Below are positions 1 to 64,000 of a stretch of DNA of 64,000 nt, one piece after another. Every line of letters begins with the position of its first letter. Positions within the stretch are counted from its first letter, which is position 1. The translations under genes were made by a program, and so were the position numbers. The notes beneath the pieces were generated by a model. It had not been told where the DNA came from, did not search any database, and saw only the letters and a list, made by a program, of their open reading frames with translations. Location of the stretch: positions 1 through 64,000 of the forward strand of contig WPIO01000363.1 in assembly GCA_009760855.2 (NCBI GenBank), written 5' to 3'. The DNA comes from Cristatella mucedo (lineage: Eukaryota; Bryozoa; Phylactolaemata; Cristatellidae).

Positions 1-935
1 TGCTTATTGAAATTAAATGACAATAAAACCGAACTGCTGCTCATAGGACACCCTAAACGTGTGGCTGGATTAAAGGCTTTGCTGTTCTAATAGGTGATGC
101 TAGTGTGCGACCTTCACCACGTGCTCGTAATTTAGGTGTCGTGTTCGACAGCTGCCTCGATTTCAAAAGCTTTATTCAGAAGACTGCCTCTACAGCTGGC
201 CATCATATCCGATCCCTATTCAAGATTAGGAGCTGTCTCCCACAGCGGCTTGTAAAAAATTTAACTAGCTCTTTAGTTCTGTCTCAACTTGATCATTCTA
301 ATTCCCTTTTGGCTGGGCTGCCAAAGAAAGCTGTTATGCCACTACAGCGGACTATGAATATGGCTGCAAGGCTGGTATTCAAGTCCCAGCGGTTTGAGCA
401 CGTGTCTCCATTGTTGAAAGAGCTAATATGGTTGCCGGTTGAGCAAAGGATGCAGAGCAAAGTTCTTACGCTGACCCACAAGGCCGGCCACGGCTTGGCT
501 CCTTCGTATCTAGCATCAGTTTCAGCCTGTTCGCGCCCTCAGGTCCTGTGTGGACAATAAATTAGCTGTCCCATTCCGCCGCTTTAAGACAGTTGGCGAC
601 AGTAGCTTTAGCTCTGCAGGTCCTAGACTGTGGAACTCGCTTCCACAATTCCTATGCAACGACATCTACTCTCCTACAGCCGACTATGGCACATTCTTTT
701 CAGCGGTCCTGAGCTGCTACTTCTATGCTACTCACTACCTCAACTGCTCTCCTGACTCTGCTATGCTTCCCACTTTCTCTTCGTTGCGTGAAACGAAGTC
801 TGTTGGCTACCGAATGCGTACCGAAAGCCGCTTAGGCTGTGAGTGGGCTATGCATAACTCTCCTGCGTAACACCCACATGGTCTTTATGACTTTGTGGAG
901 TTACTGAGGAGATACATTACATTATTGATCCGATA
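1..935 (+). mobile_element. LINE-A, 3' part (CR1/L2-type non-LTR retrotransposon), decayed
   Basis: The window opens inside the end of the reverse transcriptase (LKLNDNKTELLLIG at the edge) and runs through the conserved C-terminal region: RNLGVVFDSCLDF, SLLAGLPKK, AARLVFKSQRFEHVSPLLKEL, WLPVEQR, and WNSLPQFL in another frame after 560. This block is typical of CR1/L2-clade LINEs. Stops and frameshifts (about 90 and 540-560) show it is dead. It ends in a GAGATACATTACATTA tail, the terminus shared by all LINE-A copies here. The 5' part lies outside the window. Confidence 0.9.
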
Positions 936-3843
936 TAAGGATAATAATAAACCAGTTCTTACTTGGACGGTGGTAATGCAAGAGAAATAGCAAGTGGCAT
1001 ACCTCAAGTTCCACTGGGAGGCTTAAAAAGCGCTTTGACTTTCTAAGCTTTCGAAGAATCGTAAACCGAGCAAAAACCATTAATAAAAATATTGAAACAT
1101 AACACCAGTGCACGCTTTAATTAGATGAGTAAGAATTAATACGAGGCTGTAGGATACTTGAGCATTTTCGCTGCACCTTGAACATCACAAAGCCATCTAA
1201 AGTGGCAGTTTCAGTCGACAGATTTACGAGATTTAGTTGCCCATTAGCTGTAGATAGGGACGAACTACACCGTGTGCTGTCACAACGATTTAAATTACAG
1301 TTCACCAAAACGGCAGGCAGCAGAGAAATCTTAAGGAAAACTATTTTATCGAGGTGACTTAACTCAGTAAAATTGAGCGACATGTATACTACAAACTTCC
1401 TGCAAAGACTCAAGAAACATTCCATGGCACTGTTTTGGAATGCTTAGATGAGAATTACAATGCGCCTTAAGCAGCGCTCCTGCATGCGGCTTTCTTCATT
1501 CAACGCAATTCTTCGCTAAAGCTTCTGAACGACCTCTGGAATTGATTGCGTTCTTATCCAAAAAGTACATGTGGGAATGAGTCCTATACAGACCACCAAT
1601 AGGTTGCACTAGTCCAATAGCTCCAGTCCTAGACCTCCGAATCAAAAGAGCCATACTGCATTTACACTGAATACCTAAGATGACAAGATGGGGGACTGTG
1701 AATTACGTAGCACTGTTGTCAGTAATACGGTTGCCTTTAATAGCGACTTCAGTCGCTATTTAGAAAATCGAATGCTACCTAAAAGCGGTCGCCGTGTAAC
1801 TACACTCATCAAGAGCCTGTGTGGGTTAAAGTGAAACCAACTAGCACGAACTAGTTACCGCATTCTTTGGCGGTCCCTCAATTACCCGAGAAGAAACATT
1901 CTTCTCGGCTGATCAAACGCCGTAGTTGAAAGTGCAATCCAGAAAATTCTAATATTACACGCGGGCCGAATAACAGTAAACTTAGTAAAGTCGTCTGTGT
2001 ATTTTCGTTTCAGCTTTGCATTAGCACGAATTAGATTATGTACGATCAATGAGTGTGATTAACCATTTTTACCCAATATCTAGTTTCCGGCATCACTACG
2101 AAAGTAAAAGCCTGACCCACGTTCCGTTTTTGTAGGGTGATGTACCACCTGTCACTTACCCTTGGCTTTTAATCACCCCCAACGAGTATTGAAGCGTCCT
2201 AACTGTGAGATTAAGCTCGCAATTTTATTACTATTGTCTATTCAGGTGGTGCCGAGAAACAAATTCGTGTGTCTCCATTGCCGACAACTAAAAAATCCTC
2301 TCAGCCGAACGCCCTACGACTGTCGCCGACGCGGCTTATGGACGGCCGTGAAAGGTTTCGTCCACCTGTTATTTAGCTTCTAGCAAACAGCAGATGATGC
2401 CGGTATAACGTGTATCTTTTAATTCAAGAAAAGGCAAGATTTGAAAAATCCGTATGAAGGAAGGATTTCGTCACCGGAATAGAAATGGTAATACTACGCC
2501 GCATATTTACTTAATGCTATGACGTTTTTTTAACCAGCCTGAAACATCTGCTCAGACGCTTTTAGACAGTTAGACGCCCAAACCCTTTATGCTTTTACGG
2601 CATATTAAAACTGAAATAATGATGAAACCGCAGCCTTCCATTAGTTAACCAGTAGAACAGAATCAGCAAAGCATTTCACGTATCACTTTAATACTTTACA
2701 TCAATCCTTCATCAACTTAAATAAGGCTTTTTTCACATGAGAAAAAATCAAACGCCTAGTTTTAAGTAAGCGGTGAGAAAATAAGCGTTACTATTGTTGC
2801 TGACAATCACATAATAACAGCCTATATTTAAGATATATAAGATCAACTGTACGTTACAACCTGTTAACCTTAAAGCCATATGATCCTTCGTTTTTTGCAA
2901 GGCCTAATAATACGACCTGTACACGGTGTGTGTCTGCAGGAAGTATTCTTAAAATGAAACGTTCCCTTTCCAACGACGCACAGGTTGGTAAAGCAATATA
3001 AAAACGATTATTTTACTTTAGCATTTCTTTCAGCTGTAGGTCACAAGGCAAAATTAAATTAAGCTGATTTCACTTCAGGAATTTTTTTCACTGTAAGTAA
3101 CTAGTTTAAATTACATGACAGCCAGGCAGGTAAACGACTCCGGAATTTACACCATTCCATTTATTCAACTAGCTTCAGGGGATAGAAAGGTTTATTCGAT
3201 AGATTAATGGAACGATTTCGTTGTTATGGTCATTAATGGTTCCCACATGCAACCGGCGTGTTTTCTTTGCCAGTAGCTGCAAAATTGCCGCCGTCACGCC
3301 GTTTGAGCCGGCCAACACAAAACCACTCTGCTAAATGCCCTGCAAGTGTATTGGTCAGGTAGGTCAACCCTAATGGAGTTTCTAGCGTTGGCTACTAACC
3401 TAAAACATATAGAATTAGATGCCTGTCTATAATTTACCAGATGATTCAAAACAAGCATACGTTTTCAAATGCCAATAAACCACAGGTTGTTTGCCCTGCA
3501 TCAAACGTAAATGTAGTGCAGCTTCATGGATCAATCACCTTAGTGATGCTTGCTGCTAGCTCAAGGACTATACGTACTCAACTACGACTAAAACGTAATG
3601 CACCAAGAAGCAAAAAATGTGTAAACTTATGAGCTATATTCTATTTCAACTATTGGCTTACCTAACTGAGTCAATAGGCTTACTCGTATTTCAGACTGTA
3701 ACTCTTCTTTTCAGCTGCTCGCCACGAACCAAAGGCAATGAGCCATCACTTAAACAATTCTTTTCACGGCAAATAAACCTAGTATGAACTATACCGATAA
3801 AACATAAGATTTTATATAATTGATACTTTACTTCTGAGCCTAC
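936..3843. other. AT-rich stretch downstream of the LRR exons; one candidate exon only
   Basis: Apart from the candidate exon at 1177-1399 (separate entry), I see no recognisable gene, RNA or repeat in this AT-rich stretch. It lies downstream of the last recognised LRR exon on the minus strand, so it may hold the gene's 3' intron, last exons or 3' UTR. Short open frames at 2162-2383 and 3441-3632 match nothing I know. Confidence 0.4.
1177..1399 (-). CDS. Candidate exon, function unknown
   Basis: A 223-bp open stretch on the minus strand is bounded by a pyrimidine-rich acceptor (TTGAGTCTTTGCAG) and a GTGCAG donor. It reads KFVVYMSLNFTELSHLDKI, continues through NCNLNRCDSTRCSSSL and ends DGFVMFK: alternating hydrophobic residues, four cysteines and two N-glycosylation sequons. 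It would start one base before a codon boundary and end in phase 0. The last LRR exon upstream (3844-3984) ends in phase 0, so the two cannot be joined directly; another exon would have to lie between. No domain is recognised. It could equally be a chance open frame in intergenic DNA. Confidence 0.22.
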
Positions 3844-3984
3844 CGGGTGCTCGTCTTTCCAGCCATCAGGTAGTTTAATTATGCCGCATTCAGACGCGAT
3901 CAGCTGTTTCAGTGCAGGCAGCTGGCACATTGATAAAAGAAGGGTGGTAAGCTTCTTGTTTGCTCGAATAGAGAGCACCTCGAG
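3844..3984 (-). CDS. LRR gene, exon 5 of those recognised (two LRRs)
   Basis: This 141-bp exon encodes 47 residues, LEVLSIRANKKLTTLL through LPALKQLIASECGIIKLPDG to WKDEHP. These are a 24-residue and a 23-residue leucine-rich repeat of the LxxLxLxxN/CxLxxLPxxW type. The acceptor is CATTGCTTTTTCTAG and the donor GTAGGC, both phase 0, so it splices in frame to the 5715-5855 exon 1.7 kb upstream on the minus strand. It is the most diverged module: the usual LPxSI has become LLLSM, and the end MxS has become EHP. It may be under weaker constraint. The protein's C-terminal end is not identified. Confidence 0.75.
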
Positions 3985-4914
3985 CTAGAAAAAGCAATGA
4001 AAATAGTGCTCCTAGTTCTGCCTTAAATCAAGTTTCTCAAGCTGAAATAATCATCGACAACCGTAAGTCATTAAATTTCTTGGAAGCCTCTCCTAAAACC
4101 ACGATCTAAGCAAGGACAACAGCAAAGAAATATCACGCCTTATTAATACATAAAGTACAGACAGTCACTTATAATTGGCTGTACCAAAATCACTAGCAAA
4201 GGTTCAGTTAAATGCAATCAGTCACTATAACGTAACACTTCATCTATGTTCATTCTATCATGGAAAGAGAGAAGTGGGAAAATGCAAAACCTACGCACTC
4301 ATTTGAAGTGAATACAACTTGAGGTAGTTGCCAAAAAGCTTGCAGACTAACAAACACTAATTGCCAATGGAGGTACGTGCGACCAATGACAGTTCCAAAG
4401 TGTTCTTCAATATTACCGGAAAATCACAGTGCACACGTGCATCAAAGCTGCATCTTGAATACCTGACACCCTGGAGATGTGTCGATATCAGTCAAAATGT
4501 TTAACAATGTAGCTTCTTATTTGCTTTAGTCTAGGAATAACCACGATTTTTAGTTTTTGTGTAAAGGTAAACTAGCAGACCCCGAGATGCGGTATGCAGA
4601 AAAGCCTTAGGAACGATTCCTGTTGACAGGTGACCCAACTGATCAAAATTGGGGCCCCAGTTGGTTCGTAACATGAAGATGTAAAGCTAATGAGTAACTC
4701 TGTGGCATATTAAACGTTTGAGGTAGGAACACGAAAGCGCCAGACACAGTTTTGCTGCCAATTGCCCTCGACAAATAACAAGAGTCACGTGTACAGCCTC
4801 AGTTTGTCCTGCTCTAAGAGGTGGCCTTCTTAATTATTATACTGTCTATATTTACTGAATAATGTTCGCGACACACGACTATGATTGTAAAAATCAAGCT
4901 CACGGAAATTCGAT
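3985..4914 (-). other. LRR gene intron; no other feature seen
   Basis: This is the 3' part of the intron between the LRR exons at 5715-5855 and 3844-3984. It is AT-rich and has no coding or repeat signature, except a weak partial match around 4655-4700 to the arm of the foldback element M1, which may be that copy's decayed second arm. Confidence 0.4.
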
Positions 4915-5097
4915 GTGGTTTACAGTAACCTTTATGCAACTGAAATAAGAAATGTTTTACGGCATCGTGGCACAAGCAAAGCTGAAAGCCCATTTCAAAT
5001 ATCTGTGTGATACGAGAAGTTTTGGCTAAGTTGAAGAATTTACAAGGCATCAAGTTACGATGAAAATAACGGTGTATGAAAGTGACAAGAATGCACT
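4915..5097 (-). repeat. Foldback element M1, second copy (one clear arm)
   Basis: Read on the minus strand, this stretch matches the left arm of the palindromic element at 10608-11003. Shared blocks include GTGCATTCTTGTCACTTT against GTGCATACTTGTGACTTT, then TTATTTTCA, TGCCTTGTAAATT and AACTTAGCCAA. The opposite arm is at best very decayed (about 4655-4700). Two copies in one gene's introns show that M1 is a dispersed repeat, not a one-off palindrome. Confidence 0.55.
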
Positions 5098-5714
5098 TTT
5101 AACTAGCTTAACCCATGTACCTCTATCTAAAGAGTTTTAAAAAATGGGATGCAAATCACGTGTGATGAACAGATTAGTTAATCTTATTTTTTTATATTTT
5201 GCTTCATGGTTTGCATTAGGTTCAGTCATGGTTTGCATAATCAGTTTTTTCTTTTACTGGAAATTCTTCAAAAATTCTTATCCCATTGCTAGCATGTTTG
5301 TCTTTTAAATGTTCCAACAATTATTTGATCATCGGTGCAATTTTGTAAGTATTTTCTTGAAGTAACCTCTTACCCAAAGTCACATGTTTTTCTTCCTAAT
5401 GCAATATGATACATTCAATTTAAAGATATGCAAACTCCAACTGTTATAGCAAGTGAAAAATCAATGGGCTGGTTCTCGAAAGGGCCTCAGCACAGCTAAT
5501 TAATTCAGGTTTTATCACTTCTTAGTAGCCGTATTTTGCTTCGAATCAACGGCAACAAGCTGTCTGTACAAAAGATTTTCTCTAGGATTACGAAAAAGCG
5601 CTCGAACTATTCCATTTTATCTCCGTAGTCAACACCAATCACTAAACAACAATATTCCCATGTTTAAATAATGTTTCCCAAATCCATGCATTGCGATTTC
5701 ACTTATCAGCTTAC
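5098..5714 (-). other. LRR gene intron; nothing else recognised
   Basis: AT-rich intronic sequence between M1 and the exon at 5715-5855. No coding signature, repeat family or RNA gene was seen. Confidence 0.4.
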
Positions 5715-5855
5715 CGACGTCATGCCTTTCCAGCCGTCAGGCAGTTCAATTAGGCCACAAGAAGCAGCATGCAGCTGTTTCAGTTCAGGCAGCTGGCATA
5801 TGGATGAAGGAAGGGCTGTGAGCTTTTCATTCCCCGAGATATAGAGCGACTTCAG
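5715..5855 (-). CDS. LRR gene, exon 4 of those recognised (two LRRs)
   Basis: This 141-bp, 47-residue exon reads LKSLYISGNEKLTALPSSIC, QLPELKQLHAASCGLIELPD and GWKGMTS: two clear leucine-rich repeats (24 + 23 residues) with a SxNxLxxLPxSI consensus. The acceptor is GCTTTACTTCAAG and the donor GTAAGC, both phase 0. It closely resembles the exons at 11327-11470 (SICHLRALKQLHANGCDLTEL) and 3844-3984, indicating growth by exon duplication. LRR arcs of this kind normally bind protein partners; no catalytic or signalling domain is visible to tell which family the gene belongs to. Confidence 0.85.
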
Positions 5856-6364
5856 CTTGAAGTAAAGCAACGAAGAGCAAAAACTGATTACATTCACGAA
5901 AGCTTCTTTTGCAAGTGTCTTACTGAGACAGAAGCAAAAAATCTTGCAAGCAAGTAGCAGATACAGGAAAAATGTCTTACACATAAATTGGCTCTGCCAG
6001 TAAAACTGGCAAACATTTAAAAGAAAACAATCAGTTAATACCTTCAGAATGCTATTGCCTTAACTAGTACAGGTCAGAGAAGCAGTTGGTAAGAATTTGG
6101 ACCCAGAGACGTAATCGAACTAGGATACCACTTAACGGCAATGTTGAACAGCATGCAGAAAGATTTGTGACCAGTGAAAGCACCTGTGTGTTCAGAGAAA
6201 TATTGTATAAAGCTAAAGGGCACAGGATTCTCATCGGTGCATTTTCGAATAGCCTTCGGCCTGATAACACGGCGATTTATCAATGAACACGTTTATAGTT
6301 TCATATGCACAGTATCCTATGCATGCAACTTAAAAGTATTGGTGGTTTTGCAAAGTAAGGACAT
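5856..6364 (-). other. LRR gene intron; no recognised feature
   Basis: Open frames of 66-69 codons occur on both strands at 6064-6286, but they overlap, lack splice context and resemble nothing known. I treat the stretch as intron. Confidence 0.4.
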
Positions 6365-6950
6365 TTGATAATAATATTAATAATAATAAACTTGACAAAG
6401 CGCCATTAGCGAACTCAATCTTTTCTCTTTCTAGGTGCTTGATTTTTCCAGCAAAGGGAAATACTACAGATGACACAAATTACTACCGAACACCTATCAA
6501 AATTGCTAAAATTCGGGCTTGTTTGGATAAGAATACCAAGTCTAAGTTGGTCCAAGCATTCGTGACATCTTGTCTCGACTTCGGCAACTCAATGCTTACT
6601 GGCCTGCCGGCATGTGCCATTAGGCGATTCCGGCTGGTGCCAAACTCAGCAGCTAGGCTTATCTGTTGTAAGCATCACAGTTGCCACATCACACCACTTC
6701 TCGCCGACCTGCACTGGCTACCAGTCAAGCAACGGATTGACTTCAAGGTTTTGTCGCTCACTTTTAGGTCACTTCATTCTTTAGCTCCAGCCTATTTCTC
6801 AGATTTACTCCCTCACCAGGCCCAGCATTGTACACCCAATTTTCGGAATCCAACAGTCTACTAATACCTCGTACTAACCTCAAATCCTTTGGAGACCGTG
6901 CATTTAGCTCGCATGCTACCGAAGCCTTAATGACCGTCAAGAGCTGTCGG
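6365..6950. mobile_element. LINE-B fragment with inverted 5' part
   Basis: At 6365-6470 the LINE-B 3' end lies on the minus strand (AATAATATTAATAATAATAA, then AAAGCGCC and CTCTTTCTAGGTGCTT). From about 6490 the C-terminal coding region runs on the plus strand: KIRACLDKNTKSKLVQAFVT, CLDFGNSMLTGLPACAIRRF, CHITPLLADLHWLPVKQRID. A tail in one orientation joined to an inverted upstream piece is the pattern of twin priming (5' inversion) during insertion. Both parts carry stops and frameshifts (about 6860). Confidence 0.75.
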
Positions 6951-7999
6951 CGATCTGCTACTTGGTTAAAATTAAACAGCTGACTGTGTGCTTCACACCT
7001 ACACTGGTTGATTCAAGAAAAGCTCTAACTTTGAAATGTAGAGCAACCGGGGACCGTCTATGCATTATCTGAAATCAAAGAGCTATAGTAAGTCAGTTAA
7101 TATTTTGACTTAAGAGTAACCAGCTTTTAGCAAATAAAAGCTAGCGAGATTATTCAGGTCAGGCTTTCCTTAAATGTCGGTAAGTCACAATTAATAATAG
7201 ATATATTACACTTGATCATTGCACTACTGGACTTAAACTTTTTGCATCACCTGATCAGTCGTGCTTTCATTGCCTGTGCTTGAACTTCGCACTGGAGCCA
7301 CTACATATTTAGTACCTTAAATTCAGTCATATCATTATTATTAACACTGCTTTCAGAGCCTATATAAGTACAGGACACCAGCGCCTCACTTTGCACTTGT
7401 TCAAAATTTCGATTCTAAAATTCAGTTCACACAGCCATCGCCCTGAACAGACAAGTAAGATGAAGCCCTGAACAGACGAGTAAGATGAATACAGCAAAAC
7501 CTTAACATGCTGATACACTTGAGTCATAGTGTAATGCTGCAATATAAATTAAGTTTCCGTTCATATCTCAGAATGACATATAATCATCTTCGAACACTAT
7601 CAGTCAAAAGAAATTGCACTTCCAAAAACCTTGTAATACAGCAACATTTAAAATACTCCTCAGCTCTAAAGTTAAATTTAAGTAGTTCGATTTGTTTCGC
7701 CAACACTATTTGAATGATTAAGTTGCAGGTATAGCAAAAAAGATATCTGCACATAAGAAATTTCCACGGGGATCGTTCTCAAAACTGACCTGGTGAGCAA
7801 ACACCAGTTTATTATCCAGGTGCTCAAAAACAATTTTAAGCTACATCATGTCTTAGCAGCTGCATTCCTCATATCAAAGGCTGCACACAGTCTAAAAAAC
7901 AATTATTTCTCCATGCTAAAACATATTTTCAGATTTAAACGATATAAACGTAGCAACGGAATGCACTTCAGTAACTAAGCAACAGCGTTTCCATATTTA
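6951..7999 (-). other. LRR gene intron; short tandem repeat only
   Basis: AT-rich intronic DNA. The only structure seen is a perfect-length tandem pair of 25-bp units at 7440-7464 and 7465-7489 (GCCCTGAACAGACAAGTAAG...), differing by one base. No exon was found. Confidence 0.45.
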
Positions 8000-8190
8000 A
8001 TGGGAAACTCAAGAAAATATCTATGCAATTTGTCCGACAATCACATATGTGTTTATGGTACCTCTCGAGAGACAAATATGTTAGGACTGGATTCGGAAGT
8101 TCTGACGACTTCTGCATAAAAGAGAAATTTTCTATGCAAATCACGACTAAAACGGATGTAACGTCGAACCTTGGTAGATTGCTACAAATA
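8000..8190 (-). repeat. Dispersed repeat R4, minus copy
   Basis: Read on the minus strand, this matches 11040-11275 on the plus strand. Both contain GAAGTCGTCAGAACTTCCGA, then ATATTTG, a TACCATA block and GACAAATT. Similarity looks like 65-75 percent by eye. The family is unknown, with no coding capacity. Confidence 0.5.
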
Positions 8191-8204
8191 CGGGTAGGAT
8201 GGGC

Positions 8205-8480
8205 ATAGGGCGGCCAGTAGCAGGAGTTATCCCCGAAAAAATGGCCACTAATAGTAGGAGTTGTTCCCCTCAAAGTATATTTATTAATATCGTACAAAGA
8301 CAAATAAAATGAATGGCATGAGAATTGGCACAAAGAACACTGTTAACATAAGCTACCGTTTGATGATATAGTTGATATAGTTGCCGTGTTGACTTTCTAA
8401 TGCCCTGTAATAGTCCAAGGTCACGTATATAGCACTGGGGCTCATCCATACACGGCTTCACCATCAAATCACCCAGATTT
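8205..8480 (+). repeat. Dispersed repeat R2, uninterrupted copy
   Basis: This matches the split copy at 31985-32095 plus 32630-32765. Shared blocks are AGTAGC-GAGTTAT, ATATTTAT, GAATGGCATG-GAATTG-CACAAA, TAACATAAGCTACCGTTTGA and GGCTCA-CCA. It serves as the empty-site reference for the LINE-A insertion at 32.1 kb. Its class is not recognised. Confidence 0.55.
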
Positions 8481-8754
8481 ACTACCAGCCATTGTAGAAA
8501 TATGGCAAACCACTCAAAAGATGCAAGACACTCGACTCCACGCTAACCCCACCGAAATTTTTTTTTAATTCGTCATCTCAAATTGTTGACTGTCGTCACG
8601 ACCACAGCCCAGGGACAATTTGTGACCAGCACATTATATCCGTACACGAACAGCATGCATACATGCACCGGGCGAACACGGAGACAGTTGAGCCCCACCT
8701 ATATTCCAAATTTCACACAGGTTGGCCTAGTATCGACCAAGTTGTACAATTGAT

Positions 8755-9515
8755 GAGGTCGGCGTGTTTTGATAAAGATACCACGTCCAAGTTGGTCCAT
8801 GCATTCGTGACATCCCGACTCGACTTCTGAAACTCACTGCTTAATGGCCTACCAGCATGTGCGATCAGGCGATTGCAGCTGGTGCAAAACTCCGCTGCCA
8901 GGCTTGTCTGTAGTGAGCGTCGCAGTTGCCACATTACTCCACTTCTCGCCGACCTGCACTGGCTATCAGTTAAGCAACGGATTGACTTCAAGGTTTTGTC
9001 GCTCACTTTTAGGTCGCTTCATTCTACGGCTCCAGCCTATCTGTCAGATATACTACCCCATCAGGCCAAGCATCGTACCACCCACTTTTCGGAATCCAAC
9101 AGTCTAGAAATACCTCATGCAAACCTTAAATCCTTTGGAGACCGTGCATTTAGTTCGTATGCTCCCAAAGCCTGGAACTCCCTCCCGACCTGCGTCAGAA
9201 CATCCCCTGACCTGACCACATTTAAAAGGAACCTAAAAACACACCTATTTAGGAGAGCATTTAGTGGGTCCCAGTGATTCGTCCTTGATGTGCTTATGGG
9301 TGCTGACACTGTGCATGCTGCCACTAACCACATTTGCATGCTGACCCTGTGCATGTCACCCCTAACCATATTATTCATTTCGTTTGTTTTTTCAAGCATG
9401 ATTTTCTTACCATTCAATTGCATTTCACTTTACAGCAAATGTAAAGTGCCTAGAGAGAGACTAAGTTCTCTGAGGGCGCTTTATCAAGTGAATTATTATA
9501 ATTATTATTATAGGT
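8755..9515 (+). mobile_element. LINE-B, 5'-truncated copy with complete 3' end
   Basis: This starts inside the C-terminal region (TSKLVHAFVTSRLDF) and stays open over most of its length: 8873-9277 reads QLVQNSAARLVCSERRSCHI, LLADLHWLSVKQRIDFKVLS and AWNSLPTCVRTSPDLTTFKR to the stop. The 3' UTR follows (GCTGACACTGTGCATGCTGC) and then the terminal hairpin (AAAGTGCCTAGAGAGAG...TTCTCTGAGGGCGCTTT) and an (ATT)n tail. It is one of the best-preserved copies. LINE-B belongs by motif to the CR1/L2 clade. Confidence 0.9.
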
Positions 9516-10607
9516 ACCAAGTACCACTGCTGGGACAGCACTCAGAGGATTGGACCGTCGTTTGCAGATAAACTTGAGCACTCCCAGCTATAACCAAGAC
9601 GCAGCACTAGGAAACACTATAATCGCACGAAAAATTCAATAAATAGATAAATATGGATCTTAGGAATAGGTCAAGCTAAGAAGATCCTTATACAGCCTAA
9701 GCAGATCATATCCACGATAGGTCTCATACTGCAGAGTCAATCCATGCTACAGCAGGGGGTGGCTCACCAGCATTCGCCAATACAAATATCTAACTATTAA
9801 CGACATAAATGATCACTTGAAATAACCTAACTTTCCTTCAATAGAAATGAATCAACATATTCAGACTGGCTTCCAGTAAACGACGTGCTAGTTTCATCCA
9901 AGTCACCAAGCTGACCGGCCGTCGAACAAAGGTCCACTCCCAGCCGTCGTTTTGTGCTTTACGGCTGCTACAGGAACTGGATCAGCTGTCCCATTATTCA
10001 TGCTGTACTATGATAATGGATTCCTTAGTTACGGCGGCCCGCAGCAGTAAATTCTCAATACATCATCCCTATGTTCGTCTACTGGCCGAAAGACAGTCAT
10101 TTCCGGTTTGTGATCCGATGTAAACATGTTTCTGCCAAGTAAATAAGGAGTGGGCTTTGGAATGCCGTTTGCGGCCGATTGCTATGGGTGGGGCTGGGAA
10201 GCTGAGTCAGGACTAGGCCCCGGAGGATAGGGGGTTTACTCTTTTATGATCTTGTATACTACCAGTCGGACATTTGATCTCGAGGGGCGTGTCATTTCCG
10301 GGAAAGTTTTTCGTTTCTTCATTTTGCAAAGTTATTTTCTAAGGGTCCGTTTAGGGCTGAGTAGCTTATATTTGCAGAGATAACCAGAAAAACTCAGTTC
10401 CTGCTCAGTTATTTTCAAAGAAAATTATTGTGTTGAGCTCGATGATACTTCGGTTTAAATAGGTCTTAGATAACAATTTTATTGACCATGTTACTTTCAA
10501 CTGACAATTACCAAAATGTGTGTTTGCATTTAAAATTAGTTTATTTTTTAACACGCAAACTTCAAATAAATTAAAAATTCCTAAAAAATTTCACCGGCTA
10601 CCCTGCT
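9516..10607 (-). other. LRR gene intron; no recognised feature
   Basis: Intronic DNA with no LINE, SINE or exon signature that I can support. Confidence 0.4.
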
Positions 10608-11003
10608 CGTGCATTTTGTGACATTTATACAGCTTAATTTTCAGGTTTGGTTGGTGCCTTGTAAATTAAAAAACTTGGCTAATACTTCACACATCGGAAT
10701 GAAATTTGAAATCAGATCTGTTTGTGTAACTCTATACTGGAATGCGTTTGATTTCGGTTGGATAAATTTGGATGTATTCGTAAACGTCCTGGAGCTTTTT
10801 TCCATAATCGTAGACATATGCAATCAAATTTATCAAACCGAAATCAAAACTATTCCAAACTTGAGTCAACCAAGCAGAGCCTTAACTCGCATTTCAAATT
10901 AAATTTTACCCTGATAGGTGAAATATTAGCTAAGTTATTTAATTTAGAAGGCACCAACCAACCCTGAAAATAAAGCAGCATAAAAAGTCACAAGTATGCA
11001 CCT
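10608..11003. repeat. Foldback element M1: long imperfect palindrome
   Basis: Two arms of about 190 bases (10608-10798 and 10815-11003) are reverse complements at roughly 75-80 percent by eye, with a spacer of 15-25 bases. Paired blocks include GTTGGTTGGTGCCTT / AAGGCACCAACCAAC, GATTTCGGTT / AACCGAAATC and ATAAATTTG / CAAATTTAT. It has no coding capacity. The structure suits a MITE-like or foldback DNA element. RNA from this intron could form a long hairpin on either strand. A related arm is at 4915-5097. Confidence 0.75.
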
Positions 11004-11039
11004 AAACAAGCTTCAAGCATATATCGCGATATACCAAGA

Positions 11040-11280
11040 TTCGACTAGTTTTGATAAAAGTCGTATTTAATGCAGAGATCGGTAAGTTTTGTAATTATTG
11101 ATATTTTGCTTCTGGTTTACATCTGGGTAAGACGTGGCTTGCACAACCGATTTTCTTTCTTGTGGAAGTCGTCAGAACTTCCGATCCCATTTCAAATATA
11201 TTTGCCTTTTGAAAGATACCATAGAAATATTTGTTTGTACGACAAATTCTATAAGTATTTTTTGACAACCCCCGTTGAAA
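11040..11280 (+). repeat. Dispersed repeat R4, plus copy
   Basis: This matches the minus-strand copy at 8000-8190 (core GGAAGTCGTCAGAACTTCCG, itself containing the palindrome GGAAGT...ACTTCC). It lies between foldback M1 and the LRR exon at 11327. Class unknown. Confidence 0.5.
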
Positions 11281-11326
11281 CACATTTTTTTAAATTCAAG
11301 CATTTCATATTTACTTTTGATCTTAC

Positions 11327-11470
11327 CGACTTCATATCTTTCCAGCCATCAGGTGGTAGTTCCGTTAAGTCACATCCATTAGCATGCAGCTGTTTAAGTG
11401 CACGGAGATGGCATATAGATGGTGGAAGAGTGCTTAGGTTCTCATTCCCATCGATATTGAGCTCCACCAG
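11327..11470 (-). CDS. LRR gene, exon 3 of those recognised (two LRRs)
   Basis: This 144-bp, 48-residue exon reads LVELNIDGNENLSTLPPSIC, HLRALKQLHANGCDLTELPP and DGWKDMKS. It is two leucine-rich repeats with one extra proline codon (LPPDGW) relative to the 141-bp sister exons. The acceptor is TTTGCATCGTTCAG and the donor GTAAGATC, both phase 0. Its neighbours are 11.8 kb upstream (23236-23376) and 5.5 kb downstream (5715-5855) on the minus strand. The clean in-frame three-base difference fits selection on the reading frame. Confidence 0.87.
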
Positions 11471-11584
11471 CTGAACGATGCAAAACAAACCAGTAACAGT
11501 ACAATTTCATTCAAACCTCTCCGAAAATTCCACCAGTATGGACAGCAACCACAAAATAAAACAAGTAAGTGGCTGCTACAGCAC

Positions 11585-12115
11585 CACGTGTATCCTTTCC
11601 TAAAAGACCTAGGATGGCTGCCGGTTGATCAAAGGATACAGATCATAGTTCTTACACTGACCCACTGCCTGCTGTGGCTGGGCTCCTCTATAAGTAGCCC
11701 AACGGCTGCATCTGCTTCAGAATCCTCGTGCCCTCAGGTCCTGAAGGGACAATAAGTTCCGGTCCATTACTCTGCTTAAAGACTGTTGGCTACAGAAGCT
11801 TTTACTCTGCAGGTCCTACACTGTGGAACTCACTTCACGGATTCTTCTTCAACGATAACTACTCTCCTGTGGCCGACTATGGTTCATCCTTTCCAGCAGG
11901 CCTAAGCTGCTACTTCATGCTATTCACTGGTCAACTGCTGTCCTGATTCTGCAATGCTTCTCACATTCTCATTGTTACGTGAGTTGCAGTCTGTTAGCCA
12001 CTGAATGCGTACTAAGGCAGCTTATGCTGTTAGCGAACTATACACAGTTCTCCTGCCTATTACCCAGGTAGTCCTTGTGGCTCTGTTGAGTTACATGCGG
12101 AGATTCGTTACATCA
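11585..12115 (+). mobile_element. LINE-A 3' fragment, heavily decayed
   Basis: Plus-strand pieces of the C-terminal region are visible (LKDLGWLPVDQRIQ; then CLKTVGYRSFYSAGPTLWNS), followed by the LINE-A 3' UTR and a weak GCGGAGATTCGTTACAT end. It lies antisense in an intron of the LRR gene, with many stops. Confidence 0.75.
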
Positions 12116-12594
12116 GATTCTGCACATATTTCTGAATTTGGTAGTCAAACACGACTGAGACACAGTTTCAATGGCCTGACCCGATTTATAGGGCACTAAG
12201 TAACCGAAACCAGGACCGAGTCATAAAAAATTGTATTGCAAGTGGAATAATAAAAATGACGTAAATATAATAATAACTCATAAGATAACAGACGAGCTGT
12301 GGTGGAACACACGTTGAATAAGCTGGAAGCGTACGCCTTGTTGATGTGTCAGTTCCTGAGCTTTCCGAAAGTGCCATGTCTGTGGGCGTCAAAGGCCTCA
12401 ACAAAGGAAGCCAGTTTCAGTTTTGTAGCGAACAATCCCTGATTGTCTACTGAAAACAGCTGTTATAGCCATTAAAGATCTTTTAACGCTATATAAAAGA
12501 AGGCGATTTATAATCTTACCTTTATTATCGATATTATGAATTAGCTGGCAATCTAATTTACTTGTTTAGAAGTGTACCTTCACTAGACACATGT
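12116..12594 (-). other. LRR gene intron; nothing recognised
   Basis: No exon or repeat signature seen. Confidence 0.4.
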
Positions 12595-12845
12595 GTATCA
12601 AAGTAATAACTATTATACTCATACATTTTTGAAGCACTCTTTGAGAATGTAATTTGTTCCTGGGCCCTTTACATTTGCAAGAAAGGAAGTATGATCGAAT
12701 GATTACTAATAGCCTGCTCAATATCAACAAGCATAACATAGTTAGAGGGTATACACGCAGGGTCAGCATACCTGTATGGTTAGTAGCAGCAAACATTGTA
12801 CAAAGTGACAGCACACGTAAGCACGAACAGGAACAATCACATTAA
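12595..12845 (-). mobile_element. LINE-B 3' end fragment
   Basis: Reverse complement of the LINE-B 3' UTR and terminus: GGGCCCTTTACATTTGCAAG, AACATAGTTAGAGG and a GTCAGCAT block. It is a short truncated insertion, strongly diverged. Confidence 0.65.
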
Positions 12846-13174
12846 CCAACTAAACGATTTTAAAAATATGCGCGTTTTAGCATCATTATTAATTTCGTCA
12901 CGTCAGGAGATATGACACAAGCCGGAAGTTAATTACAAGCTGGGGGAAAATAAAAACTAAAGGCCAGGCATACAAATGCTTTGCGATTCCTAACCAGTGT
13001 AGGTACGTGATTCATTTCAGAAAAGCGGGTAGTGTGAAGTTTTGCTTGGTGGGAAGCAGATCTCTAGGTATGCTAGAGCTGAAGAATAAAGTGAACCTTA
13101 AAGTGAGTGAGAGGACTTTAAAGTGGATGCACAGCTTTATTAGGAGTAGGTGCAGGTCGGTATATAAAAAAATT

Positions 13175-14350
13175 AGGATACCAATAATAATTATACATTT
13201 GATAAAGCGAACTCATATAACTCAAAATTTGTCTAGGTGCTTTACAGTTGCTTTAAAGGAAGCACGATCGAACTGTTAGTGGTAGCATGCCAAATAAACA
13301 ACAAAAAGAACTTGTTTAGGTGTAAAATGCATGGAGTAAGCATGTAAGTATGCATGCATAATGTCAGCAAGCATAAGCAAATTAAAAATAAACAACAGAA
13401 ATGCACAAAATGCTGTTATTAATAGATACCTTTCTAGGTTCTTATTAAACGTGGTCAAGTAAGGAGATGTAGAGAAGCATTTCAGGAATGATTTCCAGGT
13501 TTTGGGAACATACGAAGTAAATGCAAGGTCTCCGAAAGATTTGAGGTTTGCACGACGTATAGGTAAACAGTTAGATTACGAAAGCTGGTGGTATGATGCT
13601 AAACCTGGTCGGGCAGCATAGCTGATGGTTAGGCAGGAGCCACAGAATGAAGGAACCTAATAGTGAGTGACAAAACCTCGAAGTTGATTCTTTACTTTAC
13701 TGAGAGATAGTGCAGGCCTCTAGAGGTGATGTGATGTGGCAACTCCGACACTCACGACAGACAATGCTAGCAGCAGAGTTTTGCACCAGCTGTAAGCACC
13801 AGATTGCAACGGCCGGAAGACCTACAAGCAGTGAGAGACAGAAGTCCAGATGGAACGTCAAAAATGCATGGATCAACTTAGATTGGTATCCTTGTTTAAA
13901 CAAGAACAAACATTATAGCAATGTTATGTAGCTGAACTTAGTCAGACTTGATTGTGGGTCTCATGTGGTCGTCTAACTGAAGGTCACTTTAAAAAGTCAC
14001 CCATAGATTACGTGCTGATTCAACAGGAGATGTGCTGGCAGAGCCAATTTTGAGCATCAGCCTTTCCAATTTCTGAATCACACTGGGTTCGCCCATAACT
14101 AGTAAGTTAGTTTTATCATCGTTTAGTTTTAGAAAATTAGCTGCAATCTGTATGTGGATATTATCAATTCATGCATCAAAAGAGTAAAGAGAATTCAATA
14201 TGATGGAGGACTGGAGGGATCAAAGTAAACTTTCAACCGAGTGCCATCGACACAGAATTGAAAGCCTAGATTGTGCTTGGAAACAACTTCGCCTAGAGAG
14301 AGTATAAGCCGTATAAAGAGCTGGACCATGCAGGGAACCTTGAGGTACCC
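13175..14350 (-). mobile_element. LINE-B copy, RT palm to 3' end, decayed
   Basis: On the minus strand: terminal TTTGATAAAGCG...TAGGTGCTTTACAGTTGC, the 3' UTR, the C-terminal region (SKLIHAFLTFHLDFC, QLVQNSAASIVCRECRSCHI) and, at 14180-14350, the RT (VPQGSLHGPALYTAYTLS and a remnant of the FADDTQL motif). Stops throughout. It is the first of three LINE-B pieces in the same orientation. Confidence 0.8.
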
Positions 14351-14868
14351 ATAGAAGTGGTGTGATGTGGCAAGAGGGACAATCACGACAGAAAAGCCTA
14401 GCAGTAGAGTTTTGCATGAACTGTAAGCGCCTGATTCCCGATGCTGGTAGACAAGGAAACATGTAAAAAAAAAGCTGACACATGATGTCACTAATGCAAG
14501 GACGATTTTAAATCTGGTATCCTGTTCTAAGTGCCCCCGAATTTTAGCAACGTTACATCGCTGAAAGTAAGCAGATTTGACAATGAAGCTGGGGGCCTGT
14601 CTAAGGAAAGGTCACTTTGAAACAGAATACCTAGATTGTGTATTTATTCAACAGGAGATATACTGGCACTGCTGAATTTGAGTGCTACGTTTTTCAAATT
14701 TCTGGCTCGAACTTAGTACGCCCATATTTAGTATTTTGCTTACGTCATCATTCAATTTTAGAAAGTCTGCTACCTGCCACGCTTGGATGTCCTTTGTTAA
14801 TTCAGCAATAGAGTTTAGAGAATTAAACTTGCTGAAGGGCTGGGAGTGATCAAGGCAAATAATAATCA
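14351..14868 (-). mobile_element. LINE-B fragment (RT end and C-terminal region, no 3' end)
   Basis: This reads FMQNSTARLFCRDCPSCHITPL at 14360-14480, then upstream ALTKDIQAWQVADFLKLNDDVSK and the start of the FNSLN motif. It joins the RT of the previous copy directly at 14350, so its own 3' end has been deleted or replaced. Confidence 0.7.
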
Positions 14869-15330
14869 TATTAATAATAATATACTTGATAAATCACCCT
14901 CAGAGAACTAAATCTATTTCCAGGTGCTTTAGATTTGCTGCAATGGAAACACTATTGAATGGTGAGACGAAGCAGATTTACAACAGTGTCATCCGCATAG
15001 AGATAAATGCCTGGATTGTGCTTGGGGCGTTTGTAGGAGCGAGATTGTTATCTTTTAAAGCAACCAAATAAGTGCTGAGCCCCAAAGAACCCTATACTTC
15101 AGCAGTTCGATGGTTTGCCTGATCTAAAAGGCATTCCGGTACTAACAAATAGAGAAACATAAAATTGAGCGACAAAGCCTTGAAGTTGATGCACTGCTTG
15201 ACTGAGGAGCCAGTACAGATTGGCTAAAAATGTGTTAATTGGCAACTCCATTGCTAATTCCATACAAGCCTAGTTGCTGATTTGTGTACTAACTGTAAAC
15301 ACTGGCCGGATGACCTGAGGGTTGGAATAA
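14869..15330 (-). mobile_element. LINE-B mosaic: 3' end fused to RT and C-terminal pieces
   Basis: (AAT)n with CTTGATAAATCACCCTCAGA marks a complete 3' end at about 14870-14965. The sequence then jumps to an RT segment (14966-15120; CATCCGCATAGAGATAAATG corresponds to the ADDTQ region) and to a C-terminal segment (15130-15330). The order is internally deleted or rearranged. Confidence 0.65.
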
Positions 15331-16594
15331 TAATGATAATCATCACCATCATTATAAAAAGAGAGTATGTGGGCCCGCTTCACTGATTCAAAGTAGATAT
15401 ACAATACTGGACATAAATTGACATTTCTACAATCTCTTTGTACTCTATGCTTCTTGTCGTCGTAGAATATGGATAGCGTTCGAGTGAAAAGCAAATGTTC
15501 CTCGTGAATGAACCTCGAGTTGGCTACGTTGAGTTGCCCATGTGCATAAACATCCTCCGCATAAAGACTCCAACGGGTTGGAATGTCGCGATTTAATAAT
15601 TTTCAATGGCAAAATATATGGCTACCGGAAATGTTCCTCTTGACCACTCAGGTGACAAGTCACTGTCCTTAGGGACAAGAACGATTCATCGGATACGGAC
15701 AACCTTGCCATCGAATTGGCTGCCAATTTTGGAGGCTTCTCTCACAGGACCGCAATGCACACTGTGAGCCTTGTGCCAACGCAGAGCCCTTCCACAGGTT
15801 TAGATTGCACGACAACATATTCAGCATACCAGGTTTGAGCTAGAGCTCATAAAGCCCGAGCTCGTGAGGCACTAGCACGGACGGGGTAAGAGTGTTAAAA
15901 TAGTCCGGAAGAACACCAATTTGTTTTCTAGAACCTATCCCACCCAACCACCATCAGCAACCTGTAATTGTTACCTGAAGTGCAGACATTAACACTAACC
16001 GGAACTATGTTGTCTGAGGCTCAGACGTGCTGAGCTCCGATTGGTTGGCTTCTATGCTCTCGCTCAGCAGCAGGAATGCTGTGGTCTGATTCGCTAGCCA
16101 AGGTCAAGGAAGGGCACCATCTGGCCATGTGACTGAATTTCTAGCTTTAATTAATAGGGATTCTAATAGTAGTAATACTTGCAAAAGAACCACCGAGAAA
16201 GAAGATAAAATAAATATAATAATTCATTCGAATAACGCCCTAAACTTACTTAACACCTGTCACGCAGATCAAATCTTTGTGGGCTTGTCATTGCCGTCAT
16301 TGGTTCCGCGCCCAGCCGACCTTCTGTCGGCCCAACGGGAACACTCCTCGCCGGCACGTGCCGCGTGCCTTGCTGTGCAATTTACTTTCTGCTTCTGCGT
16401 TGGCCTGCACGCACGCTATCCAATCTCTTCTCTCTCAACACCACGTGCTCTGGAGCAGCAAGCACAACGGCTTCTAGATCACATAGTACAGCCGTCGTCG
16501 ACAACACCACGACTCGCTTGCTGGGGCTTTGCTCTTAGTCTCACCTCCATCACTCGCCTGCGAGCCCCTACACCTTATCCACTGGGCTAAACTC
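15331..16594 (-). other. LRR gene intron; no supported feature
   Basis: A 153-codon open frame at 16129-16590 (plus) is rich in Ser, Arg, Ala and Leu and resembles no family I know; it lies in a locally GC-richer patch and is probably accidental. Otherwise nothing is seen. Confidence 0.35.
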
Positions 16595-16775
16595 TCTCAA
16601 CCTCAATCTCTTTCTAGGCACTTCCCGTTTTCTGCATAGGAAGCACTATCTAATTGCTTATGATAGCATGCTCAATGACAACGATCTTAACATTGTTAGC
16701 CCAGTCACACACAGGATCAACATGTAATATGGTAAGTGGTAGCCTGCAGTTAGAGAAGACCTAACCACACATTGC
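16595..16775 (-). mobile_element. LINE-B 3' end fragment
   Basis: Reverse complement of the terminus (CTCAATCTCTTTCTAGGCAC) and of the 3' UTR repeat of GCATG words. It abuts the LINE-A copy that starts at about 16778. Confidence 0.6.
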
Positions 16776-16777
16776 AT

Positions 16778-18622
16778 TTTCAGCTTTCTTTACTGAAAAA
16801 ATTGTGCACTTTCGTGCCTCTATTAAGCCCCTGCCGACTAAAGCAATCGTGGTTCAACAACCTGTGACCTTCCTTAAAAGGTTCTCCGATATTTCTGCAT
16901 GCGATGTGGCTACCTTAATAAGGTCCTATACCTTTATCTCTGTGGCCTTCACTAGAAGACCAACTTAGCCCTGCCATAACCGAGATTTTCAATGCTTCTC
17001 TGGGAAAAGGGGTCGTCCCCAAGTCCTTCAAATCAGCAATCATTAGACCTGTACTTAAAAAGCCTTGATTAGACAGACACAGAGGTCCTCACAAACTATC
17101 GCCCTGTTTCCCTTCTTCCTTTCTGGTCAAGGATTCTTGAAAAAATTGTTGCTAAGCAGCTGGTTAAACATATTGAAAACAATGGAATGTCTGAAACATT
17201 TCAATCAGGATTCAAAAGGCAGCACTACACTGAAACTGCTCTCCTCCGTGTTAACAATGACATTCTACATGGCAACGAAAACGAGAATGTCACTGCCCTA
17301 GTTCTGCTAGATCTGTCTGCTGCCTTCAACACCATCGATTACGAGATTCTGCTTGAAAGGTTGAGAATCAGTCTCGCAGACGAAGCACTGGCGTGATTTA
17401 AATCGTACTTGTCCGATCGTGTTCAATCCAAGTCATGTGGGGGTCAGGTCTCACACACGAGAAAGGTCACCTGTGCAGCCCCTCAAGGGTCTGTACTCGG
17501 TCCCTTGCTGTTCTCCATTTAAACACAACCCCTGGGAAAAGTGGTTAAGGCCCATGGAATGGGATATCACTTTTAAGCTGGCGATACTCAGTTGCATTTC
17601 TAATTCAAACGGTTGAAATATGCTGCAGCAACTGGCAAATTGAATGCTTGCACCTTGCTGATATTCGATCCTGGATGACAGAAAACTTCCTGAAATTAAA
17701 TGACGATAAAACCAAACTGCTGCTTATAAAAAGCCCAAAGCTTGTGGCTGGATTAAAAGGCTTTGCTGTTCTAATAAGTGATGCTATTGTGCGACCATCA
17801 CCACGTGCTCGAAATTTAGGTGTCGTTTTCGATAACTGTCTCAATTTTAAAAGCTTCATTCAGAAGACTGCATCCGCGGCAAGCCGTCACGTCTGATCCC
17901 TGTCCAAGATTAGGAGCTGTCTTCCACAGTGGCTTGCAAGAAATTTAACTGGCTCCTAGTTCTGCCTCGGCTTAGTTATTGCAATTCCCTATTGGCTGGG
18001 CTGCCAAAGAAAGTTATTAGGCCACTGCAGCTGACTATGAATATGGCTGCAAGGCTAGTCTTTAAGTCCCGGAAGTTTAAGCACTTGTCTGCTTTGCTAA
18101 AAGAGCTAAGATGGATGCCAGTTGACCAACGGATTAAGAGCAAGGTTCTTAAGCTGACCCACAACGGCCTGCCATGGTTTAGCTCCTTCGTACCGAACTG
18201 AACTGTGGCATCAGTTTCAGCCTGTTCACACCCTAAGATCTTGCGTGTACAATAAAATTAACTGTCCCATTCCTCCGCTTAAAGACCGTTGGCGAAAGAA
18301 GCTTTAGTTCTGCAGGTCCTAGACTGTTGATCTTGCTTCCACGATTCTTACGCAACGACAACTACTCTCCTACTGCCGACTACGGCTAATCCTTTCAGTG
18401 GTCCCAAGCTGCTACTTCCAAGCTACTCACTACCTCAACTGCTCTCCTGAATCTGTTACGCTTCCCACTTTCTGTTTGTTGCAAGAGACGAAACTAGTGA
18501 ATGCATACCGAGAGCTGCTTAGGCTGTGAGTGAGCTATGCAAAACTCACCTGTGTAACACCCACATGGTCTGTATGACTTTGTGGAGTTAGAGACGGAGA
18601 TACATTACATTACATTACGGAA
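16778..18622 (+). mobile_element. LINE-A, 1.8-kb copy with most of the RT domain, decayed
   Basis: In order on the plus strand: FFTEKIVHFRASIKPLPTKA; the RT start (SFKSAIIRPVLKKP); FQSGFKRQHYTETALL; motif A LVLLDLSAAFNTIDYE; AAPQGSVLGPLLFSI; motif C, where YADD is replaced by an AGDTQ reading; LKLNDDKTKLLLI; and the C-terminal ARNLGVVFDNCLNF, SLLAGLPKK, AARLVFKSRKF. It ends in GGAGATACATTACATTACAT. Several stops and frameshifts and the altered motif C make it inactive. It is antisense to the LRR gene. Confidence 0.9.
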
Positions 18623-18639
18623 CACAGACATTCTCTAAA

Positions 18640-19028
18640 TGCTTTGAAAATATATTCCTTTCAGCTTCTATGTAAATGTGGTCGACAGGGGATGTCGAAA
18701 TTTAGTTTTAGTCCTTAAGATCCAACCATCTAAATGCATAATCTTTAAAGAATTTGAGCTTTCAGGAGATATATGTAAACGGCTACGTTCCAAAAATCTG
18801 GTGACATGAGGCTTAGCATGTTAAAGGATTTGATCTGGCAAATAGGCTTAAGCCAAAGAAGAACAAGATATACAAGTAAGTGACCGGACTTGACTTCTTG
18901 TCAATGCAGATCAGCTAATATTAGTGTGTCCTTGCTATTGACATGCTCACGACAGACAAGCCTAGCTGCAAAGGTTTGCACTAGCTGTAACCACTTGATT
19001 GCAGAGGTCGGAAGATCACCAAGCATTA
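18640..19028 (-). mobile_element. LINE-B C-terminal fragment
   Basis: Reverse complement of the C-terminal coding region (AAATGTGGTCGACAGGGGAT, GCTCACGACAGACAAGCCTA, CACTAGCTGTAACCACTTGA). Truncated on both sides. Confidence 0.65.
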
Positions 19029-19029
19029 C

Positions 19030-19525
19030 CAGTAACAATAATAATATTAATAATAATAACTATGCATTTGTAATGTCGCCCCAGAGACCCCAGCCTCATT
19101 CTAGGCACTTCACATTTGCAGCAAAAGAAGCAAGGTCCAACTATAAGTTATAGCATGCACAATGCAAACAAGCATACCGTGATTAGAGGTTTCATGCAAA
19201 TGGTCAGGATGCTAATTTGGTTAGCTGAAACTTGCACAATGTCAGCACCCATAAGCATACCAATGGCAACCACAAGCTAATTGCTCAGTAAACAGATTCA
19301 CTTTTCTCCTATATAAATCTGGTCAAGTCAGAGGATCTAGAGATGCCAGTTAGGAGTGATTTCCATGCTTCGGCGCCATCCAAACTGAAGGCTCAGCTCT
19401 AATGGATTTAAGGTTCAACCGAGGCATTCCTTAACGATTAAATAAAGACGTACGAGAACTACTGTAGGTTGTACCAATCCATCCTAGTGCAGGCCAGGTC
19501 TAGCTTCTGTAAAAGCATCGTTTAA
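19030..19525 (-). mobile_element. LINE-B 3' end and UTR fragment
   Basis: It starts with the tail (AATAATATTAATAATAATAA) and TCTAGGCACTTCACATTTGC. The 3' UTR (GTCAGCACCCATAAGCATAC) and the distal C-terminal codons (GTCAAGTCAGAGGATCTAGA) follow. Decayed. Confidence 0.7.
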
Positions 19526-19529
19526 TCAC

Positions 19530-20512
19530 AGATGCTAAATCCAAAATGCTGAAATTAACGATTAACCGTCTCCTCACTCGCTCCCAGATTAGCTCCTTAT
19601 CTGATGACCCTTATGATGATCTAGCTGACCACTGCTCTCGATTCTCTGCCCAGAAGATAGACAAGATCAGGGAGCCAATCCCTGCGATGGCCTCATCCCC
19701 CTAAAAGACTTTCCCCCTCGATTCCCTGCTGTACCTGAATTTCTAAATTTAAGCAGGTCAGTACTGATCTCGTCCTGAAGTTAATATTCCAATCAGAGAA
19801 GGCAGCAAGTCCTTTGGACCATTTCCCACTGTCCTGCTCCTTCATTGCATTAATCTGACGCCACTATGCATAACTAACGTCATTAATATGTCACTAGCCT
19901 CAGGTCATGTACCAGCACCTTTAAAAAAGCTGTAGTCAGGCCACTTCTCAAGAAAGCGATACTAGACCAAGAGAACTTGAGCAACTACCGCCCGGTCGCC
20001 CTTCTACCATTCCTATCAAAGCAACGAGTCGTGGCTAAACTCCAGCTAAACTCCAGCTGCCCCACCAGGCCAAGCATCGCACCATTTGCTTTTCGGAATC
20101 CAACAGTCTACAAATAAATACCTTGTACAAACCTTTTGGAGACAGTGCATTTAGCTCGTATGCTCCCAAAGCCGGGAACTCACTCCGGATTTGAGTAACA
20201 ACATCCTCTGCCTTGATCACATTTGAAACTAAATAAAAGACACACCTATTTAGGGCCGCATTTAGTGATTCCCAGCGATTTGCCCTTCATATGCTTCTTA
20301 TGCTGACACTGGGCATGCTACCACTCACCACACTTGCATGCTGACCCTATTATTGTCACCCTTAACCATGTTATTCATGTTGTTTATCAAGCATGATATT
20401 ACTCACCATTCAGTTACGTTTTCCTTAGCAGCAAATTTAAAGTGCCTAGAGAGAGATTTAGTTCTCTGAAGGTACTTTATAAAGTGCATTATTGTTATTA
20501 TTATTATTATAA
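19530..20512 (+). mobile_element. LINE-B with internal deletion, complete 3' end
   Basis: On the plus strand: a linker before the RT (CSRFSAQKIDKIREPIPAM), the RT start ([20 protein letters not shown]) and then an abrupt jump near 20045 to the end of the C-terminal region ([18 protein letters not shown]). It ends with the hairpin AAAGTGCCTAGAGAGAG...TTCTCTGAAGG and (ATT)n. Most of the RT and C-terminal region is deleted. Confidence 0.75.
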
Positions 20513-20514
20513 AT

Positions 20515-21145
20515 TTGAAAAAGCCTTGCTCGAGAGTTTTGCCCCGTCTGTGAGCACCTAATTTCAGCAGCAGGTAGCTAAGCAAGCAGTGACCTACATC
20601 CTACATAAGTCGAGACGGGATGTAACAAATGCATGGACCAATTTTGATTGGGGATTTATTATTTCTGTCTAAGCAGACTCTCACCCCTCACTGTGGAGTT
20701 CACGGGTCCGTGTAATGATAGGCATCTTTGGAAGTGGACACCTAGATTTTGTGGACATTCAAAAGGAGATATGCTGGCAAAGCCAATAGCTAGCTTTAAC
20801 TTTTCAAATTTCCGAATCACACCCGGTTTTCCCATAACTAAAACATTCGTTTACCGTCATTTAATTTAAGAAAGTTTGCTAGAATCTGTGTGCGGATGTC
20901 ATCCATACATGCACCAAGGGAGCAGAGCTGCAAAAACTCGACGTGCTGGAGGGCTGGGAAGGATCAAAGCAAAGGTACACCAGTGAGTCCTCTTTACGGA
21001 TATGAAAGATCGTGGTTAACGACCACATTGACAAAAAAACAGCATAAACCGATCGTGTTTTATTTATAGCAAATTTAAGGCACCTACAAAGAGTTTGAGT
21101 ACTCTGCGGGAGCTTTATCAAGTTTGTTATTATTATTATAAACCG
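20515..21145. mobile_element. LINE-B insertion with inverted 5' part
   Basis: 20530-21055 is LINE-B on the minus strand (RT LVYLCFDPSQPSSTSSF, then the C-terminal region). 21060-21145 is the LINE-B 3' end on the plus strand (AGCAAATTTAAGGCACCTAC, then TTATTATTATTATA). The tail is on the right and the upstream part is inverted, as expected from twin priming. It sits at the tail of the previous LINE-B copy. Confidence 0.7.
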
Positions 21146-21480
21146 TGAAAAGAACAGAACCAACCACAGAACCTAAACTACGCTTTTCTTTAGCAGCTCT
21201 TGGTATAATCCTTGTCCATTCACTTCAATACTCTGATGTCTCCAATTGTGTAATACCTGAGACATTGCAGTTCACTAAAAGACATGCCCAAACGCGATGG
21301 AAGGGGCTCGAGAAGGACTTGTAGATTGACAGTTTCAAAAATTGCCAAATGGTCCATAAAAACAGAGATATAGTAAGTTACAAAAGTCAAGACCGGAGGT
21401 CATAAATGCTTTGGCGAATTTAGATCTGGTGTTAAGCCAGGAATTTAGTCACGTCTGTTGGCACACCCAGTAGACCAAAT
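21146..21480 (-). other. Possible LINE remnant, weak
   Basis: A short block near 21375-21410 (AGTTACAAAAGTCAAGACCG) resembles the LINE-B C-terminal region on the minus strand. The rest is not recognisable. Confidence 0.35.
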
Positions 21481-21819
21481 GAGATCTGCATAAGGTCATA
21501 CGAGCCCGAATGGGTAATAACAAGTCATAATAGCCTGCAGTGGTAGGTAAACTGTGGTTGGGTCAATGACACTGGATGTTAATTGAGCCATGCACATGAG
21601 CTTATGAGACAATGAGTCATCAAGTGCAAACTGTTGGCAGGGGAAAGACTGATTTCCTGCAAGCAGAATCAGAATAAAATCTGAGCCTGAGATAAAGGAG
21701 AACTGTTTGCCAAGGGGCGATAGAGTACTGTGACTATTGGATGCATGCTGTCCGACGGACTCAAAACAATCAATTCGAAATAAGAAAAAGCATAAAATAC
21801 TAGCTGATTCAACAGCGTT

Positions 21820-21965
21820 TTTTATAGTGATAGAAGAGCCTTTATGGCTGTGACCACAGCTTGAAGCTGCCATAAATGATCGCCCGCAGCAGGATTCGAA
21901 CCATAAGCCTCGGGACCGAGGTAGTGGAAAGCAACTGCTTTACCTAATGTGCCATCACGGCCTGC
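21820..21965 (-). repeat. SINE S1 (tRNA-like head), minus copy
   Basis: On the minus strand: an A-box-like GTGATGGCACATTAGGTAAA, the palindromic CTCGGTCCCGAGG block, a B box GGTTCGAATCC, then the S1 body (GGCGATCATTTATGGCAGCT, GGCTCTTCTATCACTATAAA, GCTGTTGAATCAGCT). The pol III promoter boxes fit tRNA origin. Confidence 0.8.
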
Positions 21966-22254
21966 CAGCATGATTTGAGGGACGGCAAACGGCTAAAAAT
22001 TGAAGGATGAGCTTGCGATAGCAGCAACTTCATCATCAGTTTGACTGGTCTAGGGGTATGAAAGCAGGAGGAGTCTGTTGGGTTTGTGTCGGTAAATTGG
22101 GAATTCTCGGTAAATTGGCCTTACCAAATGCCAACATGCCTGATTCGTTCTTATTAGGTTAGCCAATTATTAATAAAGGTTTATTACACATTGAGCAAAG
22201 ATTCCAAGGACAAGCCTTAAGATGGCCCGCCGGTGTCATGACATGCCTGAAGAC

Positions 22255-22480
22255 TACTAAGTTACGGAAATGCACAGCCTGGTAACAGGGAGGTCACTGA
22301 GGTTCAAGACAAAGCAAAGGTACAACTGAGTGTCATCTGCATGGAAGTGAAGCCTAGATTGTGAATGCCAATCACATTGGTGAGAGTAACAGTATATACT
22401 GGGAAGTGAAAAGGACAAACCACAGTGCCATGAGGTACTCCACACTTCAGTGATTTATTGGACTGTCTTTTTCAGTGCAT
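22255..22480 (-). mobile_element. LINE RT fragment with the catalytic motif C (LINE-B-like)
   Basis: The minus-strand reading HSQSRLHFHADDTQLYLCFV carries the reverse-transcriptase ADD motif in its usual CR1/L2 setting. Only about 75 codons are recognisable, and the flanks are decayed. A short LINE-B piece also lies at 22660-22745 (plus; ACCGACCTGCCCTGGCTAT) and another at 22960-23060 (minus). Confidence 0.75.
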
Positions 22481-23235
22481 ATCCAAATACTAGATAATCC
22501 AACTGAGATAGGACTTTAATCCTTCTAAATAAATTCATTCCTTATTGAATATGTGTCAGTACTTTTGTAACTCGCTGCATCTGGGTCTACTTGCCTATGC
22601 AATCCGGCACTAGCATATGGTTCAAATATGCAGCTGGTTAGGTTTTTGTGAGCATATAAGTTGTAGGATTGTAGAACTTATCACCGACCTGCCCTGGCTA
22701 TCTAACAACTTAGCGACGTAGCGACGTCAAAGCTTTGAGTGTGCTGTAGATATCTCTTGGTTTGACACTATCTAAGTCCATATGGCTTCGAGAAGTTAGA
22801 GACAGAGATGCGAGGCCTAAGCACTCACTTCAAAGTACATTTAATCCCAGATTATAAAAAAAAACATAGCAGAACTACTCCATAATCAAGCTTGAGATGG
22901 TCACACATGCTCCTCTGGCACAAAACCTTGAGCTTTTTTTTGAAAATATTTCATTTGAGTACGCCATTCTATATGCTTCTAAGCTTCTAATATCTTCTAA
23001 TAGCCGGTAGGCTAGCAAACAGTGAGTTACAAAAGTCAAGACAGGATGTCGCAAACCCAATACCTATGATTCAGTTACAGCGTTAGTTGAGTAGCCAGAT
23101 AGATATTAAGGCATCGGTGGCTGCTATGTGAATGTATTGTTACTATTAATATTATTATTAGGAGAACATTGCAACCCAGGGTAGCCTTTTATGGTCGATC
23201 GACGGCTTGCCTCTCTATATTGCTTCCAATCTTAC

Positions 23236-23376
23236 CGACATAAGGCTATTCCAGTCGTCAGGAAGTTGTGTCAAGCAACATTGAGAAACATTCAGCTTAT
23301 TGAGCCCTGGCAGCATGCATATGAAATGTGGAAGCCTGGTGAGTTTATCATTCCATGATATATCGAGTTCTTCAAG
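23236..23376 (-). CDS. LRR gene, exon 2 of those recognised (two LRRs)
   Basis: This 141-bp, 47-residue exon reads LEELDISWNDKLTRLPHFIC, MLPGLNKLNVSQCCLTQLPD and DWNSLMS. It has two leucine-rich repeats in the same 24 + 23 layout as the three exons downstream. The acceptor is TTCTCTTGCTTTTCAG and the donor GTAAGATT, both phase 0. It continues in frame from the exon at 28733-28950 (5.4 kb upstream) and into 11327-11470 (11.8 kb downstream). The conserved Trp near the module end (DDW, DGW) marks all four modules. Confidence 0.87.
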
Positions 23377-25975
23377 CTGAAAAGCAAGAGAATACAAACT
23401 TATTTAAGCTATTGCAAGAAGCTGTCAATAATCCGACCATAGAAAGACTGCACAAAAAGTCAAAGTACAGCCGATTATGTAAACTCATAATTTAGCAAGT
23501 GTTTAATTGTCATTGCTATTAGGGGGAACTAAGCCTTCTAAAGTAGACTTTGGAATGCTACTGCTATTAGTTAGAAATCAGAGCCAGGAAGTTTCGCGAA
23601 AACTATTGTATTACCATCTGGAGAACCGAAGAAATTCATAACTGGCATCCTGGCCTCTTTGAATTACATAACATGCCAACAAATTGGGAAAGCACACCTG
23701 CTAATTCCAAAGTTCGATCAGCCTTGGTGAGACGTAGATCGCGGAGTTATGAATGCTATTAATGGCCAGTTTTAACTACAAATGCTTGGCCGTACAAAAA
23801 ATTCTCAGAAAAAATCCAATGTTTTTGCAAGAAATCATCATGGCGTGGTGGCATGGCAAATAAAGGCTAGAAATTCAGAGATATTAGGAAGCCCTAGCAT
23901 GAGTAAGAGGTTTACATGTCAGCGATTTTGCAGATGCAGTCTAAGAAGCAAGTTTTTCGAATCAGTTGTCGTGCAGCCAGTTCAGAGGAACGTCTGGCAA
24001 AAAAGCACTTTCAAAGTGGCTAGGTTTCATCAAGACTACTAGAAAAAGTGGCTGTTGCTACACCACGGACTGGGAACTATTAAGCTAAGTTACTCAAAAG
24101 CTTGGCTCGAGTCAATTTTCTTTAAAGATCAAAAGATGCACACACACAAGTGCTCACACACACGCACGCACACACACAAATACATATGTGTGTGTATATG
24201 TACATGTACAATGTTTAATTTATTTATATAGCACCATAATAAAACTGATTCCGATTAACCTGAAGTCATGTGCTACCTGATGTGGTGCCATGGTCGTGAG
24301 CTGTGTGTGACAACGGAATGGAGAGGTGCATATACAACTGCTACACTAGTTTTACCATTGCCAATTCTTGCAACCCCACTGTTAGCTAGAACACAGTTAC
24401 CAAGGCTCTTCTGAAGATCACTGAATGAAGGCGTATGAAAATAAAGTGTTCCACAGCAAAAGTATTGATTCAAATTAAACTATTATGTTATGTTTCAAAA
24501 TATGCATTACTCTTCACTTTAAATAGCAGATTAGCTTCAATTTAGCATCCAAGAGGTTTAATCAGAATTATTAGAATGACAAACTGCTTGCACATAACAA
24601 AAATGGCTTAGTATTATTACACACTGATTACCAAATAAGCCATTACTGGAAGGCAGACCCCAGCTAGCATACCTACAGTGAAACAGTGAATACACTAATT
24701 AAGAACTTGTTCAAGGATCCTCAACGTCGGTGTTCGCCTATTAAGAAGGCTACGATTGATCACGGATTGGCTGTACAAAAAACCTGAGCACCTTGAAACA
24801 CCTGCAATGGAAGCCGAAACAAACATACTGAGCCTGGACTGGTACTACGGAGAAAAGGGACACATTTTGTAATAACATTAGTCTTGAGGTCACAGACGTC
24901 ATACAGCGACTAAGTTCATCAGGTCTCTCACTTAAGCATTCTCTACAGGAGCTTGCAACAATTAAGTTGACTAGTGTTCGAACGAATTGCACAGCATGGC
25001 TATAACTGAAACTAAGGCCACTATCAACAAGCAATGAGCCCTCAGAAATAGTAAATGCTATAAGTACCCTGGGAAGATGACTGCATTAAACTTAATCATT
25101 TGCCTACCATAAGTTCTGCTCCTCCTATAACAGCTAGCTTAAAACTAAGAAGCATCAAGTCAGTCACTGCGGTCAGAAGCCATCTAGCAATGCCTTATTG
25201 GCCTAATATCAGGAGGTACGGCTATGGAAAAGGCTGCTGAATAAGAGCACATTAATGCCAATGCAATCTTAAATCTTTTCGACCAGTGTCTGGCAGTAAT
25301 CGGCAAAAAGCTCCCCGGTATCTGCTTCACGTCTTTACAGCACACCAGAGCCTGCTGGTCAGGCGATGACTATCCATGTGAAAGCCTCTCAGCACAAGCT
25401 GTCATTAGTCAAGCAGCCTCACTCGTGAATCCTCAATAGATACATTTCTACAGACTCCAGCTATTTTCACTAACAATCGTTCAGCCCATTTTGAGCAGCC
25501 ACGGCTAATGACTTACAACCAGGGGAACTCAGTGGTGTTAACTGACATGGTCTGGACCTGAGAGAGCCTGGGCTCCTGTGAAGACAACTCACGTAATGCA
25601 AAACACTGCTGATCAAGAATTGCCGTGCTGCCGGGATGAAGAGTGGTCCAACTTGCACAAGCCATCGCTGGGCATTACCTTAAAGGAGTTAGCTGGAAAA
25701 TTACAGGTAACTAGCAAAGTGAATATGTCACGGCCATGTGACTAAGATTAGTTAGTAGAGGCTCTCACAGATTGGATGACTAAACCAATCAGATCAGGGA
25801 GCAGTCTTACAGATTGATCCACACTACATTATAAGAAACTAGTACAGCCCTCAGGGTAGGGTTTGCATGGAACCCATCTCTTATCATCTCTGTATCTGCA
25901 CTATGCTCACCATCGGCTTTGGATGCATATTTCTTGTTGAATCTGCACAAAATCTACGTGTAATGTGCCTGAGTA
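23377..25975 (-). other. LRR gene intron; microsatellite, no exon found
   Basis: A (CA)n/(TG)n microsatellite occupies about 24135-24215. A 64-codon plus-strand frame at about 24825-25015 (including SGLSLKHSLQELATIKLTSV) and an overlapping minus-strand frame of 94 codons look mildly protein-like but have no matching splice context or known relatives. The rest shows nothing recognisable. Confidence 0.4.
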
Positions 25976-25982
25976 ACCTTTC

Positions 25983-26165
25983 GGTGAGCCGTGATGGCAC
26001 ACTAGGTAAGGCTGTTGCTTTCACGACCTCGGTCGCGAGGTCGTGGGTTCGATTCATGCGGTGGGCGATTCTTTATCGCCACTGCAAGCAGTGGTGATAG
26101 CCGTAAAGGCTCTTCCGTCGCTAAACAAAGAGAGGCTGTTTAATCAGCTAGGATTCTTTTTAATT
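25983..26165 (+). repeat. SINE S1 (tRNA-like head), plus copy
   Basis: A-box region GTGATGGCACACTAGGTAAG; a perfect 10-bp palindrome CACGACCTCG-gtcg-CGAGGTCGTG; B box GGTTCGATTC; body GGCGATTCTTTATCGCCACT, GCAGTGGTGATAGCCGTAAA, GGCTCTTCCGTCGCT; end CTGTTTAATCAGCTAG followed by a T-rich tail. One of the two fullest S1 copies. Confidence 0.88.
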
Positions 26166-26294
26166 AGACGACTGCGTCAGCTGCAGATAAGTCTGCATAT
26201 TATCAACTTCATAGCGTGGCTGAAATTCGGGCGTTTGTAGGCAGAAATACCTCATTTAAATTGGTTTCTGCGTTTTCTGCATTTCTGCAACTCT

Positions 26295-26890
26295 GCAGCT
26301 AGGCATGTGAGTCGTGAGCATCCCAGTTGCCACATCACACCACGTCTTGCCAACCTTCACTGGCTCCTAGTCAAGCAAGGCATCGATTTCAAGGTTTTTT
26401 TACCCACTTTTAGGGCCATTTATTCTTTTGCTCGAGTCTGCTTATCAGATCTGCTCCCCACCAGGCTAAGCATCGTACCACAGGCTTATCGGAATCCTAT
26501 TGTTTACCTATACATAATTTAAATCTTCAATATTTTGGAGACCTTGACTTTAGTTCGTATGCTCCCAAATCCCGGAACTTACGCCAGGCTTGTGTCACAT
26601 TTCATGACTTGACCACATTTAAAAAGAAGCTTAAAATGTATCTGTCAATCACAGCATTTATTAGGTCCCCTTTATTCGTCCTTTATGTGTTTATGTTGCT
26701 GACTCTGTGCATGCTGCCATTAACCACACTTGCATGTTGACCTTGTACATGTAACCCCTAACCATGTTTTTCTTGTTTACTGAGCATGCTACTACTCACC
26801 AGTTGGTTGTGCTTCCTTTGCAGGATATTTAAAGTGCCTAGAAGGAGATCTATTTCTCTGAGGTTGGGATATGAAATGTATTTTTATTAG
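26295..26890 (+). mobile_element. LINE-B 3' copy
   Basis: C-terminal region on the plus strand (HPSCHITPRLANLHWLLVKQ), FRNPIVYL, the 3' UTR (CTGACTCTGTGCATGCTGCC) and the end AAAGTGCCTAGAAGGAG followed by an A/T-rich tail. Truncated at the 5' end and frameshifted. Confidence 0.8.
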
Positions 26891-27004
26891 TATTATAGAA
26901 AGAAGAAGGCTCAGCCAATATCACTGGCTAACTATTGGCAAAGATACTCTTAATATTCAGCCGTGAAGCTGCAAAAGCATCGACAAGCTTGAGACGAATG
27001 TTTG

Positions 27005-27232
27005 ACCATGATTCCAAATCGCTTATGTGTGCTGACACTGTGCATGCTGCCACTAACCACATTTGCATGCTGTCCCTGGGCATGTCACACCTAACCATGT
27101 TATTCATGCTGTTTATCGAGCATGATATTACTCACCATTGAATCGCGATTCCCTTTCAGCAAATGTAAAGCGATTAGAAAGAGGTTGAGTTCTCTGACTG
27201 CACTTTCTCAAGTGCATTATTATTATTATTAT
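27005..27232 (+). mobile_element. LINE-B 3' UTR and end, short copy
   Basis: GTGCTGACACTGTGCATGCT through GCATGCTGTCCCTGGGCATG to the hairpin region AAAGCGATTAGAAAGAGGTT and TCAAGTGCATTATTATTATT. It contains UTR only, with no coding part. Confidence 0.8.
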
Positions 27233-27634
27233 CATCGCTGATAAGAACGTATAGAAAGATTTCAGAAAAGTTGTGACTAGCCATGCATTCGTAGAAATAG
27301 GCTATACAAGAATTATTAGTAGGCATCAACAGCATGCAAGACAGACAGCTAGGATAATGGCGAAAATATAATAAACCAACAGTCTACTGATCAATTTACT
27401 ATTCTCAGACCATATTAGCTTCCATCCTCTTAAGCTCTTACAGTGCAGGTTAATATTGCATGCAAATTGGGGATACAGGTATAATCTGAAGAGTTCAGTG
27501 TTTTAGCAACTATTAATAAGTAAATTTTACCTCAGTGTCCGAACACATGAATTAACCATATTTACAACAAACGATACATGGTAATATCGCAGTTTGCTAA
27601 CTTGGCACACAAATAGCGAGATAAATAAATGTAA

Positions 27635-27782
27635 ATTTAAATCATTTGTATAGTACCTCAAGAGAACTTAATCTCTAATCAGGCACTTCATATTGGCCTC
27701 GGGGCTTGAGCCCACGAACTCAGAGAGACCTTAGTAGGGGAGAGCACTTTAACTACTGGACCAAATCTGCTCAGTAAGACCA
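27635..27782 (-). repeat. SINE S2 (tRNA-like head, LINE-B tail), minus copy
   Basis: On the minus strand: head TTTGGTCCAGTAGTTAAAGT, B box GGGCTCAAGCCCC, then AGTGCCTGATTAGAGATTAA and GTTCTCTTGAGGTACTATAC, which is the LINE-B terminal hairpin with point changes. About 145 bp. Confidence 0.75.
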
Positions 27783-27867
27783 TGTTCTGCTGTATCCACA
27801 GCTTATATTCGGTTCTTACATATTATAATTCATTTGTATTATATATAATATAAGTATTCGGTTCTTA

Positions 27868-28070
27868 CATAGCCATAATCGCTCACTAGGTAAGACGGTT
27901 GCTTTTCACGACCTCGGCCTCGAGGTCGTGGGTTCGAATCCTGCGGTGAGCGATCCTTCATCGCGGCTGCAAGCGGTGGTGATAGCCGTCAAGGCTCTTC
28001 TGTCGCTATACAAAAATGGGCTGTTAAATCAGCTTGTATTTATTTGTATTTATTTATTAATTTTTCAGCA
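27868..28070 (+). repeat. SINE S1, plus copy, near full length
   Basis: Head ATCGCTCACTAGGTAAGACG, palindrome CACGACCTCG-gcct-CGAGGTCGTG, B box GGGTTCGAATCCTGCGGTGA, body GCGATCCTTCATCGCGGCTG and GCGGTGGTGATAGCCGTCAA, end CTGTTAAATCAGCTTGTATT with a TATTTATT tail. It is the cleanest B box in the window. The internal palindrome replaces a normal anticodon arm, so this is not a working tRNA gene. Confidence 0.88.
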
Positions 28071-28732
28071 TATAATTCCGTTGTGCCTTCACAACAAAAA
28101 GAAGGATTCACTGGAGGCTCCAAATATCCTCCAAGAATCCTTTGGTCTTCAGAGGATGGTTTTACAGCCAAACAAAAAGGCCAAATTTGACTTGGCAGTT
28201 GCATGAAACCTTGGCTACACAACATGGAATGGCCAGATTCAGTTTCGGCTCATACAAACCTTTAGATTGTGTCTGTGAAATGCTGCTCGAAGTTGGTTGA
28301 ATCTGGATAGAAGAATTCTCCAAAAAATTAAAGCAAAGCATGGATGATTCAAGCAATATAGTCAAAACCTGTTATCAAATAGCTAATCTGCAATCAAATG
28401 ACGATTGCTAACCAGAAAAAAATGACTTGTGCATGAAGCTTATTGGACAGATCACAGAATCACACCTGAAATATTGGCATTGAAGCAGCTCAGAAAATGT
28501 TAGATTCATGCTGCTAATTTGAAATCACTCAAGCTTAATTTTTTCCGAAACGAGCAATAGCAGGTAACTCAGAAACCATCTTGAACTGTGAGGCACCACA
28601 GAGGCAGCAGGAACATCTGCTTTTCATTAAGTACACGGAAACTGGACAGCATCCGGAGTGGCCAGGTCAGACTGAGAGTACATGGCTGCAATAGGCATGC
28701 AGTTTTATTGAACAGTAGAGCCTGGCACTTAC
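28071..28732 (-). other. LRR gene intron; nothing recognised
   Basis: No exon, LINE or SINE signature was found between the S1 tail and the LRR exon donor at 28732. Confidence 0.4.
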
Positions 28733-28950
28733 TTTCTGAAGATATTTGAGGCTCGTTGGCAGTTCTAACAGCCCACAGTGTCGAAGAGTGAGTCGTGTTA
28801 CATTCACTAACTCCTCTAAATCCTTAGATAAATCAATCTTTCTGTTCGAACTTAAATCCAATGACAGAACTAACTCGGCATTCACAAGCACGGCTTTCGG
28901 GATTCTTTGAAGTTTTTTATTCGACAGGTCAACCTTCGCATATGGGTTAT
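28733..28950 (-). CDS. LRR gene, first recognised exon (N-terminal LRRs)
   Basis: This 218-bp exon encodes DNPYAKVDLSNKKLQRIPKA, VLVNAELVLSLDLSSNRKID, LSKDLEELVNVTRLTLRHCG and LLELPTSLKYLQK. It has about three leucine-rich repeats, the first starting at VDLSNKKLQRIP. The acceptor is CTCAACTTCATTTTATAG, leaving two bases of a split codon (phase 1 intron upstream); the donor is GTAAGTGC in phase 0, matching the next exon. Upstream exons with the start codon and any other domain must lie beyond 28950; none is seen on the minus strand in this window. Joined with the four downstream exons it gives about 261 residues made only of LRRs. Confidence 0.82.
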
Positions 28951-29024
28951 CTATAAAATGAAGTTGAGAAAAAATGTTAGATAGTTCAACAGCCTCATAT
29001 ATGTAAAAACAGAAGAGCCTTCAC

Positions 29025-30015
29025 GGCCAAAACTTGATAAAGCGCCCTCAGGGAACTCAATCTCTCCATAGGCGCTTTACATTTGCTTCAAAGGGAAACA
29101 CGATTGAATGGTGAGTAATATCATGCTTGGTAAACAACATGAATAACGTGGTTAGGGGTGGCATGCACAGTGTCAGCATGCAAGTGTGGTGAGTGGCAGC
29201 ATGCCCAGTGTCAGCACGCCTAAGCACATGAAGGACGAATCACAGGGACCCACTAAATACTGTTATAAATACGTGTGTTTTTAAGTTCATTTTAAATGTA
29301 GTCAAGTCGGGAGATGTTCTGACACAAGTCGGCAGGGAGTTCCAGGCTTTGATATTATACAAACTAAATGCACGGTCTTCAAAGGATTTGAGGTTGTGTA
29401 CGAGGTAGTGGTAACCAGTTGGATTCCGAAAAGCAGGTGGTACGATGCTTGGCCTACTGGGGGAGTAAATCTGAGAGATAGGCTAGAGACAAATAATGAA
29501 GGGACCTAAAAGTGAGTGACCACAATTTGTAGTCGAGAAGTGGTGTTATGTGGCAACTGCAATGCTCACGACAGGCAAGCCTTGCTGCAGTTTTGCACAG
29601 GCTGTAATCACCTGACTGCATATGCCAGTAGGCCAGCAATCAGGGAGTTACAGAAGTCAAGTCGGGATGTCACAAATGCATGGACCAACGTAGACGTGAT
29701 ATCCCTATCTAAACAAGTACGAATTTTAGCAATGTTATTTAGCTGAAAGAAGGCAGATTTGAATGTGGAGCTGATGTGGTCGTCAAACGAGAGGTCACTT
29801 TGGAACATGACACCTAGATTTCAAGCTGATTCAACAGGAGAAATGCTGGCAGAGCCAATTTTGAGGGTCAGCCTTTCAAATGTCTGAATCACACCGGGTT
29901 TGCCAATTACTAGTAAGTTAGTTTTATCATCGTTTAATTTTAGAAAATTTGCTGTGATCCATGTGGGGATGTCATTAACTAATTCAGCCTTTCCTGTGAA
30001 ATGTTTGCTGAACTT
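29025..30015 (-). mobile_element. LINE-B, 1-kb copy, 3' end to C-terminal and RT end
   Basis: Complete terminus (CTTGATAAAGCGCCCTCAGG, CCATAGGCGCTTTACATTTG), 3' UTR, C-terminal region (SDLSFDDHISSTFKSAFFQL, TRLDFCNSLIAGL, CREHCSCHITPLL) and the LKLNDDKTNLLVIGKPG segment near 29900-29950. Stops and small gaps. It lies on the same strand as, and just upstream of, the first LRR exon. Confidence 0.88.
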
Positions 30016-30855
30016 GGTTTACTGGGTAAGAAATTTGTGTACAGCTACCAGCTCGAGAGGGCCGCTAGACGGTTTATGAAGTTTCAGACAAAATGGTGCA
30101 ACAGCAACTGTTTGCTGATACAGATATTTTAATGCAGGAGGGGATGTTGTAAGTTCCTTATTTAAAAACAATTTACTAGAAGCAAGCTCTTCTTGACATA
30201 CATCATGAGGCACAGAGTGACGTTATTTCACAATAGACTTTTGGGCTCATTTGATCGAGCATCACTGCCTTTCTCTTCTAGATTGTCTTCAGATGAAACC
30301 GAACTAAAGATCAGACCAACGATAATAATTGCAAATGGAAAATAGAAACATATGCACGAACACGAGATGAAGTTATTTAAATTTCCGACTGCAGCATTTC
30401 ATGACTATGAGGTCCAAGACTTAGGAGTCTCGTTGAACTATAGAGCTCAGGCTACAAACGAAAAGATGGCTATTAGTGAGCATTGGCCGTGAAATTTGTG
30501 TGATTATGTTTAAGGGAAATTGCTACCAAATAATAATTATTTAACGAATTTGAAAAAATCAAGCCACAAAATCAGAATTCAAGAGCACTGCTATTTATGT
30601 TCACACTGGAGTAATATTTACACAGTTGTTTAAAACTAATATGACTTGAGAATAGAGATGCATTTTCAATATACATAGGGTTCGTGTCTGGAAAAATATT
30701 ATGTCCAGCATTTAATGCACTTTAGACAGTACAGAAGGACTCCGGTGAATATAAACTGTTATATACACCTTGATATGTGTAAGCGATGTCAGGCCAATCA
30801 AATTGACTCAAAAAAGAAATTCAGAATGACTCAAGGTCACCACTGAACAGAAGCA
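30016..30855. other. No recognised feature
   Basis: AT-rich, with scattered short frames only (64 codons at 30019-30213, minus). Upstream exons of the LRR gene could be here, but none is recognisable. Confidence 0.4.
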
Positions 30856-30859
30856 TTTC

Positions 30860-31075
30860 CACTGAAATTGATTGCCGCTCGTGCAAATGTACACTCCAAT
30901 ATCTATATTCCCACCATCCATGTCACGCTCAAAATCAAGAATCGCAGTTCATTCAAAAAAACCTTCGAAATTTCACGTTCGGTCGGTATATTTGATGAGG
31001 CATCAAACGGTAAGGAGGAAACAATGTCTTGTTGATAGATACTGAGTGCTCTCTCGCGTATCATATGCTTTTCTC
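30860..31075 (+). repeat. Decayed relative of the pogo-like element at 48884-49169
   Basis: Shared blocks in order: TGTCACGCTCAAAATCAA against GGTCACGCAAAACAATCAA; CTTCGAAAT; GTTCGGTCGGTATATT against GTTCAGTATATT; GGAGGAAACAATGTCTTGTT against GGAGGAAACGATGTCTGATA. The terminal repeats are not seen, so only the core is retained. Confidence 0.5.
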
Positions 31076-31850
31076 GACTGCCGAAAATTTGAATTATGAC
31101 AAGCTTTCCACTTCCTATCTACGGTGCACAGTCCAAGCAGCTTGCAGAAGTTTGCCTCGGGTGATTTTAAGACTACACGTCCATGCGAAACAAAGTCCAG
31201 AACAGCAGCAAATTTTAATTTAGTTCAATAATCTGGAAGATAGCTTGACTACTTTGTACTGATGAGGCAAGAGTTAGCTAAAGGAGCAACGAGGTTGTTT
31301 AATTTTACGGAACCACAGCTTTTGCTGCTTAGAGGCAGATGCTAGGTGCCATGTGATCAGCCACTGGCAGACAATTCTAAAGCAATAACGACTCTGCACA
31401 TACGAACACATGCTGGCCGTCGTGCCGGGTGAGGTGGGTGTTTAACCGTGTCACGCTTTTTAGGTTTCTGTGTATTCCGACAAAAAATGACGAGTGACTA
31501 ATCAGGAAGTGCCCAAGTGGCCTACCAGAAGCTGGTTTCCACAACTTCGATGAGTCCTACCAGCCGGTAGGGCTTCACCCCAACTTCAGCTTCTAATGTG
31601 GAATTTATCCATTTGGATGGAGTTTCAGCGATCTATATGTCAAGCTTGGATGTTGGCATGCTGTCCTTGGAAAACCCCTATATTTTTGCAGCAGTCCCTT
31701 CTATTGGCCCTGGCACTCGACCGGAACTGTCAGGCACAACGATACAGGAATATCTATGCAAGCAGCAGGTGCTGCAGCCGGCAGCTATGATGCAGCTGCT
31801 GTGGCCTGTGCCCTGTGTGCCTTGGCAACAATATCTTGCTGTTGATTAAG
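31076..31850. other. No supported feature
   Basis: An 83-codon plus-strand frame at 31598-31849 (including DGVSAIYMSSLDVGMLSLEN) overlaps another frame of 64 codons. Neither resembles a known family, and I see no splice pair that would support an exon. Confidence 0.35.
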
Positions 31851-31852
31851 AA

Positions 31853-31985
31853 TAATATAATTCATTTGTATAGCATCTTTCGAGAACCTAATCTCTATTC
31901 AGGCACCCTATGCTTTTATGCCACGGGTCTCGATCCCACTGCCTCAGCCAGACATTGGTCTGGGGGAATACTTTAAGGGTATGCC
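31853..31985 (-). repeat. SINE S2, minus copy
   Basis: Reverse complement shows the tRNA-like head, a B-box-like GGGATCGAGACCC, and AGGGTGCCTGAATAGAGATT with AGGTTCTCGAAAGATGCTAT, the LINE-B-type end. The tail AATTATATTATT lies at 31850. Confidence 0.65.
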
Positions 31986-32095
31986 TAGCAGTAGCTGAGT
32001 TATGTCACCACCAAATGGAATTTATCTTTTCCAACAGCATATTTATCGGATTTGGACAGAATAATAGAACGGATGGCATGCAATTGTCACAAACA
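31985..32095 (+). repeat. Dispersed repeat R2, left half (interrupted)
   Basis: This matches 8205-8322: CAGTAGCTGAGTTATG, GCATATTTATC, GGATGGCATGCAATTGTCAC. The match stops where the LINE-A insertion begins and resumes at about 32629. Confidence 0.5.
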
Positions 32096-32628
32096 ACAAC
32101 GATCTTCTAGATCTATCAGCTGCCTTGAATACCATTGATCATGATGTCCTACTAAAACGATTGAGAACAACGATTGGTATAGCAGAATGAGCACTGGCAT
32201 GCTTTAAATAGTACTTGTCTGATCGTGTTCAATCTGTGTCGTGTGGGGTCACGTCTCACCCATGAGACCGGTAACCTGTGGAGTCCCTTGAGGGTCCGTT
32301 CTCGGTCCCATGCTGATCTCCTTTTATACCCTGTGAAGGAACACGACTCTTGCAACCAGTGAGCACTAGGCAGAGACCTCGCAACGGCTCTTTCAGACGC
32401 CCTATGCAGCCACAAGCTCACGAACGGTGGAAGGGCTGACGACAACTCGGCAGTCCTGACCAAATCCATGTACATGGAGGCATCTGTGGGGGCATCAATC
32501 TACCACAAGCTGCCGACAGCTGTCGGGCAGTTTCGGAATGGACAACGGCCCGACAGTGCGAAAAACAAAGCATGCATGGAAAATAAGGGCTGCAGAAGGG
32601 GTACAACAGAGACGGAGACGGAGATACA
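32096..32628 (+). mobile_element. LINE-A fragment inserted into repeat R2
   Basis: It begins with RT motif A (DLLDLSAALNTIDHDVLLKR), continues LRTTIGIAE-ALACFK and the SVSCGVTS block to about 32335, and ends in the LINE-A terminus GAGACGGAGACGGAGATACAT. The 280 bases between (32336-32600) are not recognisable LINE-A, so the copy is internally rearranged. It has stops. Confidence 0.7.
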
Positions 32629-32765
32629 TGCTATAACATAGGCTACCGTTTGATGTAATCATAGCTGCTCTGTTGATCTTCTGATGACTTGTAAGAGTCA
32701 AGGTAAGGTGTAGCTCTGAGGCTCAACCAAATATTACTATATCATCAAATCAACAGATTGATGTT
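32629..32765 (+). repeat. Dispersed repeat R2, right half
   Basis: This matches 8338-8480: TAACATAGGCTACCGTTTGA, TCTGATGACTTGTAAGAGTC against TCTAATGCCCTGTAATAGTC, and AAGGT...GGCTCA.CCA. It ends in ATCATCAAATCA in both copies. Confidence 0.55.
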
Positions 32766-32884
32766 TGTGTTTTTTACCACACTATAACACTGCCTTACTC
32801 AGTCCACCTGTAGAGCACAGGCAGGACTTGTATTCTTATTGCAACTGTCGGAGCTGTGTGCCGACAGTAGCAATAAGAAAACAA

Positions 32885-33080
32885 GGGGAGAGGGCTGAGC
32901 TCTTGCAAGTCTATTCCGTGAAAAGAACGAAGCCATGCACCGATCCGTGATGTAACCCATATTTCAGCCTACCGAAGGGAAGCCTAGCTTCCTAAAGAGC
33001 TAGTTTAGCGTCCCAACGAGCAGCCAAACAAGCTAACTGAGCAGTGGACCTACACAACGGTGCATTAGGGCCGGTAATGG
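32885..33080 (+). repeat. Dispersed repeat R3, left half (interrupted by LINE-B)
   Basis: This matches 38375-38470: GAAGGGAAGCCTAGCTTCCT against GAAGGGTAGCTCGGCTTCCT, CAAGCTAACTGAGCAGTGG and GGGCCGGTAATGG. The match stops exactly where LINE-B starts. Confidence 0.6.
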
Positions 33081-33412
33081 CCTACCAAAGCCTTGAACTC
33101 ACTCCCGACTTCCGTCACGACGTCCCCTCACTTATCTTCATTTTAAAAGACATTAAAAACAAACCCATATATCTCAGCATTCAGTGGGTTCCTGTGATTC
33201 GTCATTTTATGTGTTCTTATTCATGTTGACAATGTTGCAAGCTGTGACTAACCACACTTGCATGCTGACCTTGTACATGTCACCCCTAACCATGTTATTC
33301 GTGTTGTTTATCGAGCATGATCCAATCGTGTTTTCGTTTGCAGCAAATATGAAGCACCCAGAGAATGATTGAGCTATCTGAGAGCACTTTATCGAGCATG
33401 TTATTATTATTG
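33081..33412 (+). mobile_element. LINE-B, 5'-truncated insertion inside R3
   Basis: It begins at the end of the C-terminal region (AYQSLELTPDFRHDVPSLIF), continues into the 3' UTR (ACCACACTTGCATGCTGACC) and ends AAGCACCCAGAGAATGATT-GAGCTATCTGAGAGCACTTT with TTATTATTAT. The matching uninterrupted R3 copy at 38.4 kb gives the pre-insertion sequence. Confidence 0.8.
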
Positions 33413-33595
33413 ATATGCCGCTGCTGGTCTTGGGCTTGACCCCTAAACCTTGGGAACAATGTGTACACCAGTCCGTCTCCAAAGCTTTTTCTATCAAACC
33501 AGGTAGTGGCTGATTTGGGCCCCTCAGTTGGAGCTTCTTTAGCTTAGCTAAGGCAGCCTGGAGCAGCCAGCTTTCAGATTATACGAAATGGCAGA
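33413..33595 (+). repeat. Dispersed repeat R3, right half
   Basis: This matches 38471-38650: GGGCTTGACCCCTAAACCTTG, GGTAGTGGCTGATTTGGGCC, CCTCAGTTGGAGCTTCTTTA and GCTTAGCTAAGGCAGCCTGG. Confidence 0.6.
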
Positions 33596-33701
33596 CGGTG
33601 GCCCACATTGCTTTCCATTAGGCTTTGAAGTCAGCTTCTGCTGCAGCTTATTTGGCAGTGCTGCAATCCTTCTACGTAATGATTTAACCCCGAAAATAGA
33701 T

Positions 33702-36700
33702 AATGCATCTCCGTCTGTAACTCCAAAAATTCATAAAGAACATGTGCATGTGGGGATTATCCAGGAGAGTTTTGCATAGCATGCTCACAACCTGAGCGGC
33801 TTCCGGTACGCATTCGGTAGCCAACAGACTATGTCTCAAGCAACAAAGAGAAAGTGGGAAGCATAGCAGAGTCAGCCGAGCAGATGAGGTAGAGAGTAGC
33901 ATGGAAGTGGCAGCTCAGGACCCCTGAAATGGATGAGCCATATTCGGCAACAGGAGAGATTTTGTCGTTGCATAATGATTGTGGAAGCAAGCTCTACAGT
34001 CTAGAACCTGCAGAGCGAAAGCTTCTGTCGATAACGGTCTTTAAGCAGAGGAATGGAAAAGCTAATTTATTGTCCACACAGAACCTGACGGCGCAAAGAG
34101 ACTGAAATCGGTGCAGCAGTTAAGCTAGGTACGAAGGAGCCAAGCAGTGGCTGGCCTTGTGGGTCAGCATAAGAACTTTGTTCTGTATCTCTTGCTCAAC
34201 CATCATCCGTCCTAGCTCTTTTAACAATAGAGACACGTGCTCGAACCTGTGGGACTTGAAGACTAGCTTGTCAGCCATATTCAGAGTAAGCTGCAGTGAC
34301 CTACTTCCTTTCTTTGGTAGCCCAGCCAAATGGAATTACAATAATCAAGCTGAGACAGAAGTAAGGAGCTAGTAAAATTTTTTACAAGCATCTGTGGAAA
34401 ACAGCTCTTAGTCTGGGATAGAGGTCAGACGTGACGGCTAGCTGTAGAAGCAGTCTTTTGAATGAAGCTTTTAAAATTGAGGCAGCTGTCAAAAACAACA
34501 CCTAAATTTCGACCACGTGGTGATGGTCGCACAACATCACCTATTAGAAGAGCAAAGCGTTTCAATCCAGCCTCAATCTTAGTGTCCCATGAGCCGCTGT
34601 TCTATTTTATCGTCATTTAATTTCAGGAAGTTTTCCGACATCCAGGATCGAATGTCGGCAAGGCAAGCGTTCAGTTTCTTAGTTGCTGCAGCAGATTGCG
34701 AGGGTTTGAATGACAAATGCATCTGAGTATCCTCAGCATAAAAGCTATATCCTCTTCCGTGGGCCTTAATTGGTTTTCCCAGAGGTTGAGTATAAATGGA
34801 GAACAGGAAATGACCGAGTACAGACCCTTAAGGGGCTCAACAGGTGACCCTTCTCGTGTGTGAGCTCTGATCCACACGGGACACTTATTGAACGCGATCA
34901 GACAAGTACGATTTAAACCACGCCAGTGCTTCGTCTGCCTGACCAATCGTCGTTCTCAATCGTTCAAGCAGAACATCCTTTCTGAGTAGAATGTCATCGT
35001 TTACATGTAGGAGAGCAGTTTCAGTGAAGTGCTGCCTCTTGAACCCTGATTGAAATGTCTGAATTTTCATTCTTTTCAAATGCTTAATCAGCTGCTCAGC
35101 AACAATTTTTTCAAGAATCTTTGACAAGAAATGAAGAAGGGACACTGGGCAATAGTTTGCAAGGACATAAGTGTCTAATTCAGGCTTTTCAAGTATGGGT
35201 CTAACGACTGCCGATTTGAAGTACTTGGGGACGACTCTTTTTCTCAAAGAAGTATTAAAAATCTTGGTTATGGCACGGCCAAGTTAATCGGCCAGTGAGG
35301 ACCACGCAGGTGATGGTATAGGGTCTTCAGGAGAGCAGCTCTTTTTGTAAGACCTTATTAAGGTAGCCACATATCATGCTAAAACTTCGGAGATATTTTT
35401 AAGGAACATCACATGTTGTGGAACTGCGATTGTTTTAGTCAGAGAAGGCTTTATGGAGGCACGAATGTGCACAATGTTTTCAGTAAAGAAGGCTGAAAAC
35501 TTTTCGGATGAGCCCTTAATATCTGGGGAGTCAGACCTCTCAGCATTAGATTGTAAATGGTTTACTGTCTTATCAATCTGTTTAGGGTCTGGTCTGGCAG
35601 GAATTCTGCTTTCGGAGGAAAAAATCCTAATTCGTAAAGCTTTCGGGTGTAAACTCAAAAGAATTCTTTGAAATTGACTAGATCTGCACCAGACCCATAT
35701 TTTTCGAAACGACCTTCAAGCCTGAGCTTAACCCGGCGCATTTTCAGGAGTTTTTTGTAAATTGAATGGAATCTCCACGACTTTGAACACGGATAGAACG
35801 AACTGGAGCATGCTTGTCAAGAGCATTCCTGAGTGTCATGTTCATTGCATCAGTGAGGGTATCGAGGATGACTATCGAGTCTGAATGCAGATCAAGAAGA
35901 CCTGCATCACAGATTTCAAAAACTTGTCTACGTCAATGTTTTGTAAGTTTCGTCGCTTGACAAGTTTGACATTACTCTGTACGTACACGGAAGGTGGACC
36001 AGTAAACGAGACCGGACAACGATCTGAGAGGGTCAGTGGGCACACCACAAGGTCATCCTTAGTGATCGCGAGAGATCTAGATTATGGTCACCAACGTGGG
36101 TGGTACGATTATCGTATTGGACCAAACCAAAATTCTCCATACAGTCAAGAAACGGGCGGACCTAGCTGCTGATAGGGCTGTCAAAGTGAATATTTAAGTC
36201 TCCAGCAATCATTAACGACCTGTCACATACACATATTTTAGTGAGGAACTCTGAAAACTCTTCTATAAACAAGTGTAGACCAGCCAGAAGGAGGCCAGTA
36301 TATCAAAACAGTGAGAGGCATTGTCTTTTATGAAGATCTGATCACAACCGATACAAACGATGACCAATGCGAAAAACTGCACATCTTATAGCCAAGCGAC
36401 TCGCGAACAACAATTGCAACCCCACCACCAACTTTGTGAGAGCGCATGGACTGATAGAACAAGTACCCGTGTGGAGTGGTCTCAGAAATACTGCTACTGG
36501 AACAAGGCTTCAATCGAGTTTCAGAAAGCAGAAATATGTCTACCTTCTCCTGGACCACCTGATCGTGAACAAGTAACCCCTTGGTTTTTAACGAGCAGAC
36601 ATTTAGTAGGCAGAATTTAAGAGGCTGTCCAACAACTGGGCGACGGCTTGTATTCACGTAAGAGTTTACTCGGCCCGACAGACGCTGGCCCTTCGAATTT

Positions 36701-36860
36701 GAATTGGACATTAGTAACGGCCGCCGGGCGAGGCTTCACAATATGCTGGGCCACTGTGGGTGGGCTACTACAGCAACGAGTACTATTCAGAGCTTTAAAC
36801 TTATGGGTCACTTCCGTTCGACGAAACCTGCTCCTAAGTGGTTCTTAGCAGAACTAATTG
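33702..36860 (-). mobile_element. LINE-A, longest copy: endonuclease, RT and C-terminal regions, inactive
   Basis: Read from 36860 down: an N-terminal segment, an apurinic-type endonuclease (FCLLNVCSLKTKGLLVHDQV, LLSETRL, GGGVAIVV and, at 36186-36203, GDLNIH), a linker (FFTENIVHIRASIKPSLTKT), RT (YFKSAVVRPILEKPELDTYV, ILEKIVAEQL, FQSGFKRQHFTETALLHVND) and the C-terminal AGLPKKGSRSLQLTLNMAD. It ends in the LINE-A terminus at 33702. RT motif A (DLSAAFNTID in the 17.3-kb copy) is missing: about 22 residues are lost between HVNDDIL and VLLERL near 34985. Motif C reads YAED, not YADD. With stops and frameshifts it is dead. In a CR1/L2-type LINE the endonuclease nicks the target and the RT copies the RNA there. 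Confidence 0.92.
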
Positions 36861-36889
36861 CTTGGCCTGCTGTGAAGAGCCAGACAAAC

Positions 36890-37425
36890 TGATTGAATGG
36901 ATGAAGGTTACGCTTGGAGGTTTAGGGCTAGCAATAACTGTTGCCATAACTATGTCCCGCTGGGGGCAAAGTAAGATTGTGCAGATTCTATCTGTATGTG
37001 CAGCATTGGAGTTTAGAAATTGACATGTTAATGGGCAGGGAGCGATCGAAGCAAAGGTACAAAAGTCTCATCTGCATAGAAGAGAACGTTTGGATTGTGC
37101 CTGACTGCTACACCGGAAAGAGGGGTAGTATAAACAGTACAAAGAACAATACTAAGCAAAGAGAACTAAGGTACCCCATACTCCAGTACTTCCTCGTGTG
37201 ATTATTTTCCATTTCACATCAATCCACTGGAGTCTTCCACTGAGATAATACGTAAACCATTGCAGTGCAGAGCCAGTGATGCCCAGGCGAGAAGAGAGGC
37301 ACATGAGAACGGCTTGGTAGTCGACAGTGTTAAAAGCTGCCGAAAGATCGAGCAAAACAAGTATAGAGAGACTACCTTCCTCTCCATTCCAAGTCGTTAT
37401 ACGCCCCAACCAATGCTAGAAAATT
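36890..37425 (-). mobile_element. LINE-B RT fragment
   Basis: The minus-strand reading SILVLLDLSAAFNTVDYQAV, LGITGSALQWFTYYLSGRLQ is RT motif A and what follows; the ADDTQ region falls near 37060-37090. It is directly upstream of the long LINE-A on the same strand. A block at 36900-36975 (GGCTAGCAATAACTGTTGCC) recurs at 39370-39425. Confidence 0.8.
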
Positions 37426-38374
37426 GGAATAGTCGCATAGTTGGTGAGCTACCCGTTGATAAATAAGCTCTTGGAGTGCTCGATGGTATAAATAACTTAT
37501 CAATTTCCTCATATATGTTTGCTGGTGTACTACTGAGTCGCATTACGGTCAAGCATTATTAAGACGGGGAAGAGAGAGAGAGAGGGTTAGATCCTATACC
37601 CCTCTTGTCTTTTCATTTCCCCATTCCTTTTCTCCTCTCCTCACATGGAGGTGCATAAGGACAGCTCTCAGGTTAACTATGATACGAGCCCTTACCTTAG
37701 TGGGTTTGACTAGGGCACCTGGTGCAAACCTGCTCATGTTAGAATGAAGGCTGGTGCAGATCTTCTTGGGGTCAGTATGTGATGCACCGACTAATATGCT
37801 TCGCAAACAAAGAGGGCAATGATTGCATGCTGGCACAGGAGTTATCCAAGTCGACTCAGCAAAAATGCAAAAGCCTGGTAACGAACTCCTCGTGGTCAAT
37901 AGGAGCGTGCACGAGTTTTTTTGTTCAGGTGGGAGGAAATAAAGTGTAGATGACTGAGAGAGCTTGCAGCTGAAGGAATTGATGAGACAGAATAGGCTTG
38001 GAGAGCTTCAACGAACCTACGGCGACAAAGAGCTAAGTGTGACCTCGACAGTCCAGTTGTGATAAACCAACTACTCAGCCGCTCGTATCTTGGAGTGCTG
38101 AAGCTGTCTGCCTTCGGGGTCGGGACCATCGCTTGCGAACGCATGCATGAGGTGGGTTTATTACACTTTGGAAATTCTCACAGCTAAAACTCTGTGGAAT
38201 CGGTTCGCTCCACATGCAGTGATCATGCTGGTGCGTAATCACGACTACTGGGCCAGCAATAAGCTGTTGCTTTGGGCTCAGCATTTTATTTTTAACTTCA
38301 CAGCTGCTCTGCATGGTGAGGTCTAACGGTGGACAAACGCTGGGCCTCGGTGTCAGGAATACGAAGTGGCCGGA
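37426..38374 (-). other. Unrecognised pair of adjoining minus-strand open frames
   Basis: Frames at 37896-38144 (82 codons; RYERLSSWFITTGLSRSHLA, CRRRFVEALQAYSVSSIPSA) and 37594-37899 (101 codons; PGFCIFAESTWITPVPACNH, CPLCLRSILVGASHTDPKKI) meet at 37896-37899 with a change of frame. Together they would give about 180 residues, with a CNHCPLC cysteine cluster. No family is recognised and no splice structure is clear. They could be a decayed mobile-element ORF, an exon or chance. Confidence 0.3.
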
Positions 38375-38650
38375 AGAGGGATGAGCTCTGAAGGGTAGCT
38401 CGGCTTCCTACTAGATAAGCTAGCTAACTGCACAGTGGGCGTTCAAAGGTGGATATGGGCCGGTGATGATAAGCTGAGGCTCTGGCTTACGCTTGACCCC
38501 TGAACCTTGGGATAGTTGGGCACACCAAGCCGGCTCCAGCCCTTCCTTGCTCCCAAATCCGGTAGTGGGCGATTGCTGCCCCCTCAGTTTGAGTTTCTTT
38601 GGCTTAGCTTGGGCGGCCTCGAGCACCTAGTTAGCTGCCACATCAAACGA
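38375..38650 (+). repeat. Dispersed repeat R3, uninterrupted copy
   Basis: This is the empty-site counterpart of 32885-33080 plus 33413-33595; ATGGGCCGGTGATGAT runs directly into AAGCTGAGGCTCTGG and GCTTGACCCCTGAACCTTGG. Class unknown, no coding capacity. Confidence 0.6.
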
Positions 38651-39030
38651 AGTTTCCGGCTGGCAACCCATGCTGTTGTCCACCAAAGCTGCCTTAGTCC
38701 TGCTGCTGCAACGCAACAACGACGAGCGGCTGTGAGCTTTCTACGCAGTCTACCCACGCGCCGCCGACAGGCGGCTCGGTTCAGGACGCATTCGCACGTG
38801 GCGACTAGCTCGTTTGCGAACGCAGCATTGCCACTGGGCCGGGATAGAGATTCTGTAGAAACGGAAGCTTTGCGAAGCGGCGAAAAGAAGAAGCGGGCTG
38901 CCACTGCCGAGCTGCTGAATTCCCAATCCGTCGCTCGAGTCTGACGTGCCGCCGCCGCCGCCACCGCCGCGCCACGTGGTGTATGTGTAGCGATACTTGG
39001 ACCCGAAGCTAAATAAGCTGGCCATGTAGT
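38651..39030 (-). other. CpG-rich patch with a possible minus-strand exon
   Basis: GC- and CpG-rich, with a (GCC)n run at about 38948-38972. A 91-codon minus-strand frame from the ATG at 39025 begins ASLFSFGSKYRYTYTTWRGG. The first 13 residues resemble the LFSxGSKxRYSGRT stretch at the end of FERM domains, but the match stops there, a stop codon lies just upstream and no acceptor is obvious. Overlapping plus- and minus-strand frames of 142 and 126 codons reflect the GC content. Confidence 0.2.
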
Positions 39031-39124
39031 CGGCTCCTCCAGCTATGGTTTATTTGGTACTGCTGCCATCCTTTGGCATAATCATGTAATTGCTAAAATA
39101 CTCCCGATAGATTAAATTAAATTT

Positions 39125-39240
39125 AATGCTAGCTGATTTAACAGCCACTCTTGTGTAGCAACAGAAAAGCCTTTAAGACATCGGGACCAAGGTCATGAAA
39201 AGCAACAGCCTTACCTAGTGTGCCATCACGGCTCACCGAT
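39125..39240 (-). repeat. SINE S1, decayed minus copy
   Basis: On the minus strand: GTGATGGCACACTAGGTAAG, CCTTGGTCCCGATG, GGCTTTTCTGTTGCTACACA and GTGGCTGTTAAATCAGCTAG. The B box is deleted. LINE-B-like sequence follows at 39280-39310 and 39355-39430. Confidence 0.7.
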
Positions 39241-40204
39241 TAAACCTACGCATAAGCCGTCCTAATTGAGCCACCGCCTAGAAAGAGATTTGGTTCTCTG
39301 ACAAGACATAAACACGGAATATAACGGACAAGACATAAACAAACCGAATGCATGATGCTCACCCTCGGGGGCTTAAGATTAGCAATAACCGTGGCAGTAA
39401 CTGTGTTCTGCTGGGTGCACAGTAAGCTGACTGCTGGCAGGTATAGCAGGGAGCTAACTTACCCTTAGCTTCGGCCATCCTGCCATAATCGGACTAGCTG
39501 GGTCGAGCGGCTGTAAGGAATTGCTGCCGGCCCCTCACCATATAAGGCTGAGCTTGATGCCAGAGCCTGGATTTTGATTCGCTACTTTGTTTTTGGTGCA
39601 GTGGTAACTTCCGGAAAACTGCCAAGATAGCCCATTAGGCAATGCATCTGCTGGGTATTTCCCCAACCGGCTCATTAAAAATAACCTGAGAGAGGTTGAA
39701 AAGGAATAGGGAGAGTCCCTCATTAGATATACCTACAGTGCCCCATCTGTGATTAAAATATCGACTTTCGTGCTGTTTGATTCCGACTGTTCTCCTTGTT
39801 AGAGAGTTTGAGGCAATTTGATTAAATTAACGTTGCATTTCGGCTATGTCCAGCCCATAGGGCCTGCCTCTAATGTTCTCCATTCGTCCTTTGTGCCTGC
39901 TTATATTAGCCATGCTATGGCGGCTTCGAAGGAAGTTATAACTTTAATGTACGCTGTCGTTTCATTTCCATACGATTGCAAATCCCATGATTTAGCTTCC
40001 GTGGATATGAATCTGCATGTCAAAACAGTGTCTAGCTTTGAAGATGTGGCTGCAAGATGTACGTGCACTCCTTAACAGCATGGAACTGCTCAACCTCACT
40101 CCAAACCAGAGTTAAACCTTACCCAACTTAATCTCTCAATTTAAGTGCAACGACACCTACAGTTTCTCAAATTTTGGAAAATGTAATATATTTTGATATG
40201 TAGT
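39241..40204. other. No gene recognised
   Basis: Apart from short LINE-B scraps near 39280-39430 (matching 36900-36975), I see no supported feature. Frames at 39535-39723 and 39818-40075 are short and unlike known proteins. Confidence 0.35.
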
Positions 40205-40350
40205 ATACAAAAAATATTCATTTGCTTAGCGCCCCAAGAGAATTTAATCTCTATTCAGGAGCTTAACATATGCCTCGGGACTCGAGCCCACAACCTTAGC
40301 CAGACCTTGGTCGTGGCAAGCTTCTTAACCACTGGACCAAACCTGATCTG
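40205..40350 (-). repeat. SINE S2, minus copy, well preserved
   Basis: On the minus strand: GGTTTGGTCCAGTGGTTAAG, AGGTCTGGCTAAGGTTGTGG, B box GGGCTCGAGTCCC, then AAGCTCCTGAATAGAGATTA and AATTCTCTTGGGGCGCTAAG, ending CAAATGAAT. The 3' part is the LINE-B hairpin. Confidence 0.85.
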
Positions 40351-41482
40351 ATCATCTGTTTAATGATTATGTTATTTGCTGCTAATATTCCTATCTTCTA
40401 TCGTGTATGTATAAACAGCTTACACAATCTCTTACAGTTTGAGCTATCTAGATGTAGCTAATGTCGTTTGGTTCGCCCATCAGTTGAGAGCCAGCCGATG
40501 CCTAACTCGGACAGTTTATTACCAAGCATGGAGCCGAAGAGCACACGGCTCCCCCCCCCCCCGTCCCTACTCTCGCTCGACTCCCTCCTCGACCCTGGTT
40601 GTCCCTTAGCCGACCCCGATGGTGAATCCACCATTTGTTCACCACTGGGTTATCTGCCTGTGTCAATGCCTCATTAGAAGCTGACCACAGCTGTGCACAG
40701 GCCCCTCTCAGGGATGCTCCCACCAGCTTTTGAGGAAAGAAGCTGTACCAGCCCGCATGCAGTCGAACTACAGCTAACACAAACTTAATCAGTGTCTGGA
40801 CAAAGCAGGAAAGCCGAACTGCTGCTGTCGCCGTCGACTTCCATCAATCCGTTCAGTAAGGTTTCGTGCATTGCTTATTATTCCTATTTGCAGCGTCCGA
40901 GCTTGTTTCTCTCTTAGTGGAGCTTGTCGGCTCCTTCGAAACTGTCGATCCACGGTGCTGCGACGATGCTCGATACTTTTGACTGCCGACAGCGGTTTCC
41001 GTGGACAAGATGCTGCCGTCCACCATCACAGTCAATTGACGTTCTGGCGACACTGTGTGTCTGTGCTCGAGCCTGCCCAATCCCCACAGCGAAGGTGCTT
41101 CAGCATGACAATGGGCTATGCAAATTCAGCTTTTGCTGTGGGGGGGACTGCTTGTGCGATCCTTTTTTGTGGTGGCACGAGGTCTGTAGCGAAATTCTGT
41201 GGTAGCCACCCTGCGACCATCCTGCCTCTGCTTTGGGTCGCACCCCCTCCCTGTACGTACGAGTTGACAGCAAGTCATTCAAATTGTGCATCAGCAGTTT
41301 CCTCAGCTTTTAATCTTCGTCACCAGTCAAGCCGCTTCCACTCTGTCGGATGCTGTTTGTCCCATTTTTGTGCATGGGTCATTTTCTTCGTGCCCATCCG
41401 TCGGCAACATGGCTGCTTGCTGTCAGATTGCATCGTCCGAAAGCTGCAGCCGCCGTATCGAGTACTGCACCCGGGGCCTCAC
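40351..41482 (+). other. No supported gene; longest open frame of the window lies here
   Basis: A 206-codon plus-strand frame at 40871-41491 (start MLIIPICSVRACFSLSGACR) is rich in Cys and Ser, has no recognisable domain and runs into the LINE-A tail. One frame this long is roughly what chance allows in 64 kb of locally GC-rich DNA. A run of about a dozen C residues is at 40551-40563. Confidence 0.3.
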
Positions 41483-41740
41483 CTCATGTAATGTATCTCC
41501 GTCAGTAACTCCACAAAGTCATAAAGACCATGTGGGTGTTACGCAGGAGAGTTTTGTATAGCGCACTCACAGCCTAAGCGGCTTTCGGTACGCATTCGGT
41601 AGCCAACAGACTTCGTCTCTCGAAACAAAGAGAAAGTAGGAAGCATAGCAGAGTCAGGAGAGCAGTTGAGGTAGTGAGTAGCATAGAAGTAGCAGTTCAG
41701 GACCGCTGAAAAAGATCTGCCATAGTCGGCAGTCGGCAGG
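41483..41740 (-). mobile_element. LINE-A 3' end fragment
   Basis: TCATGTAATGTATCTCCGTC (reverse complement of the terminus), GTAACTCCACAAAGTCATAA and ATTCGGTAGCCAACAGACTT match the other LINE-A 3' ends. UTR only. Confidence 0.85.
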
Positions 41741-42097
41741 CACGTGATGCCTGGGACGGCAGCTGTGGCAGCTGCTGGTCGCTGGCTTGATTATTTTGAA
41801 TGACTTGCCAGTGGAACTGCCTGCTTCTCTAAGCTGAGCAAGGAACATCGGGACTTGCCAGTCTGCCTCGTTAGAGCCAGACACAGCCTGCCTGGCAGGC
41901 TCTGCTTTGCAACGACTCGCAGTGCGGCAGGGCATTAGGATGGCTACTTTTTTTATGCTATTCACCGAGTCTAGCCTTAGCAAACACCAGTTTTAATTTT
42001 ATGACGTTGTCCCTCTTGCTTTGATTTTTTCATCAGATTTCTTAACCCTTACTCGTCATAATCCCCTTGAAGAGTTTGAATATATCCAATATAATTT
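41741..42097. other. Nothing recognised
   Basis: Short stretch between the LINE-A end and SINE S2, with no signature. Confidence 0.4.
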
Positions 42098-42242
42098 TAT
42101 ACAATTCATATGTATATCGCCCTAAGAGAACTTTATCTCTATTCAGGCGCTTCATACATGCCTCGGGACTCGAGCCCACTACCTCTGCCAGACCTCGGTC
42201 CAGGCGAGCACCATGACCACTGTACCAAACCAGCTCTTAATA
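42098..42242 (-). repeat. SINE S2, minus copy, best preserved
   Basis: On the minus strand: GGTTTGGTACAGTGGTCATG, GTGCTCGCCTGGACCGAGGT, B box GTGGGCTCGAGTCCCGAGGC, then AAGCGCCTGAATAGAGATAA and AGTTCTCTTAGGGCGATATA, ending ATATGAATT. The GCGCC...GGGCG and AGAGA...TCTCT stems match the LINE-B terminal hairpin. Confidence 0.88.
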
Positions 42243-43677
42243 AGCTGCCCCTGCTGTAGGCGATGCCAATTTGTATTGATTTTTCTAAATACCCCTATGA
42301 TCTATATTTGAAGCTCCGTATATAAATTGGATCCATTGGAAGTTTTCTTATTCTTGCTTGTCGGTGTTTGGTCCGCCATTGCTTCTTCCTCCCCCACCCC
42401 TCAGTCTTAACCTCCCCCTAGCGGTCTCCTCCCCCTTCCCGTTTACTTTTGGCTCTGGTCACCACAAGAGATTTTGGTTATAGCCGAGTGAGTGAGCTTC
42501 GAGAGTCACTCGGCCAAGTCACCTCACTCTAGGTTAGTTAGAGCAGAGCTAGAGGTCAGAGTCTGCCCTAGGACTTGAGGTCAGAATTTGAGCAATTGGT
42601 CAGAGTTTCAGCTGCAGCTGAGCAGATTTTGCTCCTAGGTAAACGTTGCTGCTAATACAGATAGCTCAGCTCATTGCAGCTCAGCTGTTGAACCTTCACC
42701 CCCCCCCCCATTACTGGCCAGGGCAGACCTTCTCATGGTTTAAGGATCAGTAGCATCAAAGGACTTCGTGTTAACGTGCATCATCGACAAATTGTGATCG
42801 ATCTTACACTAATACATTATTAATAGTTTTATCGTAAATAGGAGGTACACTGAAAAACGAAGTGCGAATTTAGGGGTACACGTGAAAGCACTGTTCGGTT
42901 AATGTGTATGACTTGCTCAGTAGCTTATTGGTTGGTTGGCTGTACCAGAATCCCGGCTGCCTGCTCCAGAAGGCTCAGCTGTTGCTGCTGCTGCCTTGAT
43001 TCGGCAGCACTAAGACCGTCCAACCGTCCTCTTGTCTGTGACTGTCACTGGGCTTAGATCATTAATCTTCCAGTCCTCTTGATTGATTATTGATGACCTT
43101 GTCCTTTCTCCATCTCTTCCCATGTCATCTTACTGGCACGGCTAGGTGTAGCAGCACCCGGCGTCCTGCCGGAGCTGCACAGAGCTTTCGGAGCTGCCTT
43201 CTTCCATGGCTCAACTTGTGTCCCCTGTGGCTCGAGCTTTCCACCACGTACAGCTGTCTGCCGTCTCGCCGAGCTTTGTCGTACGCGAGATAGCAGTGAT
43301 GATGGCCGATGTCGCCGAGCTCTCTGACTCCTAGAGCTTGCAGCAGCATCTAGTCACTTTGCTCAGCTCAACGATCCAAGAGCCAGACACCTGCGGCTGG
43401 CCATTGCCACGTGTGCAGCGTCCCCCTCCCCCGGGGTGAAGGGACAGGTGCCACTGAGGCAAGCGAATACGGATAGCCTGGACCCTCGGTCACAGCGAAC
43501 AGGTCACCGAACACAGATAACCTGCAGTGATGTGACTGAAGCACTTCGATACGTCTGTCCTCGAACAACGGCCTCTGCTGCAGCAGCAGCAGTACCCTGT
43601 GTCTAAGCAGCAGGCCGAGCCGTGAGTGAAGCACTCCTACAGCAGCTCGTTAGTCCTGCAGTGACTGCACTGCACTG

Positions 43678-43920
43678 ACATGGTCGTCGTGTCTGTTGCT
43701 TCGTCTCGCTGGTATCCAGCAGCTCAGCTCACTGATGCTCACACCGTACGTGCTCTGCAATAACATGGTCATGTCTGTTGCTATGTCTCACTGGTGTCCA
43801 GCTGCTCAGCTCACTGACGCTCACACCGTATGTGCTCTGCAATAACATGGTCAGGTCTGTTACTCCGTCTCACTGGTGTCCAGCTGCTCATGATGCTCAT
43901 GCTGCCGTACGTGCTGCTAG
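43678..43920 (+). repeat. Tandem repeat, about 83 bp x 2.8, in D1 copy 1
   Basis: The word ACATGGTC recurs at about 43678, 43763 and 43845, each followed by GTCTGTT-CT-GTCTC-CTGGTGTCCAGC and GCTCAGCTCACTGA-GCTCAC. The counterpart at 52078-52310 has the same organisation with small differences. Confidence 0.7.
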
Positions 43921-44087
43921 CATCGTACTCCTTCATTTCGTGCTTCCCAGCAGTGGATGAATGGCGGATGTCATCATGGCCACTTGAATGCAATTGAGTG
44001 GCCCACTGAGAGCTGCTTTAGTCGCTTGCCGAAGGCTACACGAGAGCAGAAGTAAAGCCGGCAGAGCTGAAAGCACCGGTCAGCTGA

Positions 44088-44196
44088 TGCTGATACCACC
44101 TCATTTACATAGCAGCAGAAGAGCCTTAAGGCCACCATCACTGCTTGCAGAGGGCTCAAAGGGATTGCCTGCTGCAGGACTCAAGAAACGTGAACA
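44088..44196 (-). repeat. SINE S1 fragment in D1 copy 1
   Basis: GGCAATCCCTTTGAGCCCTC, GCAGTGATGGTGGCCTTAAG and GGCTCTTCTGCTGCTATGTA on the minus strand match the S1 body. The tRNA-like head is lost. The same fragment is at 52486-52592 in copy 2, so it predates the duplication. Confidence 0.65.
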
Positions 44197-44435
44197 CCCA
44201 AAGTAATACCAGCCAATCAGCCGTGCATTTGTTTAATGATGCCTGAAGCAGTGAATGTCAATTCAGTGTAAAGTATGCATTGCAATGTCTGCACAGTGGT
44301 CTCTCTCTCTCTCTCCCCTATTCAATTCCAAGTTAAAGTGGCACTCTGTGTATCAGTTTTCTCTATCGAACCAAATGAAACAAGTCAATACAGCTGACAT
44401 TTTTCCGCATCGACATGATGCCGGTTTTTTAACTT

Positions 44436-44960
44436 TAACTGAGGTTTGTACGAGGTATTGGTAAACTGCAAGATTCCGAAAAGTGGGCGGTACGATGCTT
44501 AGCCTGGTGGAGGAGTAGATGTGATAGGTAGGCTGGAGCCTAAGAATGAAGGGACCTAAAAGTGAGTGACAAAACTTTGAAATCGATCTATTGCTTGACC
44601 GGCAGCCTGTGCAGGTCGGCTAGAAGTGGTGTGATAAGGCAAGTGAGATGCTCACGACAGACAAGTCTATCTGCTGAGTTTTGCACCAGCTCAAAACACC
44701 TGATTGCACATGCCGGTAGGCCACCAAGCAGTGAGTTACAGAAGTCAAGGCAGGATGTCACAAATGGATCGACCAACTTAGATGTGGTATCCCCATCTAA
44801 ACAAGCCCAAATTTTTCCAATGTTATGTAGCTGAAAGTAGACAGACTTCATTGTGGAGTTTGATGTGGTCGTCTAACGAGGGGTCACTTTGGAACATGGG
44901 ACATACATTTTGAGCTGATTCAATCTGACGAATGCTGGCAGATGTAGTGCTATGGAATTA
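44436..44960 (-). mobile_element. LINE-B C-terminal fragment in D1 copy 1
   Basis: Minus strand: SKLVDPFVTSCLDFCNSLLG, CREHLTCLITPLLADLHRLP. Its 3' end is missing, although the counterpart in copy 2 (52985-53860) keeps it. Confidence 0.85.
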
Positions 44961-45231
44961 TTAAATATATTTATATGCCTGTATATTTTACTTGGCTTTT
45001 TATGCGCCTTCTTGGATGCTTCTGCAAGGATTCTTAAATTGGGTAGTCCTACCCCACGAATTACGCCGGCTAGAGTAAACATTCAGCGTCTTCTCGGGCC
45101 GTCCAGCTCACTCACAATCGATTGCTGCAGTGAGTCACTATATTTAGTGGTCATCGAACCTATAACTCCCCTGGTCAGTGTTGCAGCAGCTGCTCTGCTG
45201 AATGCATGTTCACTATGCCATAACCACGAAG

Positions 45232-45425
45232 ACCACTCTTTAAGTGTCTTGGTCTGTAGTTCCACAAAGACTGTGGGTGATCAACAGGAGTGTTTTGTGT
45301 AGCACACTCCCAGCCTAAGCAGCATTCAGTACGTATTCGGTAGCCAACAGACTTCGTATCACGAAACAAAAATCAAGGAATGCTGAGAAGCATAGCTGAG
45401 TCGGGAGACCTGTTGCACTGTTGCC
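45232..45425 (-). mobile_element. LINE-A 3' fragment in D1 copy 1
   Basis: TAGTTCCACAAAGACTGTGG, GTATTCGGTAGCCAACAGAC and GAAGCATAGCTGAGTCGGGA on the plus strand are the reverse complement of the LINE-A 3' UTR. The same piece is at 54150-54312 in copy 2. Short repeats of GTCGGCACTACTTTTT follow. Confidence 0.75.
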
Positions 45426-46420
45426 TCCTTTCGACCTCGCTCGCTTGTCGATCCAGTCTGCACTACTTTTTCAGGATTAAGTCGGCACTACTTTTTTTGG
45501 GTTTCGGGCCAGTCAGCACTACTTTTTCCCCTTTTGCAAGCTGTTGGCAGCAACCACTACTGCTGTGAAGGCACTGCTCGGCACGGCACTGCTCTGCAAA
45601 ACTGGATTGGCTCCAACATTTTCCTGCTCGTGTCCAACCCTACTCACCTACAATAATGAATTTGACGGCGGAGCTAAGTTTCTGCGAGCGTTTGCCGGGC
45701 AGCTTCTCGGGGAATCGCGTATTCTGTCAGGCATTCGAGCTCGAGTTGTGGGCGGGGCTAAATCGGCCATCAATTATTCTTTAATCTGTTGCGGGTAGAC
45801 GCCGTAGCTCGGAGGATGGTCGGCCTCGGCGTGCGGGAAAGTCTGCTATGAAACGCAGCTTGACAAACAATTAGTCCTCTTGGCATGGTAGAGCTGGATG
45901 CCGACGTAGATATCATAGATAGCTGCGTACAGCCAAAACAACGCTGTGTCAGATTAAATAGAACAAAACAGCACCTATGGCGAAACCGCTTAGGTTAGCC
46001 TCTACTGCTTCACACGCCCAGCTGAGTGGCTATTCACTCGCATCAGCCGCGGTAAATTCGCTCTTCACATTCTAGCGTAAAGCGGGTGCGATCAACTGCA
46101 GAGGTTTTTTCAAGTTATCTTTTTCCAGGAAGTTAGGATGTCCGGGAAAGTTCCTTATAGGTGCAGTCAATGTCCCCCCAAACTGTGACTCATATCCCTC
46201 ATAATAAGTGACATCCGAGGTAAGCACGAATAAGAGGCAATAATTAATACGAAGAAATAATTGATAACAATTAATGATTAACAAGAAGCGAAAATGGTGT
46301 AAGTAGAAATCAGACGCGATAATTCTAAGGCTCGGCCAACAGCGACTATTCAATGTAGTAGTTCAAACCGGCGAGCTGTAAACCGACCTAAGCCGAACAA
46401 CTAGGCAACTAATGCAACGG

Positions 46421-47565
46421 TTGAGTTCGCCGATCAAGTCGTAGCTCCTCATCGTTTCGGAGCATTCCATAACGTTCCGGAGCGATGTCGCCGCGTTTGA
46501 GAGGTTCGCTCCCAGCCCGCTGAGAGAGGAACAAAAGACGTCGCAATGCCATCACGTGCCGTACAACGTACCGTCAATTCGAGGCAGCCGTCGACTAATC
46601 GGCAGGCAATTCCTTTGGAAGTCACAGAGGATCTATTGACCACGCGTGGATTTTGAAAGTATTCTTGGATACATTTATCTTTTCATTTTTTCCATAACCG
46701 TGGCAGAGTTTGCATCTCCAAATTTTTGTAAGTAGAACCGTCATAAGTCGTAAGTGTAAGTGTAAGTGTAAGTGTAGCAGCCTCTACGTCACGCGAGAAT
46801 TGGGCGGCAAACGCTGCCGTAACTGTACTAGTCTCGGTCAAGGTGGGACGAATGCCGATGACGCTTTGAGCTTCTGAAACTTGGCTAATAGTAATACATT
46901 TGTATAGCGCCCTGAGAGAGCTCAATTTCTTTCTAGGAACTTTGAATACGCTATAAAGGAAGCTCGATCATCAAAGGTAGGTGGTAATATCTACGCGTCA
47001 ACAAGTACAACATGGTTAGAGGTAGCAGGCACATTGTCAACATTAGAAATGGTCGATGGTAGCCTGCACACAATGGAACGTCGCAAAGATCCACAAAACT
47101 TTATGAGAAATAGGCATAACGACTTGCCGGTGCCGCAACAATGCATGCAGTTATGCAGGCAATAGCGGAACGTGGTTGCAACAAATTGCGCTCATAGCTT
47201 ATTATGAAAAGTCCTTTCGACAGCGTATAGAAGTACATTTGCCTGCTATGGAGGTTTATAGGCAGTCAGTGCCAGCCGTGGCCAGAGTAAAACTCTCGTA
47301 CCACTCGTACCTATAATAGAGTGCAGCCCCTCGAGTAGCCAACCGAGATATAAAGCTCTGCTTCTCAACAGCTTGAGCGCAACTGACCACCCACTTGACT
47401 TTGTTGTGGCTTTTACGCTGTTTAACCACGAGTTGTCACGTAATTAATTGTAAGCAGTTGTAATTAACTAGCCGCTATTATTGAGCCTCTCATATCTCAA
47501 TAAATAGCTTGCGCTAGCATGCAGCAGTTTTAACGCGCTTTGAGGGCGGAGTGCGATTACCACCG
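46421..47565. other. Spacer with a LINE-B tail and a hexamer repeat
   Basis: A LINE-B 3' end lies on the minus strand at 46890-47065 (ATAGCGCCCTGAGAGAGCTC, TCTTTCTAGGAAC). A (GTGTAA)n run of about four units is at 46757-46780. The remainder, 47066-47565, shows nothing recognisable. Confidence 0.6.
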
Positions 47566-47842
47566 CCATAGGCAACGACAACTACTCTCCTGCTGCCGAC
47601 TATGGCACATGCTTTTCAGTGGTCCTGAGCTGCTACTTCTATGCTACTCACTACCTCAACTGCTCTCCTGACTCTGCTATGCTTCCCACTCGATCTTTGC
47701 TGCGTGAGACGAAGTCTGTTGGCTAACCGAATGCGTACCGAAAGCCGCTTAGGCTGTGAGTGTGCTGTATAAAACTCTCCTGCGTAACACCCACATGGTC
47801 TTTAGGATTTTGTGGAGTTACAGACTGTAATACATTACATAG
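47566..47842 (+). mobile_element. LINE-A 3' end fragment
   Basis: GGCAACGACAACTACTCTCC, CTGCTACTTCTATGCTACTC and TTTGTGGAGTTACAG, ending in AATACATTACAT. The last coding codons and UTR only. Confidence 0.88.
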
Positions 47843-48139
47843 GCAGGGGAAGCACCTGCATCCTATAGCAAAGTTCTCCAGGCCCAAGGGGCTGGAGCAG
47901 TGTACCTCGCCCCCAACCGGGAAACTCTGGCTCCGCCCCTAGCTCGACCCCGTGACCTCGGTCATTAAAGACGAGCATCATGCGTCTGGGCAAAATACCG
48001 GGGGGGGGAGGGGGGCCAGGTGTTGATGCTCGGCTTCACCACCTGTTTAGGATAGGCATCAAGAACTACCGACCGGATATTTTCAGACGCTCGTTTCATC
48101 GCTATATCTTTAGCACTACAGCCTTCAAAATCACGTGCC

Positions 48140-48850
48140 CCGGACTTTGATGCGCACCTCCAGAAACCCGCACGCCGTTCTATTCGCTTTATCTCCGCAG
48201 ATGCAAATAGGCTGACAATGCACGCCGCCGCCAAATGTCAATATAGAGCAGCACCCGACGGCTCCGCTCGCTCGTCAGCCGTCGGCAGAACTCGCGGTGT
48301 CAGATAACCACGTCGTCCGTCCAAGAATGGGCTCGACCAGAGTCGTCTAGAGAAAATCCCCCCGGCGGCAATGGCCGCCACGCCTGGCCTGGCCGCCATT
48401 GTGCGCTGGCGACGGAGGCCGCCGCTCAGGCACAACTTTAAGCAATCACGCGACGACGCGGACGTGTGCACGACCAGCGGACTCGCGCGTCCGGCTGGCG
48501 GCGCTGGAGCGGAGCCAGCGCCGGATGAGCGCCCCCGCGCTAGATTAGATTAGAGCGGGTCGACCGAAGCCGACCTTGTCGCCTTATGCCGCGGTCTTGG
48601 CGAGAGCTCCGCCGGGCGTTGGTTAGGCTACGACTCGCGTTCGAGCGAGCGCAAGAGAGATCGACAGCTTCCTCGTCGACTCCTCGGTCGAATATATTTA
48701 TGACGACACTTTCCCGTCTGGCGACGAACACAGCTCTCGGGTCGCTTCCTGCAGGTCACGTGGACAGCAGCCTCGATGCGCTCGTGATCCACTCGCCTCC
48801 CAGCCATCTTAGTCGCGATTGGCTGAGCCGACGCCTTGGTAACGCGGCGC
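48140..48850. promoter_or_regulatory. CpG-rich island, candidate promoter or first exon
   Basis: CpG dinucleotides are dense here, unlike most of the window. On the minus strand an ATG at 48399 in a good context (CACAATGGCGGCC) opens MAARPGVAAIAAGGIFSRRL, then WSSPFLDGRRGYLTPRVL, to a stop at 48238. The Arg/Ala-rich, acid-poor start would suit a mitochondrial targeting peptide, but no downstream exon is recognised. Plus-strand frames at 48371-48553 and 48586-48897 are also open because of the GC content. The evidence is base composition only. Confidence 0.4.
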
Positions 48851-48883
48851 TCGCTATTAATACTAATACTAATGATAATAATA

Positions 48884-49169
48884 CAGTCAGCCCCTGACTT
48901 ACAAGGGTTAAACTTACGAAAATTCGCCGGTACGAACTCGGCCACGGTCACGCAAAACAATCAAATATCGAAATGTATCAAAGAAAACTTTCGAAATCCT
49001 CGCGCGTTCAGTATATTGGACAAGGCCGAAAATAACAGGGAGGAAACGATGTCTGATAGCTATGCGCTGTGGGTGCCGAGGACTGTCGCTGACCTCCCTC
49101 GACTTACGAAAATTTGACTTTAAAAAAAGTTTGCCGGTACCTATCTATTTCGAAATCGGGGGCGGACTG
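48884..49169. mobile_element. Short pogo/Tigger-like DNA element (MITE), 286 bp
   Basis: Terminal inverted repeats CAGTCAGCCCCTGACTT and, from the other end, CAGTCCGCCCCCGATTT; the inner parts also pair (CTTACGAAAATTCG against CGACTTACGAAAATTTG as internal repeats). It is flanked by TA at 48882-48883 and 49170-49171, the target duplication of the Tc1/mariner/pogo superfamily. CAGTC-GCCC termini are typical of pogo-like elements. There is no transposase, so it would have been mobilised in trans. A decayed relative lies at 30860-31075. Confidence 0.8.
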
Positions 49170-49179
49170 TAATCGTAAT

Positions 49180-49262
49180 AATAGATTTGTATTGTGCCCC
49201 CAGAGAACTCTGTCCAGGCACTCTGCATGTGACGTAAAGGAAGAACGGTCGAATTGTCAGCG
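49180..49262 (-). mobile_element. LINE-B 3' end scrap
   Basis: GTGCCCCCAGAGAACTCTGT and CCAGGCACTCTGCATG match the reverse complement of the LINE-B terminus. It borders the pogo-like element. A C-terminal scrap (GCCAGGCTTTGGGAGCATGC) follows at about 49590-49675. Confidence 0.6.
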
Positions 49263-49565
49263 GCGGTCGTAACTTAGCGAGTTCACTCTGCGACCCACAT
49301 CTCCGATAGAGCTCACGCAGCGGCAGCAGCCGCCGCCGCCGCTCTCCGCGGGAGAATACCGCAAAGGGCGTGAGCTACGCCGTAGCTGGAGCGTTGCCTG
49401 GACGCGCCTACCTAGATAAAGGATATCTGATGATAAGAGAGCGCCGACCAGGTACAAGGGACAAAGTGCCGACTCGGCGGCGACAAGTTAGCGAGTGCTC
49501 CGGCCGCGAACCAGCCCACGCAGCGGCAAGCAACGCCATTGGTCAACGGATTTCGCTGAAACGGT
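49263..49565. other. CpG-rich patch between two LINE-B scraps
   Basis: It includes a (GCC)n run (AGCAGCCGCCGCCGCCGC) and GC-rich sequence on both strands. It may be insertion into the LINE-B remnant, since LINE-B pieces lie on both sides, or part of the nearby island. Confidence 0.35.
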
Positions 49566-49679
49566 AAACGGTCGTGGTCAACGGTCATCGGTAAAAGGAT
49601 GTTAGATCAAGTTTGGCGATGTTGTGACGTCAGTCGTGAGTTAGTGCCAGGCTTTGGGAGCATGCGAACTAACGGAGTA

Positions 49680-49852
49680 GATATAAAATGAATGGCATGT
49701 AGCCTAGGGCTCGGTCGAATGACGTCATCAATTAAACAAATCGTCTTCCGATAAACAATATCACTTCCGCTTGATCGTTTCTCGTCGTCCGATTTGTTTA
49801 ATGGCTGTCGTCATTCTCGAGACCCTATTGTCCATACCCTTCATTTTATATC
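49680..49852. mobile_element. Palindromic MITE, 173 bp, TA target duplication
   Basis: The ends GATATAAAATGAA and TTCATTTTATATC are perfect inverted repeats, and the arms stay complementary for about 65 bases (ATTAAACAAATCG / CGATTTGTTTAAT near the centre) around a loop of about 45 bases. TA occurs on both sides (49678-49679 and 49853-49854). No coding capacity. It sits next to a LINE-B scrap. Confidence 0.75.
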
Positions 49853-50050
49853 TACTAAGAGTTGTTTAGCTTTATGTGTCTATATAACAAATAAAAATGT
49901 CATGACTGCTTATCGATTCCATCACGTGTTCGTAATGGCTGGAGGCAAGCGCGTTAACCATTGCTCCAATAAGTCAATTTCATCACTAACTCATTCAAAT
50001 TTGGTATATAAACTTTACTCTGTTCTTGCCCCCTCCTCATCTGTAACTAA

Positions 50051-50200
50051 TAAGAATGGTAAGGATAGACGATCAAGCAAGTCACCATTTAGGCATCGAC
50101 TGGTACTAAACAAGAATGGTAAGGATAGACGATTGAACAAGTCACCCACTGGGCATCGACTTAAACTATGGGAGAAAGATAAAGGATAGACGATAACTAA
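50051..50200 (+). repeat. 60-bp tandem repeat (2.5 units) within an open frame
   Basis: Units at 50051-50110 and 50111-50170 differ at few positions, and a third decayed part follows. The period of 60 keeps the frame, giving NKNGKDRRSSKSPFRHRLVL then NKNGKDRRLNKSPTGHRLKL at the end of a 131-codon frame (49794-50189). The frame begins inside the MITE, so it is unlikely to be a real gene; a basic repeat peptide of this kind could be chance. Confidence 0.6.
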
Positions 50201-50232
50201 TGTCAATTGGATCCGTTGGAAGTTTTCTTATT

Positions 50233-50754
50233 TGTCGCTCACTTTTAGGTCTCTTCATTCTATGGCTCCAGCCTATCTTTCAGAGATACTACCCCATCAG
50301 GCAAAGCATCGTACCACTCGCTTTTCGGAATCCAACAGTCTAGAAATACCTCGTACAAACCTTAAATCCTTTGGAGACCGTGCATTTAGCTCGTATGCTC
50401 CCACAGCCTGGAACTCCCTCCCGACCTGCATCAGAACATCCCCTGACCTGACCACATTTAAAAGAAACTTAAAAACATACCTATTTAGGACAGCATTTAG
50501 TGGGTCCTTGTGATTCGTCCTCGATGTGCTTATGCGTGCTGACACTGTTCATGCTGCCACTAACCACATTTGCATGCTGACCCAGTGCATGTAACCCCTA
50601 ACCATGTTATTCATTTTGTTTGTTTTTCAAGCATGATTTTACTTACTATTCTATTGTGTATCACTTTGCAGCAAATGTAAAGCGCCTAGAAAGAGATTAA
50701 GTTCTCTGAGGGCGCTTTATCAAGTGCAATATTATTATTATTATTATTATTATT
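50233..50754 (+). mobile_element. LINE-B, 522-bp insertion with a known empty site
   Basis: Open frame to the end of the C-terminal region (SLTFRSLHSMAPAYLSEILP, ESNSLEIPRTNLKSFGDRAF, AWNSLPTCIRTSPDLTTFKR), 3' UTR, the perfect terminal hairpin at 50679-50718 (AAAGCGCC...AGAGA-TTAAGT-TCTCT...GGCGCTTT) and (ATT)n. Copy 1 of the duplication reads AGTTTTCTTATTCTTGCTTG at the same place, so the insertion point lies between TTATT and CTTGC; any target duplication is at most about 5 bases and merges with the ATT tail. Confidence 0.95.
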
Positions 50755-52077
50755 CTTGCTTGTCGGTGTTTGGTCTGCCATTGCTTCTTCCTCCCCCACC
50801 TCTCCATCTTAACCTCCCCTCGCGGTCTCCTCCCCCTTCCCGGTTACTTTTGGCTCTGGTCACCACAAGAGATTTTGGTTATAGCCGAGTGAGTGAGCTT
50901 CGAGAGTCATTCGGCCAAGTCACCTCACCCTAGGTTAGTTAGAGCAGAGCTAGAGGTCAGAGTCTGCCCTAGGACTTGAGGTCAGAGTTTGAGCAATTGG
51001 TCAGAGTTTCAGCTGCAGCTGAGCAGATTTTGCTCCTAGGTAAACGTTGCTGCTCGATGCAGATAGCTCAGCTCAATGCAGCTCAGCTGTTGAACCTTCA
51101 CCCGCCCCCCCCCCATTACCTGCCAGGGCAGACCTTCTCATGGTTTAAGGATCAGTAGCATCAAAGGACTCCGTGCTATCGTGCATCATCGACAAATTGT
51201 GATCGATCTTACACTAATACATTATTATTAGTTGTATCGTAAATAGGAGGTACACTGAAAAACGAAGTGCGAATTTAGGGATACACGTGAAAGCACTGTT
51301 CGGTTAATGTGTATGACTTGCTCAGTAGCTTATTGGTTGGTTGGCTGTACCAGAATCCCGGCTGCCTGCTCCAGAAGGCTCAGCTGTTGCTGCTGCTGCC
51401 TCGATTCGGCAGCACTAAGACCGTTCAACCGTCCTCTCATCTGTGACTGTCACTGGGCTTAGATCATTGATCTTCCAGTCCTCTTGATTGATTATTGATG
51501 ACCTTGTCCTTTCTCCATCCCTTCCCGTGTCATCTTAGTGGCACGGCTAGGTGTAGCAGCACCCGGCGTCCTGCCGGAGCTGCACAGTGCTTTCGGAGCT
51601 GCCTTCTTCCATGGCTCAACTTGTGTCCCCTGTGGCTCGAGCTTTCCACCACGTACGTCTGCCGTCTCGCCGAGCTTTGTCGTACGCGAGATAGCAGTGA
51701 TGATGGCCGATGTCGCCGAGCTGTCTGACTCCTAGAGCTTGCAGCAGCATCTAGTCACTTTGCTCAGCTCAACGATCCAAGAGCCAGACACCTGTGGCTG
51801 GCCATCGTCACGTGTGCAGCGCCCCCTCCCCCGGGGTGAAGGGACAGGTGCCACTGAGGCAAGCGAATACGGATAGCCTGGACCCTCGGTCACAGCGAAC
51901 AGGTCACCGAACACAGATAACATGCAGTGATGTGACTGCAGCACTTCGATACGTCTGTCCTCGAACCACGGCCTCTGCTGCAGTGGCAGCAGTACCCTGT
52001 GTCTAAGCAGCAGGCCAAGCCGTGAGTGAAGCACTCCTACAGCAGCTCGTTAGTCCTGCAGTGACTGCACTGCAGTG

Positions 52078-52312
52078 ACATGGTCGTCGTGTCTGTTGCT
52101 TCGTCTCGCTGATATCCAGCAGCTCAGCTCACTGACGCTCGCACCGTACGTGCTCTGCAATAACATGGTCGTGTCTGTTGCTCCGTCTCACTGGTGTCCA
52201 GCTGCTCAGCTCGCTGACACTCACGCTGTAGTGACATGGTCATGTCTGTTACTCTGTCTCACTGGTGTCCAGCTGCTCATGATGCTCATGCTGCCGTACG
52301 TGCTGCTAGCAT
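52078..52312 (+). repeat. Tandem repeat in D1 copy 2
   Basis: Counterpart of 43678-43920: ACATGGTCGTCGTGTCTGTT and TAACATGGTCGTGTCTGTTG units, with the third unit shortened. Confidence 0.65.
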
Positions 52313-52485
52313 CGTACTCCTTCATGTCGTGCTTCCCAGCAGTGGATGACCGGCGGATGTCATCATGGCCACTTGAATGCAATTGAGTGGCCCACTGCAA
52401 GCTGCTTTAGTCGCTTGCCGAACGAAGGCTACACGAGAGCCGAAGTAAAGCCGGCTGAGCTGAAAGCACCGGTCAGCTGATGCTG

Positions 52486-52592
52486 ATACCGCCTCATGTA
52501 CATAGCAGCACAAGAGCCTTAAGGCCACCATCACTGCTTGCAGAGGGCTCAAAGAGATTGCCTGCTGCAGGACTCAAGAAACCTGAACACCC
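52486..52592 (-). repeat. SINE S1 fragment in D1 copy 2
   Basis: Same body fragment as 44088-44196 (GGCTCTTGTGCTGCTATGTA on the minus strand); head lost. Confidence 0.65.
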
Positions 52593-52984
52593 AAAGTAAT
52601 ACCAGCCAATCAGCCGTGCATTTGTTTCATGATGCCTGACGCAGTGAATGTCAATTCAGTGTAAAGTATGCATTGCAATGTCTGCACAGTGGTCTCTCTC
52701 CCCTATTCAATTCAAAGTTTAAGTGGCACTCAGTGAATCAGTTGCGTCTTTTAAACTGTGTGAAACAAGTCGATACAGATGAAATGCTTCTACATCTACA
52801 TGATGGCTGTTTTTTAACTCGGTGAACGACTGTAAAGTTATTGATTGTATGTTGCACGAAGGTATTAACATAAGCATGCAGTTTCTGGGCCAAATATGCA
52901 GTTGGCAGCTGCTCTCGTAGGCAGCCGGCTGCTGCTACATCTTTGCACTGGCTCTTGGTGATCTTACTATTACATACGGTAGGT

Positions 52985-53860
52985 ATGATAATAATTTTAC
53001 ACTTGATAAAGCACCCCGATAGAACTCAAATCTTTCTAGGTGCTTTACATTTGCTGCAAATTAAACCCAATCAAATGGTGAGTGGTATCATGCTTGATAA
53101 ACGAATGGCATGATTAGGAGTGACATGCATAGGTCAGCATGCAACTGTGGTTAGAGGCAGTGTGCTACAGTGTCAGCGAGCATAAGCACATAAAAAGACG
53201 AATCACAGGGACCCACTAAATGCAGTCTTAAATAGGAGTGTTCTTTTTAAATGTGGTCAAGTCAGGGGATGTTCTGATGCAAGTAGGCAGTGAGTTCCAG
53301 GCTTTGGAAGCATACGAACTAAATGAGCGATCTCCAAAGGATTTGATGTTTGTACGAGGTATTGGTAAACAGCTTGATTCCGAAAAGTGGGTGGTACGAT
53401 GCTTAGCCTGGTGGGGAAGTAGATGTGATAGTTAGGCGGGAGCCTAAGAATGAAAGGACCTAAAAGTGAGTGACAAAACTTTGAAATCAATCTATTGCTT
53501 GACTGGTAGGTGTGCAGGTCGGCAAGAAGTGGTGTGATATGGAAATTGCGATGCTCACGACAGACAAGTCTAGCTGCAGAGTTTTGCACCAGCTGAAAGC
53601 CCCTAATTGCACATGCCGGTAGGCCAGCAAGCAGTGAGTTACAGAAGCCAAGGCAGGATGTCACAAATGGATCGACCAACTTAGCTGCGGTATCTCAATC
53701 TAAACAAGCCCGAATTTTAGCAATGTTATGTAGCTGAAAGTACAGACTTTGTTGTGGAGTTTGATGCGGTCGTCTAACGAGAGGTCACTTTGGAACATGA
53801 GACCTAGATTGCGAGCTGATTCACTCGGACAAATGCTGGCAGAGGTAGTGCTATATATGT
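52985..53860 (-). mobile_element. LINE-B in D1 copy 2, with complete 3' end
   Basis: Terminus ACACTTGATAAAGCACCCCG and CTTTCTAGGTGCTTTACATT; C-terminal region FVTSCLGFCNSLLAGLPACA, QLVQNSAARLVCREHRNFHI on the minus strand. Copy 1 keeps only its upstream part. Confidence 0.88.
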
Positions 53861-54147
53861 ATTATATATATTTATATACCTAAATATTTCACTGGTCTTT
53901 TTTATGTGACTTCTTGGATGCTTCTTTGAGTATTCTTAAAATGGGTATTCCTACCTCACGAATTAAGTTCAGCTATAGTAAACACTAAGCGTCTTCTCGG
54001 GCCGTCCAGCACACTCACAATCGATGGCTGCAGTGAGTCACTATATTTAGTGTCCATCGAACCTATAGCTCTCCTGGCCAGTGTTGCAGCTGTGCTGCAG
54101 AATGCATGTTCACTATGGAATAACCACTAAGACTACTCTTTAAGTAT

Positions 54148-54315
54148 CTCAATCTGCAGTTCCACAAAGACTGTGGGTGATCAACAGGAGTGTTTTGTGT
54201 AGCACACTCCCAACCTAAGCAGCATTCAGTACGTATTTGGTAGCCAACAGACTTCGTATCACGAACCAAAAGACAAGGAAGGCTGAGAAGCATAGCTGAG
54301 TCGGGAGACCTGTTG
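54148..54315 (-). mobile_element. LINE-A 3' fragment in D1 copy 2
   Basis: Same piece as 45232-45425: AGTTCCACAAAGACTGTGGG, TTTGGTAGCCAACAGACTTC on the plus strand. Confidence 0.75.
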
Positions 54316-55216
54316 CACTGTTGCCTCCTCTTGTCTTGTCTCTGCTGGCTTGTGGATTCAGTCGGCACTACTTTTTCAGGATTAAGTCGGCACTATTTTT
54401 TCAGGTTGCTGGCCAGTTGGCACTACTTTTTTCCCCCTTTGCAAGCTGTTGGCAACAGCCACTACTGCTGTGAAGGCACTGCCCGGCACGGCACTGTTCT
54501 GCAAAATTGGATTGGCTCCAACATATTCCTGCTCATGTTCAACCCTGCTCACCTACAATGATGAATTTGACGGCGGAGCTAAATTTCTGCGAGCGTTTGC
54601 CGGACAGCTTCTCGGGGAATCGCGTATTCTGTCAGGCATTCGAGCTCGAGTTGTGGGCGGGACTAAATCGGCCATCAATTATTCTTTAATCTGTCGCGGG
54701 TAGACGCCGTAGCTCGGAGGATGGTCGGCCTCGGCGTGCGGGAAAGTCTGCTATGAAACGCTGCTTGACAAACGTTTAGTCCGCTTGGCGTGGTGGAGCT
54801 GGATGCCGACGTAGATATCATAGATAGTTGCGTACAGCCTAAACAACGCTGTGTCAGATTAAATAGAACAAAACAGCACCTATGGTGAAACCGCTTAGGT
54901 TAGCCTCTACTGCTTCACACGCCCAGCTGAGTGGCTATTCACTCGCATCAGCCGCGTTAAATTCGCTCTTCACATTCTAGCGCAAAGCGTGCGATCAACT
55001 GCAGAGGTTTTTTTAGGCTATCTTTTTCCAGGAAGTTAATAATTAACAAGAAGTGATAATTGATAATAATTAATGATTTGTAAGAAGCAATAATAGCGTC
55101 AGTAGAAATAAAAGGCTATAATTTAAGGCTCGGCCAACAGCGGCTATTCAATGCAGTAGCTCAAACTGGAGAGCGCTAAACCATCCTAAGCCGAACAACA
55201 AGGCAACTAAAGCAAC

Positions 55217-55437
55217 AGCGTTCCTAAGATATTGTGCACCGGGTGGCGAACTACTCTGATATCCCACCCCCCGCCCGAGCCAGTAACAGGCAACCATTAT
55301 GGTTTTGGCGCTGCCCCCTGATCCAGGGCCTAAGGAAATATACCCCCATGTCTCGCTTCGGCACAGCATTATTGTCAACAGACCAGAACCAGTCGCATTT
55401 GCGTACACAGCATCGTAAGTCTACAAAGGACATATTC
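55217..55437. other. Nothing recognised
   Basis: GC-richer stretch between the end of D1 and SINE S1; short frames on both strands only. Confidence 0.4.
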
Positions 55438-55560
55438 CTGCGGCGGGCGACTCTTTATCGCCACTGTGAGCGGTGGTGATAGCGGTAAAGGCTTTTCTTT
55501 CGCTTTACGAAAGAGGCTGTTAAATCATCTAGTATTTATTCTAATTTATTTCCTTATTCT
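55438..55560 (+). repeat. SINE S1, plus copy lacking the head
   Basis: It starts at the B-box end (CCTGCGGCGGGCGACTCTTT) and has the body ATCGCCACTGTGAGCGGTGG and TGATAGCGGTAAAGGCTTTT, then the end CTGTTAAATCATCTAGTATT. It is 5'-truncated. Confidence 0.8.
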
Positions 55561-55599
55561 ACAAGGACCCAGAAAATTCTGCGAGGAACGCATAGCTTA

Positions 55600-55748
55600 G
55601 CAATGCGTTGAACCGGCCTTAAATATTCGAAGACCGTCTTTTTCGTGATTATGTTCCCGAAGCCTGGAACTCGCTTCCAACTGAAGTCACGACATCCCCT
55701 GACTTGACAATATATACAAACTTACTAAAAACGCACCAAAGTCAGATG
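55600..55748 (+). mobile_element. LINE C-terminal scrap
   Basis: FPEAWNSLPTEVTTSPDLTI followed by YTNLLKTHQ is the end of a CR1/L2-type ORF, closest to LINE-B. No UTR or tail follows. Confidence 0.65.
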
Positions 55749-56175
55749 AGCATGTGCCCAGCCAAATTGAAAAGTATTTCGGATAGGTCTGTCAGAAAAA
55801 AAACAATTGAAGAACCAAGCAGTTAAGTGACCAATCTTAAAATCGATGAGTTAACGAGTTGAGAGAATTAAACCGTGAAATATCCCTCGAGAAACTTCTC
55901 GTGCTCATTAACTTAATACCAATTCATCGTCTCGGGGTTCAACTGAATGGAAAAAGCATTGTCTATCTGAAAAATTACTGGTGTCTAAGTGCGGAACATC
56001 GCGGGAAAGTCATATTGAAAATTAAGAACTCGCATGCATGTCAATCTCGGCTGCACGAAGGTGCAGCCGCGATGTCCGTCGGCATGAATACAGTCGTTAA
56101 GACTGTTCTCGTCAGGCTCTTTGTGTTATATCCTTGCTACTGAGAGACATCATTCGCAGCGCTGATATCCATAAT
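55749..56175 (+). other. Unrecognised 94-codon frame
   Basis: 55859-56143 reads LLVLINLIPIHRLGVQLNGK, SIVYLKNYWCLSAEHRGKVI and so on. No relatives are known to me, and no splice or promoter context. Probably not coding. Confidence 0.25.
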
Positions 56176-56177
56176 TA

Positions 56178-56305
56178 AACATAATATTAATAATAATAAT
56201 GCACTTGCTAAAGCGCCCTCAGAGAACTCATTCTCTTTCTGGGTTCTTTACTTTGGCTGCAAAGAGAAATGCAATTGAATAGTGAAAAATACCATGTTCA
56301 ATATC
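56178..56305 (-). mobile_element. LINE-B 3' end fragment
   Basis: (AAT)n, then GCACTTGCTAAAGCGCCCTC and TCTCTTTCTGGGTTCTTTAC: the terminal hairpin in reverse complement. Confidence 0.75.
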
Positions 56306-56549
56306 TAGCTCCAGAGCCTTCTCATATTCATTTCTTAATAAAATGCACAATTCAATGCTCAATTTTGAACAGCGAGAGTACATAATTCAGCAACGTAATC
56401 GAATTGAAAAATTATCTTCTCTGTTTTTTTTTTATTTTAAGACGGCACTAATTTTAAGCTGGGCTGACGCAATAAAACCATAAAAATGCCAAGGATGCGT
56501 GAAGTTGGCGATGTTTACTAATGAGTAACGATTACTCACCCACTGGCTC

Positions 56550-57080
56550 ACATCTTATGCGGTACATGTTGATATGGTTGCCGGTTGAGCAAGGGATTCA
56601 TAGCGAAGTTCTTACACTGACCCACAAGGCCCGCCACGGCTTGGTTCCTTCGTACCTAGCTGAACTGCTGCATCAGTTTAAGCCTGTTCACGTCCTCAGG
56701 TCTTGTGTGGACAATAAATTAGCTCTCCCATTCCTCCGCTTAAAGACCGTTGGTGACACCAGCTTTAGCTCTGCATGTCCTAGAATGTGGAACTCGCTTC
56801 CACGATTCTTACGCAACGACAACTACTCTCCTACTGTCGATTATGGCTCATCCTTTTCAACGGTTCTGAGCTGCTACTTCTATGCTACTCGCTACCTCAA
56901 CTGCTCTCCTGACTCGCTATGCTTCTCACTTTCTCTTTGTTGCGTGAGACGAAGTCTGTTGGCTACCGAATGCGTACCGAAAGCCGCGTAGGCTGTTAGT
57001 GCCCTATACAAAACTCTCCTGTGTAACACCCACATAGTCTTTATGACTTTGTGGAGTTACAGATGGAGATACAATACACA
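56550..57080 (+). mobile_element. LINE-A 3' copy with an open C-terminal region
   Basis: From 56575 the frame reads LPVEQGIHSEVLTLTHKARH, GLVPSYLAELLHQFKPVHVL and SFSSACPRMWNSLPRFLRND without a stop to 56991. The 3' UTR and GATGGAGATACAATACA end follow. It is 5'-truncated. Confidence 0.9.
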
Positions 57081-57109
57081 TTTTGTTGGTTTTTTCTTAT
57101 TATTGCTCG

Positions 57110-57310
57110 ATATAAGGAGGTTTTCGCTTTGATTTCAAATGTAAAGTTCCTAGAAAGAAATTGAATTATCTCTGAGTGTTATAAGAAAATTGTTATTACT
57201 AATATACTCCCCCATAAGGCCAAGTATCGTACCACTCGCTTTTCGGAATCAAACAGTCTACAAATACCCCGTACAAACCTCAAATCCTTTGGATTTCGGG
57301 CATTTAGTTC
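57110..57310 (+). mobile_element. Two LINE-B scraps, plus strand
   Basis: 57110-57200 is a 3' end (AAATGTAAAGTTCCTAGAAA, ATTATCTCTGAG). 57200-57310 is the end of the C-terminal region (CCATAAGGCCAAGTATCGTA, GAATCAAACAGTCTACAAAT). Confidence 0.65.
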
Positions 57311-59322
57311 TAAAGTCAACCGAGTCCACGAGTTTGTGCGACATCCTTAATTGACTTTTTTAACTCAGTAAGCTCAGATTTGCATTGAATGAGACGCTTG
57401 CAGTCGATGCAACGTTCGCAGCTGGTTAGTTGGACCTGCTTTACATGGCTTCGTGAAAATCATTGGTAGTTAAAAAATCAGCGATCCTTGTAATAGGCTC
57501 GGCTATCATATAACAGTAAACCTTGAATGCCTATCACTAGCCTAGAATGTTGGCGACGTTCCACAAATAGAAATGTAATAGTTAATTTATTGTCGAAAAG
57601 AGTACCTTAGGGCACGGTGAGGCTGAATTTGGCCTCGTGGGTTAGCTTTAGAACTTTGCCATATCTCACTGGCACTCCATATCTTGATCTACTTGTCTGA
57701 GGCAATGAATTATCTAGACTCTGTCCCGGGTAGTTCCCCTCGTAAACTTTGAATATGATCCATTGCTGAACTCGGTAAAAAATCGAGTAAATACAGATAG
57801 ACATGCGAATGCAGATAAGAGTGTGATATTGAATGAGGGCCTCTCTGCTTGCTCTCATTGATCTCTCAGCTGCACCCGGTACAAATGACCACTTAATCAG
57901 GGCACCAATCTGGGCAAGTCTGTGTATCGGTGGCACAGCAAATCGTGCACAGAGTAGAGTAGGAACAAAGAAAAGCAGCTCCGTCAGGGAGACCGAGACT
58001 AAGAAGCCCACCGCATGCCGATGTGCCTTTAGCTGAGACTTAATGGACGCGAGTTCGTTGTAGGCAGTGATGTCGAGCAGAAGCTCGCCTTCACTGCCAG
58101 CAGCGAACTTCAGCTTGCATTCCCAAATTCTTGGCTAATGCAAGCTGAAGGCTCAATCATCAAAAGATTTCAACATAGTGTGCACGTGCGACTATAAAAT
58201 GACCACGTGCAGAGAAGGAGGTGGTTCGAGAGAGCACGTGAGTGGAGGAGCACGTAGGTCTGATAGGTGCTGATGCATGAGCCTAAAGTGACCTGTCGGA
58301 TAGATAGAGAGCGCCTTGAAGTCAATTTCATGTTGATAGGCAGCCATTGAAGCTCTGATATAGGTACTGAGCACGATTGAGTGCATGCTACTAACCTGAG
58401 GTCCTACCAACCCTTTGCGACCCTGACTTCTTGCTACTTTAGCTTGTGTCGTTGCTTATCTAAGTATGATGATGTGTGTTTAGCTTACTTAGACAAGAAT
58501 GCTGCTTTTCGTAACATGAAACCCTTTGGTTATTGATTTTGTTGCCGTGAGTTGTAAAGCGCTGTGATAGAGATTTGGTTAAGTTTTGGGCCTCAACGAG
58601 CGATGTATTGCTATTAATTAAATCGATTAGTTCTTATTGTAGCTTTGGTACAGGCCCCTACTAGGGGCTCGACTGTTTCAGGAAAGTAGGGGCAGAGACT
58701 CGCGGGATAAGGGTGTGACACATGGTCAGGTAACAGCAGAGTGGTTGTGTGCTGGTGCACTGCCAACGGCTGGATAATATACGTTTCTGCTGAAGCCAGC
58801 TACGGTGTTTACCTTGTCACAGGGATCGTGCTAATCTTACTTTGGAAATGATGTCAGAGTGTAGATATAAATGTCGGTCCTGCTAGGAGAGTGTAAGGTG
58901 CCTGAAGGCCCCCATCTTTTCTGCACCCTTGTTGGGGCAGACTATCTATGCTTGCCTTCTGAGTGAAAGACCTCTAGGCTGTTGCAAATGATTCAACGAT
59001 ATAACTCGTGCATTCTCCTAAGAAGAACCGCCTAGTGCTAGGCTTGCAGTGTATGATCAGCCTCTGTTTCTGACTCTAGCCGAAACCTAGCAAGCTGCAC
59101 GTGCTGCTTGCTGTAATTTCAAAGAATAAATTCTAACGAAGTCACGCTGTTTGCTCTGTGCACCAATGCCATTTTCTAGGCACTATATCTGAGCTGGGTT
59201 GTGAGATTCAAACTGAAGCAGTAATCGAGACGAAATGAGGAGATGGCTGACAAAAGGAGAGCAGACAAGGCTAGATGCTGTTGGCCCCAGTGCTATTGGC
59301 TTGTCAGTTATCATAACTGAGT
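57310..59322 (+). repeat. Direct duplication D2, copy 1
   Basis: Collinear in two blocks with 60490-61850: 57310-57660 (CAACCGAGTCCACGAGTTTG, GAGACGCTTGCAGTCGATGC) and 58430-59322 (AATGCTGCTTTTCGTAACAT, GTACAGGCCCCTACTAGGGG, GAAAGACCTCTAGGCTGTTG). About 85 percent identical by eye, clearly older than D1. The middle block (57661-58430) is mostly missing from copy 2. It includes a LINE RT scrap at 57840-57895 (LIDLSAAPGTNDH) and, at 57600-57660, a LINE-A scrap on the minus strand. Confidence 0.8.
58485..58640 (+). mobile_element. 3' end of a third LINE family (LINE-C), in D2 copy 1
   Basis: TTGATTTTGTTGCCGTGAGT and TGTAAAGCGCTGTGATAGAG, then CTATTAATTAA. The TGTAAAGCGC word near a short A/T tail is typical of LINE 3' ends. 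The same sequence is at 61035-61125, and a related end at 59710-59800 (TTGATTCTCTTGCAGAGATG, AAAGCGCCTG). The family name is not certain. Confidence 0.5.
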
Positions 59323-59928
59323 AACGTGATTCATAATTTGAACATGATTCCGGCTTCTGTCGCTATAATCACCTTTAATCTGTAAAGTTTCAGCTAAAGA
59401 GGCGTGCAATCTGGTCAGCTATCTCTTCGCTATAGTTAGCTCATCTTTCTCTGTACCCGATGTTATTGGCATGTGTCCCTGTTCATCATTCAAGGAATCT
59501 TAGTAGCCAGGGGTCTCTGTAAGTTGTGGCCACCAGCGTTTTGATGATAACACTAGAATTATATTAGTATTACATTTTATACAGCAGCCTCAGAGAACTC
59601 ATTCTCTTTCTAGGCACTTTACAGTTGTGTTTGGGCAACTTTATTGTTGGCCTTGGTCTGATATGTTTCGCTTTGGCACTTTTGATACCAAGCTAGTCAA
59701 TAATCTTTGGGTATTGATTCTCTTGCAGAGATGTGCAAAAGCGCCTGAAAATATTCCTTGACATATTTTATGATGCTATACAATGGTCTATTATTATTAC
59801 CGTTGGTTCCCAAATCTTCTTGAGCACCTGAAATTCACATGGGCATTACCGACTCTGCTTTGCGATGCTTTAGGTGTTATATTGGCAGAAGATTTCAGAG
59901 CATGTATTTCTACTGACAGCAGTCATCT
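59323..59928. mobile_element. LINE 3' scraps; otherwise nothing recognised
   Basis: 59575-59640 is a LINE-B terminus on the minus strand (CCTCAGAGAACTCATTCTCT, TTCTAGGCACTTTACAG). 59700-59800 resembles the LINE-C end on the plus strand. No gene. Confidence 0.5.
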
Positions 59929-59929
59929 A

Positions 59930-60105
59930 AGGGGCAGTTGGGTGCGGTTTAACTGAAAGTTGTGTGCTTTTCCATATCTGTTCACAATATTACTCTACCT
60001 CTGGCCAAAGGAATCGCCAAGCATAATTTAATCTTTCATTTTTATGCGGATGATCCTAAGCAAATATGTCTGTGCTTTGACTCCTCCGTCCCATAGTACA
60101 TATGT
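59930..60105 (+). mobile_element. LINE RT fragment with YADD motif
   Basis: The frame reads AKGIAKHNLIFHFYADDPKQ then ICLCFDSSVP, the catalytic motif C of a CR1/L2-type reverse transcriptase, preceded by decayed GSVLG-PLLFSI sequence. The two catalytic aspartates are intact, but only about 50 codons remain. Confidence 0.75.
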
Positions 60106-60117
60106 CGAGCTCTATCT

Positions 60118-60192
60118 CCCTCTCCGTCTCTCTCTCTCTCTCTCTCTCCCTATCTATTTATCTATCTATCTCTCTCTCTCTCTTTCTCTCAG
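60118..60192 (+). repeat. CT-rich microsatellite with (TATC) units
   Basis: (TC)n at 60119-60150, TATCTATTTATCTATCTATC in the middle and (TC)n again. Confidence 0.9.
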
Positions 60193-60489
60193 CTACAGGT
60201 ATGCAGCATGTATTGCCAGCGTTTGAACAACAATGAAAAAGAAATAGATCGTTTAATAACAATTAAACCAGCTGATTGGTAATGGAAAAACCTCGTGTTA
60301 CTCAGAATGGGAAAACATAGACCTGACAAGGGAATGTGTGGCGATCAAATCTCCTGTAGAACGTGCAGCAATATTCGCGTTACGCTCTGAAGTGAGCTTT
60401 CAATGGAAGAGCTTTAACAGCTCCTCCATCAGAGTCAATTCTGCCCACTTCCAGCTATGTACATTTGGGCCTGCTCAGACAGTCACACT

Positions 60490-61850
60490 GAAGCCAACCG
60501 AGTCCACGAGTTTGTGTGAAATCCTTAATTGACTTTTGTAACTCAGTAAGCTCAGATGTGGATTGAATGAGACGCTTGCAGTCGATGCAATGTTCTGCAG
60601 CTGGTTAGTTGGACCTGCTTTACATGGCTTTGTGAAAATCATTGGTAGTTAAAAAACCTGTGTTCCTCGTAATAGGCTCGGCGATTCTACCTCAGTAAAC
60701 CTTGAATGCCTATTGCTAGCCTAGAATGTTGATGACCTGATCTAAAAATAGGAATGGAACAGCTTATATTTTATTGTCGAAAAAAGGGACCTGGGGGCAA
60801 GGAGAGGCTAAAATTGGAGCAGTGGTTCTGCTCTTGCTATGAAGGAGCCAAGCCGTGGCAGGCCTCGTGGGTTAGGGTTAGAAATTTTAATCATCTTATG
60901 GCCACCCCATGGGCAAGTCTGTGTATCGTTAGGGACTACTTTAGCTTTTGTTCTTGCTTGTCTAAGTATGATACTTGCGTTTTTTGGTTACTTAGTAAAG
61001 AATGCTGCTTTTCGTAACATGAAACTGTTTGGTTGTTGATTCTCTTGCCACGAGTTGTAAAGCGCCGTGATTGAGATTTAGTTAGGTTTTGACCTTCGAC
61101 TAGCGACGTATTGGTATTATTAAATTCGATTAGTTCTTATTGCAGCATTAGTACAGGCCCCTACTAGGGGCTCGGCAGTTTCAGGAAAGTAGGGGCTGGG
61201 GTAGGAGACTCAAGGGATAAGGGTGTGCAACATGGTCAAGTAGCAGCAGAGTGGTTGTGTGCCGGTGCACTGCCAACGTCTGGAGAATATACGTTTTGTG
61301 CTGAAGCCAGCTACGGTGTTTACCTTGTCGCTGCGATTGCGCTACTCTTTCATTGGAAATGATATAAGAGTTTAGATATAAATGTCGGTCCTGCTAGGAG
61401 ATTTTAAGGTGCCTGAAGGCCCCCCTCTTTGCTGCACCCTCGGGTGGGGGGAGACTATCTGTGCTTGCCTTCAGAGTGAAAGACCTCTAGGCTGTTGCAA
61501 ATGATTCATTGATATAACTCGTGCATTCCGCTAAAAAAGAACCACCCAGTGCTAGGCTTGCAGTTTAAAATCTGCTGTATCTGACTGTAGCCGAAACCTG
61601 GCAAGCTGTGTGCTGCACATGCTGTGCGTGCTGTGTGCTGTCATCGCAACGAATTTATTCCCAACAAGTCAAGATGTTTGCTCTGTGCGCTAATGCCATT
61701 TACTAGGCACTATGTTTGACTGGCGTGTGAGATTCAAACTGAAGCAGTCATCAAGACGAAATGAGAAGATGGCTGACAAAAGGAGAGCCGACAAGGCTAG
61801 ATGCTGTTGGCCCCAATGCTAATGGCTAGTCAGTTTTCATGACTGAGTCA
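60490..61850 (+). repeat. Direct duplication D2, copy 2
   Basis: Collinear with 57310-59322 but without the 57661-58430 block. It carries at 60770-60900 a LINE-A scrap on the minus strand (GAAGGAGCCAAGCCGTGGCA) better preserved than in copy 1. The right end is CATGACTGAGT in copy 2 against CATAACTGAGT in copy 1. Confidence 0.8.
61035..61125 (+). mobile_element. LINE-C 3' end in D2 copy 2
   Basis: TTGATTCTCTTGCCACGAGT, TGTAAAGCGCCGTGATTGAG and TTGGTATTATTAAATT. Same element as 58485-58640. Confidence 0.5.
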
Positions 61851-61959
61851 CATCCTTCCCTCCAAAGAACATAACATCAAAACAGTAAGCCCTACTTTGC
61901 ACTTTCAGTGTGGTTCTGCTCTACAATATTAATTTTTTCATCCATTGATATTAAAAAAT

Positions 61960-62125
61960 ATAAATGTTGGCTGATTTTACTACTACCTCATTAATGTAGT
62001 GCCGTATTAGTCCTACTTGCTATCACTGCAGCTTGCAGTGGGGCAATAAAGGATCGCCTAATGCAGGACTCGAAGCCACGACCTGGTTTGCTTAGAGCAA
62101 GCACCTTAACCCTGGTCTCAGTGAT
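61960..62125 (-). repeat. SINE S1, minus copy
   Basis: On the minus strand: head TCACTGAGACCAGGGTTAAG, GTCGTGGCTTCGAGTCC (B box), TGCATTAGGCGATCCTTTAT, GCAGTGATAGCAAGTAGGAC and AAAATCAGCCAACATTTATA. Diverged, but all parts are present. Confidence 0.7.
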
Positions 62126-62829
62126 TCTCACATACATTTTGTAGCTGACATGTCAGAGCCGGGTTTTCCTCGCACTTGTTTAAGGCACAAGCGCCGACCA
62201 GCACCCTTCCACGTCATAGGGCTCAAAGAGCTGCTACGTCCTGCTTGCAGCATTGTGATCGACAATTGCCGAGCTCAGCAAAGCATAACACTGCCAAGTC
62301 CATTGCTCCAGTGCATTGGCCATTCCGAGTTGGTGAGACGATTCACGTGACTGAGAAATGCTGACAAATTCATTATCTGCAGAAAAGATGTACAACCGGG
62401 CGAGCCAGCAATGTGACGTAGGCAGTGCCAGAGGTCCTTGTATTCAGCCTGCTTAGCTCAGCTACAATGAGTCACGTGACCACTGCATTGGCCCAGATCA
62501 TAACAAACGGCTTTATGCCAGAGCTGAGCAGCAGTGCCAGAAGCACTCGAGACCTTTGCTAATGTTTTGATCTGCTTTGAATTGACTAGTAGCAACAGAA
62601 GTGCTGCGATTGTGTTAGCCAGTGCAGGCTTTAAATGCTCGAGTGATCTGCTCAGCACACTCCTCTCAGCACAATACTCGCGACAAAACCAAAAGCTGAT
62701 ACTTTCCTAGAGGCTGAAAGAGAAAGCATGCACAGGCAGCTTTAGTGTGGGCTCGGCAAATCAGAGCAGCTGCTGCAGCCCATGAATCTGGTCAGAGACA
62801 TTCACTTGGCCTGTGCCATTCATCTAGAC
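62126..62829. other. No recognised feature
   Basis: Only short overlapping frames (62150-62350 and 62176-62364 plus; 62458-62658 minus), none resembling a known protein. Confidence 0.4.
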
Positions 62830-63028
62830 GAGCTGAGGACCTCAACTGCTCTGCTCACTCAGCTATGCTTCCCACTTTACCCTTGTTGCATGAGATGAAG
62901 TCTGGTGGCTACCAAATACGTACGGAAAGCCGCTGAGGCTGTGAGTGTGCTATACAAAACTCTCCTGTTTAAAACCCACATAGTCTTTGTCGCTTTTTGG
63001 AGTTACAGATGGAGATACACATTACATA
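62830..63028 (+). mobile_element. LINE-A 3' UTR fragment
   Basis: GACCTCAACTGCTCTGCTCA, GGTGGCTACCAAATACGTAC and GAGTTACAGATGGAGATACA, ending CATTACAT. Confidence 0.85.
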
Positions 63029-63319
63029 AAGAGAAACTATGCATGGATGCTTTGAGTGAAGCCTTTTAGCCTTTTGTGCAGGCTTGTGCTGCTACAACTA
63101 GCAAGTGGTCCTCGGTGGCTCCCTTTAAAGATTTGTCAAGCAGCTGCACCAGTCAGTCAGTGCAGCCTGCATCTACAAACGTCAGCAGCAGCCTCTGCCG
63201 GCGATCTCTGGGCTAAGTCCTGATGTCTAGGATTAGCTCGACCAGCAGGTGACCTTGCTGTCACGTTTCGAGGTGCTCGCCAAGCAGCCGTGTGGATTCA
63301 AAAAGACATCACATGCAGG
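63029..63319. other. No recognised feature
   Basis: Stretch between LINE-A and LINE-B fragments; nothing supported. Confidence 0.4.
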
Positions 63320-63600
63320 AAAGCATGCACGAGATGTGTTGACGTCAGTCAGGAGAGAATTCCTGACTTTGGGAGCATACGAATTCGAAGGCCTGGTCTC
63401 CGGAGGCGTATAGGTGGGTTAGAAGCGCATTTAAATGACTCGAGCCAAAAAAAGCTGGTAGTAAGGGCTAAAAAAGGCAGGTAGATGGAGACCTAGCCTA
63501 ATTCGGAAAGGAAAATCATAATAGAGACATTTGTATTACTCGTTGTGAGAGTACTCTTTTCGTAGGCAGATTACAGGTGCTTAAGGGAAGCAGTTCGAAT
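63320..63600 (-). mobile_element. LINE-B scraps
   Basis: GACGTCAGTCAGGAGAGAAT and GACTTTGGGAGCATACGAAT (end of the C-terminal region) at 63335-63420, and a much decayed terminus at 63520-63600 (ATTTGTATTACTCGTTGTGA). Confidence 0.5.
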
Positions 63601-64000
63601 TAGCCGATCTGGGCAGAGAATGAACGACTTATAATGGCTGTCTCCTCAAGTCCTTGGTCCTGCTTGACATTTCAGAGAGTTTGGTTCCATCAATTGCAAG
63701 AAAATCGCTAAGCGATTTCTTCCATAAGCTTTTATGAGCTTCTTGCTGGTTCAAGTTATACTGCTAACCTAATTGCAATTCATTGGTACTACTAATATCA
63801 ATAACATGTGAGATTGATGAGCCTCTGATTGACTTGAATCATACTGGTGAGGTCGTGTTCGGTCATATTGCCGAATCAGGTAGCACATGCTGTCAAGTCG
63901 TTCTGAGCTGCTGCTTCTTTAGAGATTGCTTCCTCCACTGTCTTACTCATTCATCTGCTGCTTCTTCTTGTGGGGCTCTGCAAGCTGGTCTAAGCATGAT
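63601..64000. other. Nothing recognised to the end of the window
   Basis: No repeat or coding signature seen. Confidence 0.4.

Follow-up and report, generated by a model that had tools for sequence, protein, structure and literature searches.

SINEs borrow the copying enzyme of a partner LINE, a scheme that is well known. By 2013, 58 SINEs with a LINE tail had been tabulated (PMC3747384). For two zebrafish L2 LINEs it is reported that deletion or exchange of the 3′ stem-loop abolished retrotransposition, that the loop above all was needed, and that recognition was specific to the LINE's own protein (PMC4176376). Recognition of the 3′ stem-loop by an L2 protein, together with SINEs carrying such a tail, is described for UnaL2 of the eel with UnaSINE1 and UnaSINE2, and for ZfL2-1 and ZfL2-2 of zebrafish (PMC4176376, PMC3747384). 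Among invertebrates, the Nin-DC SINEs of Nematostella and the sea-urchin SINE2-8_SP are listed as tRNA SINEs with L2/CR1 tails (PMC3747384, Table 1), and it is by this description that they can be likened to the SINE analysed here.

We analysed a candidate pair, the SINE S2 and the LINE named LINE-B, in a window of 64,000 nucleotides (the whole stretch of DNA under study), which looks like repeat-rich eukaryotic DNA. The carp HAmo SINE and its partner HAmoL2 resemble S2 and LINE-B in that a head related to tRNA, bearing A and B boxes, is combined with a 3′ tail shared with the LINE; the HAmo tail of about 42 bp is common to the L2-type LINE in both sequence and hairpin (PMC2653535). As far as that description goes, a single tail base distinguishes HAmo from its LINE, whereas the S2 and LINE-B majority sequences differ at 15 columns before the trailing gaps, several of them due to one indel. 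The loop is GGAUA in HAmo, which also carries (TAAATG)n and a middle region specific to its family; in S2 and LINE-B the loop is TTRAGT, and S2 has no middle region. Compared with UnaL2 and the ZfL2 elements, recognition in the S2/LINE-B pair would be read from the sequence, and the window holds no intact LINE-B ORF (the longest stop-to-stop frame of any kind is 237 aa). The pair fits the known scheme, under which recognition and mobilisation would follow by analogy, and S2 probably adds a further family to a kind that is amply documented, of which it looks like an ordinary and old example. If this is true, the known class gains one SINE/LINE pair that has a loop sequence of its own. A single window presents both LINE tails of graded age and a SINE in which an older state is preserved, so that the change of a LINE's tail and the loss of its parasite become open to genome-wide testing.

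Anatomy of the S2 copies

The S2 element at 42098-42242, a minus-strand copy, contains AGAGA-TAAAGT-TCTCT within GCGCC...GGGCG, as an earlier, sequence-only reading of this DNA had said. An nhmmer search of the window with this element returned four copies, all on the minus strand (E 1.1e-48 to 2.3e-15). They are the four that had been named before, at 27.7, 31.9, 40.3 and 42.2 kb, and no fifth was recovered in the window by this search or by a head-only profile. Below them, the nhmmer matches were LINE-type tails only, starting at S2 position 87 or later. The copies and their parts are as follows.

42098-42242, minus strand: S2 copy 1, which among the four lies nearest to their majority sequence; head about 42163-42237, tail about 42105-42161
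42165-42227, minus strand: A-box-like TGGTACAGTGG to B-box-like GGCTCGAGTCC of copy 1; the pattern has three matches in the window, 0.00 expected
42105-42161, minus strand: LINE-like tail hairpin of copy 1; -19.1 kcal/mol, z -4.55; LINE-only profile E 2.4e-5
40206-40349, minus strand: S2 copy 2; head 40275-40349, tail 40218-40273; z -3.52; LINE-only profile E 3.9e-7
27628-27773, minus strand: S2 copy 3; head 27699-27773, tail 27643-27697; z -3.45; LINE-only profile E 1.1e-5
31855-31976, minus strand: S2 copy 4; 5′-truncated head, tail 31855-31914 with decayed hairpin; z -1.25; tail E 0.038, head E 2.9e-14

The S2 head carries TGGTCCAGTGG, followed 40 bases further by GGCTCGAGTCC, and the two were assigned against the canonical A- and B-box sequences. 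The combined pattern, which was composed after the S2 copies had been seen, is present in three of the four copies and had no match in 100 shuffles (0.00 expected). S2 thus has the A and B boxes of an internal RNA polymerase III promoter at its 5′ end, the 31.9-kb copy being 5′-truncated. Neither ARAGORN nor Rfam found a tRNA in S2 in the window, so that it is the A and B boxes that carry the label 'tRNA-derived'; the score of a tRNA model is often lost in SINE heads. The head is presumably of tRNA origin. Three sub-threshold Rfam matches within 27500-42500 lie outside S2 and were taken as chance.

The head ends in CCCGAG and the tail follows directly, without a central body. The head/tail junction, which was said to be visible in all four copies, is indeed at the same point, with four extra bases there in the 31.9-kb copy. 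The claim that the copies end in the same fold as LINE-B holds for three of the four, since the 31.9-kb copy, itself 5′-truncated, has no hairpin as it stands. The earlier picture is further corrected in that S2 has no clean (ATT)n at its 3′ end. The four dispersed copies (one of them 5′-truncated) share both their 5′ and their 3′ parts, and all S2 heads that the head-only profile found in the window are followed by a tail; the next matches of this profile had E values of 0.006 or worse. At the three of the four copies examined, no target-site duplications were detected, the longest shared words of 4-6 bases being within the random range. The sample for all these statements is four copies in one window.

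LINE-B tails and their relationship to the S2 tail

The 40-nt structure at 50679-50718 of LINE-B, with stems AAAGCGCC/GGCGCTTT and AGAGA/TCTCT around TTAAGT and followed by (ATT)n, was found as described. It is commoner than had been stated: 21 LINE-type tails of very different ages were detected at E <1e-3, and a search for the 16-base hairpin core that allowed three mismatches gave 17 sites in the window where 0.85 would be expected. The LINE-B copies and tails are listed below, together with one lone tail of a different kind.

50231-50747, plus strand: young LINE-B copy, 3′ part; hairpin 50679-50718, ATT repeats 50730-50754; z -4.91
8995-9511, plus strand: young LINE-B copy, 92% against that at 50.7 kb; tail 9435-9494; z -5.00
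29030-29520, minus strand: LINE-B copy; tail 29030-29086
52985-53477, minus strand: LINE-B copy; tail 52997-53054, folded
20057-20510, plus strand: LINE-B copy; tail 20431-20490, folded
26289-26896, plus strand: older LINE-B copy; tail 26823-26878
13194-13674, minus strand: older LINE-B copy; tail CTTTATCAAATG, an intermediate form
33082-33411, plus strand: LINE-B copy; tail 33343-33402
27159-27222, plus strand: LINE-B tail with LINE-B body upstream
56197-56257, minus strand: LINE-B tail with short body; z -2.37
14879-14938, minus strand: LINE-B tail with short body
59567-59627, minus strand: LINE-B-type tail with little or no body
21069-21128, plus strand: LINE-B-type tail with little or no body
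6384-6449, minus strand: LINE-B-type tail with little or no body
16583-16629, minus strand: decayed LINE-B tail with old body upstream
46896-46951, minus strand: old LINE-B-lineage tail with S2-like block GCTATACAAATG
19062-19119, minus strand: old LINE-B-lineage tail with TTACAAATG in common with S2
12622-12678, minus strand: old LINE-B-lineage tail with the S2-like block in part
49180-49231, minus strand: old LINE-B-like tail (49185), loop lost (CAATACAAATCTATTATTA)
39273-39301, plus strand: LINE-B-type hairpin, core only
59738-59790, plus strand: lone tail, CTATACAA then ATT repeats, with a different inner arm; possibly of a sister LINE family

Directly after the decayed tail at 16583, an A-box-like TTTAGCCCAGTGGATAAGG was noticed at 16556-16599 (minus strand). 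LINE-B is tentatively labelled as L2/CR1-type from features of its C-terminus and tail. At least five LINE-B frames (8831, 53260, 29611, 6337 and 50190) were among the ten scanned, and they matched no Pfam family at E 1; the two frames scanned against NCBIfam had no match. The sole Pfam match, COX6C (frame 14198-14611, E 0.019, below its cut-off), was taken as chance. Relatives of a 148-aa LINE-B frame and of the hairpin tail core were found neither in viral nor in bacterial/archaeal genome contigs, and none of the S2 head in viral contigs, as expected from the eukaryotic source.

Homology of the tails was examined with profiles in both directions. Alignment A1 stands without the tail at 39273 (core only) and those at 49185 and 59738, which were found later and added for a tree of 25 tails. 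A profile of the 19 LINE tails, with S2 left out, found the S2 tails at 40.3 kb (3.9e-7), 27.7 kb (1.1e-5) and 42.2 kb (2.4e-5) with 20-26 bits, whereas its best score on random sequence was 9.0 bits (20 order-3 Markov windows, 1.28 Mb). The 31.9-kb tail scored 9.8 bits (E 0.038), close to this random best, and the copy is therefore assigned by its head (E 2.9e-14, with a head profile that included that copy). In the reverse direction, a profile of the four S2 tails found eight LINE-type tails at <1e-3, namely 50671 (1.6e-8), 9435 (2.1e-7), 46896 (1.2e-6) and five more. The homology covers the tail of about 60 nt and extends a few bases beyond the palindrome on both sides; the 3′ end of S2 is homologous to that of a LINE in the same genome. 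Descent from a common tail is well supported by these comparisons for three of the four S2 copies.

LINE-A, the other LINE family repeated in the window, served as a control. Most of its seven copies end in TACATTACAT, and the 3′ ends of most show forms of ...GGAGATACATTACAT.

8-922, 17691-18610, 33701-34625, 56572-57078, 41486-41736, 47569-47840 and 11585-12113: LINE-A copies
57135-57193, plus strand: decayed LINE-B-type tail, starting 57 bases past the LINE-A end at 57078

Within 250 bases beyond six of the seven LINE-A ends, no LINE-B-type hairpin was found at E <0.1. The tail at 57135 (E 1.2e-12 with the LINE profile, which includes that tail, and 0.092 with the S2 profile) is taken for a separate LINE-B fragment. 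The flanks of the LINE-A ends at 922 and 57078 have 19 bases in common at 89% (E 0.049); a longer LINE-A end keeps some probability, and LINE-A is an imperfect control.

Among the first eight tails folded, all four LINE-B tails folded far better than shuffles (z -4.42 to -5.05), as did the tails of S2 copies 1 to 3 (z -3.45 to -4.55), the 31.9-kb tail having a z of -1.25. In detail, LINE-B 52997 has a shifted inner arm, and the lower stem is re-paired in the S2 copies at 42.2 and 40.3 kb. When six further tails were folded, 56197 (z -2.37) and 19062 (z -2.69) did better than shuffles, while 46896 (z 0.21), 12622 (z 0.99), 59738 (z -0.56) and 49185 did not. Compensatory changes in the stems, to which the sequence-only reading had looked for support, did not emerge: the covariation score of 23 tails was 0.151, a value reached by 151 of 500 shuffles, in a set of mostly dead copies that gives little power. 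The named structure pairs in 80.5% of cells on these tails compared with 79.3% in shuffles, and RNAalifold returned no consensus pairs on them. Repeated double changes (CG to UA, three cells) are seen at one stem pair only, a CpG site, where decay of the two sides would look no different. With this as the informative pair and with dead copies making up most of the set, the covariation test is weak, and its outcome does not refute the pairing either.

LINE-B forms and the probable source of the S2 tail

The S2 states at columns 18, 19, 21 and 43 are present in 1, 0, 0 and 0 of the 19 LINE tails, respectively, and there is therefore no exact donor within the window. In its 3′ block, CTATACAAATG, S2 goes with LINE-B copies that rank with the most diverged and not with the young pair 50671/9435. 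At columns 52, 55, 56, 59 and 60, all four S2 copies agree with three such copies, 46896 (five of five), 19062 (four of five) and 12622 (three of five). One position favours the young form, loop column 34, where the S2 state A is common to 50671, 9435 and 12622. In the tree of 25 tails (about 60 nt), used for broad grouping only, S2 forms a clade (94) and is grouped with 46896, 57135, 12622, 19062, 49185 and 59738 with a support of 61 in the consensus tree.

The older tail form tracks the divergence of the body from the young copy (rho 0.85, 12 LINE-B copies, 6 of 10000 permutations). To arrive at these 12, the 19 LINE tails and 49185 were taken, without the reference 50671, and a copy was kept if its aligned body comprised 100 bases or more and ended no more than 60 bases from the tail. 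In simulations of decay only, this rho was reached in 79 of 3000 runs, at least four copies with the old form above the new in 24 of 3000, and a copy showing the old form as plainly as 46896 does in 5 of 3000; the old and new tail motifs were picked after the tails had been seen, which makes the rho, permutation and simulation figures optimistic. The most diverged of the 12 copies, 16583, does not carry the old block. S2 and LINE-B were also compared roughly in age: S2 lies within the LINE-B range (K2P 0.23-0.46 for the six pairs of the four S2 copies, 0.07-0.64 for 11 LINE-B copies), although the youngest LINE-B pair is closer than any two S2 copies; four copies permit no finer comparison.

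We conclude that S2 probably acquired its tail from the LINE-B lineage at a stage preceding the form seen today, or from a close sister. The claim that S2 parasitised LINE-B is accordingly narrowed, in that a SINE/LINE pair linked by the tail is the best reading, but what S2 matches is the older tails of the lineage and not the young 50.7-kb form. The LINE-B 3′ block can be arranged in a series toward the young form, from CTATACAAATG (clearest in 46896) through CTTTATCAAATG (13194) to CTTTATCAAGTG. It is conceivable, though improbable, that S2 is the fossil of a tail since changed by its partner, and that the LINE may have shed its parasite through a change of the recognition tail. On such a reading, an outer-stem mismatch would have become an A-U pair toward young LINE-B, and the old block would have been kept in S2.

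Proposed mobilisation of S2 and competing explanations

Beside the joint anatomy of the four copies, the tail homology, the fold of three S2 tails and the match to older LINE-B tails, all of which are observed, we regard it as likely that S2 is a body-less SINE with a tRNA-promoter-like head and a LINE-B-lineage tail, mobilised in trans by the LINE protein. The head with its A and B boxes would presumably be transcribed by RNA polymerase III, and it would have been joined directly to the last 60 nt or so of a LINE-B-lineage element. The hairpin (outer AAGYGCC/GGYGCT, inner AGAGA/TCTCT, six-base loop TTRAGT) would be bound in trans by the LINE-encoded protein, which would reverse-transcribe S2 at new sites. 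The donor would have belonged to an older or a sister branch of that lineage, predating the tail form of the young 9.4- and 50.7-kb copies.

A tail derived from a sister LINE family, with the hairpin inherited by that family and by LINE-B from a common ancestor, is possible but rather unlikely. The 19 LINE tails hardly or never show the S2 states CCTGAATAG and CTCTT, and the lone tail at 59738, with its similar outer stem, CCTGAA, CTATACAA and ATT repeats but another inner arm, indicates that related tails may exist; it stands beside S2 in the tree (85), albeit on a very long branch. However, the inner arm AGAGATTRAGTTCTCT is present in S2 and LINE-B and not in the 59738 tail, which is a single copy folding no better than shuffles, and the S2-like 3′ block is already found on old copies with a LINE-B body.

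Two further explanations appear very improbable. Were S2 not mobile, its tails would be 5′-truncated LINE-B ends that came by chance to lie beside tRNA-like sequence, and several LINE-B copies are indeed truncated to little beyond the tail (21069, 59567, 6384). Chance adjacency is contradicted by the homologous head in all four copies (one truncated), by the same junction (within four bases in one copy) and by tail states confined to S2. Retention of the hairpin for host gene regulation or termination could be argued from the stable fold that persists in several copies, but the old copies at 46896 and 12622 fold no better than shuffles, most hairpin copies sit 3′ of a LINE-B body or an S2 head, and the hairpin matches no Rfam family.

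Other repeats were observed in the window. A second tRNA-like repeat, with GGTTGCTTTC..CGACCTCGG..GGTTCGAATCCTGC..GCGATC and a tail unlike that of S2, is present at the following positions.

27880-27945, plus strand: second tRNA-like repeat
21850-21990, minus strand: second tRNA-like repeat
62063-62120, minus strand: second tRNA-like repeat
25986-26058, plus strand: perhaps a further copy

The S2 head profile matched at 27.9, 62.1 and 26.0 kb with E values of 0.006 to 0.02; the 27.9- and 62.1-kb matches were rejected as further S2 copies, as they belong to this other repeat with its other tail. A near-duplicate of about 3.8 kb links 42345-46135 with 50747-55038 (94%, then 91%). Its first copy starts about 100 bases from the 42.2-kb S2, and the start of its second falls where the ATT repeats of the 50.7-kb LINE-B run out, within their last bases. 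Inside the first copy, an 82-bp tandem repeat is present in 2.5 copies at 43686-43890.
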